Shown here: positions 1 through 64,000 of the stretch, one piece after another
Layout of the letters: each line of letters opens with the position of its first letter
Position numbering within the stretch: the stretch's first letter is position 1
Assembly (NCBI GenBank): GCA_025916675.1
Contig: CP098402.1
Location: forward strand, 2,351,205-2,415,204
Length of the DNA stretch: 64,000 nucleotides
Source: Phycisphaera sp.
Lineage (GTDB): Bacteria; Planctomycetota; Phycisphaerae; Phycisphaerales; UBA1924
Direction: 5' to 3'
Program-made: the position numbers and the translations under genes
Notes under the pieces: generated by a model
Database searches by the model: none
What the model was told of the DNA's origin: nothing
Seen by the model: only the letters and a program-made list of their open reading frames with translations

Positions 1-588
1 GGTCGCGCCGTCGAGCGTGAGGACGATCTGCGCGTCCGCGACGCCGTCCAGGTCGCTGATGTCATACATCTGGGTTGCGAAGTCGCCGGTCAGGTCGAGC
101 CCGGCCTCGATGGTCGAGACGAGCGTGCCGCCGTCGAACAGGTCGATGGTGATCATGCTGAAGCCGGTGCTCGTGCGGCGGGCATCAAACTGGAAGGCGA
201 GGTCTTCGAGGCCCGCGGCGTTGAAGCTGGCGATGACCATCGAGCCGTTGTTGAACGTGTCGGTGCCGCCCTGGATGGCCAGCGAGCCGCCGCTGCCCTC
301 GCCGAACTGGGCACCCAGGTCGGTGCCGCTAAAGGACTGGACCCAGCGGAGCACCTCGTCGCCGCCGCCGCTGAGTGTGGTCTCGTCGAGGATGCCGCCC
401 ATCAGCGAGATCTCGGCCGTGCCGGCCTGATCGCCGAACTCGGCCGGGAAGGGGAATTCGTCGGCGGTGTAGCCGAAGCCGCCGCCGGGCAGCGACTGGT
501 TGTTGAAGGACCAGTAGGCGACGTCGCTCTGGGCGGACACGGTGGTGGCGGCGGCGGCCAGGGCCACGAGGGCGAAGGCGGTCTTCAT
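1..588 (-). CDS. Secreted protein, partial (C-terminus outside window)
   Basis: The reading frame is open from an ATG at 588 to the window edge, giving 196 residues without a stop. It begins with a short basic N-terminus and an Ala/Val-rich hydrophobic stretch ending in VSAQ at residue 20, which looks like a Sec signal peptide with cleavage near residue 20. The mature part is rich in Gly, Asp and Thr and looks beta-strand-rich, like exported lectin-type proteins of planctomycetes that often end in a PEP-CTERM-like signal. That end is not visible here. I do not recognise a specific family. The function is unknown; export is the only supported inference. Confidence 0.75.
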   Translation of the reverse strand, partial: MKTAFALVALAAAATTVSAQSDVAYWSFNNQSLPGGGFGYTADEFPFPAEFGDQAGTAEISLMGGILDETTLSGGGDEVLRWVQSFSGTDLGAQFGEGSGGSLAIQGGTDTFNNGSMVIASFNAAGLEDLAFQFDARRTSTGFSMITIDLFDGGTLVSTIEAGLDLTGDFATQMYDISDLDGVADAQIVLTLDGAT

Positions 589-880
589 GATCGTCTCTCT
601 CCGTTGGGAATGAGCCAGGATGGGTCGCCGTGGAGCCACACCGCCCCACGCGCAATCTTTGCGCAATCCTATCGCTGTCCGCCGCTCAAGCCCGGCCGGA
701 ACCTGGCCTGGGTGGCTGGTTTCATGGAATCTTGACGGTTGGTGTCGGGTGTGGGTGGAAGTGGTTGAAACAGATGGTGTTCTGGCTCCATCCGAGCCCC
801 AGCCACTAGCCGGGGATCTCCTTAGGACCGGGCGCCAAAGACCCGCTCGCTTGCGCTCGGGGCTCGGCCGGAGCCGTCGT

Positions 881-2191
881 CTACTCGACCACCCGCCATT
901 CCTTCCCCTCCCGCTCCACACGCCGGTACAGCGTGTCGCGCTCGACGGGCGTGAAGCCGGCCTCGCGGATGGCGCGTTGGAGGTCGAGGCTGGTCGTCTC
1001 CTGGTGCGTGCTGGCGCCGCCGACCTTGGTGATGTCGTACCACACGACAGTGCCGTCGATGTCGTCGGCGCCGGCCTCAAGCATCAACTGGGCCATGCTC
1101 AGGGTCTGCATGATCCAGAACGCTTTGACATGCGGGAAGTTGTCGAGCATCAGGCGGGCGATGGCGATGGTGCGCAGGTTCTCCAGACCGGTCGGGCCGT
1201 AGAGGTGCTCCATCTCGCTGCCGTCGGGGAAGAAGGGCAGGGGCGTGATGGTCTGGAAGTAGCCGGCCTTGCCTGCGGCCATGGCGGGCGTGGGCTTGGG
1301 TGTGCCCTCACGTGAGAGCGTGATGACCGGCGCGGTGACGTTGGCGGTCGCGGGAAGGCCGGGCTCGATGAAGCCGTCTTCGCCCGTGTAGCCCAACCGC
1401 TCGAGCGCCTGATCCTGCGCGCGGCGGAGGATCTCCATGTGCACCAGCCGCTCACGGCGCTGATCGATATGGCCGTAGAGGATGGTCGCGTTGGTGTTCA
1501 GGCCAAGCTCGTGCGCAACCAGATGCACGTCGAGCCACTCGTCGCTGCGGATCTTGCCCTTGTACGCCTCGTCGTGCACGCGGTCGTCAAAGACCTCGGC
1601 CCCGCCGCCGGGCAGGGAGTCGAGGCCCGCGGCCTTGAGCTCGCTGAGCACCCAGCGGATGCCGGCTTGGCGGTCGTCGCGCTTGTACTTCTTCGCAATC
1701 TTCGCAAGATGCACGATCTCGACGGCGGTCAGTGCCTTGATGTGCAGGGTGGGCGCGGCCTCCTTGATGGTCCGCATCATCTCGGTGTAATAGTCCCACG
1801 GCAGGTAGGGGTGCAGCCCGCCGACGATGTGCATCTCGGTGGCGCCGCTCTCGATGGCACCCTTGGCCTGATCACGGATGTAGTCCATGTCGCGCGTGTA
1901 CGCGCCGTCGTCGCCCTTCTTGCGGTAGAACTCGCAGAACTTGCAGCTCAGCGCGCAGACGTTGCTGTAGTTCATGTGGCGGTTGATGTTGTAGTAGGCC
2001 GCATCGCCGTGGATGCGGCGGCGGACGAAGTCGGCCAGCGCGAGCACGCCCCAGACGTCGTCGGTGGCGTACAGCACCTCGCCGTCGTCGAGCGAGAGAC
2101 GCTGCCCCGCTTCGACCTTCGATCGGATGGCCTCCAAGCGAGGATCGGACAGGGAAGCCGTGGTCGGGATGGGCAGTGGTGCGATCGACAT
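881..2191 (-). CDS. mqnE: Aminofutalosine synthase, radical SAM enzyme
   Basis: MqnE joins a SAM-derived adenosyl radical to 3-[(1-carboxyvinyl)oxy]benzoate to make aminofutalosine, an early step of the futalosine route to menaquinone. The 436-residue protein has the radical SAM motif CxxxCxxC at C79, C83 and C86, followed by segments typical of MqnE, including MHIVGGLHP and the PGGGAEVFDDRVHDEAYKGK region. Between the central barrel and the FQTITPL-like segment there is an extra stretch of roughly 45 residues that is Pro/Ala/Thr-rich compared with the usual family layout. The ATG at 2191 is preferred over an in-frame TTG at 2218. No other men or mqn gene is adjacent, so the pathway is scattered. 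Confidence 0.9.
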   Translation of the reverse strand: MSIAPLPIPTTASLSDPRLEAIRSKVEAGQRLSLDDGEVLYATDDVWGVLALADFVRRRIHGDAAYYNINRHMNYSNVCALSCKFCEFYRKKGDDGAYTRDMDYIRDQAKGAIESGATEMHIVGGLHPYLPWDYYTEMMRTIKEAAPTLHIKALTAVEIVHLAKIAKKYKRDDRQAGIRWVLSELKAAGLDSLPGGGAEVFDDRVHDEAYKGKIRSDEWLDVHLVAHELGLNTNATILYGHIDQRRERLVHMEILRRAQDQALERLGYTGEDGFIEPGLPATANVTAPVITLSREGTPKPTPAMAAGKAGYFQTITPLPFFPDGSEMEHLYGPTGLENLRTIAIARLMLDNFPHVKAFWIMQTLSMAQLMLEAGADDIDGTVVWYDITKVGGASTHQETTSLDLQRAIREAGFTPVERDTLYRRVEREGKEWRVVE

Positions 2192-2317
2192 GCTCAAATC
2201 ATAGCAATCGGCGATCAAGTTTCAAAAATTCCTGAAAATACAAAATACCAACCCGTCCGACGTTATCAGGACTTCGATTTGGAAGTGGATCGCCCCGTTT
2301 CCGAGTACATTAGCAGC

Positions 2318-2623
2318 ATGACGTTCTGGCTCTGGGTCATCCTGGCGTTCATTGGCGGCATCGCCGTCGCGGCTGTAGTATGGCCCAGGCTTGCCCGCAT
2401 CATCCGATCGACCCCACCCGCCGACTTGCCCGAACAACTCGCCCCTGGCTGGCACGCCTGCTGCACGCGGTGCGGCCGGACCCGGACGCTCGCCAGCGTC
2501 GGGGGCATCCGGCTGGGCGGCAACCGGTCGGCGGTTAAGGCAACCCTCGGCTGGTGCCGGGGATGCAAGGGCTTGCGACTGGTCCGGATAGTTCATCAAG
2601 ATCGGCTCGAAGCAAACCCTTAA
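2318..2623 (+). CDS. Small membrane-anchored zinc-ribbon-like protein
   Basis: This is a 101-residue protein. Residues 3 to about 24 form one hydrophobic segment with Trp, Ile and Val, likely a membrane anchor. The soluble part has Cys pairs CCTRC and CRGC separated by about 30 residues, consistent with a small zinc ribbon, and ends in a basic tail. It is transcribed divergently from mqnE across a 126-bp AT-richer gap that probably holds both promoters. I do not recognise the family. The ATG at 2318 follows an AT-rich stretch without a clear ribosome-binding site. Function unknown. Confidence 0.6.
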   Translation: MTFWLWVILAFIGGIAVAAVVWPRLARIIRSTPPADLPEQLAPGWHACCTRCGRTRTLASVGGIRLGGNRSAVKATLGWCRGCKGLRLVRIVHQDRLEANP

Positions 2624-2639
2624 GCCGAGCCAGGCATGT

Positions 2640-3197
2640 TCAGGGCCGCTGAGACCACGGTTCGAGTTGCCCGACCACATGCCAGGACGCCCTCCGATCG
2701 ATGGCTTCCAGCACGCCTTGGCTGATCTCCTGGTCGGTCAGCCACCGAGAGCGGCCGGCATCGACGACGAAGCCCAAGACCACCCGCCGGTACGCCACGC
2801 CGGGCACGCTGGCGATCTCGTCGTCGCCCGGTGCCCGCCCCGCGGCGCTGCCTTGCACGTGGTAGAAGTCCACGGAATCGGCGAGCCCGGTCACCAGCGA
2901 GGCCAGTTGCTGGGGCGCTTCCGGGGCCGTCGAGTGGACCCACGCGACGACCACATCAACCGGCAGCACGCTCCGCACGGCGTCTGCGAACGCCTTCGCA
3001 TCGGTGTAATCGGCTCTGAGCGGCGTCACGCCGGGCAGGCTTGCGAGCGCATCGAGCCTCGTTGGGCCCCGGGCCAACACGGCCACCTGCCAGCCTCGGG
3101 CCGCCAGGGCCTCGACCACGCCGGCGAGCATGCCCGTGCCGCCGACCACGAGCGCTCTGTTATTGTCCCCGGGGGTGGAATGGTCTTGGGCGTTCAT
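2640..3197 (-). CDS. Short NAD(P)-binding Rossmann protein (SDR-like)
   Basis: This is a 185-residue protein. Residues 14-40 carry a Rossmann dinucleotide-binding signature, VVGGTGMLAG followed by VAVLAR, as in atypical short-chain dehydrogenases. There is no clear YxxxK catalytic pair; the middle contains WVHSTAP and FYHVQGSAAG. It is much shorter than classic SDR enzymes (about 250 residues), which fits small SDR-like oxidoreductases that sense or modify a cofactor. The ATG at 3197 is chosen because the longer frame upstream runs through non-coding sequence shared with the next gene's leader. It ends 16 bases from the end of the convergent small membrane gene. Substrate unknown. Confidence 0.65.
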   Translation of the reverse strand: MNAQDHSTPGDNNRALVVGGTGMLAGVVEALAARGWQVAVLARGPTRLDALASLPGVTPLRADYTDAKAFADAVRSVLPVDVVVAWVHSTAPEAPQQLASLVTGLADSVDFYHVQGSAAGRAPGDDEIASVPGVAYRRVVLGFVVDAGRSRWLTDQEISQGVLEAIDRRASWHVVGQLEPWSQRP

Positions 3198-3286
3198 CGA
3201 AAGACAATACGGTGCGCCGATCCGGCCGATGGCTGGTATGCTGTCCCCAGTCCGCACGCCGATCACCCTTGCCGGGAGCCCTCGCC

Positions 3287-3901
3287 ATGGAACACGACCC
3301 TGCCCCGCCACCGGCCGTGCCGGCTCATGCACCGCCCACGCTGCCGACCGCCCCGCTGGCCGCCCACCGATCAAGTTGGCCGAAGGTGCTGGGCATCCTG
3401 TGCTGCGTGTTCGCGGGTGTCGGGCTGCTGATGCGGCTGTTCCAGACCGCCGGCGTGTTCGCGATGCAGCATCTGCCGATCGATGAGTGGATGAAGCCGC
3501 CGGCCCACCTGACCGGAGCGCTGATCGCGTTGTCGATCGCCGGATTCCTTATCACGGTGATCCACTTGGCCCTTGGCATCCAACTGTTGCGACGCCGGCC
3601 GAGCGCGATGGCTCTGGCGATCGCGTTCCTCGTGATCGTGGTCGTGCTGCACATCCCCAATTCGATCGTGCAGTGGCAGGTGCAGCAAGCGCAGATGCAA
3701 GGCATGCAGCAGCAGATGGCCCAGCAGTCCCAGGGCGGCGCGCCGCCACCGGCGATGCCCGTGCTCGGGTCGGGCTTCGGGCTGGCCATGGGGGTCATCG
3801 GCGGGCTGTTTGCCATCGCGTGGCCAACATTCCTGATCATCTGGCTGGTCTTGCCCGGTCACCGGCGCGAGCTCCGCGAGGAGGCTCGCATCAACCCATG
3901 A
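3287..3901 (+). CDS. Small multi-pass membrane protein
   Basis: The 204-residue protein begins with a Pro/Ala-rich cytoplasmic N-terminus of about 30 residues. Four hydrophobic segments follow, near residues 36-55, 78-100, 108-125 and 163-190. Between the third and fourth is a Gln/Met-rich loop (many QQ and MQ pairs). No enzymatic motif is visible. It overlaps the next gene by the four bases ATGA at 3898-3901, so the two are almost certainly co-transcribed and translationally coupled. The partner is also a membrane protein with zinc ribbons, so they may work together. Function unknown. Confidence 0.7.
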   Translation: MEHDPAPPPAVPAHAPPTLPTAPLAAHRSSWPKVLGILCCVFAGVGLLMRLFQTAGVFAMQHLPIDEWMKPPAHLTGALIALSIAGFLITVIHLALGIQLLRRRPSAMALAIAFLVIVVVLHIPNSIVQWQVQQAQMQGMQQQMAQQSQGGAPPPAMPVLGSGFGLAMGVIGGLFAIAWPTFLIIWLVLPGHRRELREEARINP

Positions 3902-5343
3902 AGTGCCCCGGCTGCGAGTACGAGTTGTGGAACCTCAAGGCCGGCCCCTGCCCCGAGTGCGGACGGCCGTTCAAGCCCAGCGAGTTCGACTTCCTGGCCA
4001 ACGCCGTCAAGTTCTGCTGCCCGCACTGCTCGCAAGCCTACTACGGCACGGGCGAGAAGGGTGAGCTCGAGCCAAGCGAATTCGATTGCGTGTCGTGCGG
4101 CGGGCACGTCACCATCGACGACATGCTGCTTCTGCCGGCCGACGCGCTGGGCAAGCGCGAGCCCACGCGATCGACCAACCCCTGGCTCGACCCGCACCGA
4201 AAGCGCCGCTGGTTCGGCGCGATCGCCGCGGGCATCGGCCAGCCGGGACGGATGCTCGAGGCGACACCAGTCTTCGGCACCACGGGCAAGGCGGTGGTCT
4301 TCGCGTCGCTGAACTTCTTCATGGCCGGGCTGCTGGGCATCGTAATGGGCGTCCTGCTCATGATCGCCAGCGGGGGCTCGGGCGTTGGGGTGCTGGCCTT
4401 CATGCTGATTTCCGGCGTGCTCGTGCCCGCGCTGTACATGTTCCTGTGGGCGGCGGTCACCCACGGCGTGCTGAAGCTGTTCCGCCAGTCCACGCCCGAC
4501 GGCATGGGGCGGACGCTCCAGGCCATCGCGTTCACCAGCGGCGCGTGGATGTTCGCGCTCATCCCGTGCATGGGCTGGTTCCTGGGGTTTGTCGCCTGGA
4601 CGGCGTGCGCCCCCGCGGCGGTGCGGGCGGCGCACAAGTGCCGGCTGGGTTCGGCCATCGTGGCCACGCTCGTGCTCCCGGTGATCACCGCCGCCACGGG
4701 CATCGGGCTGTACGCGTGGATGATCTTCGGAACCATGGGTGGCCTGGGTACCACCAGTTCATATTACAGCCCCGTGCCCCCGCCCGGTTGGGCACAGGGC
4801 ACCGGGCTCGACCCTGACGTCGTCGCCCTCGTCGACGAGTTGAGGTACGGCGTGAATTACGGGTCTCCCCCTCTCCACGGCGCAGGCCTCATGGACCCGG
4901 CGATGGGCATCACGCATCGCGCTTTCTCGGAGCCCTCGACCCCTGACGTGACCATCGGCTCGCACACCGCCAGCACCCTCGAAGCCATGCGACCGCGCGA
5001 TCGCGAGGCGGCGCTGGCGGCCATTACATCAAGTTGGCCGGCCGACGTAACCGCCCATCGCGTAGGTCGGCTGATCTTCACCCACCACGGCATCAAGCCG
5101 GGCGACGATCCGGGCCTGACACTGCTCATCGTCATGCCCGCGACGCCGGGCGGCGATTGGCACTCGATCCACATGACCGGCTGGCAGTCGAGTTCGATGC
5201 TACCGATGTACAGGATCGGCATGGAAAACACGAGCCGCGTGGCCGCCGGCCTGCCGCCCCTGCCCGACCTGAACACCATGACCAGCGGCACCGGCCCGTG
5301 GACGGCCGCGGACGGCGTCCCGCCGCCACCGCCGCCACCCTGA
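3898..5343 (+). CDS. Zinc-ribbon and YIP1-like membrane protein
   Basis: A 481-residue protein. The N-terminus has a planctomycete-style zinc ribbon, CPGCEYEL with CPECGRPF, then a second ribbon pair CCPHC and CVSCGG at about residues 40-66. From about residue 130 to 300 there are five or so hydrophobic segments arranged like YIP1-type membrane domains, with a polar Phe-rich helix between. The C-terminal 180 residues are extracytoplasmic or soluble and end in a run of prolines. The ATG overlaps the stop of the upstream membrane gene. YIP1 proteins in bacteria are poorly understood; the exact role is unknown. Confidence 0.7.
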
Positions 5344-5522
5344 CTCCAAATGGCAGCCTGCCAGATCGGCACCGGGTTGCCAGGGCCTGCATCCCGACAC
5401 CCCTCTCGCGGCGTTTCAGGGCCGTTGGGCCGCATGATTTCCGTTGGCATCGCCCTTGCAACACCTCTGAGTACGGAAGGCCGCGGGGCCGGCCGGCCGG
5501 TCTTGTAAGGAGGGCCACAACC

Positions 5523-7433
5523 ATGTCAAAAATCATCGGAATCGACCTGGGCACGACCAACTCGGTCGTGGCCGTCATGGAAGGCAGCGAGGCCAAGGTG
5601 CTCATCAACGCCTCGGGCAACCGCACGACCCCCTCGGTCGTCGCGTTCACCGACAAGGGCGAGCGCCTGGTGGGCCAGCAGGCCAAGCACCAGCAGGTGA
5701 CCAACCCCAAGAACACCGTCTACTCGATCAAGCGCTTCATGGGCCGCCGCCATAAGGAGGTCGCCAGCGAAGAGAAGAACGTGCCCTACGAGGTCACCGG
5801 CGGGCCCGACGAGTTCGTGAACGTCACCGTGCGGGGCGAGAGCTACACGCCCCAGCAGATCAGCGCGTTCATCCTCCAGGAACTCAAAAAGGTCGCCGAG
5901 GACTACCTGGGCGAGGAGGTTACCGAGGCGGTCATCACCGTCCCGGCCTACTTCAACGACAGCCAGCGGCAGGCGACCAAGGACGCCGGCGAGATCGCGG
6001 GCCTGACCGTCAAGCGCATCATCAACGAGCCCACCGCCGCCGCGCTGGCGTACGGCCTCGACCGCAAGAAGAGCGAGAAGGTCGCCGTCTTCGACCTTGG
6101 TGGTGGTACGTTCGACATCTCCATCCTCGACGTCGCCGACGGCGTGTTCGAGGTCTTGAGCACCAACGGCGACACCCACCTGGGCGGCGACGACTGGGAT
6201 CAGCGCCTCATCAACTACCTGGCCGACGAGTTCAAGCGGCAGGAGGGCGTCGACGTCCGCGACGACGCCATGGCTCTGCAACGCCTGAAGGAAGCCGCCG
6301 AGAAGGCCAAGGTCGAGCTCTCGACCATGCAGGAGACCTCAATCAACCTGCCGTTCATCACGGCGACCGATACCGGCCCCAAGCACCTGCAGATCTCGCT
6401 GACGCGCAGCAAGTTCGAGAGCCTGTGCGAGGACCTGTACAAGCGGCTCCGCGAGCCCTGCCTGGCGGCCATCAAGGACTCGAAGCTCGACGCGAGCAAG
6501 ATCGACGAGATCGTGCTGGTCGGCGGCAGCACCCGCATGCCCAAGGTGCAGGCCATCGCCAAGGAGATCTTCGGCAAGGAGCCCAACAAGACCGTGAACC
6601 CCGACGAGGTGGTGGCCGTGGGCGCCGCCGTCCAGGGCGGCGTGCTCAAGGGCGACGTGAAGGACGTGCTGCTGCTGGACGTCACGCCCCTTTCGCTGGG
6701 TGTCGAGACCATGGGCGGCGTGATGACCCCGCTCATCGAGCGCAACACGACCATCCCCACCAAGAAGAGCGAGACCTTCTCGACGGCCACCGACAACCAG
6801 CCCAGCGTGACCATCAAGGTCTCTCAAGGTGAACGCAAGATGGCCAGCGACAACCGATTGCTGGGCCAGTTCGACCTCGAGGGCATCCCGCCCTCACCCC
6901 GCGGCATGCCGCAGATCGAGGTCGAGTTCAACATCGACGCCAACGGCATCTTGCAGGTCACCGCGACCGAGAAGAAGACCGGCAAGAGCGCGGACATCAA
7001 GATCACCAACTCGGGCGGCCTGTCCGAGGAGGAGATCGATAAGATGAAGCGTGACGCCGAGGTCCACGCCGAAGAGGACGAGAAGCGTCGCAAGGTGGTC
7101 GAAGCCAAGAACCGCGGCGACAGCATGCTGCACCAGACCCGCAGCGCGCTCGACGAGCACGGCGACAAGGTCAGCGGCGACGTCCGCAGCAGCATCGAGA
7201 GCGCCCTGTCGAATCTTGAGAGCAAGCTCAAGGAGGACGACATCGCCGCCATCGAGGCCGCGACCAAGGAGCTCGAGACCGCCAGCATGGAGCTGGGCAA
7301 GGCCGTGTACGAGGCCCAGGCCGCCGCCGGTGGCGGCGACGGTGCCGCCAGCCAGGCCGAGCCCAAGGATGCCGCCGAGAACGACGACGACGTGATCGAC
7401 GCGGAGTTCAAGGTGAAGGACGAGGACAAGTAG
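5523..7433 (+). CDS. dnaK: Molecular chaperone DnaK (Hsp70)
   Basis: DnaK binds unfolded hydrophobic peptides in an ATP-controlled cycle with DnaJ and GrpE. The 636-residue length is normal. The ATPase domain shows the phosphate-binding motif [10 protein letters not shown] at the N-terminus, the [17 protein letters not shown] segment, and [10 protein letters not shown]. The substrate-binding domain has the [14 protein letters not shown] linker region, and the C-terminus has the acidic tail containing DVIDAEF. The ATG at 5523 follows AGGAGGG by 8 bases. No CIRCE-type inverted repeat is visible in the 180-bp upstream gap, so HrcA control is not supported by this sequence. dnaJ and grpE are not adjacent. 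A strong terminator follows. Confidence 0.98.
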
Positions 7434-7464
7434 GTCTCGCCAGTCCAAGCCTTTCAAGAACACG

Positions 7465-7498
7465 AACGCCGAGCGCTGGCTTGCCAACGCTCGGCGTT
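7465..7498 (+). terminator. Rho-independent terminator after dnaK
   Basis: An 11-bp perfect stem (AACGCCGAGCG at 7465-7475 with CGCTCGGCGTT at 7488-7498) encloses a 12-base loop and runs into a TTTT tract. It lies 31 bases after the dnaK stop. It also separates dnaK from the convergent gene ending at 7535. Confidence 0.9.
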
Positions 7499-7534
7499 TT
7501 CAATCGAATCGATTTCTTTGATGATCGGCAAGGA

Positions 7535-10138
7535 TCAGACGCACCCCGCATCGAACGCGTTCTGGAACGCCAGGAAGTCGAAGATCGTGAAGGCGCCATC
7601 GCCGTCAAAGTCGGCCGCCGGGTCCATCGCGTCGAAGGCGTTCTGGAAGGCGAGGAAGTCGAAGATGGTGAGGGCGCCGTCGCCGTCGAGGTCGGCGGGG
7701 CAGGCGGGCGCCTCGCACGACCAGCGCGCGATCGCGCTCGACGCGACACCGCCGGCAACCCGGAACCGTCCGCCCGCATAGACGGCCGCACGGCCTCCTT
7801 CGACAACGCTGACGATCGCGTCGACCTGCGTGCTCACACCGACGCCCTTCGGACCTTCGAGGGGCGACCAGTCCTGGCCGTCCCACCGCGCGATGCGATT
7901 GACCGTCCGACCTCCGGCCCCGCTGAACGAGCCGCCCGCATACAACGCCGGCCCATTCGAATCGACCAACGCCTCGAGCGTCTCGATGCGGCCGCGGACG
8001 CCGATGCCCCCGGGCGCGACCAGCGGCGTCCATTGCACGCCGTCCCACCGCGCGATGCGGTCGACCTCCACCCCGCCCGCCGTGTCGAAGAGGCCGCCAA
8101 CATACAACGCGGGGCCGGAGCCATCGTCGTACACCGCGAGCCCCCAGGCCTCCCGTGAAAGCCCCTCGCCCATCGGGCCGGCGACCGCCGACCATGCCGA
8201 TCCATCCCAACGCGCGATGGAACTCGCCGGGACGCCGCCCGCCTGCGTGAAGTTGCCAGCCACGTACAGCGCCGGGCCGTTCCCATCATCGAAGACAGCG
8301 AGCGACCTGATCTGGCCGTCGACGCCCACACCGGCGGGGCCGGCCAGGGGCACGTACTGCGCACCGTCCCACTTCGCGATCCGGTTGACAACCGCGCCAT
8401 CCGCCTCGGTGAACCCACCCGCGAGATAGAGGGCCGGGCCCGTTCCATCATCGAAGCCGGCCAGCGCGCTGATGCTGCCGCCGGTGGCGCCCCCACCGCC
8501 GGGGCCGAGCAATGGCTGCCAACGCAGGCCCTCGCGGCGCGCGAGCGTGCCAACGTCCAAACCGCTCGGGGTACGGAACGTACCGGCCAGATACAGGGCG
8601 TCGCCGGCCCCATCATCAAACTCATGCATCACCCGCGCCGACCACACACGCGCATCGCCCTCGGTGACCGGCTCGACCCATCGCTCGCCGGTCCACCGCG
8701 CCCAGATGCTCCGGATCTCTCCGGATGGCTCGAACGCGCCGGCCGCCGCGTACAACACGTCCACGCCGCCCTCGTTCGACACCAGAAGGTCCGACACGCT
8801 GTTGAGCCCATTGCCCACGATCGGCAGGAAGCTCTCCCACCCCGCCCCCGGACGCAACCGCGCGGCCCGCAGGGCGCCAATCGTGTCGATCTGCTCGAAG
8901 TCGCCGCCCACGAAGAGGGCCGGCCCGTCGCCGCCATCCCATGCCGCCAGGGCGTACACACGGCCGTCGAAATCCGAACGGACGTCACCGGGCGGCGCCG
9001 ACCACTGCGCCCCGTCCCAACGCGCCACATCGGCGAAGACGCCGCCGGCCGAGAAGAACTGGCCGCCGGCGTACAGGTGCTCGCCCTGGCCATCGTCGAA
9101 GGTGGCCAGCGCGAACACGGCGTTGGTCGTGCCCGTGCCGCTGGGACCATCGAGCGTCTCCCAGTCGGCGCCATCCCATCGGACGATGTAGTTCGCCGTG
9201 GCCCCGCGTTCGAACTCCCGGAAGAAGCCGCCCACGTACAGCGCATCGCCCCGGCCGTCGTCATAGATCTCCAGGTCGTAGACGGTGCCATCCACGCCCG
9301 TGCCGCCGGCCGTCCCGCCGCCTGGGGTGCGCAGGCCGCGCCACGCGGTTCCGTCCCATCGGGCGAGGTTGTTGGCCAGCTCGCCATCGACGGTCTCGAA
9401 CAGGCCGCCCGCGTAGAGCGATGGTCCCGAGCCGTCGTCGAAGGTCCCGATGGTCTGGATGCTGCCCGAGGTGCCACTGGGCCGCGCGAAGCCCGAGCCG
9501 CCCGCGGGCATGACCATGGACCAATCGCCGCCGTCCCATCGCGCTACGCCGTAGGGCGCGCCGCCGGCCGCGCTCAGCCGCGTGCTGGCAAAGAGCGCTG
9601 CCCCCGAGCCATCATCCCCGGCGTGCAGGGCGTCGACGCCCGATCGAGCGGACGCCCCCGAAGCCCCCTGCACGGCGGACCACGCCGAGCCGTCCCACCG
9701 TGCGAGGTACTCGGCGGGGACCCCGCCGGCGGTTCGGAACTCTCCGCCCACGTACAGCGCCGGACCAGCCCCGTCGTCGTACACGGCCATGGACCACACG
9801 ATCCGGTCGACGCCCACGCCATCGGACCCCTCCAGCCCCGCCCACCGCGTGCCGTCCCAGACCGCCACGTGGTTGACCACCTCGCAGCCCGCCGTCACGA
9901 AATCGCCCCCGACGTAGAGCTTCTCGCCTGTGCCGTCGTCGAAGGCGACGGCGGCGCGCACGTCCCAATCCAGGCCTTCCACGCAGAAGACGCCCTCGGC
10001 CCAGGTGGGCACGCACGACTGGGCGAACGCGGTCTCGCCGACGGCCAGGAACAGGGTCAGGCTCTGGGTCACGATCGCAAGCATCACGCGGGCGAGCGGG
10101 CGGGATATCGGGCGTGCGCGTTCTGATCGAATCGTCAT
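7535..10138 (-). CDS. Secreted repeat beta-propeller protein with dockerin-like tail
   Basis: An 867-residue exported protein. Residues 1-42 form a long signal peptide (basic start, Leu/Ala/Val core, ending in TAFAQ). The body is about 14 repeats of roughly 55-60 residues with the core YxGGxFxxAGG, IARWDG, W and LxGPxGxGV, and FDDGxGPAL. At least three copies are degenerate (ASTRL, YAAAGAF and a shortened one). This resembles kelch or delta-60-type repeats that fold as propellers. The last 55 residues begin CPADLDGDG and contain two copies of TIFDFLAFQNAFDA, ending in a Cys. That tail is shared with three other genes in this window. The start at 10138 fits the signal peptide. Likely a surface or extracellular binding protein; ligand unknown. 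Confidence 0.85.
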   Translation of the reverse strand: MTIRSERARPISRPLARVMLAIVTQSLTLFLAVGETAFAQSCVPTWAEGVFCVEGLDWDVRAAVAFDDGTGEKLYVGGDFVTAGCEVVNHVAVWDGTRWAGLEGSDGVGVDRIVWSMAVYDDGAGPALYVGGEFRTAGGVPAEYLARWDGSAWSAVQGASGASARSGVDALHAGDDGSGAALFASTRLSAAGGAPYGVARWDGGDWSMVMPAGGSGFARPSGTSGSIQTIGTFDDGSGPSLYAGGLFETVDGELANNLARWDGTAWRGLRTPGGGTAGGTGVDGTVYDLEIYDDGRGDALYVGGFFREFERGATANYIVRWDGADWETLDGPSGTGTTNAVFALATFDDGQGEHLYAGGQFFSAGGVFADVARWDGAQWSAPPGDVRSDFDGRVYALAAWDGGDGPALFVGGDFEQIDTIGALRAARLRPGAGWESFLPIVGNGLNSVSDLLVSNEGGVDVLYAAAGAFEPSGEIRSIWARWTGERWVEPVTEGDARVWSARVMHEFDDGAGDALYLAGTFRTPSGLDVGTLARREGLRWQPLLGPGGGGATGGSISALAGFDDGTGPALYLAGGFTEADGAVVNRIAKWDGAQYVPLAGPAGVGVDGQIRSLAVFDDGNGPALYVAGNFTQAGGVPASSIARWDGSAWSAVAGPMGEGLSREAWGLAVYDDGSGPALYVGGLFDTAGGVEVDRIARWDGVQWTPLVAPGGIGVRGRIETLEALVDSNGPALYAGGSFSGAGGRTVNRIARWDGQDWSPLEGPKGVGVSTQVDAIVSVVEGGRAAVYAGGRFRVAGGVASSAIARWSCEAPACPADLDGDGALTIFDFLAFQNAFDAMDPAADFDGDGAFTIFDFLAFQNAFDAGCV

Positions 10139-10282
10139 GGCGTGTCCTCGCGGGGTCTGTTCGGATGCTCGTGGGTGTCCAACGGGCAGCATACCAGAAA
10201 GGCCGGCTTTTGCAAAGGGATTTTGGTGGGCGCGGGCGGATCAGAGCCAGGGTCTCCGGCCCCGAGTCGGACCGTGCCACCT

Positions 10283-10618
10283 TCATTGGGCCTCGAAGTA
10301 CGACAGGCCGATCACCGGCGGCTGGTCCATCTCCAACCGGCGCCAGTTGACGAACGCCGCGCCGTCCACCATCGCGCGGAACATCTCGGGTGACCGACGC
10401 GACCACGCGGCGGCGTGATCGATGTGCAGCGTGAGGACCTCAGGCGGCTCCACGTGGACGGTTGTCATGCCATCGGCGGGCTCGTCCAGGCTGGTCAGGC
10501 AATCGATCCATGCGGCCATGTTGCGTCCGTAGAAGCCCGGGAACCCCAGCAGTTCGGCGAACACGTTGTGGAACGAGTTCCAGTCGGTGATGCGGTCGGC
10601 ATCGAGTCGGAGCACCAT
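10283..10618 (-). CDS. Barstar-family protein (ribonuclease inhibitor-like)
   Basis: The 111-residue protein matches the barstar family in length and in its signature: a helix with FHNVFAELLGFPGFYG, then RNMAAWIDCLTSL, a beta strand, and a hydrophobic C-terminal strand. Barstar binds and blocks the secreted ribonuclease barnase in Bacillus; many distant homologues are orphans or immunity proteins. The start at ATG 10618 is chosen because the longer frame upstream runs into the 21-bp repeat tract. No barnase-like or polymorphic toxin gene is visible on either side. Its partner is therefore unknown. Confidence 0.8.
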   Translation of the reverse strand: MVLRLDADRITDWNSFHNVFAELLGFPGFYGRNMAAWIDCLTSLDEPADGMTTVHVEPPEVLTLHIDHAAAWSRRSPEMFRAMVDGAAFVNWRRLEMDQPPVIGLSYFEAQ

Positions 10619-10841
10619 CGCCGCCGTTCCTCCCCGCCCCAGACAACCAGGGCGAGCGTCGCTTCCCGATCGGACCCCATCGGTGGCGCCCAGGGGGACA
10701 ATGTACCCCACGAGCGACGCCAGAACGAGTGCGAGGGCGTCTGGCCCAGACGGCCGGGACCGCCCGAGGGCCACGACGAGAGCCCCAAAACCCCCATCCC
10801 ACGCCCGAAGAGCCCCTCCCCGTACATCCTGAACCGGTCCC

Positions 10842-11010
10842 AACGCGTCCTGGCCCCCTGGAAACGCTGTCCCGACCCCCGGGACAGCGTTCCCGACCTC
10901 CGAGGACGCGTCCGGCCGCCCCAAGAACGCGTCCGCACCCCCCATCGACGCGTCCGCGCGGGCCGGCGACGCATTCTCGCGCTCGCTCGGCGCATCCGCT
11001 CAAGCCGGCC
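10842..11010. repeat. Degenerate 21-bp tandem repeat, eight units
   Basis: The core GCGTCC or GCATCC recurs at exactly 21-base spacing, with the first core base at 10845, 10866 (variant), 10887, 10908, 10929, 10950, 10971 and 10992. Flanking bases are C-rich (CCCCC or CCGGC) in most units. Weaker copies can be seen upstream at 10803 and 10824. The period of seven codons gives heptapeptide-looking translations in all frames, but there is no start, ribosome-binding site or conserved product that would make it a gene. Confidence 0.8.
10863..10891. repeat. Perfect inverted repeat inside the 21-bp tract
   Basis: Arms of 12 bp (AACGCTGTCCCG at 10863-10874 and CGGGACAGCGTT at 10880-10891) flank a 5-base C-rich loop. 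No T-run follows on either strand, so it is not a standard terminator. It arises where units two and three of the tandem array meet in mirrored form. Confidence 0.75.
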
Positions 11011-11092
11011 CCGGATCGTGCCGACCATGGAACAGGCCGCCCGCATCGGGCCGGGCGGCGGTCGGGTGTCACCGTGCGGCGGAGCTTCGGCA

Positions 11093-11791
11093 ATGGCCAG
11101 GCGGGCGAAGAAGGGCGAGGCGGCGTTCCTCTTGCAATGCCGCATGCTGGCCGATCGCTGGAACGCCATCGACCCCGCGGACATCGGCATGACGCCACAG
11201 ACCGTGGGGGCCTTCGACGAGAAGCAGGCCGGGGCCCGTGACGCCGCCCAGGCGGTGCGGCGGGCCCAAGCGGCGCTCGACGCGGCGATGCACGACAAGC
11301 GCACCGCGGTCGCGGAGCTGCGCGCGAGCTTCGGCGCCGCGACGGGCACCATCGACGCCTACGCCAAGACCACTGGTGACCCCGATGTGTACGCCACCGC
11401 TCTCATCGCGCCGCCCGAGAAGCCCGGCGCGCGGCCCGCCCCGCCCACGCCGCAGCTCGAGCGCGTGCGCACGCTGGCGTACGGCCCCATCGAGCTGCGC
11501 TTCACGCCCTGCGGCGAGCGCGTCTTCTACGACATCCAGCGGAGCGTGGTCCCGCTCGAAGGGCCGCGGACGCCCTGGGAGCACGTCACCAGCACGGGCC
11601 ACCAGCGCGTGCGCGACCGCAGGGTGCCGCGGGGCGTCGCCACCGTGCTCTACCGCGTGCGGGCGCACCGGACCTCGGGCCGCGCGAGCGCCTGGAGCAA
11701 CCCGGTCACCGTCGAGTTTGGCTGCCGGGCGGGCGAGGGGATCGGTGCGGTGCCGATGCCCCGCGCGTCGTCGGGACGCGGGGCGGCATAA
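11093..11791 (+). CDS. Hypothetical protein with coiled-coil-like middle and beta-rich C-terminus
   Basis: The 232-residue protein starts with basic residues, with no signal peptide. Residues about 40-90 are Ala/Gln/Arg/Glu-rich and likely a long helix. The second half has the pattern of a fibronectin-type or Ig-like strand module (RTLAYGPIELRF, VPRGVATVLYRVRAHRTSG, SAWSNPVTVEF), where the alternating hydrophobics and the closing RTSGRASAWSNPV are typical of a FnIII F-G strand pair. I do not recognise a specific family. The start at 11093 is the first ATG after the repeat tract. Confidence 0.6.
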   Translation: MARRAKKGEAAFLLQCRMLADRWNAIDPADIGMTPQTVGAFDEKQAGARDAAQAVRRAQAALDAAMHDKRTAVAELRASFGAATGTIDAYAKTTGDPDVYATALIAPPEKPGARPAPPTPQLERVRTLAYGPIELRFTPCGERVFYDIQRSVVPLEGPRTPWEHVTSTGHQRVRDRRVPRGVATVLYRVRAHRTSGRASAWSNPVTVEFGCRAGEGIGAVPMPRASSGRGAA

Positions 11792-11869
11792 AGCCGCGTC
11801 CACGCCGAAACGCCCACCATCGCCATCCCGTATCCTCACGCGGCGGCACGGCCTGCCGGAGGAGAGACC

Positions 11870-13987
11870 ATGCGTACGAATCTCACAAGCCGCCCGGCGG
11901 CGGCCCTGATCGGTCTCAATCTGCTTCTGGGGTCCGCCACCCCGCCCGCCGCGGCCCAGGACACCCGCAGCGCCCTGTGCCAGGCGGGGGCCTACGTCGA
12001 AGCGATCCTCGTCCCACCCACGCCCGTTGCCGAGCTCGTCCGCGACGGCCGGTACCTGCTCGCGCCCGGCGAGGACTGGCGCGTCATCGACGCCAGCGAC
12101 CCGACCGACCTGCGGCTGGTCGCCAACCTCGACCTGCCCTGGCCGTACAAGGGCGCGAGTGTCGTCGGCCAGACGGCGTGGTCCTACCACGACCGGCTCG
12201 TCGTTTCGATCGACCTGACCGACCCGACCAGCCCCGCCGAGATCGCCGAGCACCGCACCACCGCCCGCATCACCAACCTAGCCCAGGCCGCCCCCTCGGG
12301 GAGCACCGCCGCGGCCGTGCTGGCGGTGGCCTCCGACCAGCAGCGCGTGGAGCTGTACGACGCCACCGACCCGACCGCGCTGCCGCTGCTGGGCGACGTT
12401 GAGCTGCCCGGCGCGTTCCTGCTCGCCGCGGCCGGCGACCTGCTGCACGTCCTGACCACCGACGGCGTGCTCGAGATCCTAAATATCGCCGATCCGACTG
12501 GCCCGCGACCGCTCGCCTCGCTGCCGTTCGGGGCGCAAGCGCGCACCATCGAGGTGCACGGCACCACCGTGTACATCGGCTGTGACGACCCGGGCCTGCT
12601 GGTGGTCGACGCGAGCGATCCAACAAGCCCGGAGATCGTCGGCACGCTCGACGCACCCGACTGCCGCTCGATCGTGCGGCGCGGCGGCACGCTGCTGATC
12701 GAGTCGGCCGAGCCCGGCCAGTTGCCCGACGGCCGCCGCGCGCTGCGCGTGCTCGACGCGGGCGACCCGGCCGACCTGCGCACGCTCCGCGCGTACACCT
12801 CGGCCGGCTCGGGCGGCCCGGTGCTGATCGGCCAGTACGCCGTCCTGACCGGCCGCGGGCTGGCCACCCTTGATCTCTCCGACTCGGGGGTCGGCTCGGA
12901 GCGCTCGATCGCCACGACCACGCGCGGGCCGGTGGCGCGCACGCTGGTCGCCTCGGGCTCGTACCTCTACGCCAGCGTGACCGGCGACCCCCCGGGCATC
13001 CTGGTGGTCGACGCGACCGATCCCGCCGCCGCCGAGTTCGTGCGCGACATACCTATGGACGACGCGGCGGGCGCGATGGCCGCCGACGACGACACGCTCG
13101 CGCTCGGCCTGCCCGACCGCCTGGAGCTGTGGAGCCTGGCCGACCGCGCCAACCCGGTGCTCGCCTCGTCGCTGATGACCGGCGACGAGGTCACCGCCTT
13201 CGCAATCGACGGCGACCGGCTGTATGCGGCGGTCCGATGCACGGGCCGCATCGCGATCCTGGACATCGCCGACCCCGCCGCCCCTCGCGTGCTGGGCCAG
13301 GTCATCGACCCGGGCTGCCCCGAAGTCATGGCCGCCTCGGGCGACCTGCTGGCCATGCACACGCGGACCGACCGCGAGATCGTCGTCTTCGACGTCTCGA
13401 ACCCCGCCACGCCCATTGAGCTGGCTCGGTACCCCACCGCCGCCGTGGCCGGGGGCATGGTGCTGTCGGGCGACCTGCTCTACGCGGTCGTGCAGTTGCA
13501 GATCGACGTCATCGACCTCTCCGATCCCACCGCACCGGTGGTCATCGGCCAGAGCGAGATGCTGACCGCCAACGACCACCTGCTGTCGCGCCGCGGCGAC
13601 GTGCTGATCAGCCACGACCGGCTCGACCGCCGCCTGCAGTTCTGGTCCATCGCCGACCCCGCCCAGCCGGTCTACGCCGGCGCGATCCACCAGCCCAACA
13701 CCGTCGGCGTGGCCTGGATCGGCGATGGGGCTGGTGGCGGCGAGGGCGACACGTTCGCCCTGCTCGAAACGACGTTCCACGAGACGGTCCGGCTCCACGA
13801 CTTCTCGCCGTGCGTGCGCTGCCCGGCCGACCTGGGCGGCGACGGCCGGCTGAACGTCTTCGACTTCCTCGAATTCATCAACCGTTTCAACCGCGGCGAC
13901 CCGAGCGCCGACTACGACGACAGCGGCGACGCAAACCTGAACGACTACCTTCGATACCAGACGTTGTTCGATCAGGGCTGCCTGTAG
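11870..13987 (+). CDS. Secreted LVIVD-type beta-propeller protein with dockerin-like tail
   Basis: The 705-residue protein has a signal peptide (residues 1-30, ending PPAAAQ). The body consists of about a dozen repeats of roughly 42 residues with the core VVDASDPTSPEIVGT or ILDIADPAAPRVLGQ. This is the LVIVD pattern of surface beta-propellers in bacteria and archaea. The last 55 residues start with CVRCPADLGGDG, carry FDFLEFINRF and LNDYLRYQTLFDQGC, and match the tails of three other proteins here, though more divergent. The ATG follows GGAGGAGAG by four bases. It is probably an exported, surface-displayed binding protein; ligand unknown. Confidence 0.85.
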   Translation: MRTNLTSRPAAALIGLNLLLGSATPPAAAQDTRSALCQAGAYVEAILVPPTPVAELVRDGRYLLAPGEDWRVIDASDPTDLRLVANLDLPWPYKGASVVGQTAWSYHDRLVVSIDLTDPTSPAEIAEHRTTARITNLAQAAPSGSTAAAVLAVASDQQRVELYDATDPTALPLLGDVELPGAFLLAAAGDLLHVLTTDGVLEILNIADPTGPRPLASLPFGAQARTIEVHGTTVYIGCDDPGLLVVDASDPTSPEIVGTLDAPDCRSIVRRGGTLLIESAEPGQLPDGRRALRVLDAGDPADLRTLRAYTSAGSGGPVLIGQYAVLTGRGLATLDLSDSGVGSERSIATTTRGPVARTLVASGSYLYASVTGDPPGILVVDATDPAAAEFVRDIPMDDAAGAMAADDDTLALGLPDRLELWSLADRANPVLASSLMTGDEVTAFAIDGDRLYAAVRCTGRIAILDIADPAAPRVLGQVIDPGCPEVMAASGDLLAMHTRTDREIVVFDVSNPATPIELARYPTAAVAGGMVLSGDLLYAVVQLQIDVIDLSDPTAPVVIGQSEMLTANDHLLSRRGDVLISHDRLDRRLQFWSIADPAQPVYAGAIHQPNTVGVAWIGDGAGGGEGDTFALLETTFHETVRLHDFSPCVRCPADLGGDGRLNVFDFLEFINRFNRGDPSADYDDSGDANLNDYLRYQTLFDQGCL

Positions 13988-13999
13988 GTCGGCGGCCCA

Positions 14000-14467
14000 T
14001 CACCCATCTCGCAGCGAGAGGCCGAGCCCCTCGAACACGACACGAAGCTCGATCCCCGTCGAGAACAGGAAGCGATGCTCGAAGGCCCCCTCGGCCAGGT
14101 GCGCTTCCCAGTAGCCCAGGTCGCCGTAGCCGGTGGGGCCGGGCAGGGCGGGGGCGTCGCTCTGCGTGCTGTGGAAGGAGCGCACGCCGGTGTAGCCAAG
14201 CGTGAACCGGCGGGCGCCGCCGCTCCCATCATCGCCGTCGAGCACCAGCGTGAGCGTGTGTGCCGCCGCGTCAATGCCCAGCGAGACGAGCCGGGCGTCG
14301 TGGATCGACACGCCTTCGTCCGGCTCACCCTCCAGCCGCAGCACGTCGGCCGGCAAGCGGTCGCGAATCGTGTCGAGGTGGGCTCGGTAGGCGTTGGAGG
14401 CATCGTTGGGGTTTGGGCCATTCGGGTTCTGCCCGCCCCACCACCAGCCGAAGGTGAAGAACTTCAA
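14000..14467 (-). CDS. Hypothetical protein, second of a two-gene unit
   Basis: The 155-residue protein begins MKFFTFGWWWGGQ and is followed by an Asn/Pro-rich turn and a soluble alpha/beta-looking sequence with aromatic pairs (GDLGYWEAHLAEGAFEHRFLFS). It has no signal peptide or membrane segment. It overlaps the upstream gene by the four bases TCAT/ATGA at 14464-14467, so both are read from one transcript. I do not recognise it. Small paired unknown proteins of this kind sometimes act as immunity or contact-system proteins, but nothing here proves that. Confidence 0.6.
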   Translation of the reverse strand: MKFFTFGWWWGGQNPNGPNPNDASNAYRAHLDTIRDRLPADVLRLEGEPDEGVSIHDARLVSLGIDAAAHTLTLVLDGDDGSGGARRFTLGYTGVRSFHSTQSDAPALPGPTGYGDLGYWEAHLAEGAFEHRFLFSTGIELRVVFEGLGLSLRDG

Positions 14468-14988
14468 GACCCATCTCCGAGCAGCCGCCGCCTCAGCTCG
14501 TCGGTGAGGTCGAACCCCGCCGCGTCATCCGTGTAGCAACTCCCATCGTCGCAGGCCCATACCAGCCGCGTGCCATCGGGCGAGAGCCTCAGGGCCCAGA
14601 CGTACTCGCCCTTGGACCGGTAGCCCAGTTCCTCGGCGTTCGAGCGGACCAGCGCCGCCCGGTCGGTGGGCTGACGCTGCAACTCCTCGGCGATCACGCG
14701 CGTGAGCATCTCCAAGAAGCCCTCGGGCGACGTGGTCGACGGAGCTTGATTCGCCCGATGCTGCGCCCGCGCGAATGCGGGCGGATAGCGACGCACCGAC
14801 TCGAGCAGGGCCGACAGCTCGGCGTCGGCGGCGAACGGACGCAGGGGTTCGGGATCTTCGCACGAGACATCGACCACCGCGATGGCGTGGCGCAGCGAGA
14901 ACATGACGAGGAAGCCATCGTCCTCGTTCGGCAATTGGGGCCACCAGACGTCCTGGACGTAGTGGATCCATGGAACGACGACGTGCAT
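14464..14988 (-). CDS. Hypothetical soluble protein, first of a two-gene unit
   Basis: A protein of 174 residues from the ATG at 14988; in-frame alternatives are an ATG at 15018 and a TTG further upstream, and none has a clear ribosome-binding site. The sequence is Glu/Arg/Ala-rich with aromatic N-terminal strands (MHVVVPWIHYVQDVWWP). It has no signal peptide, membrane segment or known catalytic motif. It runs directly into the downstream unknown gene with a four-base overlap. Function unknown. Confidence 0.6.
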   Translation of the reverse strand: MHVVVPWIHYVQDVWWPQLPNEDDGFLVMFSLRHAIAVVDVSCEDPEPLRPFAADAELSALLESVRRYPPAFARAQHRANQAPSTTSPEGFLEMLTRVIAEELQRQPTDRAALVRSNAEELGYRSKGEYVWALRLSPDGTRLVWACDDGSCYTDDAAGFDLTDELRRRLLGDGS

Positions 14989-15339
14989 GCGAGAAGTGTA
15001 CGGAGTGAGCCGGCTCATACTCACACCCCACAACACCCAACACGCCCAGCTTCACCCACCTGGGCGTCCGAAAGCCGGGAAGGTTCTCCAACACTGCGTT
15101 CCAGGCTTCGGACGGGACCCGATGGGCCCCTCGGGGACGGCGCAGCCGGGATGGCCACGCCCTCTCTCTCCCGATCGTGCGCGGGCGGCGTTGAGCGACG
15201 CGGCCCGCGGATCGTCCGGATCCTCTTCGGTTCGCGCAGCCACGACCCACCAACACAACATCAGAATCGCGCACAAGGTTACCTAACTTCCGCACTGCGC
15301 GGCCCAGTTTGTCCAAACCCGGCCGGTACACTTGGCCCG
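14989..15339. other. Intergenic region without supported gene
   Basis: This 351-bp gap lies between divergent genes. A short minus-strand frame near 15052-15276 has no ribosome-binding site or recognisable product and is not called. The central part is GC-rich with several short palindromes. Promoters for both flanking genes should lie here, but I see no consensus -35/-10 pair that I would defend. Confidence 0.5.
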
Positions 15340-17052
15340 ATGCCATCGCCCAACCCCGAACCTGCTCTTTCGGCCACCCCCCGCCGACACGACCTCGACG
15401 CCCTGCGCGCCATGGCCATGCTGCTGGGCATCGTCCTCCACGCCGCCCTCAGCTTCTTTGATACGCCAATCTGGCCGGTGCAAGACCGCAGCCGCGCGCC
15501 GGCGCTCGGCCTGGTCGTCATGGCCATCCACGGCTTCCGCATGCCGCTGTTCTTCCTGCTCAGCGGCTACTTCACCGCCATGCTGGCCCAGCGCCGTGGG
15601 CTGGCTGGCCTGCTCTCGCACCGTGCGAAGCGCATCGCGCTGCCGCTGGCGGTCGGCATGGTCACCGTCGTGCCGCTGGTGTGGGGCGTGTCGATCTGGG
15701 CCCAGTCGAGCGCCACGACGCCCACGAGCAAGACCGCAGAGGGCGCACCCGCCACTGATCTGGACATCTGGACCGCCGCCGCTGTCGGCAACATCGACGC
15801 CCTGCGCCGCCACCACGAGGACGGCTCCGATCCCAACGCGCTCGACCCGACCTATCGCATGAACCCGCTGGCCTGGGCGGTCGTCGGCGACCAGCCCGAC
15901 GCGGTGACCCACTTACTCGAAGCCGGGGCCGACCCCGCCGCGGCGTACGGCGACGGCAACACGCCGCTGCATACCGCCTGCTTCTTCGGCAGGGCCGACG
16001 CGGCAAAACGGCTCATCGACGCCGGCGCCCCCGTTAACGTGCGCAGCCCGGCAGGCGAGACCCCCGCCGACACGATGCGCCACGGCAAGGGCACGACCGA
16101 CTTCATCGCCGGCCTGCTGCGCATCTCGGTCGACTTCGAGCAGGTCCAGGCCGGCCGCGAGGAGATCCGGGCGATCCTGGCCGCGGGCCCGACGCCCGTC
16201 GACACCAGCCCGCCGCCAAACCAACTGATCCGCCTCGTGAAGGGCCTGCTGTTCGACTTCCCGGTGTTCCACCACCTGTGGTTCTTGTGGTTCCTGTGCT
16301 GGCTCGTGCCGGGGTATGCGCTTGTGGCCCTCTTGATTCGGCCATTCAAGGGCATCCGCCTGCCACGCGCGATCACCGTCTTCGCGTCTCCGCCCGCTTG
16401 CCTGCTCTGGCTCGTGCCGCTCACGATGCTCGCCCAGTGGCCCATGAACGCCGGCGGCACGCAGGTCGGCTTCGGCCCGGATACCTCGGCCGGGCTGCTG
16501 CCCATCCCCCGCGTGCTGGCGTACTACGCGATCTTCTTTGGCGCCGGCGCCATGCTCTACACCGCGCGCGGCGCGACCGCCCGCCTCGGCCGGGGCTGGT
16601 GGCTCACGCTCCCCCTGGCCATCGCCGTGCTCGTGCCAGCGATGTCGCTGTGCCTGAAGACCCCCTGGCCGCCGGCGCTCGCCCAGGCCCTGGCCGGGCA
16701 CGCGACGACCGTCCACGTCCTGGCGGTCGCTGGCCAATCGCTCTACGCATGGCTCATGATCTTCGGCCTCATCGGCCTGCTCGAGTGCGCCCTCAGCCGG
16801 GAACGGGTCGGCGTGACCGGGGGCGTGCGTTACCTGTCCGACGCGTCCTACTGGCTCTACGTCGCCCACCTGCCGCTCATCATCGCCGCCCAGATCCTGG
16901 TGCGCAACCTCGACCTGCCCGCGGCGGTCAAGCTGCCACTCATCGTGCTCATCACGACCGGAGTGCTGCTCGCGAGCTACCAGCTCATGGTGCGATACAC
17001 GGCGATCGGGCGGATGCTGAACGGGCCGCGGACGCGTCGCACGGGGCCATAG
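15340..17052 (+). CDS. OpgC/acyltransferase-3 membrane protein with inserted ankyrin repeats
   Basis: A 570-residue protein. Residues 15-120 are the start of an acyltransferase-3 membrane domain: DLDALRAMAMLLGIVLHAA with the conserved His34, then FRMPLFFLLSGY. From about residue 140 to 245 there is a soluble block of about three ankyrin repeats (DLDIWTAAAVGNIDALRRH, NPLAWAVVGDQPDAVTHLL, GNTPLHTACFFGRADAAKRL). The membrane domain then resumes with HHLWFLWFL near residue 311 and continues through about eight more hydrophobic segments. HxxFLWFL is typical of OpgC/MdoC-type transferases that put acyl groups on periplasmic glucans. The insert sits between the first membrane segments and the rest, so it probably projects on one side as a protein-binding domain. 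Substrate not known. Confidence 0.8.
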   Translation: MPSPNPEPALSATPRRHDLDALRAMAMLLGIVLHAALSFFDTPIWPVQDRSRAPALGLVVMAIHGFRMPLFFLLSGYFTAMLAQRRGLAGLLSHRAKRIALPLAVGMVTVVPLVWGVSIWAQSSATTPTSKTAEGAPATDLDIWTAAAVGNIDALRRHHEDGSDPNALDPTYRMNPLAWAVVGDQPDAVTHLLEAGADPAAAYGDGNTPLHTACFFGRADAAKRLIDAGAPVNVRSPAGETPADTMRHGKGTTDFIAGLLRISVDFEQVQAGREEIRAILAAGPTPVDTSPPPNQLIRLVKGLLFDFPVFHHLWFLWFLCWLVPGYALVALLIRPFKGIRLPRAITVFASPPACLLWLVPLTMLAQWPMNAGGTQVGFGPDTSAGLLPIPRVLAYYAIFFGAGAMLYTARGATARLGRGWWLTLPLAIAVLVPAMSLCLKTPWPPALAQALAGHATTVHVLAVAGQSLYAWLMIFGLIGLLECALSRERVGVTGGVRYLSDASYWLYVAHLPLIIAAQILVRNLDLPAAVKLPLIVLITTGVLLASYQLMVRYTAIGRMLNGPRTRRTGP

Positions 17053-17069
17053 CCGCGTGCATCGATCGG

Positions 17070-17828
17070 CTATCGACCACCCTCGACCCGAACCCCACAC
17101 CCAAGCAGGGCATCCCGCACCGCCCCCGCCATCGCCAGCGCTCCCGGCGTGTCCCCATGCACGCACAGCGTGTCGAACCGCCCGCTCTGCACGAGCCGCA
17201 CCGCCTGCTCGGCGGCTTCCTGCGCATCGGCCAGCACCGCGCCGGGCTGGTCCCGGGGGATAAGCGCACCATCGGCGTACCCACGATCCGCGAACCCCTC
17301 GCGCGCCACGCGCAGGTCCATCTCCGACCACTGCCCGAATCCGGCCGTGTCTGGCAAACCAAAGAACACCAGGTCCGCGAACGGATCGCCCGTGACCTCG
17401 GCAACGGCATCGAGGCACCCGCGCGCCACGGCCTCGGCCGCCTCCGCGTCCGCCATCGCCCGGTGGTACAACGCCCCGTGCGGCTTGGCGTGCGAGAGCG
17501 AGAGCCCCGTCTCCGCCGCCACGCGCGCCAATCGCGCGACCTGCTCGCGGCACAACGCGTAGATGGCGCTGGAGTCCAGCCCCAGTTCGCGCCGCCCGAA
17601 TCCCTCGACATCCGCGTACCCCGGATGGGCCCCGAGCCCCGCACCCCGGTCGGCCGCCCGCCTCAGCACGCCGCGCATCAACTCGGGCGACCCCGCGTGC
17701 CCGCCGCAGGCGATGTTGACCGACGACACCACGCCGAGCAATTCGAGATCGCTCTCGAGCAGCTCATCAAGCTCGCCCGCGTCGGCGTTCAGGTCAATCG
17801 CGGGTCCAAGCAGGCTCGCATCGTCCAT
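17070..17828 (-). CDS. pxpA: 5-oxoprolinase subunit A (LamB/YcsF family)
   Basis: PxpA works with PxpB and PxpC to hydrolyse 5-oxoproline (pyroglutamate) to glutamate using ATP. The 252-residue protein has all family hallmarks: DLNADAGE near the N-terminus, NIACGGHAGSP, GAHPGYADVEGFGRR, SHAKPHGALYH and CVHGDTPGAL. The start is set at ATG 17828, four bases after the pxpC stop; an ATG at 17858 would give ten extra residues and overlap pxpC. It is the last gene of a pxpB-pxpC-pxpA operon. Confidence 0.92.
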   Translation of the reverse strand: MDDASLLGPAIDLNADAGELDELLESDLELLGVVSSVNIACGGHAGSPELMRGVLRRAADRGAGLGAHPGYADVEGFGRRELGLDSSAIYALCREQVARLARVAAETGLSLSHAKPHGALYHRAMADAEAAEAVARGCLDAVAEVTGDPFADLVFFGLPDTAGFGQWSEMDLRVAREGFADRGYADGALIPRDQPGAVLADAQEAAEQAVRLVQSGRFDTLCVHGDTPGALAMAGAVRDALLGCGVRVEGGR

Positions 17829-17832
17829 GCTG

Positions 17833-18717
17833 TCACTGTACGGGAGCGATCGCGGCATCGAGAGTCAAACGCTGCTGCACGAGCAGTTCGCGTGCGTCCT
17901 CCCGTCCCACAACTTCGAATCTCACCCACTGCCCGGGCACCAACTGCCCCACCGCCGGCAGGTCGGCAGCGATGACCGTGCCCACGGTCGCGTAGCCGCC
18001 GGTCGTCGGTCCATCGGGACCCAGGATCACCAGTTCGCCCGACGACGGTGCCTGGATGGTGCCGTGCATGACGCCCCGGCTGGGCCCGGTCTCGACGGCG
18101 TTCCCCTCGCCGGCGCGATCGAGGCGTATACCGACACGATCACCCTTCGGCGACACCCTCAACAGCCCGGCGGGCGGCTCGGCTTCGGCACCGTCGGCAA
18201 CCACCCGCAGCACACGACTCCTCGAAGCCAGCTCCAACATCGCGCGGACGTGCGAGGGAAGAGCGCTGGGCCCGCGCATCGCACCGCCAATCGGCAACTC
18301 ATCACCAGCCCCGAGCGACCGGCCTTGCAGCCCTCCAAATCCGGCGCTCGCGAGTGTCGACCGCGAATCCAGCACCATCGGCACATCCAAGCCACCCGCG
18401 ACCGCGAGATACGCCCGGCACAAGCCATCATCTGGGCCAAACTCGATCGACGCACCGGCTTCAAGTTCGATTGCCTCGAACGCCCGGCCCCCGGATGAGC
18501 AGACGACCGCGATGGATCGCATCGCCTCGACCCTCATCCGCCCCATCGCCAATTCGACGCCGGCCGCTCCATCGGCATTGCCCACGACCCGATTCGCTAC
18601 ACGCAACGAAAGTGGGTCAGCCGCGCCACTTGTCGGCACCCCCTCGTGCGCGTGTCCGAGCCGGCCCAGATCCTGCACGCTCGCCACGCCGCTGATCTCA
18701 ACCACGCGGAGGCTCAT
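17833..18717 (-). CDS. pxpC: 5-oxoprolinase subunit C (KipA-like)
   Basis: The 294-residue protein is the biotin-dependent-carboxylase-like domain partner of PxpB. Typical motifs are SVQDLGRLGHAHEGVPTSGA near the N-terminus, ELAMG, GLCRAYLAVAGG, and near the C-terminus SSGELVILGPDGPTTGGYATVG. PxpB and PxpC together form a unit that phosphorylates 5-oxoproline for opening by PxpA. The start ATG at 18717 overlaps the pxpB stop by four bases (ATGA), and the stop lies just before pxpA, showing tight co-translation. Confidence 0.92.
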   Translation of the reverse strand: MSLRVVEISGVASVQDLGRLGHAHEGVPTSGAADPLSLRVANRVVGNADGAAGVELAMGRMRVEAMRSIAVVCSSGGRAFEAIELEAGASIEFGPDDGLCRAYLAVAGGLDVPMVLDSRSTLASAGFGGLQGRSLGAGDELPIGGAMRGPSALPSHVRAMLELASRSRVLRVVADGAEAEPPAGLLRVSPKGDRVGIRLDRAGEGNAVETGPSRGVMHGTIQAPSSGELVILGPDGPTTGGYATVGTVIAADLPAVGQLVPGQWVRFEVVGREDARELLVQQRLTLDAAIAPVQ

Positions 18718-19355
18718 GCGTCGAACTCGCGGGCCGTAATCGACCTGAACCGCACGACGTCTCCCGCGCGCAAGAGGGCGGGCTCCTCGCGTTCCACGCC
18801 GAACATGACCGCCTTCGTGCGCCCGATGATGCGCCACCCGCCGGGGCCGGGCAGCCCGTACACGCCGCTGTACGGGCCCGCCACCCCCACACTCCCGGCC
18901 TCCAACCGCGTGCGTGGCGACGCCAGCCTCGGCACGTGCAATCGCTCGGGCAAGCCCGTGAGGTACCCAAACCCGGGCGCGAACCCGAGGAATGCCACCG
19001 TGAACTCCGTCGAGGTGTGCGCCTCGACAACCTCGTGCTCGGCCATCTCCGAGAGCCTGGCAACTTCCGCAAGATCCATCGCGTGCGGCGGCTCGTAGCA
19101 CACCGCGATCTCATGCACCCGGGGCTCGGGTGCAGGACGACCCTCAACACCTTTCAACTTCTGGGCGAGCTTGTCCGGCGTGACATCCCCCAACGGATCG
19201 ACCGTCAGGTACACCGCCCCTTCGGTCGGCACCACGTCACGGATCCCCGAGACGCCCCGCAACACTCCGGCGGCCGCGTGCGCGGGCATCGGACCGGACA
19301 CGCGCAGGCTGCGCTCGCTCGTCCATTGGATGTCGAAATCCCCTGGCCCGGCCAT
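18714..19355 (-). CDS. pxpB: 5-oxoprolinase subunit B (KipI-like)
   Basis: The 213-residue protein matches the PxpB/KipI family, with the segments HEIAVCYE, TVAFLGFAPGFGYLTGLP and SVGVAGPYSGVYGLPGPGGW, where the last includes the conserved Gly/Pro-rich active-site loop. In Bacillus, KipI also inhibits the sporulation kinase KinA, but oxoprolinase function is the more general role and the operon here supports it. The ATG at 19355 is preferred to a TTG two codons upstream. It is the first gene of the operon and has a 21-bp gap from the preceding minus-strand gene's end. Confidence 0.9.
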   Translation of the reverse strand: MAGPGDFDIQWTSERSLRVSGPMPAHAAAGVLRGVSGIRDVVPTEGAVYLTVDPLGDVTPDKLAQKLKGVEGRPAPEPRVHEIAVCYEPPHAMDLAEVARLSEMAEHEVVEAHTSTEFTVAFLGFAPGFGYLTGLPERLHVPRLASPRTRLEAGSVGVAGPYSGVYGLPGPGGWRIIGRTKAVMFGVEREEPALLRAGDVVRFRSITAREFDA

Positions 19356-19376
19356 GACCAAGAGTAGTAGCTCCGA

Positions 19377-20372
19377 TCACTGTGCCGTGGCGACCGCAGG
19401 CAGATAAGTAGGCCGTGTGTCGGCTCGCAGGGCGGCGGGGATCACGCGCCGGCGGAGCCGCTCGCGTTTACCCTTCTTGGTCGAGAGCTGGCCGTACTGC
19501 CTCATCCGCTCGACCACGGCCTTGCCGTCCAGCAGGCGGATCGACCCGTCGAAATCTTCGACCAGGGCGGTGCAGCTCTCGACCCAGTCTCCGCAGTTGT
19601 AGTACATCATGCCCTCGTGCCTGGCGTCGGGGCGGATCTCGGCCTTGTGGATGTGCCCGCACACCACGCCGTCGAAGCCCTTGCGCTTGGCCTCGTCGGT
19701 CAGGGCGTCCTCGAACTTGCTAATGTAGGTGCAGGCGCTCTTGACCTTGAGCTTCAGGAACTGGCTCAGGCTCCAGTAATTGAGGCCCAGCAGCTTGCGC
19801 ACGCGGTTGTAGTGCCGGTTGAGCCGCAGCAGCAGCTCGTAGCTGGCCGACCCCAGCATCGAAAGCGTCTTGGCGTGCTTGACCACCATGTCGAACTGGT
19901 CGCCGTGGCTGATGTACAACCGTCGCCCGTCGGCGGTCAGGTGCTCGGCGTCGAGCATCAACTCGACCCCACCAAAGTTCAGCCCGGCGTACTGCCGCGC
20001 CCCCTCGTCGTGGTTGCCCGGGATGTACACCACCCGCGTGCCCTTGCGCGCCATCTTCAGGATTCGGCCAATGACGCGGTTGTGCTTGCCCGGCCAGTAC
20101 CACTTGCTCTTCAGGCGCCACATGTCGATGACGTCGCCCACGAGATACAGCGTCTCGCAGCGCACGCACTTGAGAAAGGCGCTGAGCTCCTTGGCCTGGC
20201 AGCCGTTGCTGCCCAGATGCAGGTCGCTTAGGAAGATGGTGCGGTACCGGAGGTCGAGGCGTTCGGTCCCGGTCACCGGGTCGCGTACCACCGCCGGCTC
20301 GGTCCAGACCGCCCCGGCGGGATTGGCCCCGGGCGGAGTTCCAATGTCACAAGTGTCTCGCGGTTCCTCCAT
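19377..20372 (-). CDS. Metallophosphoesterase (LpxH/YbbF-like)
   Basis: The 331-residue protein has the full calcineurin-like metal motif set: FLSDLHLG (DxH), LVGDVIDMW (GD), IPGNHDE (GNHD), ISHGDQFD and VCGHIHKAE (GHxH). Together these bind two metal ions. The overall order and spacing resemble UDP-2,3-diacylglucosamine hydrolase (LpxH), which removes UMP in lipid A synthesis, but the protein is longer and has an extra helical region (ASYELLLRLNRHYNRVRKLL). It may instead act on another phosphodiester. ATG 20372 is chosen over an upstream TTG. It lies 78 bases downstream of the GH57 gene end. Confidence 0.82.
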   Translation of the reverse strand: MEEPRDTCDIGTPPGANPAGAVWTEPAVVRDPVTGTERLDLRYRTIFLSDLHLGSNGCQAKELSAFLKCVRCETLYLVGDVIDMWRLKSKWYWPGKHNRVIGRILKMARKGTRVVYIPGNHDEGARQYAGLNFGGVELMLDAEHLTADGRRLYISHGDQFDMVVKHAKTLSMLGSASYELLLRLNRHYNRVRKLLGLNYWSLSQFLKLKVKSACTYISKFEDALTDEAKRKGFDGVVCGHIHKAEIRPDARHEGMMYYNCGDWVESCTALVEDFDGSIRLLDGKAVVERMRQYGQLSTKKGKRERLRRRVIPAALRADTRPTYLPAVATAQ

Positions 20373-20450
20373 GCAGTATTCTTCGGCAGTCGACAACTGA
20401 ATTCCGTCTCATGAAGCACGGTTTTGCGTGAATGTTTCTTTAGGAACAGG

Positions 20451-22865
20451 TTACGAACGGACTCGCAAGAGCTCGGCAACCCGGCCCACCGCGCTTTGCC
20501 AACCCTGCGGGTCGGCCACGCTGTCCGAGACGGCCACGCGATCCCGATCCTGGAGCACCCGGTACACCGCGTTCTGGGCGACGTCGAGCCGCACCTCGAA
20601 GGGCGCCACCCGGACCATCTCCACCAAGGCGCCGATCGCCCGCAGGGCTTCGAGGTCCGCCGGGTCGGCCGACAGCCGTTCGCTCAGCCGGGCAATGGCC
20701 GACTCGGCCACATAGGAAAGCGTCGAGCGGTCGAGGTCCACGCCCGCCTGCTCGGCCCGCTCCAGAATCTGCGCGGCCTGGGCCACGTCCGGGTGCTCGT
20801 CTCGCAACGCTCGCACCAGGTCGGCGTTCAGCACCAGTTCGACCGGGAAGTACAGCGCTCTGGGTGAAGGAATCTTCAGCGCATGCAGGAAGTGCAGCAG
20901 CGGCGCCTGGTCGTCGTACATCCGCCGATACGTCGCCTCGGCACTATCGAGCGCGCCCTCGAGCACCTGCTCGGCCACCATCCGCTGTTCGTCCTTGAAC
21001 AGCGACGCGAGCGAAAACGTAGACGCGCCGAAATCCCGTTCGATCAGCCGCAGCAGCTTGCCGTACTGGGCCATGTCGAAGGCCTGGCGCGACTCCTTCA
21101 AGAACGCCGCCAACGCCTCTTCGCTGACATCAAGCCCAGCACCGCCAGTGATGATGTGGTCGGCCAGGTGCAGCACCGCGTACGTCACGCGCTGGCTATT
21201 GAGGCTGATCTTGCTCGTCAGCGTCGCCCGGCCCACGCGCAGCCGCGTGCGTCCCGCGGTCAGCTCGTGCCGTTCCTCGCTGCGAACGGTATAGCAATAC
21301 ACCTCGCTCTTGTCGTCGGTATCCTCGAACAGCGAGATCACCGCGTAGTGCTCGGCCATCTTGAGCAGGTCGACCTTGGCCGGCCGCACCATGTTCATAT
21401 AGACCTGCCGCCCGTCGCCGTGCTCGGGCAGGTTGCTCCGGGCCTTGCCGAGTCGATTCAGGAACTCTTCCTCGAACGATTCCTCGAATAACCCCTCGGC
21501 GATCTGGATCACCCGGCCGGCATACTGCAGGATCTGCACCGTCTCGATGCCCGTCAGCTCGTCGAAGAACCAGCCGCAGCTGGTATACATGAGCATCGCG
21601 TTGCGCTGCAGTTCGAGCAATCGGAGGATGCGGGTATAGTCGACCGGACCGTCGTGCGGCCCCACGTGATGTTCGATGAACTCGACAGCCCGCTCGCGTG
21701 AACGATCGAGGATGACCTGGATGTACTCATCGCGCGCCGCCCAGGGATCGATCAGCAGCGTGCTGGCCTCGCGCTCGAACCGCTCGGCCATCAGGTCACG
21801 CAGCCAATCGAGCGCGTCGCGGAGGGGCTTGCGCCAGCCCTGGTTCCAGTTCGGATGCCCGCCCGAATGGCACCCGCAGTCTTCCTTCCATCGCCCCACA
21901 CCATGCACGCAGCTCCACGACGAGTTGTCGATGATCTCCGCCTCCCACTGGGGAGGGTGCAACTCCAGATAGCGGCCATAGTTGACCAGCGTGGCCTCGT
22001 TGCCATCGGCGATGTGGCGGACGGCGTACGACAACGCCATGTCGCCGTACGGGTGATGATGCCCGTAGCTCTCGCCATCGGTGGCGATATGCACCAGTTG
22101 CGGCTCCTGGCGCTGTGGATCGATGCCGCCCAAGAGCCGGCGGGCGAAGTGTTCGCCGTTGCCAAGCAGCCGCTCGAACGCGACCGCCTGCGACAGCGGG
22201 CCGTCGTAGAAGAACACCGCGATGCTCCGCCCGTCTTCGAGGCGAACCAGGTACGACCGCCGGGGATCGATGCCGTGCTGCGTGGCGTCGATCCACTGGT
22301 CGGTCCCGATTTTGCGGTACCGCATCGCCTGCCGGGGTGCGAGAATCGTGTACGCGATGCGCTGCCTGGCCAGCTCGTCCAGCGTGTCGCGATTGGCCGC
22401 GGTCTCGGGCAGCCACATGCCCTCGGGCCGGCGGCCGAACCGGTGCTCGAAGTCACGAATCCCCCACAGCACCTGCGTCCGCCGGTCGCGCTCGCTGGCC
22501 AGCGGCATGATCACGTGATTGTACGCCTGGGCAATGGCCGACCCATGCCCGGCGTTCAGCTCCAGGCTCCGCCGGTCGGCCTCCAGGATCGCCTCGTACG
22601 CCTCGGGCGCGTGCTCCTGCATCCATGACAGCAGCGTGGGCCCGAAGTTGAAACTGATGTGCGCGTAGTTGTTGTTGATCCGCTCGATCCAGCCCTGCTC
22701 GTCGAGGATGCGTGCCTGCCCGTTGGGCTGGTAGCACTCGGCCGTGATCCGCTCGTTCCAATCGTGATAGGGGTACGCCGAGTCCTGCACCTCCACCGCT
22801 TCGAGCCAGGGGTTCTCGCGCGGCGGCTGATAGAAGTGGCCGTGGATGCACACGTAGCGACTCAT
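20451..22865 (-). CDS. GH57-family glycoside hydrolase with DUF3536-type C-terminus
   Basis: This is an 804-residue cytoplasmic enzyme without a signal peptide. It starts MSRYVCIHGHFYQPPREN, the typical first motif of GH57 proteins. Further family motifs include GMWLPETAAN with the likely nucleophile glutamate, and ATDGESYGHHHPYGD with the acid Asp, plus SSWSCVHGVGRWKEDCGC. The C-terminal half (from about residue 330) matches the DUF3536 module that accompanies GH57 in this type. It overlaps the malQ stop by four bases (22862-22865) and is the last gene of a minus-strand unit with malQ and glgB. The context points to alpha-glucan trimming or branching; exact activity is unknown. Confidence 0.88.
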   Translation of the reverse strand: MSRYVCIHGHFYQPPRENPWLEAVEVQDSAYPYHDWNERITAECYQPNGQARILDEQGWIERINNNYAHISFNFGPTLLSWMQEHAPEAYEAILEADRRSLELNAGHGSAIAQAYNHVIMPLASERDRRTQVLWGIRDFEHRFGRRPEGMWLPETAANRDTLDELARQRIAYTILAPRQAMRYRKIGTDQWIDATQHGIDPRRSYLVRLEDGRSIAVFFYDGPLSQAVAFERLLGNGEHFARRLLGGIDPQRQEPQLVHIATDGESYGHHHPYGDMALSYAVRHIADGNEATLVNYGRYLELHPPQWEAEIIDNSSWSCVHGVGRWKEDCGCHSGGHPNWNQGWRKPLRDALDWLRDLMAERFEREASTLLIDPWAARDEYIQVILDRSRERAVEFIEHHVGPHDGPVDYTRILRLLELQRNAMLMYTSCGWFFDELTGIETVQILQYAGRVIQIAEGLFEESFEEEFLNRLGKARSNLPEHGDGRQVYMNMVRPAKVDLLKMAEHYAVISLFEDTDDKSEVYCYTVRSEERHELTAGRTRLRVGRATLTSKISLNSQRVTYAVLHLADHIITGGAGLDVSEEALAAFLKESRQAFDMAQYGKLLRLIERDFGASTFSLASLFKDEQRMVAEQVLEGALDSAEATYRRMYDDQAPLLHFLHALKIPSPRALYFPVELVLNADLVRALRDEHPDVAQAAQILERAEQAGVDLDRSTLSYVAESAIARLSERLSADPADLEALRAIGALVEMVRVAPFEVRLDVAQNAVYRVLQDRDRVAVSDSVADPQGWQSAVGRVAELLRVRS

Positions 22866-24547
22866 GAAACGCCGGCCCCCGATCGTTCGGCAACTCGCCC
22901 CGCCCACGCCCGCACGCGGGTGGCGATGCTATCGTCGGCCAGCAGCTCTTCAAGCGTCACGCGCATCGGCCGACGCCAGCACGGGTAGCCCTCGCTGACA
23001 CCGGGGATGTTCTGCGGCTCGGCTTCACCCCACAAGTCCTCGAGCGCGAGCATGACAACCGGAGCGGGCGACCCACACAATCGATTCATCAGCGCATCAA
23101 AGAGCTCGCCCTCGCCACGCACGCCCAGTGTCTCGTGCAATCGCTCCACCGCGGCCTCACGCAGGCGCGCGTCGTACTTGGCCGACGACTTATCCAGCAA
23201 CCGCAACGCCCGTCGCAGGTCGATGTCCCGCCCTTCGAGATACCCCGCGAAAGTCGGCATGTCGTGCGTGTTCGCCGCGGCCAGCAGTTCGTGCTTGGCC
23301 GCACCCGGTGCCATGGCCTGATCACCGCCGTCGTACTGGGCGGCCGTCATGCCCATGAGCTTGCGCTCGATCATCGCCGCGTCCACCTCGGGCGGCACGG
23401 TGCCCAGGTTCTCGCCGATAAAGGTCGCTTGGTGCTCGTGCGAGAGATCGGCCAGCACGTCGAGCGCGCCGCCGGCGTCGTAACGCACGTACACGCCATC
23501 GTCCGCGCCGTGGCCCTCGGGGATCCAGTACAACCGCCACAGCCCCATGACGTGGTCGAGCCGGAGCGTGCTCGCATATCGAAGGTGCCGCCGCGTCGCC
23601 TCGGCCAATTCCACATGCCCGCCCAGCCGGACCCGCTCTGGGATCATGGGCGGGAAGCCCCACACCTGGCCCTCGGGGAAGTAGGCATCCGGCGGCGCCC
23701 CCACGGCCACGCCCTTGGCATACAGATCGGGTTGGCGATGCACGTCGAAGCCGCTGGCGACAACACCAACCGGCAAGTCCAGATACAACCCGCACCCAGC
23801 CGCTTCGGCACGATTCCGCACGCTCGACAGTTGCTGGTGCAGAAGCATCTGGGCGTACCCATACAGCCGCTCCTTCGACGGATCGCCACTCTCGAGTGCA
23901 CGCCATTTGGCGTATTGGGCGATCAACGGATCGCGACTAAGAAACGCCTCGACGGCCGCCGCATCGGCGTTCGCCGCCTCTCGCTCCAATACACACCGCT
24001 TGAGATTCCAACTCGCCTCGTAATCAATCAGCGACGCCTGACCGAGCCGCTCGGCCTCGGCCCGCTCGCCGTCGATCATCGCCGAGGTGAGATCAAGGAA
24101 CAACTCGCTAAACACACTCCGGCTCACCGGCGCGTACGGGCAGCCATCGATCGGCGTTGCGTACCGGCCGGCGAGCAGCGGCAGCGTGCTTACCAGCGAA
24201 GCGCCCAGCCCGCCGGCCCACTCGCACAATCTGGCCAGGTCTTCGAGATCACCAACCCCACCACCGCGTCCCGATCGCACCGCATACAACGGTCCGAACA
24301 CGCCCAGCTTGCGCTCATCATCACGCCAGAAGGTCTTGACCGGCTGGCCTGGGGTCAAACTCTCGATGCGTTCGGCATCGGCGGGCTCTTCGATATCCAC
24401 ACCCAACGCTCGCAACACCGCCGTCAGCGCCGCCTCGCTCGGCAAGCACCACACACCCATGCCGTTCTCGTGCTCGGTCAGAACACCGTGCGCCTGCGCA
24501 AGGCGCAGCAGCGCCGGGTTTCGAGAGTCGGGCTCCCGCACGCTCAT
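22862..24547 (-). CDS. malQ: 4-alpha-glucanotransferase (GH77)
   Basis: MalQ transfers alpha-1,4-glucan segments between chains and releases glucose. The 561-residue protein is a normal GH77 length. Catalytic landmarks are STLRLDHVMGLWRLYWIP with the nucleophile Asp, FIGENLGTVPPEV with the acid/base Glu, and NTHDMPTFAGY with the third Asp. It has the typical VWGFPPM and YLDLPVGV segments. The ATG at 24547 overlaps the glgB stop by four bases and the GH57 gene follows with another four-base overlap, giving a translationally coupled glgB-malQ-GH57 unit. Role: turnover and rearrangement of glycogen-derived chains. Confidence 0.93.
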   Translation of the reverse strand: MSVREPDSRNPALLRLAQAHGVLTEHENGMGVWCLPSEAALTAVLRALGVDIEEPADAERIESLTPGQPVKTFWRDDERKLGVFGPLYAVRSGRGGGVGDLEDLARLCEWAGGLGASLVSTLPLLAGRYATPIDGCPYAPVSRSVFSELFLDLTSAMIDGERAEAERLGQASLIDYEASWNLKRCVLEREAANADAAAVEAFLSRDPLIAQYAKWRALESGDPSKERLYGYAQMLLHQQLSSVRNRAEAAGCGLYLDLPVGVVASGFDVHRQPDLYAKGVAVGAPPDAYFPEGQVWGFPPMIPERVRLGGHVELAEATRRHLRYASTLRLDHVMGLWRLYWIPEGHGADDGVYVRYDAGGALDVLADLSHEHQATFIGENLGTVPPEVDAAMIERKLMGMTAAQYDGGDQAMAPGAAKHELLAAANTHDMPTFAGYLEGRDIDLRRALRLLDKSSAKYDARLREAAVERLHETLGVRGEGELFDALMNRLCGSPAPVVMLALEDLWGEAEPQNIPGVSEGYPCWRRPMRVTLEELLADDSIATRVRAWAGRVAERSGAGVS

Positions 24548-26505
24548 TCCTGCGGCTCGCACCGAAGCACGAGCACCGATAGCGGCGGCAGCGTCAGGCC
24601 AACACTGAACGGCCGGCCGTGCGAAGCTGTTTCTTCGGCTTGCACGCTACCAAGATTGCCCACGCCCGAACCACCGAAGCACTCGGCGTCGGTGTTCAGC
24701 ACCTCTTGCCACGTGCCCCCCATCGGCACGCCAAGCCGATACCCGTCGCGCACCACCGGCGTGAAGTTCGCCACCACCAGCACCGTGTCGTGGGGCGTCT
24801 TGCCCCGACGCAGATAGGCGATGACCGTGTCCTCCGAGTCCGTGCAATCAACCCACTCGAACCCGCGCGAGTCGCAATCGCGCTCGTGCAGCGCGGGCTG
24901 AGACTTGTACAACTCGTTGAGCGAACCAACCAGCGCCGCGATGCTCGCGTGCTGGGGCACGCCTTCCAGGTGCCACTCCACGCTGCTGTCGTGGTCCCAC
25001 TCGGGTACCTGCGCCAGCTCGCCACCCATGAACAGCAGCTTCTTGCCCGGCTGGGTCCATTGCAACCCGTACAGCAATCGCAGGTTTGCCAGACGCTGCC
25101 ACTCGTCGCCCGGCATGCGCCCGAGCAGCGAGCCCTTGCCGTGCACCACCTCGTCGTGGCTCAGCGGCATGACGTAGTTCTCGCTGAACTGGTACACAGC
25201 CCGGAAGCTGATCTCGTTGTGGTGGTACTTGCGGTGGATCGGCTCGTGCCCCAGGTACCGCAGCGTGTCGTGCATCCAGCCCATGTCCCACTTGTACCCG
25301 AACCCGAGCCCACCCAGGTGCGCGGGGCGGGACACGCCGGGCCACGCTGTCGATTCCTCGGCGAACGTCACGATATCGGGGAACGCGCCGTACAGGGTCG
25401 AGTTAAGCTGCCTCAGGAAGCTAATCGCCTCCAGGTTCTCACGCCCGCCAAACTGGTTGGGCACCCACTCGCCCTCCTCGCGCGAGTAATCGCGGTACAG
25501 CATCGACGCCACCGCATCGACGCGAATGCCGTCGACGTGGTACTTGTCGAGCCAGAACATCGCGCTGGAGATCAGGAAGCTGCGGACCTCGTGCCGCCCG
25601 TAGTTGAAGATCATCGACTTCCAATCGGGATGGAAGCCCTCGCGCGGGTCGGCGTGCTCGAACAGGTGCGTGCCATCAAAGAGCGCCAGCCCGTGCTCGT
25701 CGCCTGGGAAATGGCTGGGCACCCAATCCAGGATTACGCCGATGCCCGCCTGGTGCAGCGTGTCGACGAGGAACATGAAATCCTGCGGCGATCCGTACCG
25801 GCTCGTTGGGGCGAAGTAGCCCACGGTCTGGTAGCCCCAGCTCTTGTACAGCGGGTGCTCCATCACCGGCATGAGTTCAACATGCGTGAACCCGAGCCGG
25901 TTGCAATACTCGGCCAGCACCGGCGCAAGCTCCCGGTAGTTCAGGCTGCGGTTGCCGTCCTCGGGCACGCGCCGCCACGAGCCCAGGTGCAGCTCGTAGA
26001 TGCTCATGGGCTTGTCGACGCGGTGCCGCTCGCCGCGACTCTGCATCCAGTCCTCATCGTTCCACTGGTAGTCCAGGCCATGCACGATCGACGCCGTGCG
26101 CGGTGGTTGCTCCTGGAGATAGCCGAACGGGTCGGTCTTCTCCAGCCGCCGCCCGCCGGCGTGCGAGTCGATGACGTACTTATAGTGCGCCCCCTCGCGC
26201 GCGTTGGCGGCTATGCCCACCCAGAGCCCGCTGCGGCCTACCGGCGTCAGCGTGTCGGCACCGGGAGACCAGTAGTTCCAATCCCCCACCACCGACACGG
26301 CCCGGGCGTTGGGTGCCCACACACCAAACCGCACGCCCTGCCCGCCTGGCAGCGGATGGGCCCCGAGCTTCTCATAGAGGTGCGCATGGGTGCCCTCGTT
26401 GAACCAGTACTGGTCGTCGGCCGAAATCCAGCCGGCGTCCTGGTTCTGGGGCTGGCCAAAGGCCTGCTGGGCGTTAGGAGGCATCATCAGGAGATGGTTG
26501 GTCAC
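24544..26505 (-). CDS. glgB: 1,4-alpha-glucan branching enzyme (GH13)
   Basis: GlgB cuts an alpha-1,4 chain and re-attaches it by alpha-1,6 links in glycogen. The start is set at a GTG at 26505: a GGAGAG ribosome-binding site lies seven bases upstream, while the first ATG codons at 26487 and 26484 have none. The 653-residue product has a CBM48 module (about residues 40-130) and a GH13 barrel with nucleophile D330 in GIRVDAVASMLYRDYS, acid/base E383 in FAEEST, and H450/D451 in MPLSHDEVVHGK. The extra N-terminal module of the 728-residue E. coli enzyme is absent. It is first in a unit with malQ and GH57. Confidence 0.95.
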   Translation of the reverse strand: MTNHLLMMPPNAQQAFGQPQNQDAGWISADDQYWFNEGTHAHLYEKLGAHPLPGGQGVRFGVWAPNARAVSVVGDWNYWSPGADTLTPVGRSGLWVGIAANAREGAHYKYVIDSHAGGRRLEKTDPFGYLQEQPPRTASIVHGLDYQWNDEDWMQSRGERHRVDKPMSIYELHLGSWRRVPEDGNRSLNYRELAPVLAEYCNRLGFTHVELMPVMEHPLYKSWGYQTVGYFAPTSRYGSPQDFMFLVDTLHQAGIGVILDWVPSHFPGDEHGLALFDGTHLFEHADPREGFHPDWKSMIFNYGRHEVRSFLISSAMFWLDKYHVDGIRVDAVASMLYRDYSREEGEWVPNQFGGRENLEAISFLRQLNSTLYGAFPDIVTFAEESTAWPGVSRPAHLGGLGFGYKWDMGWMHDTLRYLGHEPIHRKYHHNEISFRAVYQFSENYVMPLSHDEVVHGKGSLLGRMPGDEWQRLANLRLLYGLQWTQPGKKLLFMGGELAQVPEWDHDSSVEWHLEGVPQHASIAALVGSLNELYKSQPALHERDCDSRGFEWVDCTDSEDTVIAYLRRGKTPHDTVLVVANFTPVVRDGYRLGVPMGGTWQEVLNTDAECFGGSGVGNLGSVQAEETASHGRPFSVGLTLPPLSVLVLRCEPQE

Positions 26506-26609
26506 GTCTGGGCTCTCCGAGGGGTAGGCACACCCGTAGAGTCCAGATCGACCGAAAACCCGCTCCCGTCCAACCGATTCGGAGCAGGGGACTCCCCATT
26601 CGAGCCCTC

Positions 26610-27053
26610 TCAGGCCAGCCCGCGCTCGCGGCGCAGCTCGGCCTCGGCCCGCAGCCAGTCGGCCACCGGGTCTCCCCAAGCGCCATGGCGGGCCTCGTAG
26701 ATCTCGTGGGCCCGCCGGCGGATCTCGTCCTGCGTGGGCTCGCCGGTACCGGGCTGGGGCAGATCGGCGTAGGCCTCAGTCGAAGGTGCCGGCGTCTTGC
26801 TCACGCGTGCCACCGTGTGGAGCACCCCGGTTCGCGCCGCCATCGCGGCGCGCTCGAGCCCGGCCGGTTTGGCCTCTGCGGCGCGGTCGGCCCGGCCTGG
26901 CATCGTGCTCGTGGGCACCCGCTGGGGCGGGTTCGCGGCCATGTGGTTGAGGACCGATTCGGGGACGTCGCTGCGGGTCTCGCGCTCACGCCTCGATGCG
27001 GTGAACACCGAGTAGGCGTGCTGGCGGAGCGCTGTGCTGTTGGAGCCGATCAC
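26610..27053 (-). CDS. DUF2934-domain protein
   Basis: A 147-residue protein. A GTG at 27053 is the start because GGAGG precedes it by six bases, whereas internal ATG codons have no such site. The N-terminal 90 residues are Arg/Ala/Pro-rich and probably disordered. The C-terminal 40 residues, starting at TQDEIRRRAHEIYEARHG, are the short DUF2934 helical module, which ends in ADWLRAEAEL. DUF2934 proteins are small and of unknown function, common in diverse bacteria including planctomycetes. It lies 104 bases upstream of glgB on the same strand but no link to glycogen is visible. Confidence 0.7.
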   Translation of the reverse strand: MIGSNSTALRQHAYSVFTASRRERETRSDVPESVLNHMAANPPQRVPTSTMPGRADRAAEAKPAGLERAAMAARTGVLHTVARVSKTPAPSTEAYADLPQPGTGEPTQDEIRRRAHEIYEARHGAWGDPVADWLRAEAELRRERGLA

Positions 27054-27341
27054 GGCCCACCTCCATGGCAGCCAAGGAAAAGGCCGCCTCTGCCCACAAT
27101 CGTACGTTCTCTCGATTCATCGACAAGCGAAAGAACCGACTTTGGTCCCCCTGGATCCGAAACTTCATCAAACCCTGACGAGCAAGTTGCGAACAGCCGA
27201 TCGCCCTTGACCCTCCAGGGCCATTCTCACTCAGGCCACCCCGCGCATGGGCCGATAGTGCTGTGACGCTCCTCCCCCGGCACGGAGCCCAAGAAACGCC
27301 CAGCCACCCGCGACGCGCATAGATTGCGCACGGGCAAGGTG

Positions 27342-29240
27342 ATGCCTCGCACGGAGAGCGACGTGGTCCCCATCAGGACAGACAACGACCTCGAACGCCC
27401 GACCCTGCCCGGCGGCCGGGGCTCGCCCGGCGTGCTGCTCATCGAGTCCGGCTTCGAGGTCTGCAACCCCATCGGCGGCATCTACCAGGTGCTCCGCTCC
27501 AAGGCGGCCACCATGGTCGACCACTGGGACGACCGCTACCTCATGCTCGGGCCGTACGTCGCCGATCAGGCCGCCCTTGAGATGGAACCCCGCCGGCCCA
27601 CCGGCTGGCTGGCCCGAGCCGTGGCCGCCCTCGACGAGATCGGCATCACCTGCCACACCGGGCGCTGGCTGGTACCGGGGCGCCCCCGCGTGGTCCTGCT
27701 CGACATCGACCTGCCCCAGGAGCGCATCAACAGCGAGAAGTTCTACCTCTGGCAGCACGAGCGCGTGGGCTCGCCCACCGGCGACGAGATGGTCGACGGC
27801 GTGATCGCCTTCGCCGACGTCACGAGGCACTTCATGCGCGCCGTCGACACCGCCTGGCGGGACCAGCGCCCCGCCCGCCGGCACACCCGCCGCGTCATGG
27901 CCCACTTCCACGAGTGGATGGGCGGTCTGGCCATCCCGCTCATGAAGCGCGAAGAACAGCCCATCTCCACCGTCTTTACGACCCATGCCACCCTGCTGGG
28001 GCGGTATCTGGCCAGCAGCGACAACCCGCCCGACACCGTCGAAGGGCTCGACCCGGGCGCCGAGGCCGACCGCTTCGGCATCCGCGCCCGCCACGACTAT
28101 GAGTGCCTGGCCGCCCGCGACTGCGACGTGATGACCACCATCAGCCCGCTCACGGGCGTGGAGTGCGAGCACCTGCTGGGCCGTAAGCCCGACGCCATCC
28201 TGCCCAACGGGCTGGACATCGGCCGCCTGAGCGTGGGCCACGAGTTCCAGACCCTGCACGCGGTGTTCAAGGACAAGGTCCACCACTTCACGATGGGCCA
28301 CTTCTTCCCCACCCGGCCCATCGAACTCGACCAGACGCTCTACTTCTTCACCAGCGGCCGATACGAGCCGCGGAACAAGGGCTTCGACCTGTTCATCCGC
28401 GCCAATGCGCGCCTCAACGAACTCCTCAAGGAGACCAACAACCCCCACACGGTGGTCTCGTTCATCATCACGCGTCGCGACGTGCGTTCCATCGACCCGG
28501 TCGTGCTCCAGAACCGCGCCGTGCTCGACGAACTCGAGGACACCTGCGAGCACATCGCCGACGACCTGCGTGAGCGGCTCTTCCGCACCGCCGCCAGCGA
28601 GGGCCGCGTCTCCCTCGACGCGATGACCGAGGAGTACTGGATGCTCCGCCTCAAGCGCACGCAGGCGGCCTTCCGCACGCGGGGCTGGCCCAGCGTCATC
28701 ACCCACACGCTCGAAGGCGACCCGCGCGACGAGATCCTCAGCGAGATCGCCGTCGCCGGCCTTCGCAACGATCCCGAGGACCGCGTCAAGATCGTGTACC
28801 ACCCCCAGTTCATCAGCCCGACCAACCCGCTGTGGGGCATGGAGTACGACCAGTTCGTGCGCGGCTGCCACCTGGGCGTCTTCCCCAGCACGTACGAGCC
28901 CTGGGGTTACACGCCCCTGGAATGCCTCGCCCAGGGCGTACCGGCCATCACCACCGACATGTCGGGCTTCGGCGACTTCGTGACCGAACGCCACGCCCAG
29001 CCCGCCGGCTGGGCCCCGTGGGTGCTGCACCGAAAGCACAAGACCGCCGACCAGGCCGTCGAGGCCCTGGCCCAGCGGATGCTCGAGTACTGCCAGCTCA
29101 CCCAGCGCGAGCGCATCCGCGTCCGCAACGCCGCCGAGCAGCGGTCCTGGCTCTTCGACTGGATGGAGATGGGCGAGGCGTATGCCCAGGCCCACGATCT
29201 TGCGCTGCACCGCGGGCCCCAACCTGCCGAAGTGGAATAA
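27342..29240 (+). CDS. Glycogen synthase, GT3 (eukaryote-like) family
   Basis: The 632-residue protein is a GT3-type starch/glycogen synthase (the yeast/animal class) rather than the bacterial GT5 GlgA. Supporting features are the N-terminal GGIYQVLRSKA loop, HEWMGGLAIP, FTTHATLLGRYL, FFTSGRYEPRNKGFDLFIRA and CHLGVFPSTYEPWGYTP with the conserved acid. GT3 enzymes use UDP-glucose. The ATG at 27342 is close to an AAGG; an in-frame TTG at 27324 is less likely. It is divergently placed from glgB over about 290 bp, and the glucan phosphorylase follows 61 bases downstream, so synthesis and degradation genes are coupled. Confidence 0.92.
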   Translation: MPRTESDVVPIRTDNDLERPTLPGGRGSPGVLLIESGFEVCNPIGGIYQVLRSKAATMVDHWDDRYLMLGPYVADQAALEMEPRRPTGWLARAVAALDEIGITCHTGRWLVPGRPRVVLLDIDLPQERINSEKFYLWQHERVGSPTGDEMVDGVIAFADVTRHFMRAVDTAWRDQRPARRHTRRVMAHFHEWMGGLAIPLMKREEQPISTVFTTHATLLGRYLASSDNPPDTVEGLDPGAEADRFGIRARHDYECLAARDCDVMTTISPLTGVECEHLLGRKPDAILPNGLDIGRLSVGHEFQTLHAVFKDKVHHFTMGHFFPTRPIELDQTLYFFTSGRYEPRNKGFDLFIRANARLNELLKETNNPHTVVSFIITRRDVRSIDPVVLQNRAVLDELEDTCEHIADDLRERLFRTAASEGRVSLDAMTEEYWMLRLKRTQAAFRTRGWPSVITHTLEGDPRDEILSEIAVAGLRNDPEDRVKIVYHPQFISPTNPLWGMEYDQFVRGCHLGVFPSTYEPWGYTPLECLAQGVPAITTDMSGFGDFVTERHAQPAGWAPWVLHRKHKTADQAVEALAQRMLEYCQLTQRERIRVRNAAEQRSWLFDWMEMGEAYAQAHDLALHRGPQPAEVE

Positions 29241-29301
29241 GCGAGCCCGGCAACCGGCTCTCCCAGACGCCCGAGCCTCGATTATCGGAAGGAATCACCG
29301 C

Positions 29302-31164
29302 ATGTCGCCGACCAGCTACAACCAGCATCTGGGCATCGATCCCCGCGTGGCCTACTTCACGATGGAGATCGCCCTAAGCGACCGGCTCCCGACGTTCTCG
29401 GGCGGCCTGGGCGTGCTGGCCGGAGACACCATCCGCTCGGCCACCAACCTGCACGTGCCGGTCGTGGCCGTCAGCCTGCTGCACCGCGGCGGCTACTTCA
29501 AGCAGACCCTCGACAAGGACGGCACCCAGCACGACGAGCCCATCAAGTGGCAGCCCGAGAAGCAACTCCAGCGGCTGCCCACCGAGATCAGCGTCAAACT
29601 CGACGGCCGGACCGTGCGCGTGGGCGCGTGGAAAACCACACTCAAGAACGTCAACGACGACTACCAGACACCGGTCATCTTCCTCGACACCGACCTGCCC
29701 CAGAACAAGGTCGACCACCGCAAGATCACCAACCGCCTCTACGGCGGCGACGACGAGCTGCGCCTGCGTCAGGAGGCCATCCTGGGCATCGGCGGCGTGC
29801 GGATGCTCCAGGCGCTGAGCTGCTCGAATCTCAAGATCTACCACATGAACGAGGGCCACGCCAGCCTCCTGGTGCCCGAGCTGACCCGCCACATCGCACG
29901 ACACACCCATCGCAAGCCCACCGACCCCACCGTGCTGGCCGAGGTCAAGGAAAAGTGCGTCTTCACCACGCACACGCCCGTGCCCGCCGGCCACGACCGC
30001 TTCCCGATGGAGATGGTCCACCAGATCCTCGACCCCGAGATCTTCGCGCTGCTGCACGCCGAACCCGAGGGCGCGATGCACGAGGCGCCGATGGACGCCA
30101 ATCCAACGGCCGCTCCGCAGGCGACCCAGGCCGTCGGCCAGCAAGCCAGCCGCCGCTACGGCGGCACCGCCGTGGCCGAACCGCCCCCGCCCCCGGAGGG
30201 CACGCTCAACATGACCCTGACCGGCTTCTGGGGCAGCGGCCGCATCAACGCCGTCGCCCGCCGCCACGCCGAGGTGTCACGCAAGATGTTCGGCCGCGAC
30301 GACATCCAGTCGGTCACCAACGGCATCCACGCCCGCACCTGGGTCTGCGGCGATATGGCCAAGCTCTTCGACAAAGAGATCCCCGCCTGGCGCCAGGATA
30401 ACTCCGAGCTTCGTTTCGCCCTCGACTTCGATCCCAAGTCCCTGCTCAAGGCCCACCTGCGCGCCAAGGTCGCCCTGATCGACCGCGTCAACGAGCTCAC
30501 CGACGCCGGCTTCGACGTCGAGACCTTCACCATCGGCTTCGCCCGACGCGCCACGGCCTACAAGCGGCTCACCCTCTTGCTGCGCACCCCCAAGACCCTC
30601 GACGCGATCGCCGAGAAGCACGGCGGCATGCAGATCGTGCTGGCCGGCAAGGCCCACCCCAAGGACGAGCCCGGCCAGGCCATGATCGTCGACACCCTGC
30701 GCAAGGCCAAGCGCCTCAAGCACGCCCGCGTGGTCTACCTGCCCGGCTACAACATGGACCTGTGCGGCCTGATGACCGCCGGCAGCGACATCTGGCTCAA
30801 CACCCCGCGCCCCCCGCTTGAGGCCAGCGGCACCAGCGGCATGAAGGCCGCCATCAACGGCGTGCCCAGCCTGAGCACGCTCGACGGCTGGTGGATCGAG
30901 GGCTGCGTCGAGGGCCTCACCGGCTGGGCCATCGGCAAGGACGACTTCGCGCCCACTCGGAAGCGCAAGGCCCCCACCACCAACACGCAGGACAAGCAGC
31001 ACGCCGAAGACATCTACAACAAGCTCGAAAACCAGATCCTGCCCGCGTACGAGGACCGCTCCCAGTGGGCCCGCATCATGGCCAACACCATCGCGCTCAA
31101 CGGCGCCCACTTCACCACACAGCGCATGGTGCGCGAGTACGTCAGCGGCCTGTACTTCGTCTAA
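29302..31164 (+). CDS. glgP: Alpha-glucan phosphorylase (GT35, short form)
   Basis: The enzyme releases glucose-1-phosphate from the ends of alpha-1,4-glucans using pyridoxal phosphate. The 620-residue length fits the short thermophile/archaeal-type form. Recognisable segments are FSGGLGVLAGD, HMNEGHAS, TTHTPVPAGHDRFP, GFARRATAYKR, and LEASGTSGMKAAINGVP, where K515 is the PLP-binding lysine. Residues about 252-300 are Pro/Ala/Gln-rich, looking like a flexible loop. The ATG at 29302 follows GGAAGG. With the upstream glycogen synthase it probably forms an operon; it ends six bases from the convergent lipoprotein gene at 31171. Confidence 0.93.
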   Translation: MSPTSYNQHLGIDPRVAYFTMEIALSDRLPTFSGGLGVLAGDTIRSATNLHVPVVAVSLLHRGGYFKQTLDKDGTQHDEPIKWQPEKQLQRLPTEISVKLDGRTVRVGAWKTTLKNVNDDYQTPVIFLDTDLPQNKVDHRKITNRLYGGDDELRLRQEAILGIGGVRMLQALSCSNLKIYHMNEGHASLLVPELTRHIARHTHRKPTDPTVLAEVKEKCVFTTHTPVPAGHDRFPMEMVHQILDPEIFALLHAEPEGAMHEAPMDANPTAAPQATQAVGQQASRRYGGTAVAEPPPPPEGTLNMTLTGFWGSGRINAVARRHAEVSRKMFGRDDIQSVTNGIHARTWVCGDMAKLFDKEIPAWRQDNSELRFALDFDPKSLLKAHLRAKVALIDRVNELTDAGFDVETFTIGFARRATAYKRLTLLLRTPKTLDAIAEKHGGMQIVLAGKAHPKDEPGQAMIVDTLRKAKRLKHARVVYLPGYNMDLCGLMTAGSDIWLNTPRPPLEASGTSGMKAAINGVPSLSTLDGWWIEGCVEGLTGWAIGKDDFAPTRKRKAPTTNTQDKQHAEDIYNKLENQILPAYEDRSQWARIMANTIALNGAHFTTQRMVREYVSGLYFV

Positions 31165-31170
31165 GTTCGC

Positions 31171-31641
31171 TTAGCCGCCGCCGCGCAGCACCGCCGGATC
31201 GAGCGTGCCCTCGAGCTCGAAATCCGCGCCGGGCCGATAGAGCCCCGCGTCGAACATCGCCTGCCAGAAGATGCCCGGCAGCGTGTAGGCGAACTCGCCG
31301 CTCAGGCGATAGCTCGACTCACCCTCGGGCAGATCTTCCCACTTGACGGGCACGGGTAATTCGATCCGCTGCTCGTCTTGACGCGACAGCGTGGCCTCGG
31401 CGCTGCGTCGACCGCGGAACACCCGCTTGCCATCGACCACGAGCTTGTAGTCGACCATCCGCAGCGGCAACTCGGTCTCGCCCCGGTTCCTGGCGACGAC
31501 GGTGAACGTCAGAACGATGGCCTCGTCGGTCGCTTGCGTGGCCGCGCCCGCCTCGACGCCGGCCGTGGGCCGAGTCACGCAGCCGCACAGCAAAAGCCCG
31601 CTCAGGAGCACCAGCAGCAGGGACACCGGCCGGGCAGTCAT
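31171..31641 (-). CDS. LEA14-like (WHy-domain) lipoprotein
   Basis: A 156-residue protein. The N-terminus is a lipoprotein signal with a Leu-rich core and a lipobox ending CGC near residue 20. The mature domain reads VLTFTVVARNRGETELPLRMVDYKLVVDGKRV, the pattern of a LEA type-2 WHy beta-sandwich, as in small envelope lipoproteins. It starts at 31641, overlapping the stop of the next minus-strand gene by four bases. Role unknown; likely outer-membrane or periplasmic. Confidence 0.75.
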   Translation of the reverse strand: MTARPVSLLLVLLSGLLLCGCVTRPTAGVEAGAATQATDEAIVLTFTVVARNRGETELPLRMVDYKLVVDGKRVFRGRRSAEATLSRQDEQRIELPVPVKWEDLPEGESSYRLSGEFAYTLPGIFWQAMFDAGLYRPGADFELEGTLDPAVLRGGG

Positions 31642-31892
31642 CGCGCGACATCCATCAGGATGGGCAGCACCACGACGAGCCCCACGAACGCCGCCAGCCC
31701 AAGCCCCAGCATCGCCAGGATCACCTGCACCGTCATCACGATCACCGGCCGCGGTAACCGCTTGATGTCATCCACACGCACGGCCTTCCACGCCAGGCTC
31801 ACCAGCAACGCGATGGGCAGCAGCAGCATGAACCACCACGCATGAGCGTCGATGGGGTCGATCAACGGCCGCCAGGCGAGCATCTGCACCAT
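31638..31892 (-). CDS. Small two-segment membrane protein
   Basis: This 84-residue protein has two hydrophobic segments (about residues 19-36 and 53-80) joined by a basic loop (KAVRVDDIKRLPRP). There is no enzymatic motif. It overlaps both neighbours by a few bases, so it is the middle gene of a three-gene minus-strand unit: a larger membrane protein at 31892-32536, this gene, and a lipoprotein. The trio may act together in the envelope; function unknown. Confidence 0.7.
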   Translation of the reverse strand: MVQMLAWRPLIDPIDAHAWWFMLLLPIALLVSLAWKAVRVDDIKRLPRPVIVMTVQVILAMLGLGLAAFVGLVVVLPILMDVAR

Positions 31893-32536
31893 CACGAGGC
31901 GCCTCCCGAGCCGTACAACTCGGACTCGGGTAAGCGGCGGTTGAACAGCGCATCGAGCACGGCCACCAGATTGAGCATGCCCGCCAGAGCGCACATCAGC
32001 AGCGCCACCTCGTTCACCTTGCCGACCGACTTGCCGGCACCCGCGGTGCCCTGGTACAGGTTCGCGTCGCCCCACTGGGGCGTCTGCACGAGCTGCGGAT
32101 GGGGCATCCCATCGCCCTGATCCGACGCCACGCGCACCTCGCCGGGATACGCCGAGCGGAACGTCGGCTCGAGCCGACCGGCCGTGTTGGGGTCCATCGA
32201 CCAGGCCTTGAATCGGTTCTGGTTCACCCAGTCGGCCCCGAAGGCCAGCGGCCCCACGAAGGCGTGGACGTAGAACCACAGGCGGTCCTCGCGGCTGTCC
32301 ACGGTATCGATGCCGCCCAGCAGCAGCCCGCCGAAGAACAGCCCCAGCACGCCAATCGCGATGGCGACCGCACGCCTTGGCTGTCCCAGCAGCACATGAC
32401 CCAGGCCCGGCAGAACGAGCCCCGCCACACCGGCCACCGGATGGAATCGCTCGGCTCCCGGCACGAACCGGGAATCGCCCGCCTTGGTGGCATCGGCGGA
32501 TGGAGCGGCCTGTGGGCTTGCGGGCGCGTCGGACAT
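31892..32536 (-). CDS. Multi-pass membrane protein, planctomycete-type
   Basis: A 214-residue protein with a Pro/Ala/Ser-rich N-terminus, then three or four hydrophobic segments. One contains VLPGLGHVLLGQPRRAVAIAIGVLGLFFGGLLLGGID, a Gly-rich pair reminiscent of TM2-domain helices. A long soluble loop around residues 110-165 precedes a final hydrophobic segment (NEVALLMCALAGMLNLVAVLDALF). It is likely specific to planctomycetes. First gene of the three-gene unit; a four-base overlap with the next gene supports co-translation. Function unknown. Confidence 0.7.
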   Translation of the reverse strand: MSDAPASPQAAPSADATKAGDSRFVPGAERFHPVAGVAGLVLPGLGHVLLGQPRRAVAIAIGVLGLFFGGLLLGGIDTVDSREDRLWFYVHAFVGPLAFGADWVNQNRFKAWSMDPNTAGRLEPTFRSAYPGEVRVASDQGDGMPHPQLVQTPQWGDANLYQGTAGAGKSVGKVNEVALLMCALAGMLNLVAVLDALFNRRLPESELYGSGGAS

Positions 32537-32611
32537 GCGGCCGATGGTAGCCCCAGGGCCCCCCGAAGTGCCCACCCCCCGGTGGCCGCCGCCGGGTCTT
32601 GCGGAGCCCGG

Positions 32612-32639
32612 TTGACACGGCCCGCAAGGGGTGTAGCCT
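32612..32639 (+). promoter_or_regulatory. Candidate sigma-70-type promoter for the acidic-protein gene
   Basis: A perfect -35 hexamer TTGACA at 32612-32617 is followed after 16 bases by TAGCCT at 32634-32639, a weak -10. Transcription would start near 32646, leaving an approximately 134-base untranslated leader before the ATG at 32780. The -10 is poor, so this remains a candidate. Confidence 0.45.
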
Positions 32640-32779
32640 TGCGGCGCTCCCCGAGCGCGCCGGCACACCCCAACGGACGGGGCCATCCGGCACCGAGCCT
32701 CGCAGAGCAACCGGTGAAACGGCCCGTTTTGGACATCCGGTGGGAACCAGTGCCCCCCACCGACGCGGACGAGAAGACA

Positions 32780-33037
32780 ATGCCCACGCTCACACTGAAC
32801 ACCGACGAAGTTATCTGGGCCCTGCCCGGCCGGGCCACCGAGGGTGCCCCCTCGTGGCGCGGCAACTCGGACGTTGTCGCCTACGACGATGACGATGATG
32901 ACGAGTTTGAGGATCTCGACTACGACGACGATGAGGAGGAAGATGAGGACTACGACGCCGACTTCCTCGACGACGACGACGATGATGATGTGGCCGACGA
33001 CGACAGCGATGCCGATGAGGAAGACGAAGACCTCTAA
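32780..33037 (+). CDS. Highly acidic small protein
   Basis: An 85-residue protein in which 38 of the last 50 residues are Asp or Glu, in near-continuous runs from residue 36 onward. The first 35 residues are ordinary, including TLNTDEVIWALPGRATEGAP. Such Asp/Glu-rich tails often mimic nucleic acid or bind basic proteins and metals. The start at 32780 follows GAGAAGACA. The next gene starts 60 bases downstream. It could be co-transcribed with that gene from the candidate promoter at 32612. Function unknown. Confidence 0.65.
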   Translation: MPTLTLNTDEVIWALPGRATEGAPSWRGNSDVVAYDDDDDDEFEDLDYDDDEEEDEDYDADFLDDDDDDDVADDDSDADEEDEDL

Positions 33038-33096
33038 GGCCCAAGGCCCGCCCGCACCCTCAGCGCGGCTTGCCGGCGGCCAGGAGCACGCCGGCC

Positions 33097-33663
33097 ATGC
33101 CACGCAAGCAAAACCAAGACCCCAAGCCCGCCCGGCCCGAAGTCGATGAATACGAACTCGACGAGGCCGAGACCGCCTCGCTCGACGAGGCCATCGCTCC
33201 GCTTGCCGGCACCGAAGAAATCGACGGCGACGACTCACCACCCCCGCCCGAGCCCCGCCGCGCCGAGGTCGTCGACCGCCGTCTGGGCCTCGACCGCCGG
33301 GACATGCCCGGAGGCGACGTGGCACCCACCGGCTTCGAACGCCGCCGCGGCCGCGGCCGCCGCCTGAGCGACGCCCACCGTGCCGCCGAAGAGGGCGAGA
33401 TGACCCAGGAGCAGTTCATGTTCCTGATGGCCATCGACGCCTTCAAGAAGGGCAACCAGGTCACCTTCCCCGCCTGGAGCGACGTGCTCGAGATCATCCG
33501 CCTGCTGGGCTATCGCAAGGTGCAGAACGCCGCGGTCGACCTGGGCCGGGCCGAGGACTGGACAGAGCCGCCGCAAGCGCCCCACAACGTGCGCACCGAC
33601 AAGCAACTCCAACGCCACGCCGCCGCCCGCGCGGCCTTCAGAAAAGACGACAAGGTCGCATGA
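33097..33663 (+). CDS. Hypothetical protein, charged N-terminus
   Basis: The 188-residue protein follows CAGGAG at a normal distance (start 33097). Its first 95 residues are charged and Pro-rich, with an Arg-rich stretch RRRGRGRRLSD. From about residue 105 there is a compact helical part (MTQEQFMFLMAIDAFKKGNQVTFPAW, then DVLEIIRLLGYRKV) that looks like a folded domain of its own. It resembles uncharacterised planctomycete proteins. It follows the acidic protein on the same strand, so the basic and acidic proteins could be partners; that is speculation. Confidence 0.65.
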   Translation: MPRKQNQDPKPARPEVDEYELDEAETASLDEAIAPLAGTEEIDGDDSPPPPEPRRAEVVDRRLGLDRRDMPGGDVAPTGFERRRGRGRRLSDAHRAAEEGEMTQEQFMFLMAIDAFKKGNQVTFPAWSDVLEIIRLLGYRKVQNAAVDLGRAEDWTEPPQAPHNVRTDKQLQRHAAARAAFRKDDKVA

Positions 33664-33705
33664 TTTGGTTCTCCCCTCCGTACCATGCGGGGAGGGAGAC
33701 GCAAA

Positions 33706-34230
33706 ATGCACATCTTTTTCGACGGATGGGAAGGCATCGTCCGTACCTTGATCCTTGGCATCCTTGCCTACGTGATGATCGTGACTTATCTGCGGCTGTC
33801 GGGATTGCGAACGCTCTCGAAGATGAACGCGTTCGACTTCATCGTCACCATCGCCCTTGGATCGACCCTCGCTTCCATCCTGCTGAGCAAGGAAGTCACG
33901 CTCGCCGAGGGGACCGTCGCGGTGGGCACTCTGGTGGGGCTGCAGTTTCTCGTAACATGGATCAGCGTTCGTGCGCGGTGGGTCCGTAGGGCCATCACCG
34001 GTGAGCCCCTGCTCCTGCTCTACAACGGCGAGCTCCTCGACGACGCTCTTAAGCGTGCCCGCGTCACTCCCGATGAAGTCCACATGGCGTTACGCGGGGC
34101 CGGCCTCCAGGGCATGCAGAACGCCCACGCCGTGGTTCTGGAAACAGATGGCACGTTCACGGTCTTACCGCAGGGTGAACAAAAAGGTAAGTCCAGTCTC
34201 GATGGCGTTGTTGGGGCACCCACCGCTTGA
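33706..34230 (+). CDS. DUF421 (YetF-like) membrane protein
   Basis: A 174-residue protein. The N-terminus has three hydrophobic segments (about residues 10-30, 43-60 and 63-85) followed by a cytoplasmic domain with the DUF421 pattern: LLLLYNGELLDDALKRARVTPDEV, then AHAVVLETDGTFTVLP. DUF421 proteins such as Bacillus YetF are inner-membrane proteins linked to envelope function, with unknown biochemistry. The ATG follows a strong GGGGAGGGAGA. It stands alone between a plus-strand gene and a minus-strand ferredoxin, 12 bases apart. Confidence 0.85.
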   Translation: MHIFFDGWEGIVRTLILGILAYVMIVTYLRLSGLRTLSKMNAFDFIVTIALGSTLASILLSKEVTLAEGTVAVGTLVGLQFLVTWISVRARWVRRAITGEPLLLLYNGELLDDALKRARVTPDEVHMALRGAGLQGMQNAHAVVLETDGTFTVLPQGEQKGKSSLDGVVGAPTA

Positions 34231-34242
34231 CGCGGCCCTGGC

Positions 34243-34506
34243 CTACTTGTCCTTGTAGAAATCCAGATTCAGCTCGACGTACTTGTTCCACTGCTCGGGC
34301 AGGTCCTCCTCGGGGAAGATCGCCTGCACCGGGCACTCGTCCACGCACAGCCCGCAGTCGATGCACGTGTCGGGATCGATGTAGAGCTGCGTGGCGTTCT
34401 CGAAGTCGCCCTCGTCCTTGCCCGGATGGATGCAATCCACCGGGCACACCTCGACGCACGAGGTGTCCTTCGTACCGATGCAGGGCTCGGCGATGATGTG
34501 CGGCAT
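34243..34506 (-). CDS. Seven-iron ferredoxin ([3Fe-4S][4Fe-4S])
   Basis: An 87-residue ferredoxin with the FdxA-type cysteine layout. C9, C17 and C58 match the [3Fe-4S] ligand spacing and C21, C48, C51 and C54 the [4Fe-4S] ligands; C25 is an extra Cys in the VDC pattern. The sequence continues with PEEDLPEQWNKYVELN, as in FdxA of actinobacteria and Thermus. It works as a low-potential electron carrier. A clear TATAAT -10 lies upstream on the minus strand, so it is probably transcribed alone. Confidence 0.92.
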   Translation of the reverse strand: MPHIIAEPCIGTKDTSCVEVCPVDCIHPGKDEGDFENATQLYIDPDTCIDCGLCVDECPVQAIFPEEDLPEQWNKYVELNLDFYKDK

Positions 34507-34585
34507 GGCAAGGCTCCAGAATCAAGAACGGGCCGGCGGCGAGACTCCTTCGCCCATAGCCCGGCAAGTAGTTCGATCGAGCGCG

Positions 34586-34613
34586 ATTATACAAGCCACC
34601 CCGCCCGCGTCAC
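34586..34613 (-). promoter_or_regulatory. Candidate promoter for the ferredoxin gene
   Basis: On the minus strand a perfect -10 TATAAT (plus-strand complement at 34586-34591) is preceded by 16 bases and a -35 GTGACG (four of six to consensus). Transcription would begin near 34579 and give a leader of about 73 bases to the start at 34506. Confidence 0.6.
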
Positions 34614-34664
34614 CCGCGGCAAGGTCCGGCCAGGAGGAATCCCGAAGCCGTCACGAGAGCCAGA

Positions 34665-35108
34665 TCAGCCGCGACCCACGCCCGCCGGCACGCGCTCGCG
34701 AGCGGGCACCTCGACCATCGGTGACTCGTCCCCGGCATGGGCGTGCCCATTGAGCGACGGCTCGACCGAGGAAATCGGTACGGGGGCGGCTTCGATCTCG
34801 AGAGCCGCCTTCATAAGCCGGCCGGGCTTGAACCGCACCGCCAGCTTGGGCGGCACGGGCACGGGCTCGAGTGTTTTCGGGTTCTGGGCGGTCCGGGCGG
34901 CCCGAGACTTCACCTCGAACACACCAAAATCACGAATCTCGATCCGCTTGCCCTGACCGACCGCGTCGATCACCTCGTCGAACACGCCCTGGACCACGGC
35001 CTGCACGTCATGCCGTGAGAGGCTCGTCCGCCGCGTGATCTGGTCGACCAGGTGCTTCTTGGTCACGTTCTTGTCGTTCTGGATACTCGCATTGCCGGTG
35101 GAAGCCAT
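34665..35108 (-). CDS. HU/IHF-type DNA-binding protein with C-terminal tail
   Basis: Bacterial histone-like protein, binding and bending DNA as a dimer. Residues 14-105 match the HU fold: TKKHLVDQITRRTSLSRHD, the AVVQGVFDEVIDAVGQGKRIEIRDFGVFE hinge and the RAARTAQNPKTLEP basic arm. The N-terminus has a short extra segment and the C-terminus has about 40 further residues rich in Pro, Glu and Val. The arm is Arg-poor near the tip compared with classic HU (no clear RxxRxGRNPxT). The start ATG at 35108 is the only option near the conserved first strand. Confidence 0.88.
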   Translation of the reverse strand: MASTGNASIQNDKNVTKKHLVDQITRRTSLSRHDVQAVVQGVFDEVIDAVGQGKRIEIRDFGVFEVKSRAARTAQNPKTLEPVPVPPKLAVRFKPGRLMKAALEIEAAPVPISSVEPSLNGHAHAGDESPMVEVPARERVPAGVGRG

Positions 35109-35259
35109 GGCGACTCCTGGATGGGTGTCGACCCGCGATGGGGCAATGAGTGGCCGATCCCCACGAAAGTCTCGGCCGATAAGAGCCTAGTCGGGGCTCT
35201 CGCAAGAGATACGAGCGCCCCGGACGGGCAGTATCCCAGATTTCCGATCAAGAATCAAC

Positions 35260-36093
35260 TCAGTCTGCTTCGAAATGGCGAGGAGTTTTTGATGCAGTTC
35301 CCTCGGATGGTGGAGAACCCCGCCTGGGATGCACGCCACGGCGGGTTCCCTCGCCGGTTTCCCGCGCCGCCGTGCCGACAACGTCGGGCAACGCCGTCTC
35401 GTATGTTCCCTCGATCGCTTGCTTTACAAAGTCCATAGCCTGACCGATCCCGTCCACTAAGTGAAACAGGGAAAGGTCGCTCTCCGAGACCGTTCGGAAT
35501 TTGTTACACATCGATTCGGTAATCCACCGCACCGGTTCGGCCCAGAACTCCGATCCGTACAGGATCAGCGGGAAGGGCTTGACCTTCAGCGTCTGCATCA
35601 GCGTCATCGCCTCGAAGAACTCGTCGAGCGTGCCAAAGCCCCCCGGGAAGATCACGAACGCGCGGGCGTACTTCACCAGCATGACCTTCCGCACAAAGAA
35701 GTACTCGAAATCCAACTCGTCGGTCTGGTACGGGTTGGGGGCCTGCTCCATCGGCAGCGCGATGTTCATGCCCACCGATCGCCCGCCCGCCTCGTAGGCC
35801 CCGCGGTTGGCCGCCTCCATGATGCCCGGCCCGCCCCCGGTGATGACCGTCAGTCCCGACTCGGCCAGCGCCCGTCCCATCTCCCGGGCCGCCTCGTACA
35901 TCGGGTCGTCAGGCTTGGTGCGGGCCGACCCGAACACCGTCACCGCCGGCGGCAGCCGCTCGAGCGTGTCGAACCCATCCACGAACTCGCTCATGATCCG
36001 TAGCACCCGCCACGAGTCGTGCCCGCGGTCGGGGTGCGACTCGGGGAACGGACCGAATTTCACGCCAGGATGTCCATCACTATGCTCGGCCAT
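35260..36093 (-). CDS. LOG-family nucleoside-phosphate phosphoribohydrolase
   Basis: A 277-residue protein of the TIGR00730/LOG family, which split nucleoside 5'-monophosphates (cytokinin ribotides in plants, often AMP-like in bacteria). Two hallmark motifs are present: GGGPGIMEAANRGAYEAGG and PGGFGTLDEFFEA. The N-terminus (WRVLRIMSEFVDGFDTLE) matches the longer bacterial variants and supports the upstream ATG. The C-terminus (after about residue 225) is a charged tail. The start overlaps that of folC in reverse orientation (shared CATG at 36091-36094), an extremely tight divergent pair. Confidence 0.87.
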   Translation of the reverse strand: MAEHSDGHPGVKFGPFPESHPDRGHDSWRVLRIMSEFVDGFDTLERLPPAVTVFGSARTKPDDPMYEAAREMGRALAESGLTVITGGGPGIMEAANRGAYEAGGRSVGMNIALPMEQAPNPYQTDELDFEYFFVRKVMLVKYARAFVIFPGGFGTLDEFFEAMTLMQTLKVKPFPLILYGSEFWAEPVRWITESMCNKFRTVSESDLSLFHLVDGIGQAMDFVKQAIEGTYETALPDVVGTAARETGEGTRRGVHPRRGSPPSEGTASKTPRHFEAD

Positions 36094-37443
36094 GCCCGGA
36101 TCATCGGCCCCCGACGGCCACAAGCAAGCTCCGCCCCCTAAACCACCCCAAGATTGGTCCATCGACGCCGCCCTGGCCTGGCTCAACTCAAGGGTTAACT
36201 TCGAGCGTCAGCCCAACCGCGACCTGGCCGCCCGCGTCCTCAGGCTCGACCGCATGTGCGCCCTCTCGGCCGCCCTGGGCGACCCGCACCTGGCGGTCCC
36301 GGCCATCCACGTGGCCGGCAGCAAGGGCAAGGGCAGCATCACCCGGATGGCCGCCAGCATCCTCAGCTCGGCGGGCCTGCGCACGGGCGCGTTCACCAGC
36401 CCACACCTCATCACGCCCAACGAGCGCATCGCCGTCGACCGCCGCCCGATCGGCGACACCGACCTTGGCGCCGCGCTCTGGCGTGTGTCCCAGGCCGAAG
36501 CCAACCTGCCACAGGACGTCATCGACCGCTTCGGCTCGCCCACATACTTCGAGGCCATCACCGCCGCCACCTTCGACCACTTCGCCCAAGCCCGCTGTGA
36601 CGCCGCCGTGTTTGAGGTCGGCCTGGGCGGCCGCCTCGACTCGACCAACATCGTGCAACCGGCCGCCTGCGTGCTCGCGTCGATCGAGCTCGAGCACACC
36701 GACATCCTGGGCGACACATTGGCCGCGATCGCGCACGAGAAGGCGGGCATCCTCAAGCCGGGGGTGCCGGCCATCTGCGTACCCCAGCCCACCGAAGTGC
36801 TGGACACCTTCCGAGACCAAGCGGCCCAAGCCGGCGCTCCGCTCCTCGTGCTGGGCCAAGACGTGCCGTTCACCCAACGCCTGGACGCGGGCCACGCCAT
36901 TGTCGGCGTGACCGCCAACAACCGACGCTATACCGATGTCCGCAGCCCCCTGCCCGGTGCCCACCAGGCCGCCAACACCGCAGCCGCCGTCGCCGCATGC
37001 GCCGTGCTGCTGGGCGAAAATCTCACCGACGCCGCCATCGCCGAGGGCCTCCAACGCACGCCCCGCGACGGCCGCATGGAGACCATCGCAACTAATCCGA
37101 CCGTCATCATCGACGGCGCCCACACACCCGCGTCCCTACGCGCCACCCTCGCTGCCCTACCCGCGCACGACGGCCCCCTCGTCATCCTCTTCGGCTGCGC
37201 ACGAGACAAAGACGCCGCCGGCATGCTCGACCAATTGGCCGAGACCAACGCCAGCGTCGTCTTCACCCAGGCCGGCCCACGCTCGCGCCCGGCCGATGAA
37301 CTCGCGTCGATTTACAAGCCCGAGTGCGAGTCACTGGCCGACCCCGCCAATGCCCTGGAGCACGCACGCGCAACGGCTGGCCCGACGGGTCTCGTACTCG
37401 CCTGCGGCTCGTTCATGCTGGCCGGAGCCACCAAGGCGATGGT

Positions 37444-37447
<4 letters not shown>
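36092..37447 (+). CDS. folC: Folylpolyglutamate / dihydrofolate synthase
   Basis: FolC adds glutamate to folate (and often makes dihydrofolate from dihydropteroate). The 451-residue protein has the Mur-ligase-like P-loop [18 protein letters not shown], the LGGRLDSTN motif, [21 protein letters not shown], and [19 protein letters not shown], where the Asp/His pair is conserved. About the first 40 residues are a Pro/Ser-rich leader. The start ATG at 36092 shares its CATG with the divergent LOG gene, and the end at 37447 shares a CTAG with the convergent asnS. Confidence 0.93.
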
Positions 37448-38841
<1,394 letters not shown>

Positions 38842-38906
38842 CGCCGCCGTCCTTTCACGTCCCGCCGCCACGAAACGCCAGCGGGGCGGGCATGGTACGC
38901 TTACGC

Positions 38907-39518
38907 ATGATCGAACCACGCAAGACCGTTGTCCTGTGCCTTGGTATCGCCGGGCTGATTGCTACCGGCGGCTGCGCCTGCCAACGGTGCGCCACCACCG
39001 AAGAACCGGCCGCCACGCCCGACAGCATGGCCGCCGCCGAGCCCGAGCCCATCGAGGTCCACCAGTGGGACCGCTGGCGCATCGCCGGCCAGCCCATGCC
39101 GGGCGACTACGAGCGGCAAGCCCGGGCAGGCACCACGCTGGTGGTCAACCTCCGCACCCAGCCCGAGGTCGATCGCCTCGAATTCGACCCGCGCGAAGAG
39201 GTCGAGAGCCGCGGCATGGCCTACGTCGCGATCCCGATGGGCGGCGACAACGGATACACGCCCGACCAACTCGATGCGTTTACCAATGCCATCGATGGCG
39301 TCGAGGGGCCGATCATGATCCACTGCGCTTCGGGTGGCCGCGCCCGCATGTTGTGGGCCGCCTACTTCGTCGAGGAAGAAGGCATCCCCCTCAACGAGGC
39401 GATGCTCCGGATGGAAGAGGTCGGCGGCCGACCAGCCGTGATGGAACGCTTGCTCGGGCATCGCCTCCACTACACGCTGGGAGAGCCCCTGCCCGAGCCG
39501 GAAGCCGACCAGCCGTGA
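38907..39518 (+). CDS. DUF442/Blh-like phosphatase-type lipoprotein
   Basis: The 203-residue protein has a lipoprotein-type N-terminus ([10 protein letters not shown] then LIATGGCAC with the probable acyl Cys23, although the lipobox is not canonical). The rest matches DUF442/Blh-type domains: [21 protein letters not shown], then the phosphate-loop-like [16 protein letters not shown]. The CxxGxR signature (C-A-S-G-G-R) is of the short CX4R type found in this family, not the CX5R of classical tyrosine phosphatases. An earlier ATG at 38892 is possible. Role unknown; a two-gene unit with the downstream [2Fe-2S] protein is likely. Confidence 0.78.
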
Positions 39519-39811
39519 TGGGCCCAGACGACAACGTCTGCTTGTGCTTCCACGTCCCACTGGGCAAGATCCGGGCCTACGTCAAGCGAGAAGACCCGCC
39601 CGTGGCCTCGCTTATCAGCGAGTGCCTCGGGGCCGGCACCGGCTGCGGCTGGTGCGTCCCGGTGCTCAAACAGCTCCACCGCCAACACCAGGCCGGCGAG
39701 CCGATGGAAGTACGGGTTGACCCAGAGATCTACGCCGGCGGCCGCCGATCCTACCAGAAGACCGGGGAAAGGCCGGATGAGACCGCATCCGATGGCGGAG
39801 AGTCGTCGTAG
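39518..39811 (+). CDS. BFD-like [2Fe-2S]-binding protein
   Basis: A 97-residue protein whose ATG overlaps the previous stop in TGATG. The Cys pattern CLCF, then GAGTGCGWCVPVL, matches the BFD-like [2Fe-2S] domain of bacterioferritin-associated ferredoxin and of nitrite reductase large subunits, with the four Cys ligands C8, C10, C43 and C46 in the usual spacing. The C-terminal 45 residues look disordered. BFD helps release iron from bacterioferritin, but no ferritin gene is nearby. It is therefore called only as a domain type. Confidence 0.82.
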   Translation: MGPDDNVCLCFHVPLGKIRAYVKREDPPVASLISECLGAGTGCGWCVPVLKQLHRQHQAGEPMEVRVDPEIYAGGRRSYQKTGERPDETASDGGESS

Positions 39812-39835
39812 AACATTCCTGAAGGCATAGGAGCG

Positions 39836-39875
39836 CAAAAAAGGCGACCCGACTCCACGAGACGCCGGGTCGCCT
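39836..39875 (-). terminator. Rho-independent terminator, minus strand (distal)
   Basis: On the minus strand a 10-bp stem (AGGCGACCCG and CGGGTCGCCT; plus-strand arms at 39842-39851 and 39866-39875) is followed by a run of T residues (plus-strand A-run at 39836-39842). It faces the minus-strand gene ending at 40063, about 190 bases downstream of it. Confidence 0.7.
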
Positions 39876-39969
39876 GTTGCGAGGAATGCATCCCGGAACT
39901 TTGCCCGGAACGAGTGCAGACTAACCGAAACCACGGGGTCTTGTAAAGGCCTTTTTGCTCATTCCATAC

Positions 39970-40006
39970 AAAAAACTCACCCAACACCCGATTGAGGTGG
40001 GGTGAG
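39970..40006 (-). terminator. Rho-independent terminator, minus strand (proximal)
   Basis: On the minus strand the hairpin CTCACCC with GGGTGAG (plus-strand arms 39976-39982 and 40000-40006) runs into a TTTTTT tract (plus-strand A-run at 39970-39975). It lies 57 bases downstream of the 40063 gene end, so it is the first of two tandem minus-strand terminators. Confidence 0.75.
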
Positions 40007-40062
40007 CCTGTGTTTTCGCGCAAATCTTGCCGCTGCAAGGCGACAATAATAAGTAAAATCCC

Positions 40063-41001
40063 TTATTCTTCGATTGTCCGAAGCCCCATACCGATCTCGA
40101 CCAGCCGCTCCTTCACCTCCGTAAGTGAAGTGGCGCCGAAGTTCTTCACACCCATCAGCTCGGCCTCGGTGTGGCTCACCAGGTCGCCCAGGCTCTGGAT
40201 GTTCAGCAATTGCAGCGCCCGGCGGGCACGCACGCTGAGGGCCAGATCCGTCACGGGCTTGTTCAGCATGGCCTCCTGGCTGGTGCCGCGGAAGCGGTCG
40301 AGGGCGGTCCGGCGGCCCGAGCGGTGGCCATCGTCGACGCCCTGGCCCAGGGCCATGTTCTTGCCAGACAGCATCTTCTTGATCTCGTCGAGGCTCGAGT
40401 CCCCGAAGTTCTTGTAGCTCATCAGCTCGGCCTCGGTCGTCCGCAGCAGGTCGCCCAGCGTGCGGATGTTCATCCGCTTCAGGGCCGTCCGCGTGCGCAC
40501 CGACAGATCGAAGTCGGTGACCGCCATCTCCATCTCCTGGCGACGCTTGATGTGGTCGCTCTCGGAGTCCTCGATGGTGCCCTCGTCGCGGCTGGCCACC
40601 ACGTCCTTCATGTAAAGCCGGGCCCGGGGGTGGTTCGGGTCGGTATCGAGCACCTGCCGCAGGCACCGCTCGGCCCGGTTGTACTCCTGGCGGTCCTCGT
40701 ACAGCACGGCCAGGTTCAGCAGGGCGTTCACCGGAGCGGGCGTCTTGTCGCACAGCCGCTCGTAGAGACTGATAGCCTCGTCCTCCTCGCCGGCCAGGTC
40801 GAGGTGGTAGGCAAGCTGGAAGGCCGCCTCGTCGTGCCCCGCGTCGGCCTGCACGGCCTTTCGGAGCGTGCCGATGGCATCCAGCCGATCGCCCGCGGCG
40901 GCCTGCTCGCGGGCCTCCCCGAGCAGCCGGCCGGCCAGGGCCGAGTCTCCACCAGAACCAATGACCATATCGAGCGCACTAGGGGACGAGCTGGAACTCA
41001 A
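40063..41001 (-). CDS. TPR protein with two RNA polymerase alpha-CTD-like domains
   Basis: The 312-residue protein starts at a TTG at 41001, chosen because a perfect GGAGGT lies six bases upstream; the first ATG (40968) has no such site. Residues 1-25 are a Ser-rich leader. Residues about 25-130 are three to four TPR helices pairs. Residues 161-215 and 249-306 are two copies of an alpha-CTD-like domain: VTDFDLSVRTRTALKRMNIRTLGDLL and VTDLALSVRARRALQLLNIQSLGDLV, then AELMxxKNFGxxSLxEIK. The Arg equivalent to E. coli alpha R265 is kept in both copies; N268 and K298 equivalents differ. It likely binds DNA or other transcription proteins; tandem minus-strand terminators follow. Confidence 0.88.
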   Translation of the reverse strand: MSSSSSPSALDMVIGSGGDSALAGRLLGEAREQAAAGDRLDAIGTLRKAVQADAGHDEAAFQLAYHLDLAGEEDEAISLYERLCDKTPAPVNALLNLAVLYEDRQEYNRAERCLRQVLDTDPNHPRARLYMKDVVASRDEGTIEDSESDHIKRRQEMEMAVTDFDLSVRTRTALKRMNIRTLGDLLRTTEAELMSYKNFGDSSLDEIKKMLSGKNMALGQGVDDGHRSGRRTALDRFRGTSQEAMLNKPVTDLALSVRARRALQLLNIQSLGDLVSHTEAELMGVKNFGATSLTEVKERLVEIGMGLRTIEE

Positions 41002-41125
41002 GGCGAGACCTCCGGGCTTTGGCAAATCGAGGGGATTGCGGGATCACGATTCTAGGCCGAGGTGACTCCCGCCGGGTAATGGACCCTATTCCCGACCGCT
41101 CCCGGCGGACGAAGCCCAAGTGCCC

Positions 41126-41154
41126 TTGACTTGCGACCCGATATCGGTCATAGT
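41126..41154 (+). promoter_or_regulatory. Candidate sigma-70-type promoter
   Basis: TTGACT at 41126-41131 and CATAGT at 41149-41154 are separated by exactly 17 bases. Transcription would begin near 41161, just before the gene at 41187, whose GGAGGG site lies in between. Confidence 0.55.
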
Positions 41155-41186
41155 GCCCATATGAGCAATGCGGAGGGCACATCGGC

Positions 41187-41918
41187 ATGATCCCACACCG
41201 CCGCCGCATTGGCACCATGGCACTGGGCATACTCGCTATCGCGGATCTCGCGACCGGCCAGGACTTTGAGGCTAGCTACATCCTCGACGTTCTCCGGCAC
41301 CCAGATGCGGCAGATCCCATCGCTATCGTGCGAATCAACTCATGGACCGGCATCGGCTGCTCGGAGGGCGAACCGCTCGTGTACGGCGGTTGGTTCGAGA
41401 TGCAGTTGAGCCATCCCGTGGTCGACTACGCGTCGGCGATAATCGTGGATTGTGCACTGCCGTCTTTCGGTTTTAATGACGCGTGCGATTCGGGTGGACC
41501 GGCACGAGCATACGGTGTTCGCATCGTAGATTTCGCGTACATCCAAGGCGGCGGCGGCATCTTCCTATTCGACAACCCGCTCCACATCATGGACGTGCAG
41601 ATCACGATCGATGATCTCACGCCACGAAACCTCGAGCTCGAAACCATCTCGCTGCGTCACGTTTCGGGCTGTCTCGGCGGCAGCGGTGGCGTGTTTGCCG
41701 AATCTCCGGCTGTGACGAAAGGCTCAACCATCATCCGCGTCAACGGCGGCTGCCCCGCCGACTTCGACGGCGACGGCTCGCTCTCCATCTTCGACTTCCT
41801 CGCCTTCCAGAACGCCTTCGCCGCCGGCGACCTCGCGGCCGACCTCGACGGCGACGGCGTGCTCACGCTGTTCGACTTCCTGGCCTTCCAGAACGAGTTC
41901 GACGCGGGGTGTGAGTAG
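41187..41918 (+). CDS. Secreted protein with dockerin-like tail
   Basis: The 243-residue protein has an N-terminal signal (RRRIGTMALGILAIADLATGQ). The middle part (residues 25-185) is beta-rich, with two Cys (C57, C90 region) but no motif I recognise. The C-terminal 53 residues begin CPADFDGDG, contain FDFLAFQNAF and FDFLAFQNEFDAGC, and match the tails of the proteins at 7535, 11870 and 49851. At DNA level this tail is nearly identical to that of 49851. The start at 41187 follows GGAGGGCACATCG. Export is likely; function unknown. Confidence 0.8.
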   Translation: MIPHRRRIGTMALGILAIADLATGQDFEASYILDVLRHPDAADPIAIVRINSWTGIGCSEGEPLVYGGWFEMQLSHPVVDYASAIIVDCALPSFGFNDACDSGGPARAYGVRIVDFAYIQGGGGIFLFDNPLHIMDVQITIDDLTPRNLELETISLRHVSGCLGGSGGVFAESPAVTKGSTIIRVNGGCPADFDGDGSLSIFDFLAFQNAFAAGDLAADLDGDGVLTLFDFLAFQNEFDAGCE

Positions 41919-41924
41919 GAAGAA

Positions 41925-41959
41925 GGCATCGGGCACTGGGCATCAGGCATCAGGCATCA
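41925..41959 (+). repeat. Heptanucleotide tandem repeat, five units
   Basis: Five consecutive 7-mers: GGCATCG, GGCACTG and three copies of GGCATCA, starting seven bases after the stop of the upstream gene. The pattern is like the short tandemly repeated repetitive (STRR) sequences of cyanobacteria. An inverted relative lies at 42011-42038. Confidence 0.75.
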
Positions 41960-41960
41960 G

Positions 41961-41991
41961 GGGGAGAGCGGTTGGGCGCTCTCCCCTTTTT
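41961..41991 (+). terminator. Rho-independent terminator
   Basis: A 10-bp stem (GGGGAGAGCG at 41961-41970 with CGCTCTCCCC at 41977-41986), a 6-base loop and a TTTTT run follow the dockerin-tail gene. It is flanked by the heptanucleotide repeats on both sides. Confidence 0.85.
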
Positions 41992-42010
41992 CGTGGCCTC
42001 TTCTCTTCCC

Positions 42011-42038
42011 TGATGCCTGGTGCCGGATCCCTGATGCC
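42011..42038 (-). repeat. Heptanucleotide tandem repeat, inverted copy, four units
   Basis: Read on the minus strand the units are GGCATCA, GGGATCC, GGCACCA and GGCATCA, the same 7-mer family as at 41925-41959 in opposite orientation. The two arrays flank the terminator and end 11 bases before the MATE gene stop. Confidence 0.7.
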
Positions 42039-42049
42039 TTCCCCGCCCC

Positions 42050-43468
42050 TCACACCTCGATCTCGTCCCCCGACAGCTTCATCCGCTTCCACGCCCCCAG
42101 CTTGAAGCGCACCAGCAACGCCACGCCCAGCACCACGATGTAGGCCGAGGCGAAGATCCAGGGGCCAACGGCACCCCACTCGGGCTTCACCGCGACAGCT
42201 AAGTGCCCCCCGCCGACGATGAGCAGCCACGACAGCACGATCGTCAGCACGCTGGGCACCAGCGTGTCGCCCGCCCCGCGCAGGGCGCCGGTCATCGTCA
42301 CCGCCACGGCGTCGAACGTCTGGAACACCGCCGCGGCGATCAGGATCATCGAGCCCACGCGCACGAGTTCGGCGGCGCTCTCGGCGTCCATGTCCTCGGT
42401 CACGAACAGGCCCATGAGCTGCTCGCGGAACACGATGAAGCACGTGGCGCAGGTGCCCATGTACGCGATGCCCAGGCCCATGCCAAGCCAGGCCCGCTTC
42501 TCGGCCAGGTCGAGCCGGCCCATGCCGATGAGCCGGCCGACGATGGCGGTGATGGCGATCGACAGCCCCACCGTGGGCATGAACGACAGGCTCATGTACC
42601 GCAGCGCGACCCAGCCTGCGGCCTGCTGGGCCTCGCCAAAGCGGCCGCCGAGCCCCACCATGAGGTAGCCGAAGCAGACCATCTCGTTGACCATCATGAG
42701 GCCCGCGGGCGTGCCGACGCGCAGGATCTCCTTGATGGGCTTGGAGGCCGGCTTCCACGCGGTGCGGGTGTCGAAGTTCTTCGCCCAGTGCGGCATCAGG
42801 AACATGGCCGCGGGGATGAGCATCTCGACCGCGCTGCCGATGACCGTGCCCAGGGCCGCGCCCATCAATCCAAGCTCGGGGAAGCCCAGCAACCCAAAGA
42901 TCAGCACAAAATTCGCCAGCACGTTCACGACGTTGCCCAGCAGGGCCGCGGCCATCGGCACCAGCGGCTTGTGCATACCAAAGAAGTACTGGGCGACGGT
43001 CCGCGCGCCCATCGTCAGGATCGCGCCGTAGATCAGGATGTTGGCGTAGCCCGTTTCCAGATCAACCAATTCGGGCGAGTGTCCCATCTTTGCGAAGACC
43101 GGGGGGAGCGCGAACACCATCGGTAGCAGCACTACCGCCGTCGCCAGCGCGATCCACCACTGCGCCCAAACATACTGCGCACCCTTGCGCGGCGAGCCCG
43201 CGCCCAGGTTCTGCGAGACGAAGCTCGACACCACGCCCGACATGCCGAAGATCAGCGAGAGCGGGATCCACACGGCCATGCCGCCGTTGCCCTGGGCCGA
43301 GACGTATACCGGGTCGTCGCCCCACTGGGTCACCATCTGCATGTCGACGAACTGCATCGCCGAGTAGCTGACCATCTGCACGATGCTGGGCGCGGCGATG
43401 AACAGCATGTCCAGCAGCGGGTGCCGGAGCAGCAGGCGTTGTTCTTCTGGAGCGCCGGGGAGGGTCAT
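42050..43468 (-). CDS. MATE-family efflux transporter
   Basis: The 472-residue protein has about twelve hydrophobic segments in two similar halves, a typical MATE layout (NorM type). Recognisable features are the N-terminal MLFIAAPSIVQMVSYSAMQFVDMQMV segment and the paired GAxLGTVIGS and ATxxSxxxGAGDTLVPS regions. MATE proteins export cationic drugs and metabolites using Na+ or H+. No regulator is adjacent. It sits upstream of pdxA on the same strand with a 31-base gap, but the two are not obviously related. Confidence 0.88.
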   Translation of the reverse strand: MTLPGAPEEQRLLLRHPLLDMLFIAAPSIVQMVSYSAMQFVDMQMVTQWGDDPVYVSAQGNGGMAVWIPLSLIFGMSGVVSSFVSQNLGAGSPRKGAQYVWAQWWIALATAVVLLPMVFALPPVFAKMGHSPELVDLETGYANILIYGAILTMGARTVAQYFFGMHKPLVPMAAALLGNVVNVLANFVLIFGLLGFPELGLMGAALGTVIGSAVEMLIPAAMFLMPHWAKNFDTRTAWKPASKPIKEILRVGTPAGLMMVNEMVCFGYLMVGLGGRFGEAQQAAGWVALRYMSLSFMPTVGLSIAITAIVGRLIGMGRLDLAEKRAWLGMGLGIAYMGTCATCFIVFREQLMGLFVTEDMDAESAAELVRVGSMILIAAAVFQTFDAVAVTMTGALRGAGDTLVPSVLTIVLSWLLIVGGGHLAVAVKPEWGAVGPWIFASAYIVVLGVALLVRFKLGAWKRMKLSGDEIEV

Positions 43469-43499
43469 GGGAGGGCTTCCACGACACTCGCGAGCGCCG

Positions 43500-44516
43500 C
43501 TACGTGGGGGAGGTCGAACGTGCGGCGGCGAGCCGTGCGGCCAGCGCCAGGGCGGCGGCCATCGATCCCGCGTCGGCCACGCCCCGCCCGGCGATGCCGA
43601 AGGCGGTCCCGTGGTCGGGGCTGGTCCGGGGCACGCCGAGCCCCAAGGTTATGTTCACCGCGCTGTCGAAGGCGACCAATTTCAGCGGTGCCAGGGCCTG
43701 ATCGTGGAACATCGCCACCACGATGTCGAATTTCCCGGCGGGCCGGCGGGCGTCGCGGAAGACCGTGTCGCCCGGCAAGGGCCCCGCAACGTCAATACCG
43801 CTTGCCCGGGCCGCTTCGACAGCGGGCGCGATGATCGCGTCGTCCTCGGTACCCAGAGCCCCGCCCTCGCCCGCGTGTGGGTTCACCCCCGCAACAGCAA
43901 CCCTGGGATCCTCGATGCCCAGATCGCGGCACAGCCCGGCGGCCAGTTCGATGACCTCGCCCACGCGCTCGGTCGTGATGGCCGAGGCCACCTCCCGTAG
44001 CGGGATGTGGGCCGTCACCAGCGCCACGAGCAGGTTCGGGCTCACGAACGCCATCGCGTGGCGGCCGGCCTCCAGCCGCTCGGCCAGCAGTTCTGTGTGG
44101 CCCAGGTGCCGCCCGTGCCCCGCCGCCACCCAGGCCGCCTTGCTGATGGGGCCGGTGCAGATGGCGTGGGCCTTCGCCGGGTGGCCCTCGGGCAGCCTGG
44201 TCGCGTCGATGGCGTGCAGCACCTGGGCGTGGCTGACGGCCCCACCTCGGGGCGTCGAGTCGTGATCGAACGGCTGGCCGTCGTCGTCACCGAGCTGGCA
44301 CACGACCACGGGCTCGCTCTGGTCAATGTCCGCCAATTCGTGGACCACGGGCCACTCGTGCCGACCGAGCGCCCGCGATGGGCCGTAGATGACGACCCGC
44401 GCCCCCTCGGCCGCCCCACCTCGCACGGCCGCGCACAGCACCTCGGGCCCGATGCCGCCGGGGTCGCCCATCGAAACGGCGATGCATGGGAGGTTGGCGG
44501 GATCGCTGGTGGTCAC
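43500..44516 (-). CDS. pdxA: 4-hydroxythreonine-4-phosphate dehydrogenase
   Basis: PdxA oxidises 4-phosphohydroxy-threonine in pyridoxal phosphate synthesis. The 338-residue protein has SMGDPGGIGPEVL near the N-terminus, HLGHTELLAERL with the metal-binding His, TAHIPLREV and FHDQALAPLKLVAFD with further ligand His. A GTG at 44516 is preferred to an upstream TTG, which would add 18 residues not expected in the family. It is read after the gene at 42050 would end, i.e. upstream of the MATE gene. Confidence 0.9.
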   Translation of the reverse strand: MTTSDPANLPCIAVSMGDPGGIGPEVLCAAVRGGAAEGARVVIYGPSRALGRHEWPVVHELADIDQSEPVVVCQLGDDDGQPFDHDSTPRGGAVSHAQVLHAIDATRLPEGHPAKAHAICTGPISKAAWVAAGHGRHLGHTELLAERLEAGRHAMAFVSPNLLVALVTAHIPLREVASAITTERVGEVIELAAGLCRDLGIEDPRVAVAGVNPHAGEGGALGTEDDAIIAPAVEAARASGIDVAGPLPGDTVFRDARRPAGKFDIVVAMFHDQALAPLKLVAFDSAVNITLGLGVPRTSPDHGTAFGIAGRGVADAGSMAAALALAARLAAARSTSPT

Positions 44517-44617
44517 CGGCGATGGTAGTGACCGACCAACGAGCCCAATCGCCGGGAAACCATGAACCAAAACTCATCCCAAACCCGGGCCAACCGGGCC
44601 GCCGGCTACCATTCTCG

Positions 44618-46357
44618 ATGGATTACACCAAGTTCTCGACCACACCCACCCGCGTCCTGACGCTCTTGGCGATCGCCGGAACCACACTCGTCGGCGGCTG
44701 CGGCAACTCGAACCCGCAAGCGCCCTCGGGCGATTCCTCTACCACGGCCCAGCCCGAGCAGCCCCAAGACGAGCAGCCCGCGGCTGGAACGCCCGATGGG
44801 CAGCCATCCGCTGAGCAGCCCGGTGGCGAGGAGCCCGCGGCCGAATCACCCGGCGAGCCTGCGGACGAAACCCCAGCCCAGCCGGTGGCCTCCGAGGGCT
44901 TCACCGAGCTTGGCATCACCGACACCGTCGTTGGTGAAGGCCAGGCCGTCGAGCCGGGCGCGACCGTGACCGTCCACTACCGGGGCACCTTCCGCGAGTC
45001 GGGCGAAGAGTTCGATTCGAGCTATAGCCGGGGCGAACCCTCGGAGTTCCCCCTCACCGGCGTCATCGCCGGCTTCTCCGAGGGCCTGCTAGGGATGAAA
45101 GTTGGCGGCAAACGCCGCATCGAGATCCCCTGGGCCATGGCCTACGGCGCCCAGGGCCGCCCGCCGGTGATCCCGCCGCGCTCGGACCTTGTCTTCGAGC
45201 TCGAGCTGGTCGACGTGCGCAACCCCCAGCCGCCCGAGAGGCCCGAATTGGCCAGCGAGTTCGCGGGCGAGCCCCAGGATCTTGGCGACGGCCTGGTCGT
45301 GCGCGATATCGAGGTGGGCCAGGGCCAGGAAGAGCTCAAGCCCGGCGCGACCGCCATCGTCCACTACCGGGGTGTGCTGGCCGACACCAGCGAGCAGTTC
45401 GACGCCAGCTACGACCGCGGCGAACCCGCGAAGTTCAAGCTCGATCCCGGCGCGCTCATCGAGGGCTTCTCGCGAGGACTCCTGGGCATGAAGGCCGGCG
45501 GCAAACGCCGCATCGAGATCCCCGCGGCCCTGGGCTATGGCGCGCAGGGCAGCCCACCCAAGATCCCCGGCAACGCCGACCTGGTCTTCGAGGTCGAGGT
45601 CCTGAGCTTCATCAACCAGCGCGAGCTCAGCACCGAGTGGATCAGCGAAGAAACGCGCGACAACGGCCTGGTCGTCCGCATTGTCGAGCAAGGCGACCCC
45701 GACGCCGAGCCCCTGCCCGAGGGGTCGGTCGTCACGCTCCACACGCTGGGCGTGCTCGAGGACGGCACCCGCTTCGATTCGAGCTTCGAGCAGGGCGCCC
45801 CCATCAAGCTCCCCATGGAGTTCACCATCGAGGGCTGGCGCGAGGGCATGGTCGGCATGCTGCCGGGCGAGACACGCCAGATCGTGATACCGCCCGCCTT
45901 GGCTTTCGGCGAGGAGGGCCGGCCGCCCGTCGTGCCGCCCAATGCCACGCTGACCTTCGAGATCGAACTCGTCTCGTGGGAGCCCCCGCGTGAATTCGCA
46001 ACCGAGTTCGCGGGCGAACCCACCGAACTCGAAGAGGGCATCACCATCCGCGACGTCGCCGTCGGCGCGGGCCCCGAGGCGACCGCCGGCCAGCAGGCCT
46101 TCGTCTACATGATGGCCAAGCTGCCCGACGGCGAGGTCGTCGCCAACACGTTCGCCACCGACGACCTGCAGCCGATCCCCCTCGACGGGCAGCCGCCCCT
46201 GCCCGGCCTGCGCAAGGCCATCGTGGGCATGAAGGTCGGCGGCGTGCGCCGTATCGAACTCTCCGCCGAGCAGGGCTTCGGCGAAGCGGGCAACCCGCCC
46301 ATGGTGCCGCCGGGCAGCAGCCTGGTGTTCGAGATCGAACTGGCCGCCGTGCAATAA
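44618..46357 (+). CDS. Lipoprotein with four tandem FKBP domains
   Basis: The 579-residue protein has a lipobox LVGGC with Cys28, then an Asp/Glu/Pro/Gln-rich spacer of about 65 residues. From about residue 95 four FKBP-type peptidyl-prolyl isomerase domains follow, each with VTVHYRG, FDSSYxRGEP, GFSEGLLGMKVGGKRRIEIP and PPxxxLVFEIELV elements. Domains one and two are clear; domain three has VVTLHTLGVLEDG; domain four (AFVYMMAKLPDGEVV) is degraded and lacks key aromatic residues of the active site. The protein is anchored in the envelope and likely folds exported proteins. It is followed by a single-domain FKBP gene. Confidence 0.88.
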   Translation: MDYTKFSTTPTRVLTLLAIAGTTLVGGCGNSNPQAPSGDSSTTAQPEQPQDEQPAAGTPDGQPSAEQPGGEEPAAESPGEPADETPAQPVASEGFTELGITDTVVGEGQAVEPGATVTVHYRGTFRESGEEFDSSYSRGEPSEFPLTGVIAGFSEGLLGMKVGGKRRIEIPWAMAYGAQGRPPVIPPRSDLVFELELVDVRNPQPPERPELASEFAGEPQDLGDGLVVRDIEVGQGQEELKPGATAIVHYRGVLADTSEQFDASYDRGEPAKFKLDPGALIEGFSRGLLGMKAGGKRRIEIPAALGYGAQGSPPKIPGNADLVFEVEVLSFINQRELSTEWISEETRDNGLVVRIVEQGDPDAEPLPEGSVVTLHTLGVLEDGTRFDSSFEQGAPIKLPMEFTIEGWREGMVGMLPGETRQIVIPPALAFGEEGRPPVVPPNATLTFEIELVSWEPPREFATEFAGEPTELEEGITIRDVAVGAGPEATAGQQAFVYMMAKLPDGEVVANTFATDDLQPIPLDGQPPLPGLRKAIVGMKVGGVRRIELSAEQGFGEAGNPPMVPPGSSLVFEIELAAVQ

Positions 46358-46426
46358 GCCCCGCCACCCCCAACACATCGATAACGACCGCCCCGGGAAC
46401 GCCCGGGCAGAAAGGACCCGATTCGA

Positions 46427-46768
46427 ATGACTGAACGACAAGAACTCGCCGGTGGACTGGTGGCCGAAGACGTTGAAGTTGGTGGGGGCACCGAGTGCCC
46501 GCCCGGCGCGACCGTCAAGGTCCACTACCGCGGCACCCTCGAGGACGGCACCCAGTTCGACTCGAGCTACGACCGCGGCGAGCCCATCACGTTCCCGCTG
46601 CGCAACCTCATCCAGGGCTGGCAGATCGGCATCCCCGGCATGAAGGAGGGCGGCAAGCGCCGCCTCGAGATCCCCTACAGCCTGGGCTACGGCGAGCGCG
46701 GCTCGCCCCCAAGCATCCCCCCGCGCGCCAACCTGGTCTTCGACATCGAACTGCTCGAAGTGAAGTAA
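46427..46768 (+). CDS. FKBP-type peptidyl-prolyl isomerase, single domain
   Basis: This 113-residue protein is a cytoplasmic FKBP domain: VKVHYRGTLEDGTQFDSSYDRGEP, then LIQGWQIGIPGMKEGGKRRLEIPYSLGYGERGSPPSIPPRANLVFDIELL. All sites of a normal active FKBP (Tyr, Asp, Phe, Trp in the W position, Tyr in GYGE) are present. An AAAGGA site precedes the ATG at 46427. It lies 69 bases after the larger FKBP lipoprotein gene and ends at its own terminator, so the pair may share transcription. Confidence 0.93.
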   Translation: MTERQELAGGLVAEDVEVGGGTECPPGATVKVHYRGTLEDGTQFDSSYDRGEPITFPLRNLIQGWQIGIPGMKEGGKRRLEIPYSLGYGERGSPPSIPPRANLVFDIELLEVK

Positions 46769-46791
46769 CCAGGACCTGAGATCAGCACGAG

Positions 46792-46815
46792 GCCCGGGCG
46801 CAAGCCCGGGCTTTT
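46792..46815 (+). terminator. Rho-independent terminator after FKBP
   Basis: An 8-bp perfect stem GCCCGGGC (46792-46799) with GCCCGGGC (46804-46811), a 4-base GCAA loop, and TTTT. Confidence 0.85.
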
Positions 46816-46825
46816 CGTTGCAAGC

Positions 46826-47593
46826 TCACGGATACGCCTGCCGCGTCGGGCGCAGCATGATCTCGCTCAGGTGGACCCCCGCCGGCTGCGCGCAGCCGAA
46901 CAGAATCGCCCGCGCCACGTCATCGGGCGTCAGCACCGGCGCCATCGATTCCATGAACTCGCCGAACGCCTCGGGGTCGTAGCCCGCCGCCGATTGGAAC
47001 TCGCTGGCCACCACGCCCGGCTCGATGGTCGTCACGCGCACGCCCTTGGGCCCGGCCTCGCGCCGCATCGCCTCGGCCAGCATGTGGACCGCCGCCTTGG
47101 CCGCGCCGTAGAAGCTGCTGAACGGGCTCAGGTTCCGCCCCACCGTCGAGCCCAGCACCACCACGTCGCGCGGCTGCTTTGGAGGCCCTTGATACTCGCC
47201 CACCTCGGCGAACATCCGATGGATGGCCGCCCGCATGAGCCTGGCCGCCGCCAGCGTGTTGATGCGTAGCACGTCCTCCCACTCGGCCTCGTCGGAATCC
47301 AACGGGGACCCCCGCAGCCCACGCCCGGCGTTGGCGATGACCAGGTCGGCTTCACGCCCGCCGACCGCCTTGGCGGCCTCGAGCATCGCCTCGATCACAT
47401 CGGGCTCGGCCGCATCACCCGCAACGGGCCTCACGCGGGTGTGATCGATCTCGACCAGCTCGTCCAGCCGGCCCGTCCGCCGGGCGTTCACCACGACCAC
47501 CGCCCCGCCCTCTGCCAGCATGCGCGCGCACGACAGGCCAATACCCGCGCTCGCGCCCGTGACGATGGCCACACGATCCTTGAATTCGCTCAT
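46826..47593 (-). CDS. Short-chain dehydrogenase/reductase
   Basis: The 255-residue protein has the classic SDR set: VTGASAGIGLSCARML (TGxxxGIG cofactor loop), NAG (IANAGRG), the catalytic Ser in VLGSTVGRN and the YGAAK pair (YxxxK), and PGVV after the active site. The N-terminal loop has no basic residue following the glycine motif at the usual NADP position. The substrate is not predictable. It is convergent with the FKBP gene, separated by the terminator, and separated by 21 bases from the lipoprotein gene ending at 47615. Confidence 0.9.
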   Translation of the reverse strand: MSEFKDRVAIVTGASAGIGLSCARMLAEGGAVVVVNARRTGRLDELVEIDHTRVRPVAGDAAEPDVIEAMLEAAKAVGGREADLVIANAGRGLRGSPLDSDEAEWEDVLRINTLAAARLMRAAIHRMFAEVGEYQGPPKQPRDVVVLGSTVGRNLSPFSSFYGAAKAAVHMLAEAMRREAGPKGVRVTTIEPGVVASEFQSAAGYDPEAFGEFMESMAPVLTPDDVARAILFGCAQPAGVHLSEIMLRPTRQAYP

Positions 47594-47614
47594 GGGCGGA
47601 CGGTAGCGCCGCGC

Positions 47615-48433
47615 TCAGCCGGTGATGCGGTTGATGAAGGCGCCCATCCCGCCGCGCATCGCCTCGATCTCGTTGTTGAAGCGGCGCTCGTCGATGTCCT
47701 CACCGATATTGGTGCGCAGGTCGATGCGGAAGTACCGCCGCGTCTCGGGCCGGTCTCGCACGCCCGGCGGCACGCTGTAGCCCACGACGGATCGCTGGTC
47801 GGGCCTGGTCACGATCGGGGCCATCCACTCGCCGGTCTCGTCGGCTCGCACGATGCGCGGCCGATCGGGATCTCGGTCGTACAGCACGACCGTGGCGCCC
47901 GGCAGCGTCCGGCCCTGGAGCATCTCGGTGCGGCGGGCACTGATGAAGTTGCCCGAGAATCCGAGCGACACCTCGCTGAGGGAAAGCTGCAATCGGCGGC
48001 CCGGCGCGATCGGCTGGCCCTGGAGGTCTTCCAGGCTCCGGTGCAGCTTTGACAGCCCCTTGAAGCTGTCCACGACGATCGTGGCTGTGTAATCCCGCAC
48101 TTCCACGCCCGCGATGGAATCCATCGTGGGCGGGCCGGCATCGAAGCTGGGCTTCATCGCCATCCGATTGCTCACCTTGTGGTGTCGGATGACCACCGGC
48201 CAGATCTGGTCCCACTCGCTGCGGGTCACCCGGGCCCGCCCGCCGGTGCTGTCGCCCTGCACCACCACGGCCCGCACGTTGCGGAAGCTCAGGGTCACCG
48301 GCAGTTCGGACTTCCGCATGCAGCCCGTCGCTGAAACGACCCAAGAACCTGCGAATAAAGCAACGATCAAAAACCTCACAAAACCAGCAAGGCTGATCTT
48401 GAGGCCGGAGATAGACGATGGCATCGGAGACAT
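47615..48433 (-). CDS. Hypothetical lipoprotein
   Basis: The 272-residue protein (from ATG 48433, which has AAGG upstream) has a hydrophobic N-terminus ending in VVSATGCMRK, fitting a lipoprotein signal with acyl Cys near residue 38. The mature domain has beta-rich segments such as VTLSFRNVRAVVVQGD, YTATIVVDSF and GATVVLYDRDPDRPRIVR. No family is recognised. Envelope lipoprotein of unknown role, transcribed next to the SDR gene. Confidence 0.65.
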   Translation of the reverse strand: MSPMPSSISGLKISLAGFVRFLIVALFAGSWVVSATGCMRKSELPVTLSFRNVRAVVVQGDSTGGRARVTRSEWDQIWPVVIRHHKVSNRMAMKPSFDAGPPTMDSIAGVEVRDYTATIVVDSFKGLSKLHRSLEDLQGQPIAPGRRLQLSLSEVSLGFSGNFISARRTEMLQGRTLPGATVVLYDRDPDRPRIVRADETGEWMAPIVTRPDQRSVVGYSVPPGVRDRPETRRYFRIDLRTNIGEDIDERRFNNEIEAMRGGMGAFINRITG

Positions 48434-48690
48434 ATAGCCCTTGCGGAAGTCGGGGTCGTTTGTGAGTATGGATTCCCAAGAATGGCACCAAGCCATCGAA
48501 CTCTTATCGGCCGAAATTGCGCATCGGGATCACAGATGGCCAAAGCTGGGCGCAGCACCTCACCTGGGGACTCGATGGGTGCGATAATGGGCTCTGCCGG
48601 TGTGTTGGGCCGAACCCGCCCGGCTTGCCGATCGTTGGAAGGGCTCGGCAACTCGCCGACGGCACCGGTCGCGTTGGGAAGGGGCAGTGG

Positions 48691-49704
48691 ATGATCGACA
48701 GGCAGGCTCGCGGACGACAGACCTCAACCAAGGTGGCCCTGCTGGCGGCCTTGGTTGGTGCTGGCCTCTGCCTGACGGCATGCAGTTCGGGCCCGTCGCC
48801 CAGGCAACAGGCCCAGTCGCAAGCCGCCGAGGACGCCGCCGACCAGGCCGTCGCCCACGTCCGGCTAGGCGACCCCGAGGCCGCCCTGGCAGAGTTCGAG
48901 CGCGCCATCGAGCTCAATCCGCTGCTCACTCGGGCCTACGTTGGCGCCGGGCTCGCGTCAATGGACCTCGATGACGCCGCATCGGCCGAGCAGTACCTGA
49001 CTCGGGCGGTCAGGCTCGACCCCAACAACCCGCGAAACCACTTCCATCTGGGCCGGGCTCTGCAGATGCTGGGCCGCGTCAGCGATTCCATCCGCGCGTA
49101 CCTCACCTCGCTCGAACTCGACCCTACCGATCCACTGGCCAACATCAACGTCTCGGTCGCCTACATGCAAGCCGAAGAACCGAGCCGGGCAAGACCATTT
49201 GCCGAACGCGCCGTGTTCCTCGACCCCAACAGCGCGCCGGCCCGCATCAATCTGGGCTCGATCTACGCCGCCATGGACGAACACCGCCGCGCTGTGGACG
49301 AGTACCAGCAGGCCGCGGAATTGGTCGATCCGATCTCACCCGAGTTGCTCGTGAACCTGGCCGAGAGCCTGCGATCGCTGGGCGAAGACGCGCAGGTCAT
49401 CAACGTGCTCGACCAGTTGCTGCGTACTAACGAATCGGCGCTCGCCTGGGAGCGTCGCGGCGCCGCGATGTTCCGACTGGGTGATTACGACGGTGCGACG
49501 AGCAGCTTCGAGCAGGCCCTCGAGATCGACGCCGAGCACTACCCCGCCCTCAACGGCTTGGCCGTCCTCCGCCTCAACCAGTTCATCCAGAGCGAGAATA
49601 CCGACACCACCGCCCTGCAGCAGGCCCTGGAGAACTTCCGCAAGAGCCTCCGGATCGAGCACCGCCAGCCCAAGGTCCGTGAACTGCTCAGCCGCTTCAG
49701 TTGA
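48691..49704 (+). CDS. TPR-repeat lipoprotein
   Basis: The 337-residue protein has a lipoprotein signal ending LCLTACSSG (acyl Cys31) and then about seven tetratricopeptide repeats with the pattern AxLAEFERAIELNPLL, AxxYLxxAVRLDPNNP, AxxYLTSLELDPTDP. Such lipoproteins (NlpI- or BamD-like scaffolds) hold together envelope complexes. The ATG at 48691 follows GGAAGGGG. The gap upstream (about 257 bp from the divergent gene at 48433) likely holds both promoters. Partner unknown. Confidence 0.85.
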   Translation: MIDRQARGRQTSTKVALLAALVGAGLCLTACSSGPSPRQQAQSQAAEDAADQAVAHVRLGDPEAALAEFERAIELNPLLTRAYVGAGLASMDLDDAASAEQYLTRAVRLDPNNPRNHFHLGRALQMLGRVSDSIRAYLTSLELDPTDPLANINVSVAYMQAEEPSRARPFAERAVFLDPNSAPARINLGSIYAAMDEHRRAVDEYQQAAELVDPISPELLVNLAESLRSLGEDAQVINVLDQLLRTNESALAWERRGAAMFRLGDYDGATSSFEQALEIDAEHYPALNGLAVLRLNQFIQSENTDTTALQQALENFRKSLRIEHRQPKVRELLSRFS

Positions 49705-49850
49705 ACACTGGAAATCCTGATCGCCGCGAGGGTCAACCAGAACTGGCCCACTTTTCTCGTGCGCGGTGCAACGCTCGGGCCACGGTCGACCTAGGCCAGG
49801 GGGATAGCCTTGGCTTCACGAGCCTGGCCCCACGAGAAGGAGAGACTCCG

Positions 49851-50528
49851 ATGCCCAACCGCATAATTGTCGCGACAGTGCTCCTGGCAGCCGCCAGCGC
49901 CCCCGTCCTGGCCCAGACGACCCAGCCCGACCCCAACGTCTATCGGGTGCCCGGCGGCGTTGAGTTCTCGCTCAACCACTTCGGAGCCAACGATTACCGC
50001 TTCGATTGGAGCGACAGCGGCGGCATGTTCGTAGACATCGTGGATCCCACGCTCATCCTCACGGCTGGCCAGACGTACATCTTCCGGCGCGTCAGCTCCT
50101 CGCACCCGTTTGCCATCACCGACGACACGCTCGAGGTCACCGGCGGCGACGGCACCTACTCGCGTGTCACGTTCGATACCGATGTCATCGACGACGCGAC
50201 GCTCAAGCCCATCGAAGACTTCACCGCCGACCCCGCCCCCACCGACGACTTCATCGAGTGGACGCCCACGGCCGACGACGTGGGCAATTACTTCTACACC
50301 TGCACCATCGCGTTCCACACCGGAATGACCGGCGCGATCCGTGTCGAAGCGGGCGACACCTGCCGCGCCGATCTGGACGGCGACGGCGTGCTCACGATCT
50401 TCGATTTCCTGGCGTTCCAGAACCTCTTCGTCGCGGGCGACCTGGCCGCCGACTTCGACGGCGACGGCTCGCTCACCCTCTTCGACTTCCTGGCGTTCCA
50501 GAACGAGTTCGACGCCGGCTGCCCGTAG
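49851..50528 (+). CDS. Secreted cupredoxin-domain protein with dockerin-like tail
   Basis: The 225-residue protein has a signal peptide (residues 1-22, ending VLAQ). Residues about 28-167 form a cupredoxin: HPF at H85, then FYTCTIAFHTGM with C151, H156 and M159. These are the His, Cys, His, Met ligands of a type-1 copper site. The last 55 residues begin CRADLDGDG, contain two FDFLAFQNxF units, and end FDAGC. The start ATG follows AAGGAG. It is probably an exported electron-transfer or copper-carrying protein anchored by or sorted through its tail. Confidence 0.85.
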   Translation: MPNRIIVATVLLAAASAPVLAQTTQPDPNVYRVPGGVEFSLNHFGANDYRFDWSDSGGMFVDIVDPTLILTAGQTYIFRRVSSSHPFAITDDTLEVTGGDGTYSRVTFDTDVIDDATLKPIEDFTADPAPTDDFIEWTPTADDVGNYFYTCTIAFHTGMTGAIRVEAGDTCRADLDGDGVLTIFDFLAFQNLFVAGDLAADFDGDGSLTLFDFLAFQNEFDAGCP

Positions 50529-50534
50529 TCGGCC

Positions 50535-53640
<3,106 letters not shown>

Positions 53641-53718
53641 TCCCTATCAAGCGGATCTGCGAGCGGCCCGATACTTGCCCGGGGCGCGATCGGTGCGCGT
53701 TGGAGGGAGTCGCGAGGC

Positions 53719-54243
53719 ATGCAGAATCTCGAGTTCCGATGCGAACTGCGCGACCCGGAGATGGCGATGGCCGCGCTCTTGCGCGCGGGCGCGACGCCGC
53801 TGACCACCCTCGAGCTGCGCGACACCTATTTCCGCGTGCCCAGTGGCGTGTTCAAGAAGCGCGAGGCGCCCGATGAGCCGGTGGAGTACATCTTCTACGA
53901 TCGGCGCGATCGGCTCGCGCCGCACCTGTGCCAGTTCACCGTGTACGACGAGGCGCAGATGCGGCTTCGGTATGGCCGCACCGACCCGCCCGTGTGGCGG
54001 ACGGTGACCAAGACGCGCGTGGCACTCATGCGGGCCAACGTGCGCATCAAGTTCGACGAGATCGACGGCCTTGGCCAGTTCTGCGTGTTCGAGGCCGCGG
54101 TAAGCCGGGTGTTCAACGTCGCCCGCTGCCACGAGAACATCGGCGAGTTGCGGCACATCCTCGGGCCCACGCTCGGCGAACCGGTGACGGGCACCTACGC
54201 CAGTATGCTCGACGCGCTCGAGCCCGAGCGGATTATTGGCTAG
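53719..54243 (+). CDS. CYTH-domain protein
   Basis: A 174-residue protein of the CYTH superfamily (class IV adenylate cyclase and thiamine triphosphatase fold). The N-terminal strand MQNLEFRCELRDP carries an ExExK-like start in degenerate form (EFRCEL), followed by YFRVPSG, IFYDRRDR and RANVRIKFDEIDGLGQFCVFEAAVS. The acidic ring residues of the tunnel are partly conserved. Actual enzymatic activity is unclear. An upstream GGAGGGAG supports the ATG. It converges on the CorA-type gene with a shared CTAG at 54240-54243. Confidence 0.8.
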   Translation: MQNLEFRCELRDPEMAMAALLRAGATPLTTLELRDTYFRVPSGVFKKREAPDEPVEYIFYDRRDRLAPHLCQFTVYDEAQMRLRYGRTDPPVWRTVTKTRVALMRANVRIKFDEIDGLGQFCVFEAAVSRVFNVARCHENIGELRHILGPTLGEPVTGTYASMLDALEPERIIG

Positions 54244-55241
54244 AGCCAGCCGAGGCGACGCAGCAGCCAGAGCTGCCCGGCGAGCACGGTCGCGAACACG
54301 ACGCCCCACACCCAGATCGACCAGTCGGGCTGGGTGAAGGGGATGCCCGCGACGTTCATGCCGAGCAAGCCGGTGAGGAACGAGAGCGGCAGGAAGATGG
54401 CCGTGACGATGGCGAGCGCGTAGAGGCGGCGGTTGAGGGTTTCGGATTCGATGCCGGCGACCTCGGCCCGTGCAAGCTCTGCCCGGATGTTCTGGTTGTC
54501 CAGCTCGTCGACGATGCGGGTGACGCGATCGGCAACCTCGATGAGCGCGGGCGTGAGGTCGGCGGGCATCAGCGTGGGCGGCGCGAGCCGGAGCTCGGCG
54601 ATGGCCTCGCGCAGCGGCAGGGCGTAGCGGCGCATGGTGATGATGCGCAGCCTCAGTCGTGCGATGTCGCGGCGATCAACCTTTGTTTCCTCGTCGATGA
54701 CGCCCTCGAGGTAGTCGTCGATCTGCTCGCCGCTCTCGGTGACGGTGGGCGTCATGCGTTCGAGCAGGTTCTCCAGCAGCATGAGCAGCAGCTCGCCGGC
54801 GGCCTCAACCTGGACCTTGGGGTTCGGCTGCTCGACGGCGGTGGCGACATCCTCGGCGGCGCGCAGGCGGCGGCGCACGACGGTGACCAGCCGTCCAGGT
54901 GTGAGCCACGCACGGATCGAGATCATGTCCTCGGGTAGTGACTCGGCGTTGAGGTTCACGCCGCGGCCGATGAACAGCAAGCCGCCCTTCCACTGCACGC
55001 AACGTGGCCGTGTTTGCGTCGCGAGCATGGCGTCGGCGACGTCCTCGGGCAGGTCTTCCTGGAGGCGGAGCCACTCGGCGGCATTGGGTCGGTTGTGGTC
55101 GAGGTGCAGCCACCGCCACGCGGTCTCGCTCGTGATGATCTGCTCGATGGGCGCGTCGGGGTTCCGCTCGACGCCCGCGGGCGAGGCTGAGATCAGCACG
55201 CCCGACTCGGGCGCCATGGCCGTGAATTTCATCGTGGTCAT
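54240..55241 (-). CDS. CorA/ZntB-type divalent cation transporter
   Basis: The 333-residue protein has a long soluble N-terminal domain with many Leu/Arg helices, then two C-terminal membrane helices. The second half contains the signature LTGLLGMNVAGIPF (GMN motif) at the end of the first membrane helix, the hallmark of the CorA/ZntB superfamily for Mg2+, Co2+ or Zn2+ movement. The overall length and the arginine-rich N-terminal part fit ZntB slightly better than CorA. Its start overlaps the stop of the mechanosensitive channel gene by four bases, so both are co-translated. Confidence 0.85.
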   Translation of the reverse strand: MTTMKFTAMAPESGVLISASPAGVERNPDAPIEQIITSETAWRWLHLDHNRPNAAEWLRLQEDLPEDVADAMLATQTRPRCVQWKGGLLFIGRGVNLNAESLPEDMISIRAWLTPGRLVTVVRRRLRAAEDVATAVEQPNPKVQVEAAGELLLMLLENLLERMTPTVTESGEQIDDYLEGVIDEETKVDRRDIARLRLRIITMRRYALPLREAIAELRLAPPTLMPADLTPALIEVADRVTRIVDELDNQNIRAELARAEVAGIESETLNRRLYALAIVTAIFLPLSFLTGLLGMNVAGIPFTQPDWSIWVWGVVFATVLAGQLWLLRRLGWL

Positions 55242-58200
55242 CGCGGGCCCTCGGGGTTTTGGGGAGTATCGGGCAGAGCACGGGCGTCGCGTGAGCGTCG
55301 CTCCATCGCCTCGGCCAGCGGCCCGATGTCTCTGATGTTGAGGTCGCGCTGCGGGAAAGCGATCTCGATATCCAACTCGCGGAAGCGCTCGGCGATGCGC
55401 GTGTGCAGCACGCTCCGGGCCTCGACGAAGTAATCGAAGTGTTCCACGAATACCCGGAGCTCGAAGTTCAGCGTGCTATCACCGAAGCCCAGAAAAAGGG
55501 CCCGCACCTTGGGCTCGGGCACCACGTGGTCCTGGCTCTGGCCCAGCTCCAGCAGCGTGCGTTCGACAAGGCGCACGTCCGAGCCGTAGGACACGCCCAC
55601 CGGGATGGTTACGCGCAGGCGCGGGTCCGAGAGCGTCCAGTTGATGAACTGCTCGGTGATGAACACCTTGTTGGGCAGAATGAGCTCGCGCATCTCCCAG
55701 TCGAGCACGGTGGTGGCGCGCATGCGGATGCGCGTGATGCGGCCGTTGACGTTGTTGACCGTTACGGTGTCGCCCACACGGACGGGGCGTTCGATGAGCA
55801 TGATCAGGCCCGAGATGAAGTTGGCGAAGATCTCTTGCAATCCGAACGCGAGACCGAATGTGAGCGCGGCGGCCAGGAACTGGACGTGCGACCAGCCGAT
55901 GCCGATGGCGCTGAAGGCCAGCAGGATTCCGATGATGCCGATGAAGTACCGCAGGATGCTCGTGACGGCAAATCGGGCACCCGAATCGAGCGGGAGCCGC
56001 TTGAGGATGGTGATCTCGAGCAGGCCCGGCAGGTTGCGCGCCAGCACCCAGGTGAGCAGGAAGAAGAGGAAGGCCGCTCCAACGTCGGCCAGCGTGATGG
56101 ACCGGATGGGCTCGCTCTCGCCCGAGTCGCCGCCGCTCAGGTCGAGCGGACCGAAGGGGTTGGGATCGGCCGAAGCCTGCTGCTCGGCATCGCCCGAATC
56201 GGGCCTTGACCCAGGCTCGGGCGGCGGCTCGCTCAGGCTCGGCGCGATCACCGGCGTGGCTTCGGTGTCGATGACGTCCACGGAGGGCCAGAGCTGCACC
56301 CGCTCGAGCATGCGCAGGGCCGGGAGCTGCTCGGCCCACAAGCCATACATGCCGACCACCACGCCCACGATGACCGCGGCAACCAGCACACGCCGCGTCT
56401 GCGTGTCGACCTCGGCCGCGTCGAGCTCGGCGGGCGCTTCGAGCTCGACGCTCTCGGGATCGCCGGTCGCGGCTCGCTCGGCTTGTTCGGCCTCTCGTTT
56501 CTGTTGCGCTCGCTTGACCAGCAGCTTTCGGCGTTCGATGAACAGCCACCGCAGGACCAGGTTGTACGCGATGGTTGCGGCCACCACCAGCCAGCCCGTC
56601 AGGTGCAGGCGTTCGTCGAGCCGGGCGGCGGTGTAGTAGTACCCCACGGCGGCCAGGACGGCCAGTGTGATGGGCGCCGCCACCAGCAGCGGGTACCACA
56701 CCCATCGCGCCTGGTTCACGAAGCTCTTGGGGTGCTTGGCCAGATGGCTGCGCACGAAGGGCAGCCATGGCGCAAACAGCCAGGCGGTGAAGATGGCAAG
56801 CACCAACTCGGCCACGATGAACGCCATCCGGCCGAGTGCGTCGTTCATCACCACGTCGGGCTGGTGGCCCATTGCGCGAGCGATCACCGCGAGGGGCAGG
56901 ATCGTGAACTCGAGTAGGTACACGAGCCGTCGGAAGTGTGTCAGCCCCTCGCGTCGCCAGCGGAAATGAGCGTCAACGAGCCCATCATTGCGCGAGGCGT
57001 GGCGAGTGAACTCCAGCACAAAGGCCAGCACCGCCGTGTCGAACAACGCCTTGCCAACGGCTTGGGCGGCCTCGACCTGCGTGCCGGTGAGCAGCAGGCC
57101 CACCAGTGTCAGGCTGATCGGTAGCGGCAGGCCCATCAGGATCGTGAGGGGGATGGCCTTGATCGTGAGGCCCATGCGATCGGTGCCGAACTTGCGGACC
57201 TGGGTGGCGGTGGCATTGAGGGCCCGCTTGGCCCGTGCTCGCGCCCAGTACGACACGAACAGCGCGAGAAAAACCGGACCAACCAGGAACGGTGGTGGCC
57301 AGAAATCGAGCACGGCGGCGAGCCATTGTGAACCGATCGGCTCCTCGCTCGCGGTCGTGGTCGCTTGCTTGCCGCCCAGCAGCCAGACCGCACCGCGGGT
57401 CAGGCTCTCGACGCTGGGGATGGCCGAGCCCTGGACGCTGCGGGTCCAGAGGATGCGTTCTTCGATGAAGGTCCGGAAGGCCTTGGTTGTCTCGGCAAGG
57501 GTCGATCGTTTGGTCTCGAGGTTGAGCGCCGCGTCGTAATAGGCAAGGTAATCACCCTGGACCTCGTTCAGGATGTCGACGTAGGCGTTGATGATGCTGG
57601 AGATCTGGCGTTCGACTTCTGGCGAGAGCGGTTCATCACCAACAGTCAAGCGATCTCGTGCGCGGGTGATAGCCGCTTGGGCGTCGCCGTATTCTGAAAG
57701 CTCGTCTTCGATGGCGATCAACTCGTACTGGGCCTGGCCCATCCGCGTGCTCAGAAGCTCGCTGGCATCGGGGTCGATCTCGGGCAGGTTGCGCAGTTCG
57801 TCGCGTAGGGCGCGGCCAACAAGTTCGGTAAGCCCGGCGGCCTGCACACGGGCGGCGGTGTTGCGCGCGCGACGCTGGAGGTCGTCGAGTTTCTGCCTGG
57901 CCTGTTCGTGCTCGGCGCGCACGTGCTCGAGACGCGCTAGCGTTCCGTCCTTGCCCAGCCGCTTGGTCGCGTACTCGCTGGTCGCCTTGGCGATGCGTTG
58001 CAGCTCTGGGTCGGCCACGTCGGCGGCCTGCTGCTGGGCATCTTGCTGGGCCTGGCGGGCCTTGCGGTTGGCCGCCGCGGTCTCGGCGGCGCGGAGCTGG
58101 TCGATCTGGCGCGAGGCGAGGTCGGCCTTGCGTTGGGCCAGGCTCTGGCGGAGCGGCAGCACCTCGCGCCGGGCCGTGTAGCTGGCGGTCTCGGCCTCGA

Positions 58201-58885
58201 GCCGGGCGATGAGGGCGGCCTTCTCGGCGGCCTCGGCCCGCTTCTCCCAGCGCCGGGCCGTTGCTGCGGCGTCGGTCGGATCCGCGGGAAGGGCGGCTAG
58301 CTCGGTAGTGGCCTCGGTCAACTCTTCACGCCACTCGACTAGTTGCGTCGGCGCGCTGGCCAGGCGCATCTCGCGGGTTGTGGCCTCGGTTTCCAAACGT
58401 ATCTCTTCGGCCTTCGCGGCATCGAGCCGGGCCTGCGCATCAGTAAGCAACGCCCTGATGGCGTCGAGCGCCGCGTCGGGTGACAGTTGGGAGAAGTCCT
58501 CGGGCTGCGGCAGTGTGGCGGGCTGGTCGAGTTCCCTGCTGAGTTGCTCCTGAGTGCCTGCGGCCGAAGCCGAGGCATCGGCGAATTGCTGGCGCTCTTT
58601 GAGTGCTGTGTCGCGGCGTTGGAGAACGGACAGCGCCGCGCTCAGTGGATCAAGCAGGGCGTCCTTGGCCGCTTGGTCGAGATCGGTACTGGCCTCGACC
58701 TCGGCGATGCGCTCTTGGACCTGGGTGATCGTTGGGGCGTCAACGGGAGCCACCGGGGCGCTCACGACCGCCTCGGGCTGGGCAGGGGGCCGCGCCTGGG
58801 ATTCGCCACTATCCTGGCCCAGAGCCACGCCGGCGATCAACAGGAGCGCAACCAAGCCAATGGTACGATTCAGGAGTTTCGGCAT
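55238..58885 (-). CDS. Large MscS/MscK-type mechanosensitive channel
   Basis: The 1215-residue protein has a signal peptide (residues 1-25), then about 480 residues of periplasmic coiled-coil (Ala/Glu/Arg/Gln-rich, many LxxLxx heptads), then about nine hydrophobic segments starting near residue 515, and ends in a conserved MscS pore and beta domain: FGLAFGLQEIFANFISGLIMLIE, RPVRVGDTVTVNNVNGRITRIRMRATTVLDWEM. This is the MscK/YnaI-like large layout that releases solutes under osmotic downshock. A Pro/Glu/Gly-rich periplasmic loop lies between membrane groups (EPPPEPGSRPDSGDAEQ region). Start ATG 58885; the next gene downstream is the CorA/ZntB-like transporter, overlapping by four bases. Confidence 0.9.
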   Translation of the reverse strand: MPKLLNRTIGLVALLLIAGVALGQDSGESQARPPAQPEAVVSAPVAPVDAPTITQVQERIAEVEASTDLDQAAKDALLDPLSAALSVLQRRDTALKERQQFADASASAAGTQEQLSRELDQPATLPQPEDFSQLSPDAALDAIRALLTDAQARLDAAKAEEIRLETEATTREMRLASAPTQLVEWREELTEATTELAALPADPTDAAATARRWEKRAEAAEKAALIARLEAETASYTARREVLPLRQSLAQRKADLASRQIDQLRAAETAAANRKARQAQQDAQQQAADVADPELQRIAKATSEYATKRLGKDGTLARLEHVRAEHEQARQKLDDLQRRARNTAARVQAAGLTELVGRALRDELRNLPEIDPDASELLSTRMGQAQYELIAIEDELSEYGDAQAAITRARDRLTVGDEPLSPEVERQISSIINAYVDILNEVQGDYLAYYDAALNLETKRSTLAETTKAFRTFIEERILWTRSVQGSAIPSVESLTRGAVWLLGGKQATTTASEEPIGSQWLAAVLDFWPPPFLVGPVFLALFVSYWARARAKRALNATATQVRKFGTDRMGLTIKAIPLTILMGLPLPISLTLVGLLLTGTQVEAAQAVGKALFDTAVLAFVLEFTRHASRNDGLVDAHFRWRREGLTHFRRLVYLLEFTILPLAVIARAMGHQPDVVMNDALGRMAFIVAELVLAIFTAWLFAPWLPFVRSHLAKHPKSFVNQARWVWYPLLVAAPITLAVLAAVGYYYTAARLDERLHLTGWLVVAATIAYNLVLRWLFIERRKLLVKRAQQKREAEQAERAATGDPESVELEAPAELDAAEVDTQTRRVLVAAVIVGVVVGMYGLWAEQLPALRMLERVQLWPSVDVIDTEATPVIAPSLSEPPPEPGSRPDSGDAEQQASADPNPFGPLDLSGGDSGESEPIRSITLADVGAAFLFFLLTWVLARNLPGLLEITILKRLPLDSGARFAVTSILRYFIGIIGILLAFSAIGIGWSHVQFLAAALTFGLAFGLQEIFANFISGLIMLIERPVRVGDTVTVNNVNGRITRIRMRATTVLDWEMRELILPNKVFITEQFINWTLSDPRLRVTIPVGVSYGSDVRLVERTLLELGQSQDHVVPEPKVRALFLGFGDSTLNFELRVFVEHFDYFVEARSVLHTRIAERFRELDIEIAFPQRDLNIRDIGPLAEAMERRSRDARALPDTPQNPEGPR

Positions 58886-58987
58886 CGGGGCAGTGTAAGC
58901 AAGATGCGTACCCACAACGAACCAACCAATCGCCGAGGGGGACGCCTAAAACACGCCGCGGGCGATCATCGGTCGGCCCGCACCACC

Positions 58988-59623
58988 ATGAAGTCGAAGC
59001 ATGCCAACGCGAGCACCGATCCGAGCCTGTGGGTGGACGCCTACGGCGACGCTCTGTATGCCTACGCCCTCCGGCGGCTGGGCTCGTCGACCGACGCCGA
59101 GGACGCCGTGCAGGAATGCCTCGCGGCGGCCCTCGGCACTTCGCGGGCCTTCGCGGGCGATTCGGCCGAGAAGACCTGGCTCATGGGCATCCTCAAGCAC
59201 AAGGTGCTCGACACGCTGCGGGCCCGATATCGCCGGAAAGAGCACGCGGCCGACCTCTCGGCGATGGTTTCCGGCCCGATGGAGGACTTTTCCGATGGCT
59301 CGTGGCGTGTGCACCAGCAAGGATTGGGTGCCTTGGACGACCAAGGCGGAGACGCCTCGCCTTCGGGTGCCATGGAGCGGGCCGAGTTTGCCCGGCTCGT
59401 GGCGGCGGCGGTAGAGCGTTTGCCCGAGCCCATGCGCACCGTTCTGGTGCTGCGGGAGGTGGACGGCATGAGTTCGGCGGAACTGGGGGAAGCCTTGGGC
59501 GTGAGCGCCTCGCAAGTCTGGACACTCGTCCACCGGGCCAAGGCCCGGCTGCGGCGTGAGCTTGGCGGCGAGGACCACTCGAGCAAGAGCCGCGGGGTCG
59601 AGAAGAAGGGAGGCGAGCCTTGA
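58988..59623 (+). CDS. ECF-family RNA polymerase sigma factor
   Basis: The 211-residue protein has sigma region 2 (VDAYGDALYAYALRRLGSSTDAEDAVQECLAAAL, TWLMGILKHKVLDTLRARYRR) and region 4 (ERLPEPMRTVLVLREVDGMSSAELGEALGVSASQVWTLVHRAKARLRREL). The linker is about 60 residues. There is no region 3. The start ATG at 58988 is the first good one; upstream is the divergent mechanosensitive channel gene (103-bp gap). The stop overlaps the next gene in TTGA, so this sigma factor and the zinc protein behind it are a unit, as in standard ECF/anti-sigma pairs. Confidence 0.9.
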   Translation: MKSKHANASTDPSLWVDAYGDALYAYALRRLGSSTDAEDAVQECLAAALGTSRAFAGDSAEKTWLMGILKHKVLDTLRARYRRKEHAADLSAMVSGPMEDFSDGSWRVHQQGLGALDDQGGDASPSGAMERAEFARLVAAAVERLPEPMRTVLVLREVDGMSSAELGEALGVSASQVWTLVHRAKARLRRELGGEDHSSKSRGVEKKGGEP

Positions 59624-59910
59624 AGCGTCTCATCTCGTTCTTCCCCACCCTCTGGTATGTCCTGACCCTTCGCTGCGAGGAGGCCGACCGCATCCGCGCG
59701 AACTTCACAGACCCGGCCACGACCCGCGCGCAGAAGGCCGGCGAGCGGATGCACAGCGCCATGTGCGGCTCGTGCCGCGCGGCACGGCGGGCGATGCGGC
59801 AGATTGGGGAAGCTCTGGACGATTTCGACAGCGTTGCCCAACCCACGCCCATGCCCGATGACACCCGCCAACGCATGGTGGAACGCCTCCGCGAGCGCGA
59901 CGGCAAGTAA
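59620..59910 (+). CDS. Small zinc anti-sigma factor (ZAS-like)
   Basis: The 96-residue protein starts at a TTG at 59620 that overlaps the sigma-factor stop, with GGGAGG five to six bases upstream. Residues 4-17 are hydrophobic-aromatic (ISFFPTLWYVL) and the CEEADRI segment follows at C19. The signature MHSAMCGSC (H45-x3-C49-x2-C52) is the zinc-binding HxxxCxxC motif of anti-sigma domains. It lacks a normal transmembrane segment, so it is probably a soluble, redox- or metal-responsive anti-sigma factor. Partner is the ECF sigma factor just upstream. Confidence 0.82.
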   Translation: MKRLISFFPTLWYVLTLRCEEADRIRANFTDPATTRAQKAGERMHSAMCGSCRAARRAMRQIGEALDDFDSVAQPTPMPDDTRQRMVERLRERDGK

Positions 59911-59925
59911 TCCACAATTTTCTTT

Positions 59926-59950
59926 GGAAACCACGCAAGGCGCAAACGTT
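59926..59950 (+). promoter_or_regulatory. Candidate ECF-type promoter for the spondin-domain gene
   Basis: GGAAAC at 59926-59931, 15 bases, then CGTT at 59947-59950. The layout GGAAC(Y)-N15-16-CGTY is the typical ECF promoter pattern. It precedes the gene at 60031 and follows the sigma/anti-sigma pair, so it could be controlled by that ECF sigma factor. No similar pair was seen upstream of the sigma gene itself. Inference only. Confidence 0.4.
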
Positions 59951-60030
59951 CCGACCGACCCATCAGGGCGGCGGCTATCGCGTCGCTTCACATAGGCCCG
60001 GAGAGAGGCCCAACCTAGGAGATGCAGAAC

Positions 60031-60816
60031 ATGAATCGCAACACCGTATTGATGCTCGGGCTCGCGGCTCTGACCGCCGCGCCCGCGATGGCGCAGTCTG
60101 TTGATATCCGGATCGAGAACCTCCAGGAGCCCGGCGGGATGGCGTTCACGCCATTCTGGGTCGGCTTCCATGACGGCACGTTCGACGTGTTCGATGGGGG
60201 GTCGCCCGCCTCTGGTGGCATCACGTCCATCGCCGAATTGGGCGACACCGGCCCGCTGACAGCACGCTTCGCGATGGAGCAGCCGATGGGCGTCGACACC
60301 ACGTTCGCCGACCCGAGCGGCCCGCCGGTGTTCAGTCCGGGCGAGAGCGCCACGATGAGCATCGACGTGGGCGATGCCAGCGTCAACCGCTACTTCAACT
60401 ACGCCTCGATGGTCGTGCCAACCAACGACCTGTTCGTGGGCAACGATGTGCGCCGCGAGATCTTCGACGACAGCGGCACCTTCCTGGGCCCGATCACCAT
60501 CGACATCTTCGGCCGCAGCGTGTACGACAACGGCACCGAGGTGAACGACATCACCGATGGCCCCGCCTTTGTCGCGGGTATCGATGCCACCGCTGGCACC
60601 GACGAGTTCGAGGACATCCAATTGTTCTTCTCGCGTCCAGGTGCCGACAGCTACCTCGACTCGATCATCGGCACGACGACCGCGCCGGGCGACGAGATCA
60701 CACGCGTGTTCACCGAGAGCGACCTGATCGGCCGGATCACGATCGTGCCCGCCCCAGGCGCGGCCAGCGTGGGTCTGCTGGCCGGGCTTGGTCTGGCAGC
60801 GCGTCGCCGCCGCTGA
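60031..60816 (+). CDS. Spondin-domain exported protein with PEP-CTERM-like end
   Basis: The 261-residue protein starts at ATG 60031: AGGAG lies nine bases before it, while the in-frame ATG at 60022 sits only one base after AGGAG. A signal peptide (residues 1-22, ending PAMAQ) is followed by a spondin-type domain: IRIENLQEPGGMAFTPFWVG, FDGGSPASGGITSIAELGD, and NRYFNYASMVVPTNDLFVGN. The C-terminus ends VPAPGAASVGLLAGLGLAARRRR, a PEP-CTERM-like sorting signal (PAPGAA, hydrophobic run, Arg tail). It is likely exported and processed at the surface. It may be controlled by the adjacent ECF system. Confidence 0.88.
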   Translation: MNRNTVLMLGLAALTAAPAMAQSVDIRIENLQEPGGMAFTPFWVGFHDGTFDVFDGGSPASGGITSIAELGDTGPLTARFAMEQPMGVDTTFADPSGPPVFSPGESATMSIDVGDASVNRYFNYASMVVPTNDLFVGNDVRREIFDDSGTFLGPITIDIFGRSVYDNGTEVNDITDGPAFVAGIDATAGTDEFEDIQLFFSRPGADSYLDSIIGTTTAPGDEITRVFTESDLIGRITIVPAPGAASVGLLAGLGLAARRRR

Positions 60817-60860
60817 TTCGTCCGCGACTCGACTTCTTCAAACAGCCTTGGTCTTTCCGA

Positions 60861-60900
60861 CCGCGGCCGCACCAGGGGACGTGTGGCCGCGGTTGTTTTC
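60861..60900 (+). terminator. Rho-independent terminator after the spondin gene
   Basis: Stem ACCGCGGCC-G-CAC (60861-60873) pairs with GTGGCCGCGGT (about 60883-60894) with one bulged G, followed by TGTTTT. It lies 45 bases after the stop at 60816 and just at the end of the convergent lipase gene. Confidence 0.75.
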
Positions 60901-62329
60901 ATTCGACCGGTTCTTCGAGCAACTGATAGAGCATGTTGTTCACAAAGTCGTGCGAGCGGGTCAGGCCGAGGTGGTCGGCGCCGATGAACTGCACGCGGTG
61001 CCAGTCGATGGGCGAGTTCAGGCCCACCGAGTACTCCATCGCTTGCCGTTCGTCCATGAGGGCACTGGCTCGGACGACCGTGCCATCACCCGGGGCTCTC
61101 TGGGCCACCTTGAGCTTGCCCTTGGCATCAACGCTCAGGATCGCCGGGGTGGCTTCGGAATCACCGACGAAGATGGAGATTTCGGTGCCCTCGGGCGGAG
61201 CGGCCGGGATGTCGATGGCCTGGAAGAGCTGGTCGGCCCGTGCGAGGCACTTGGCCAGGTGGTCCATACCAATGGCCCTCCGCTCCTCGGGCGACTCGAC
61301 CTCGGGAAGCAGCCACTCCAGCACCTTGTCGGCCATCGGATCGGCCATGCCCCAACCGTACTTCTCCCAGGTCGCCACGTCGAGCATGTCGATGGGCTCG
61401 CCGGTTTCGGCATCGATGACGCTCTCGTGGCGTGTGCGCGGCATGAGCTGGTAGATCGCGGGCATGGTCCCCAGCAGCACGGGGCGGTAGTTCGGAAAGA
61501 GGGGATTGAGGTTGAGCCCCTTGACGAGTTGCTCGACGGCCTTGGCCGAGCCGGCGTTGGGCGTGCCGATAAGAATGGCCTTGCGCACGTTCTTGGCACC
61601 GGCCCAGGTCAGTTCGGGCAGCGAGCCGTCCTCGGGCAACGGCGTGGGCCCGTAGCGCAGGTAGTACCGCAGCACAAGCCCGCCCATGGAGTGCGCAACG
61701 ACATCGACTTTGACATGCTCGTCGGCGGGCAGGTCACGCCCCTCGCGCACCTGCTGCTGGCCGTCGAGGATGCGCTGGTGCAACTCGGCGGCGTTCTCCG
61801 AGACGTCGCGCCGCCAGTCGTAGCCGTACTGGAAGCAGGTGTAGTGCAGCCCGCCGTAGTTGATGGCCCCGCTGTTGCCGAGTTCTTCGTCTCGGTACTC
61901 TCCCACCGCCAGCGTGGTGAGGATGTCGACGTACGCGCCGATGCGAATCCGGCGGAAGGGCGTGACGTCGGCCACGACCAGGTCGAGCACGCCCGGGCTG
62001 TACACGTCGTCCCGCAGATCTTTCAGCGGCACGCCCATGGCCATCGGCAGCGCCATCTCGCGGGCACCCTTGGGCGTGTCCGCGTCGGCCGCACCGTACG
62101 TGAACGCGCCCCAGACCTTCTGGCCGGTCGTGCGGTTCTCGAGCCTCGAACCCAGAATGCCCGGGATGACCACCACCGGCGTGCGTGCGTCGCCGATCTG
62201 CTGGGCGGGGGTGTTGTAGATGGCGGCGAGGTCGGCCCTTCGCGGGCCGTGGCAGGCGGGGAGTGTCAACGCACAGGCGACAACAGGCCATGCCCAACGT
62301 CGAAAAAGCTTCAAACCTGATGTATCCAC
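60899..62329 (-). CDS. LCAT-like lipase/acyltransferase lipoprotein (alpha/beta hydrolase)
   Basis: The 476-residue protein has a lipoprotein-type start (LALTLPACHG region with acyl Cys) and then an alpha/beta hydrolase fold: VVVIPGILGSRLE with the oxyanion loop, the nucleophile elbow VVAHSMGGLVL and an Asp/His pair toward the C-terminus (VGDSEATP, FIGADHLGLTRSHD). These are typical of lecithin-cholesterol-acyltransferase-type lipases. A GTG at 62329 is set as start because AAGGAAGG lies seven bases upstream; a longer frame upstream runs into tRNA-Phe. Envelope location; the substrate is probably a membrane lipid. Confidence 0.85.
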   Translation of the reverse strand: MDTSGLKLFRRWAWPVVACALTLPACHGPRRADLAAIYNTPAQQIGDARTPVVVIPGILGSRLENRTTGQKVWGAFTYGAADADTPKGAREMALPMAMGVPLKDLRDDVYSPGVLDLVVADVTPFRRIRIGAYVDILTTLAVGEYRDEELGNSGAINYGGLHYTCFQYGYDWRRDVSENAAELHQRILDGQQQVREGRDLPADEHVKVDVVAHSMGGLVLRYYLRYGPTPLPEDGSLPELTWAGAKNVRKAILIGTPNAGSAKAVEQLVKGLNLNPLFPNYRPVLLGTMPAIYQLMPRTRHESVIDAETGEPIDMLDVATWEKYGWGMADPMADKVLEWLLPEVESPEERRAIGMDHLAKCLARADQLFQAIDIPAAPPEGTEISIFVGDSEATPAILSVDAKGKLKVAQRAPGDGTVVRASALMDERQAMEYSVGLNSPIDWHRVQFIGADHLGLTRSHDFVNNMLYQLLEEPVE

Positions 62330-62395
62330 GCCCGCACCTTCCTTTATCGTTGGGCCCAAACGAAGTAACGGAAAGCAGCGAATATTCTCGGGCAA

Positions 62396-62468
62396 TGGGC
62401 AGACCCGGACTTGAACCGGGGACACCGGCATTTTCAATGCCGTGCTCTACCAACTGAGCTATCTGCCC
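62396..62468 (-). tRNA. tRNA-Phe (anticodon GAA)
   Basis: The 73-base minus-strand gene folds as a cloverleaf: acceptor stem GGGCAGA with TCTGCCC and discriminator A; D arm GCTC-AGTTGGTA-GAGC; anticodon arm GGCAT-TGAAAAT-GCC with anticodon GAA; and T arm CCCGG-TTCAAGT-CCGGG. CCA is not encoded. A TATACT -10-like box lies upstream at 62507-62512, and a perfect 9-bp hairpin (62472-62480 with 62489-62497) sits in the 5' leader between them. Confidence 0.97.
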
Positions 62469-62652
62469 CAAGGCCGCCGGAACTGGTCCCGGCGGCCTCA
62501 GGGGCCAGTATACACCCCGTGGGAGCCGCCGGGAAGCGATCTGCCGGGCGAGATTCGGGGGACGGTGGCACGATCGGTCGTATCCTCATGTCCGGGGCTC
62601 AAGGCAGATTGGACAACGGCCGATAGCCGGTCGGGCAGGAGGGCCATGGGCG

Positions 62653-63126
62653 TTGGCAGATGAGAAAGCATCCAAACAGACCCCGCGTGTTCTGGCGATC
62701 GCCTCGGGCGGCGGGCATTGGGTGCAACTCCTGCGACTTCGGCCGGCCTTCGAGGGGGCCAGGGTCACTTACGTGAGCGTTCGCCCGGCCTACGCCAGCG
62801 ACGTGCCGGGCGAGCGGTTCATCGCCATCAATGACGCGACGCGGTGGGACAAGGTCGGCCTGCTCAAGATGGCCCTGAGGCTGGTGTTCATCATGCTCCG
62901 GGTCCGGCCGAACGTGGTGATCTCGACCGGGGCGGCCCCGGGCTACTTCGCCATCCGGCTGGGCAAGTTGTTGGGTGCCCGAACCATCTGGCTCGACAGC
63001 ATCGCCAACGTCGAGGAAATGTCGATGACCGGGATGCTGGTGAAGGACAAGGCGTCGCTGTGGCTGACCCAGTGGCCGCATCTGGCCGAAGACGACGGTC
63101 CAACCTGCCACGGGAGCGTGCTGTGA
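62653..63126 (+). CDS. Alg14-like polysaccharide biosynthesis protein
   Basis: The 157-residue protein starts at TTG 62653: GGAGGG lies nine bases upstream and no in-frame ATG follows before the conserved part. It resembles Alg14/PssD-type subunits: LAIASGGGHWVQLLRL near the N-terminus, RPNVVISTGAAPGYFAIRLGKLLG, and IANVEEMSMTG. In eukaryotes Alg14 anchors Alg13 to make a UDP-sugar transferase; in bacteria the pair adds a sugar (often galactose or GlcNAc) to lipid carriers in capsule synthesis. It ends in GTGA overlapping the Alg13-like gene start. Confidence 0.85.
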   Translation: MADEKASKQTPRVLAIASGGGHWVQLLRLRPAFEGARVTYVSVRPAYASDVPGERFIAINDATRWDKVGLLKMALRLVFIMLRVRPNVVISTGAAPGYFAIRLGKLLGARTIWLDSIANVEEMSMTGMLVKDKASLWLTQWPHLAEDDGPTCHGSVL

Positions 63127-63611
63127 TCTTCGTCACCGTGGGTGCCCAGATGGCCTTCGACCGCCTGGTCCGCGCGGTTGACCAGTGGGCCAAGGACGCC
63201 GGCCGAAGCGACGTATTCGCCCAGATCGGGCCCGCGGAGTACACGCCCGAGCACATCGAGCACGTGGGCTTTTTGGAGCCTCCCGAGTTCACCGAGCGGG
63301 CCCGGGCCGCCAGCGTCATCGTGGCCCACGCGGGCATGGGGTCGATCATCACGGCACTGACGATGGGCAAGCCCATCCTGGTGATGCCGCGGCGGGGCGA
63401 TCTACGGGAGACCCGCAACGATCACCAGATCGCCACCGCCCAGCGGCTGAGCGAACTGGGCAAGGTGGCCGTCGCGATGGACGAAACCGAACTCGTCGAG
63501 CGTTTGGGGCGTCTGGACGACCTTGCGTCAACCGGGACGATCGGGCCCTATGCCCAGGATTCACTCATCGCCGCCGTGCGTGGCGTGGTGTTTCCAAGCC
63601 AGGACCGATAG
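63123..63611 (+). CDS. Alg13-like glycosyltransferase subunit (PssE-like)
   Basis: A 162-residue protein starting at GTG 63123, which overlaps the stop of the Alg14-like gene. It has IFVTVGAQMAFDRLVRAVD at the start, VAHAGMGSIITAL (the conserved HAGxGS UDP-sugar-binding loop) and GKPILVMPRRGDLRETRNDHQ, all typical of Alg13/PssE. Together with the upstream protein it should form a UDP-sugar glycosyltransferase that works on a lipid-linked intermediate. It is followed 71 bases later by a nucleotide-sugar dehydrogenase gene, so a polysaccharide locus extends beyond the window. Confidence 0.88.
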   Translation: MIFVTVGAQMAFDRLVRAVDQWAKDAGRSDVFAQIGPAEYTPEHIEHVGFLEPPEFTERARAASVIVAHAGMGSIITALTMGKPILVMPRRGDLRETRNDHQIATAQRLSELGKVAVAMDETELVERLGRLDDLASTGTIGPYAQDSLIAAVRGVVFPSQDR

Positions 63612-63682
63612 CCCACTGATACGATCATGCCGGCCCCTGTGATGGCCGATAGCCCGGGGGTACTCCTGGAGTGGACCTTCAA

Positions 63683-64000
63683 ATGAGCGAAGCGACGATG
63701 GCAGCGACAGCGGCGGCTGATCTCAAGACCAAACTGGAGACGAACACCGCTCTGGTGGGCGTCATCGGCCTGGGCTACGTGGGCCTGCCCCTGGCGGCCA
63801 GCCTGCACGAAGGCGGCCTGCCCGTGCTGGGCCTCGACGTGGACTCGTCGAAGATCGAGTCGCTCGGGCGTGGCGAGAACTATCTGAAGCACCTGGGCGA
63901 CGAGATGACCCGGACGCTCTCGGGCAGCGACCGCTTCGAGGCCACCGCCGACTTCGGCCGCCTTGCCGATACCGACGTGATCATCGTGTGCCTGCCCACG
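63683..64000 (+). CDS. Nucleotide-sugar dehydrogenase, N-terminal part only
   Basis: Partial gene: 106 codons are visible from the ATG at 63683 to the end of the window. The first 25 residues are an Ala-rich leader, followed by the NAD-binding VGVIGLGYVGLPLAASL and LGLDVDSSKIESLGRG, then VIIVCLPT, the pattern of UDP-glucose/UDP-N-acetylglucosamine 6-dehydrogenases. They make uronic acid sugars for exopolysaccharide. It fits with the Alg13/14-like genes upstream. Which sugar is used cannot be told from this part. Confidence 0.88.
   Translation, partial: MSEATMAATAAADLKTKLETNTALVGVIGLGYVGLPLAASLHEGGLPVLGLDVDSSKIESLGRGENYLKHLGDEMTRTLSGSDRFEATADFGRLADTDVIIVCLPT

Follow-up and report, generated by a model that had tools for sequence, protein, structure and literature searches.

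What does a planctomycete do with a protein that joins TPR repeats to two copies of a domain resembling the C-terminal domain (CTD) of RNA polymerase alpha? This question is raised by a gene on the minus strand of a 64,000-nucleotide stretch of Phycisphaera sp. DNA (the window), in which an earlier note had read TPR repeats followed by two alpha-CTD-like domains, and its open reading frame and Pfam matches confirm that layout at the place claimed. The coding sequence (40063-41001, minus strand; 312 aa) was delimited by the open reading frame and a conserved start, a TTG that follows a GGAGGT ribosome-binding site (41008-41013, minus strand) at a distance of 6 nt. The TTG headed by a perfect GGAGGT, also pointed out by the note, holds up across the genus, since start position and GGAGGT are kept in all six same-genus genomes compared, with TTG in five and GTG in one.

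Domain layout and predicted fold

The TPR domain occupies residues about 20-140 (40582-40944; minus strand, like the following features) and was delimited by Pfam, AlphaFold and VIA-align, with PF14559, PF13428, PF07719 and other TPR models scoring above cut-off. It is followed by a first alpha-CTD copy (CTD1, residues 152-219; 40345-40548), a linker predicted to be helical (40279-40344; helix 220-237 in the AlphaFold model) and a second copy (CTD2, residues about 242-308; 40078-40278), both copies resting on Pfam scores and on fold. The Pfam model PF03118 (RNA_pol_A_CTD; cut-off 23.8 bits) matched the protein in two stretches with 128 bits together, and each copy exceeded the cut-off alone, CTD1 with 70.6 and CTD2 with 64.5 bits; the CTD of the genome's own RpoA scored 65.7 bits. 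In the source genome, a single contig of 3.6 Mb, PF03118 matches three domains at E<=0.001, namely CTD1, CTD2 and that of RpoA. Among the matches listed, the nearest named relatives are Phycisphaeraceae and Phycisphaerales MAGs, with up to 90% identity.

An ordinary second RpoA was ruled out, since Pfam finds neither RNA_pol_L nor RNA_pol_A_bac in the protein, which scored 124.5 bits against the RpoA equivalog cut-off of 302. The BREX kinase PglW, whose model is that of a large kinase, shows a weak resemblance to the protein that is confined to the CTDs (NCBIfam 29.5 bits, PADLOC 31.2 bits); with 29.5 bits against an equivalog cut-off of 990, PglW or another defence-system gene was rejected as well.

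Structure prediction gave the alpha-CTD (helix-hairpin-helix-like) fold for both tandem domains. A full-length AlphaFold run on 77 aligned sequences, comprising the window protein and 76 of the best 80 of at least 588 loci (L109, L143 and L175 were left out as of odd length or cut, and L167 as having no usable frame), produced a model with pLDDT 86.8 and a pTM of 0.46, at which the mutual placement of the domains is uncertain; its TPR blocks reached pLDDT 90-98. Modelled alone, the CTD half gave pLDDT 87.8 and pTM 0.71 in the best of five models, which span 71.8 to 87.8, and matched alpha-CTDs at 0.6-0.7 Å over 64-65 columns. Its closest solved match was an alpha-CTD on AT-rich DNA (0.7 Å, 65 columns, 43% identity), and the titles of all 50 solved structures in its match list name an alpha-CTD or RNA polymerase. 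The TPR part matched TPR domains with VIA-align Z up to 17.5 (rmsd 1.8 over 126 residues), the matches listed for the whole protein were mostly TPR structures, and a family profile hit solved alpha-CTDs through CTD1 and likewise through CTD2, at E of about 1e-21. The PF03118 scores and the fold search together rule out a chance TPR or helix-hairpin-helix (HhH) likeness. The protein thus shares with the alpha-CTD of RpoA the predicted fold, residues R265, G296, S299 and E302, and 43-44% identity to the closest solved alpha-CTDs, but unlike RpoA it lacks the alpha N-terminal domains, carries TPRs instead and has two CTD copies.

Distribution and constraint in Planctomycetota

A distribution limited to one genome, which would have made the protein an oddity and which the earlier note had named, beside a missing alpha-CTD fold, as refuting its reading, was ruled out by searches in order, class and phylum samples, which overlap and in which a few matches are partial. 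At order level, relatives at E 3.7e-86 or better were found in 20 of 21 genomes, the own genome included. Matches at E<=1e-15, a cut-off that excludes the RpoA matches seen near 1e-11 in the order-level search, were present in 114 of 120 genomes of the class (102 of the 105 good ones) and in 278 of 294 genomes of the phylum (153 of the 155 good ones), so that the protein is phylum-wide. With the best 7 candidates per genome scored, 274 of the 278 phylum genomes had one match and four (G132, G211, G217 and G288) had two; single copy is therefore not strict. Frames outside the window's order are mostly about 430-530 aa among those listed, with extra N-terminal TPR-like sequence by eye, and the window's order has the shorter form of the protein.

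Three or more PF03118 matches, a count that alone does not prove the architecture, were found in 190 of the 197 genomes that are at least 95% complete. Among the remaining seven, G106 and G501 carry the protein in full, and four members of one family (G214, G314, G354 and G386; loci L230-L233; 99-100% complete) carry the TPRs and CTD1 only, their frame ending soon after CTD1. In G505 (96% complete) the sole PF03118 match is RpoA-like and the TPR-CTD protein was not found, nor was it found in G007 (92% complete). When the 23 genomes without a relative were searched again using the family profile, the matches listed included none spanning TPRs and CTDs; they consisted of short hits to the CTD, some of them in RpoA, and of hits to generic TPRs. 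G265 holds an edge fragment, made up of two pieces within a single frame of 153 aa where a contig begins, and G339 is perhaps a similar case.

A broad contig search yielded at least 588 confirmed stretches, the best 80 of which were inspected; by title, these belong to Phycisphaerae or other planctomycetes except for four, one of them an 'uncultured bacterium' (L128). The records titled Cyanobacteria, Leptolyngbya and Dehalococcoidia (L107, L130 and L132) hold a Phycisphaerales-type gene of about 58-63% identity; these titles look wrong, and we take the records to be mislabelled.

A mobile gene was rejected too, as tblastn against plasmids and phages found no such architecture: 29 plasmid records and 6 phage records were hit, none covering 80% of the query, and in the 15 plasmid rows inspected every annotated feature under the match was an alpha subunit. 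The PHROGs search with the window protein gave no match. Alpha-CTDs outside this architecture were seen as well. On a 101 kb contig listed as viral, an ORF of 143 aa (L258:2773-3201, plus strand) holds one alpha-CTD (PF03118 67.5 bits) that resembles CTD2 by eye, with a match of equal identity in a 205-kb contig (L259). A second contig, also listed as viral, codes for a helix-turn-helix protein whose C-terminal part is an alpha-CTD (L261:2353-3258, plus strand). Lone alpha-CTD matches in short frames of 91 and 85 aa (G431:C22:42100-42279 and G296:C152:6901-7107) suggest that some planctomycete genomes may encode stand-alone alpha-CTD proteins.

Constraint was compared in 28 genomes, hand-picked among those with listed coordinates of both genes and with near copies from the own genus omitted. 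Mean pairwise identity was 70% for CTD1, the most conserved part of the family, whose CTD2 reached 50% and TPRs 39%; in RpoA it was 56% for the CTD and 58% for the N-terminal part. Of the 378 genome pairs, 342 had CTD1 better conserved than the RpoA CTD and 8 were ties. In a tree of 84 domains, built on only 63 columns and with a bootstrap that had not settled, CTD1, CTD2 and the phylum's own RpoA CTD formed separate groups (97%, 89% and 100% of bootstrap trees, respectively). Since these groups are separate, the tandem form is most likely older than the radiation of the sampled phylum, and the domain would have a long-kept job of its own. Most strongly, the data point to a core protein of the whole phylum in which CTD1 performs a constrained alpha-CTD function of its own.

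DNA-contact residues

Residues were counted in 81 distinct relatives of 94 extracted (duplicates removed, near copies included), with positions given in E. coli alpha numbering by alignment. The TPR part contains an asparagine, N96, that is invariant in the 81 relatives and presumably lies in the TPR peptide groove. In the alignment, R265 is kept in the window protein as R169 in CTD1 and R258 in CTD2, as the earlier note had held. N268 is changed to T172 and R261, and K298 to S202 and T291. The further claim of the note, that N268 and K298 differ, is therefore right for the window protein but does not stand as a peculiarity of these CTDs when they are compared with true RpoA and with more divergent relatives: position 298 is T in the RpoA of 30 out of 30 sampled genomes (31 rows, the own genome counted twice), which makes the absence of K298 a phylum trait, and CTD1 retains N268 in 98% of 54 more divergent relatives.

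Across the 81 relatives, CTD1 keeps R265 in 99%, N268 in 83%, C269 in 86%, G296 in 100%, S299 in 96% and E302 in 100%, as well as D259 (95%) and E261 (84%), two residues that face sigma in E. coli alpha. CTD2 keeps R265 in 100%, S299 in 98% and E302 in 99%; its residue 268 is K in 62% and R in 31%. Compared with the RpoA CTD, CTD1 typically has F260, R267, M273 and an acidic residue at 297, the last being E or D in 28 of 28 genomes, where RpoA has K or R in 26 and E in two; CTD2 differs mostly by its K/R268. T at position 268 of CTD1 was seen in 13 sequences, the window's included, all of them in the window's family (at least 58% identity to the window), three other members of which lack it. 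In E. coli alpha, R265 and N268 bind DNA and N268T abolishes PBAD activity (PMC11434276). Judged by its residues, CTD1 appears able to bind DNA across most of the phylum, and its competence is in doubt within part of the window's own family.

Gene surroundings and possible role in transcription

In the window the gene stands alone, with a divergent ORF upstream (41187-41918, plus strand), which has no Pfam match at 1e-5 and ends by eye in two dockerin-like DxDGDG repeats, and two terminator-like hairpins with T6 downstream on the minus strand. The nearer hairpin (39962-40015) has -21.4 kcal/mol and z -2.84, with 3 of 200 shuffles as good, and the farther one (39830-39885) has -32.6 kcal/mol and z -5.85, with none of 200 as good. 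The two minus-strand terminators of the earlier note thus stand as T-run hairpins by the shuffle test, whereas a consensus scan reported no minus-strand terminator downstream of the gene, in our reading because it tolerates a narrower range of loops and bulges. About 1.1 kb downstream of the TPR-CTD gene lies the start of a class II D/K/N-type tRNA synthetase gene (asnS by eye). The window also encodes a protein with four FKBP stretches (44486-46357, plus strand) and one with a beta-lactamase-hydrolase-like phosphatase domain (38892-39518, plus strand).

The 'well-controlled single gene' of the note describes the window but not most of the loci sampled. In a sample of 41 loci (40 fetched and the window), counting same-strand matches that start at most 600 nt downstream and allowing intervening ORFs, 30 had ruvA (14), spoIID (12) or tgt (4); the other 11 included the window and L074. 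The latter shows the fullest order, TPR-CTD, ruvC, ruvA, ruvB, queH, spoIID, tgt, yajC and secDF (Pfam-checked), the cluster (9976-19420) being co-directional behind the TPR-CTD gene with ruvC preceding ruvA; CTD2 of this locus looks degenerate by eye. The recurring neighbour families are recombination, tRNA-modification and secretion genes, and no RNA polymerase genes were among the neighbour families tabulated.

The alpha dimer of RNA polymerase has two flexibly tethered CTDs, which reach A/T-rich minor grooves upstream of promoters and are also offered to sigma or activators. The analysis shows the architecture, a predicted fold, phylum-wide conservation and conserved DNA-contact residues; DNA binding, partner binding and the direction of the effect are inferred. 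Our favoured reading, to which we give slightly less than an even chance, is that of a phylum-wide transcription factor whose paired alpha-CTDs, free of the polymerase, would bind promoter DNA rich in A/T, with the TPRs holding a partner. In this protein a single chain carries both CTDs; CTD1, aided by the basic face of CTD2, would bind UP-element-like DNA and possibly sigma region 4, and the TPR groove would hold a peptide of the polymerase, a sigma factor or a regulator. The outcome, over many genes, may be that promoter complexes are strengthened or that the protein competes with alpha for shared sites. A broad role with a protein-binding TPR part fits the conservation, and the window protein is best explained as the form that a core protein of Planctomycetota takes in Phycisphaerales. 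Against promoter binding, the acid at 297 of CTD1 could weaken contact with DNA, although two of the 28 RpoA have E there too, and the T that CTD1 often has at 268 in the window's family corresponds to the N268T substitution with which E. coli alpha loses PBAD activity. The tabulated neighbour families, with no RNA polymerase gene among them, also speak against this reading. The absence of CTD2 from four genomes of one family indicates that the pair is not always needed.

The same acid at 297, together with the replacement of N268 in CTD2 and in 13 CTD1 of the window's family and the largely kept D259 and E261, would suit a decoy or anti-activator whose CTDs do not bind DNA and sequester activators or sigma region 4 under control of the TPRs; we consider this unlikely, since both copies retain R265, G296, S299 and E302 at 96-100% and position 268 has turned basic in CTD2, which a loss of DNA binding would not predict. 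Improbable to a similar degree is a reading in which the planctomycete RNA polymerase has the protein as an additional stable subunit or as a general factor, tethered by its TPRs and adding CTDs: the protein is near-universal, mostly one per genome, and its CTD1 is conserved more than core polymerase alpha, but the neighbourhoods tabulated revealed no linkage to rpo genes, and it was not found in G505 and G007.

The downstream genes raise yet another reading, in which the CTDs are generic HhH modules of a recombination or repair accessory acting beside RuvA, RuvB and RuvC, with the TPRs binding a repair protein. RuvA itself has an HhH domain, ruvA follows closely in 14 of the 41 loci and L074 keeps ruvC-ruvA-ruvB behind the gene; yet the cluster is mixed, spoIID or tgt takes that place in other loci, and the gene is kept where none of the three lies within 600 nt. 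Moreover, the CTDs are far nearer to the alpha-CTD, at 128 bits, than to the generic HhH model HHH_5 (17.9 bits, below its cut-off of 27), and the residues that face sigma in E. coli alpha are kept, so that we regard this reading as quite improbable.

As for known systems, Francisella has two alpha subunits and so more than one kind of alpha-CTD per cell, but these are whole alpha subunits in the enzyme (PMC3294249), whereas the TPR-CTD protein lacks the assembly domains. Spx of B. subtilis likewise regulates via the alpha-CTD surface, but it acts by binding the alpha-CTD (PMC2801614), whereas our protein carries alpha-CTDs itself. No description of a TPR/alpha-CTD architecture was recognised by title or start of abstract in the literature covered, outside which lie most subscription papers and all of bioRxiv. 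The PVC signatures paper (PMC3444138) and the main text of an essential-gene survey of Planctopirus limnophila (PMC10632474) make no mention of rpoA, tetratricopeptide or TPR; the survey counts 108 phylum-specific essential proteins of unknown function.

The domains are known; their architecture and its conservation are apparently undescribed. Public databases, we presume, may already list such proteins under a TPR or alpha-CTD name. Planctomycete transcription is, to our knowledge, little studied, and the protein is probably a core yet unstudied part of it. It is conceivable, though we would rather doubt it, that the Planctomycetota polymerase uses this TPR protein as a general factor of the phylum, supplying extra alpha-CTDs in trans under tighter constraint than the alpha-CTD of the enzyme, upstream promoter recognition then being shared with RpoA. 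Near-universal in the genomes sampled, and with a CTD better conserved than that of the polymerase, the gene makes a strong candidate for a general regulator that has been overlooked; since the alpha-CTD residues have been mapped in E. coli, point changes offer a direct test of the protein.
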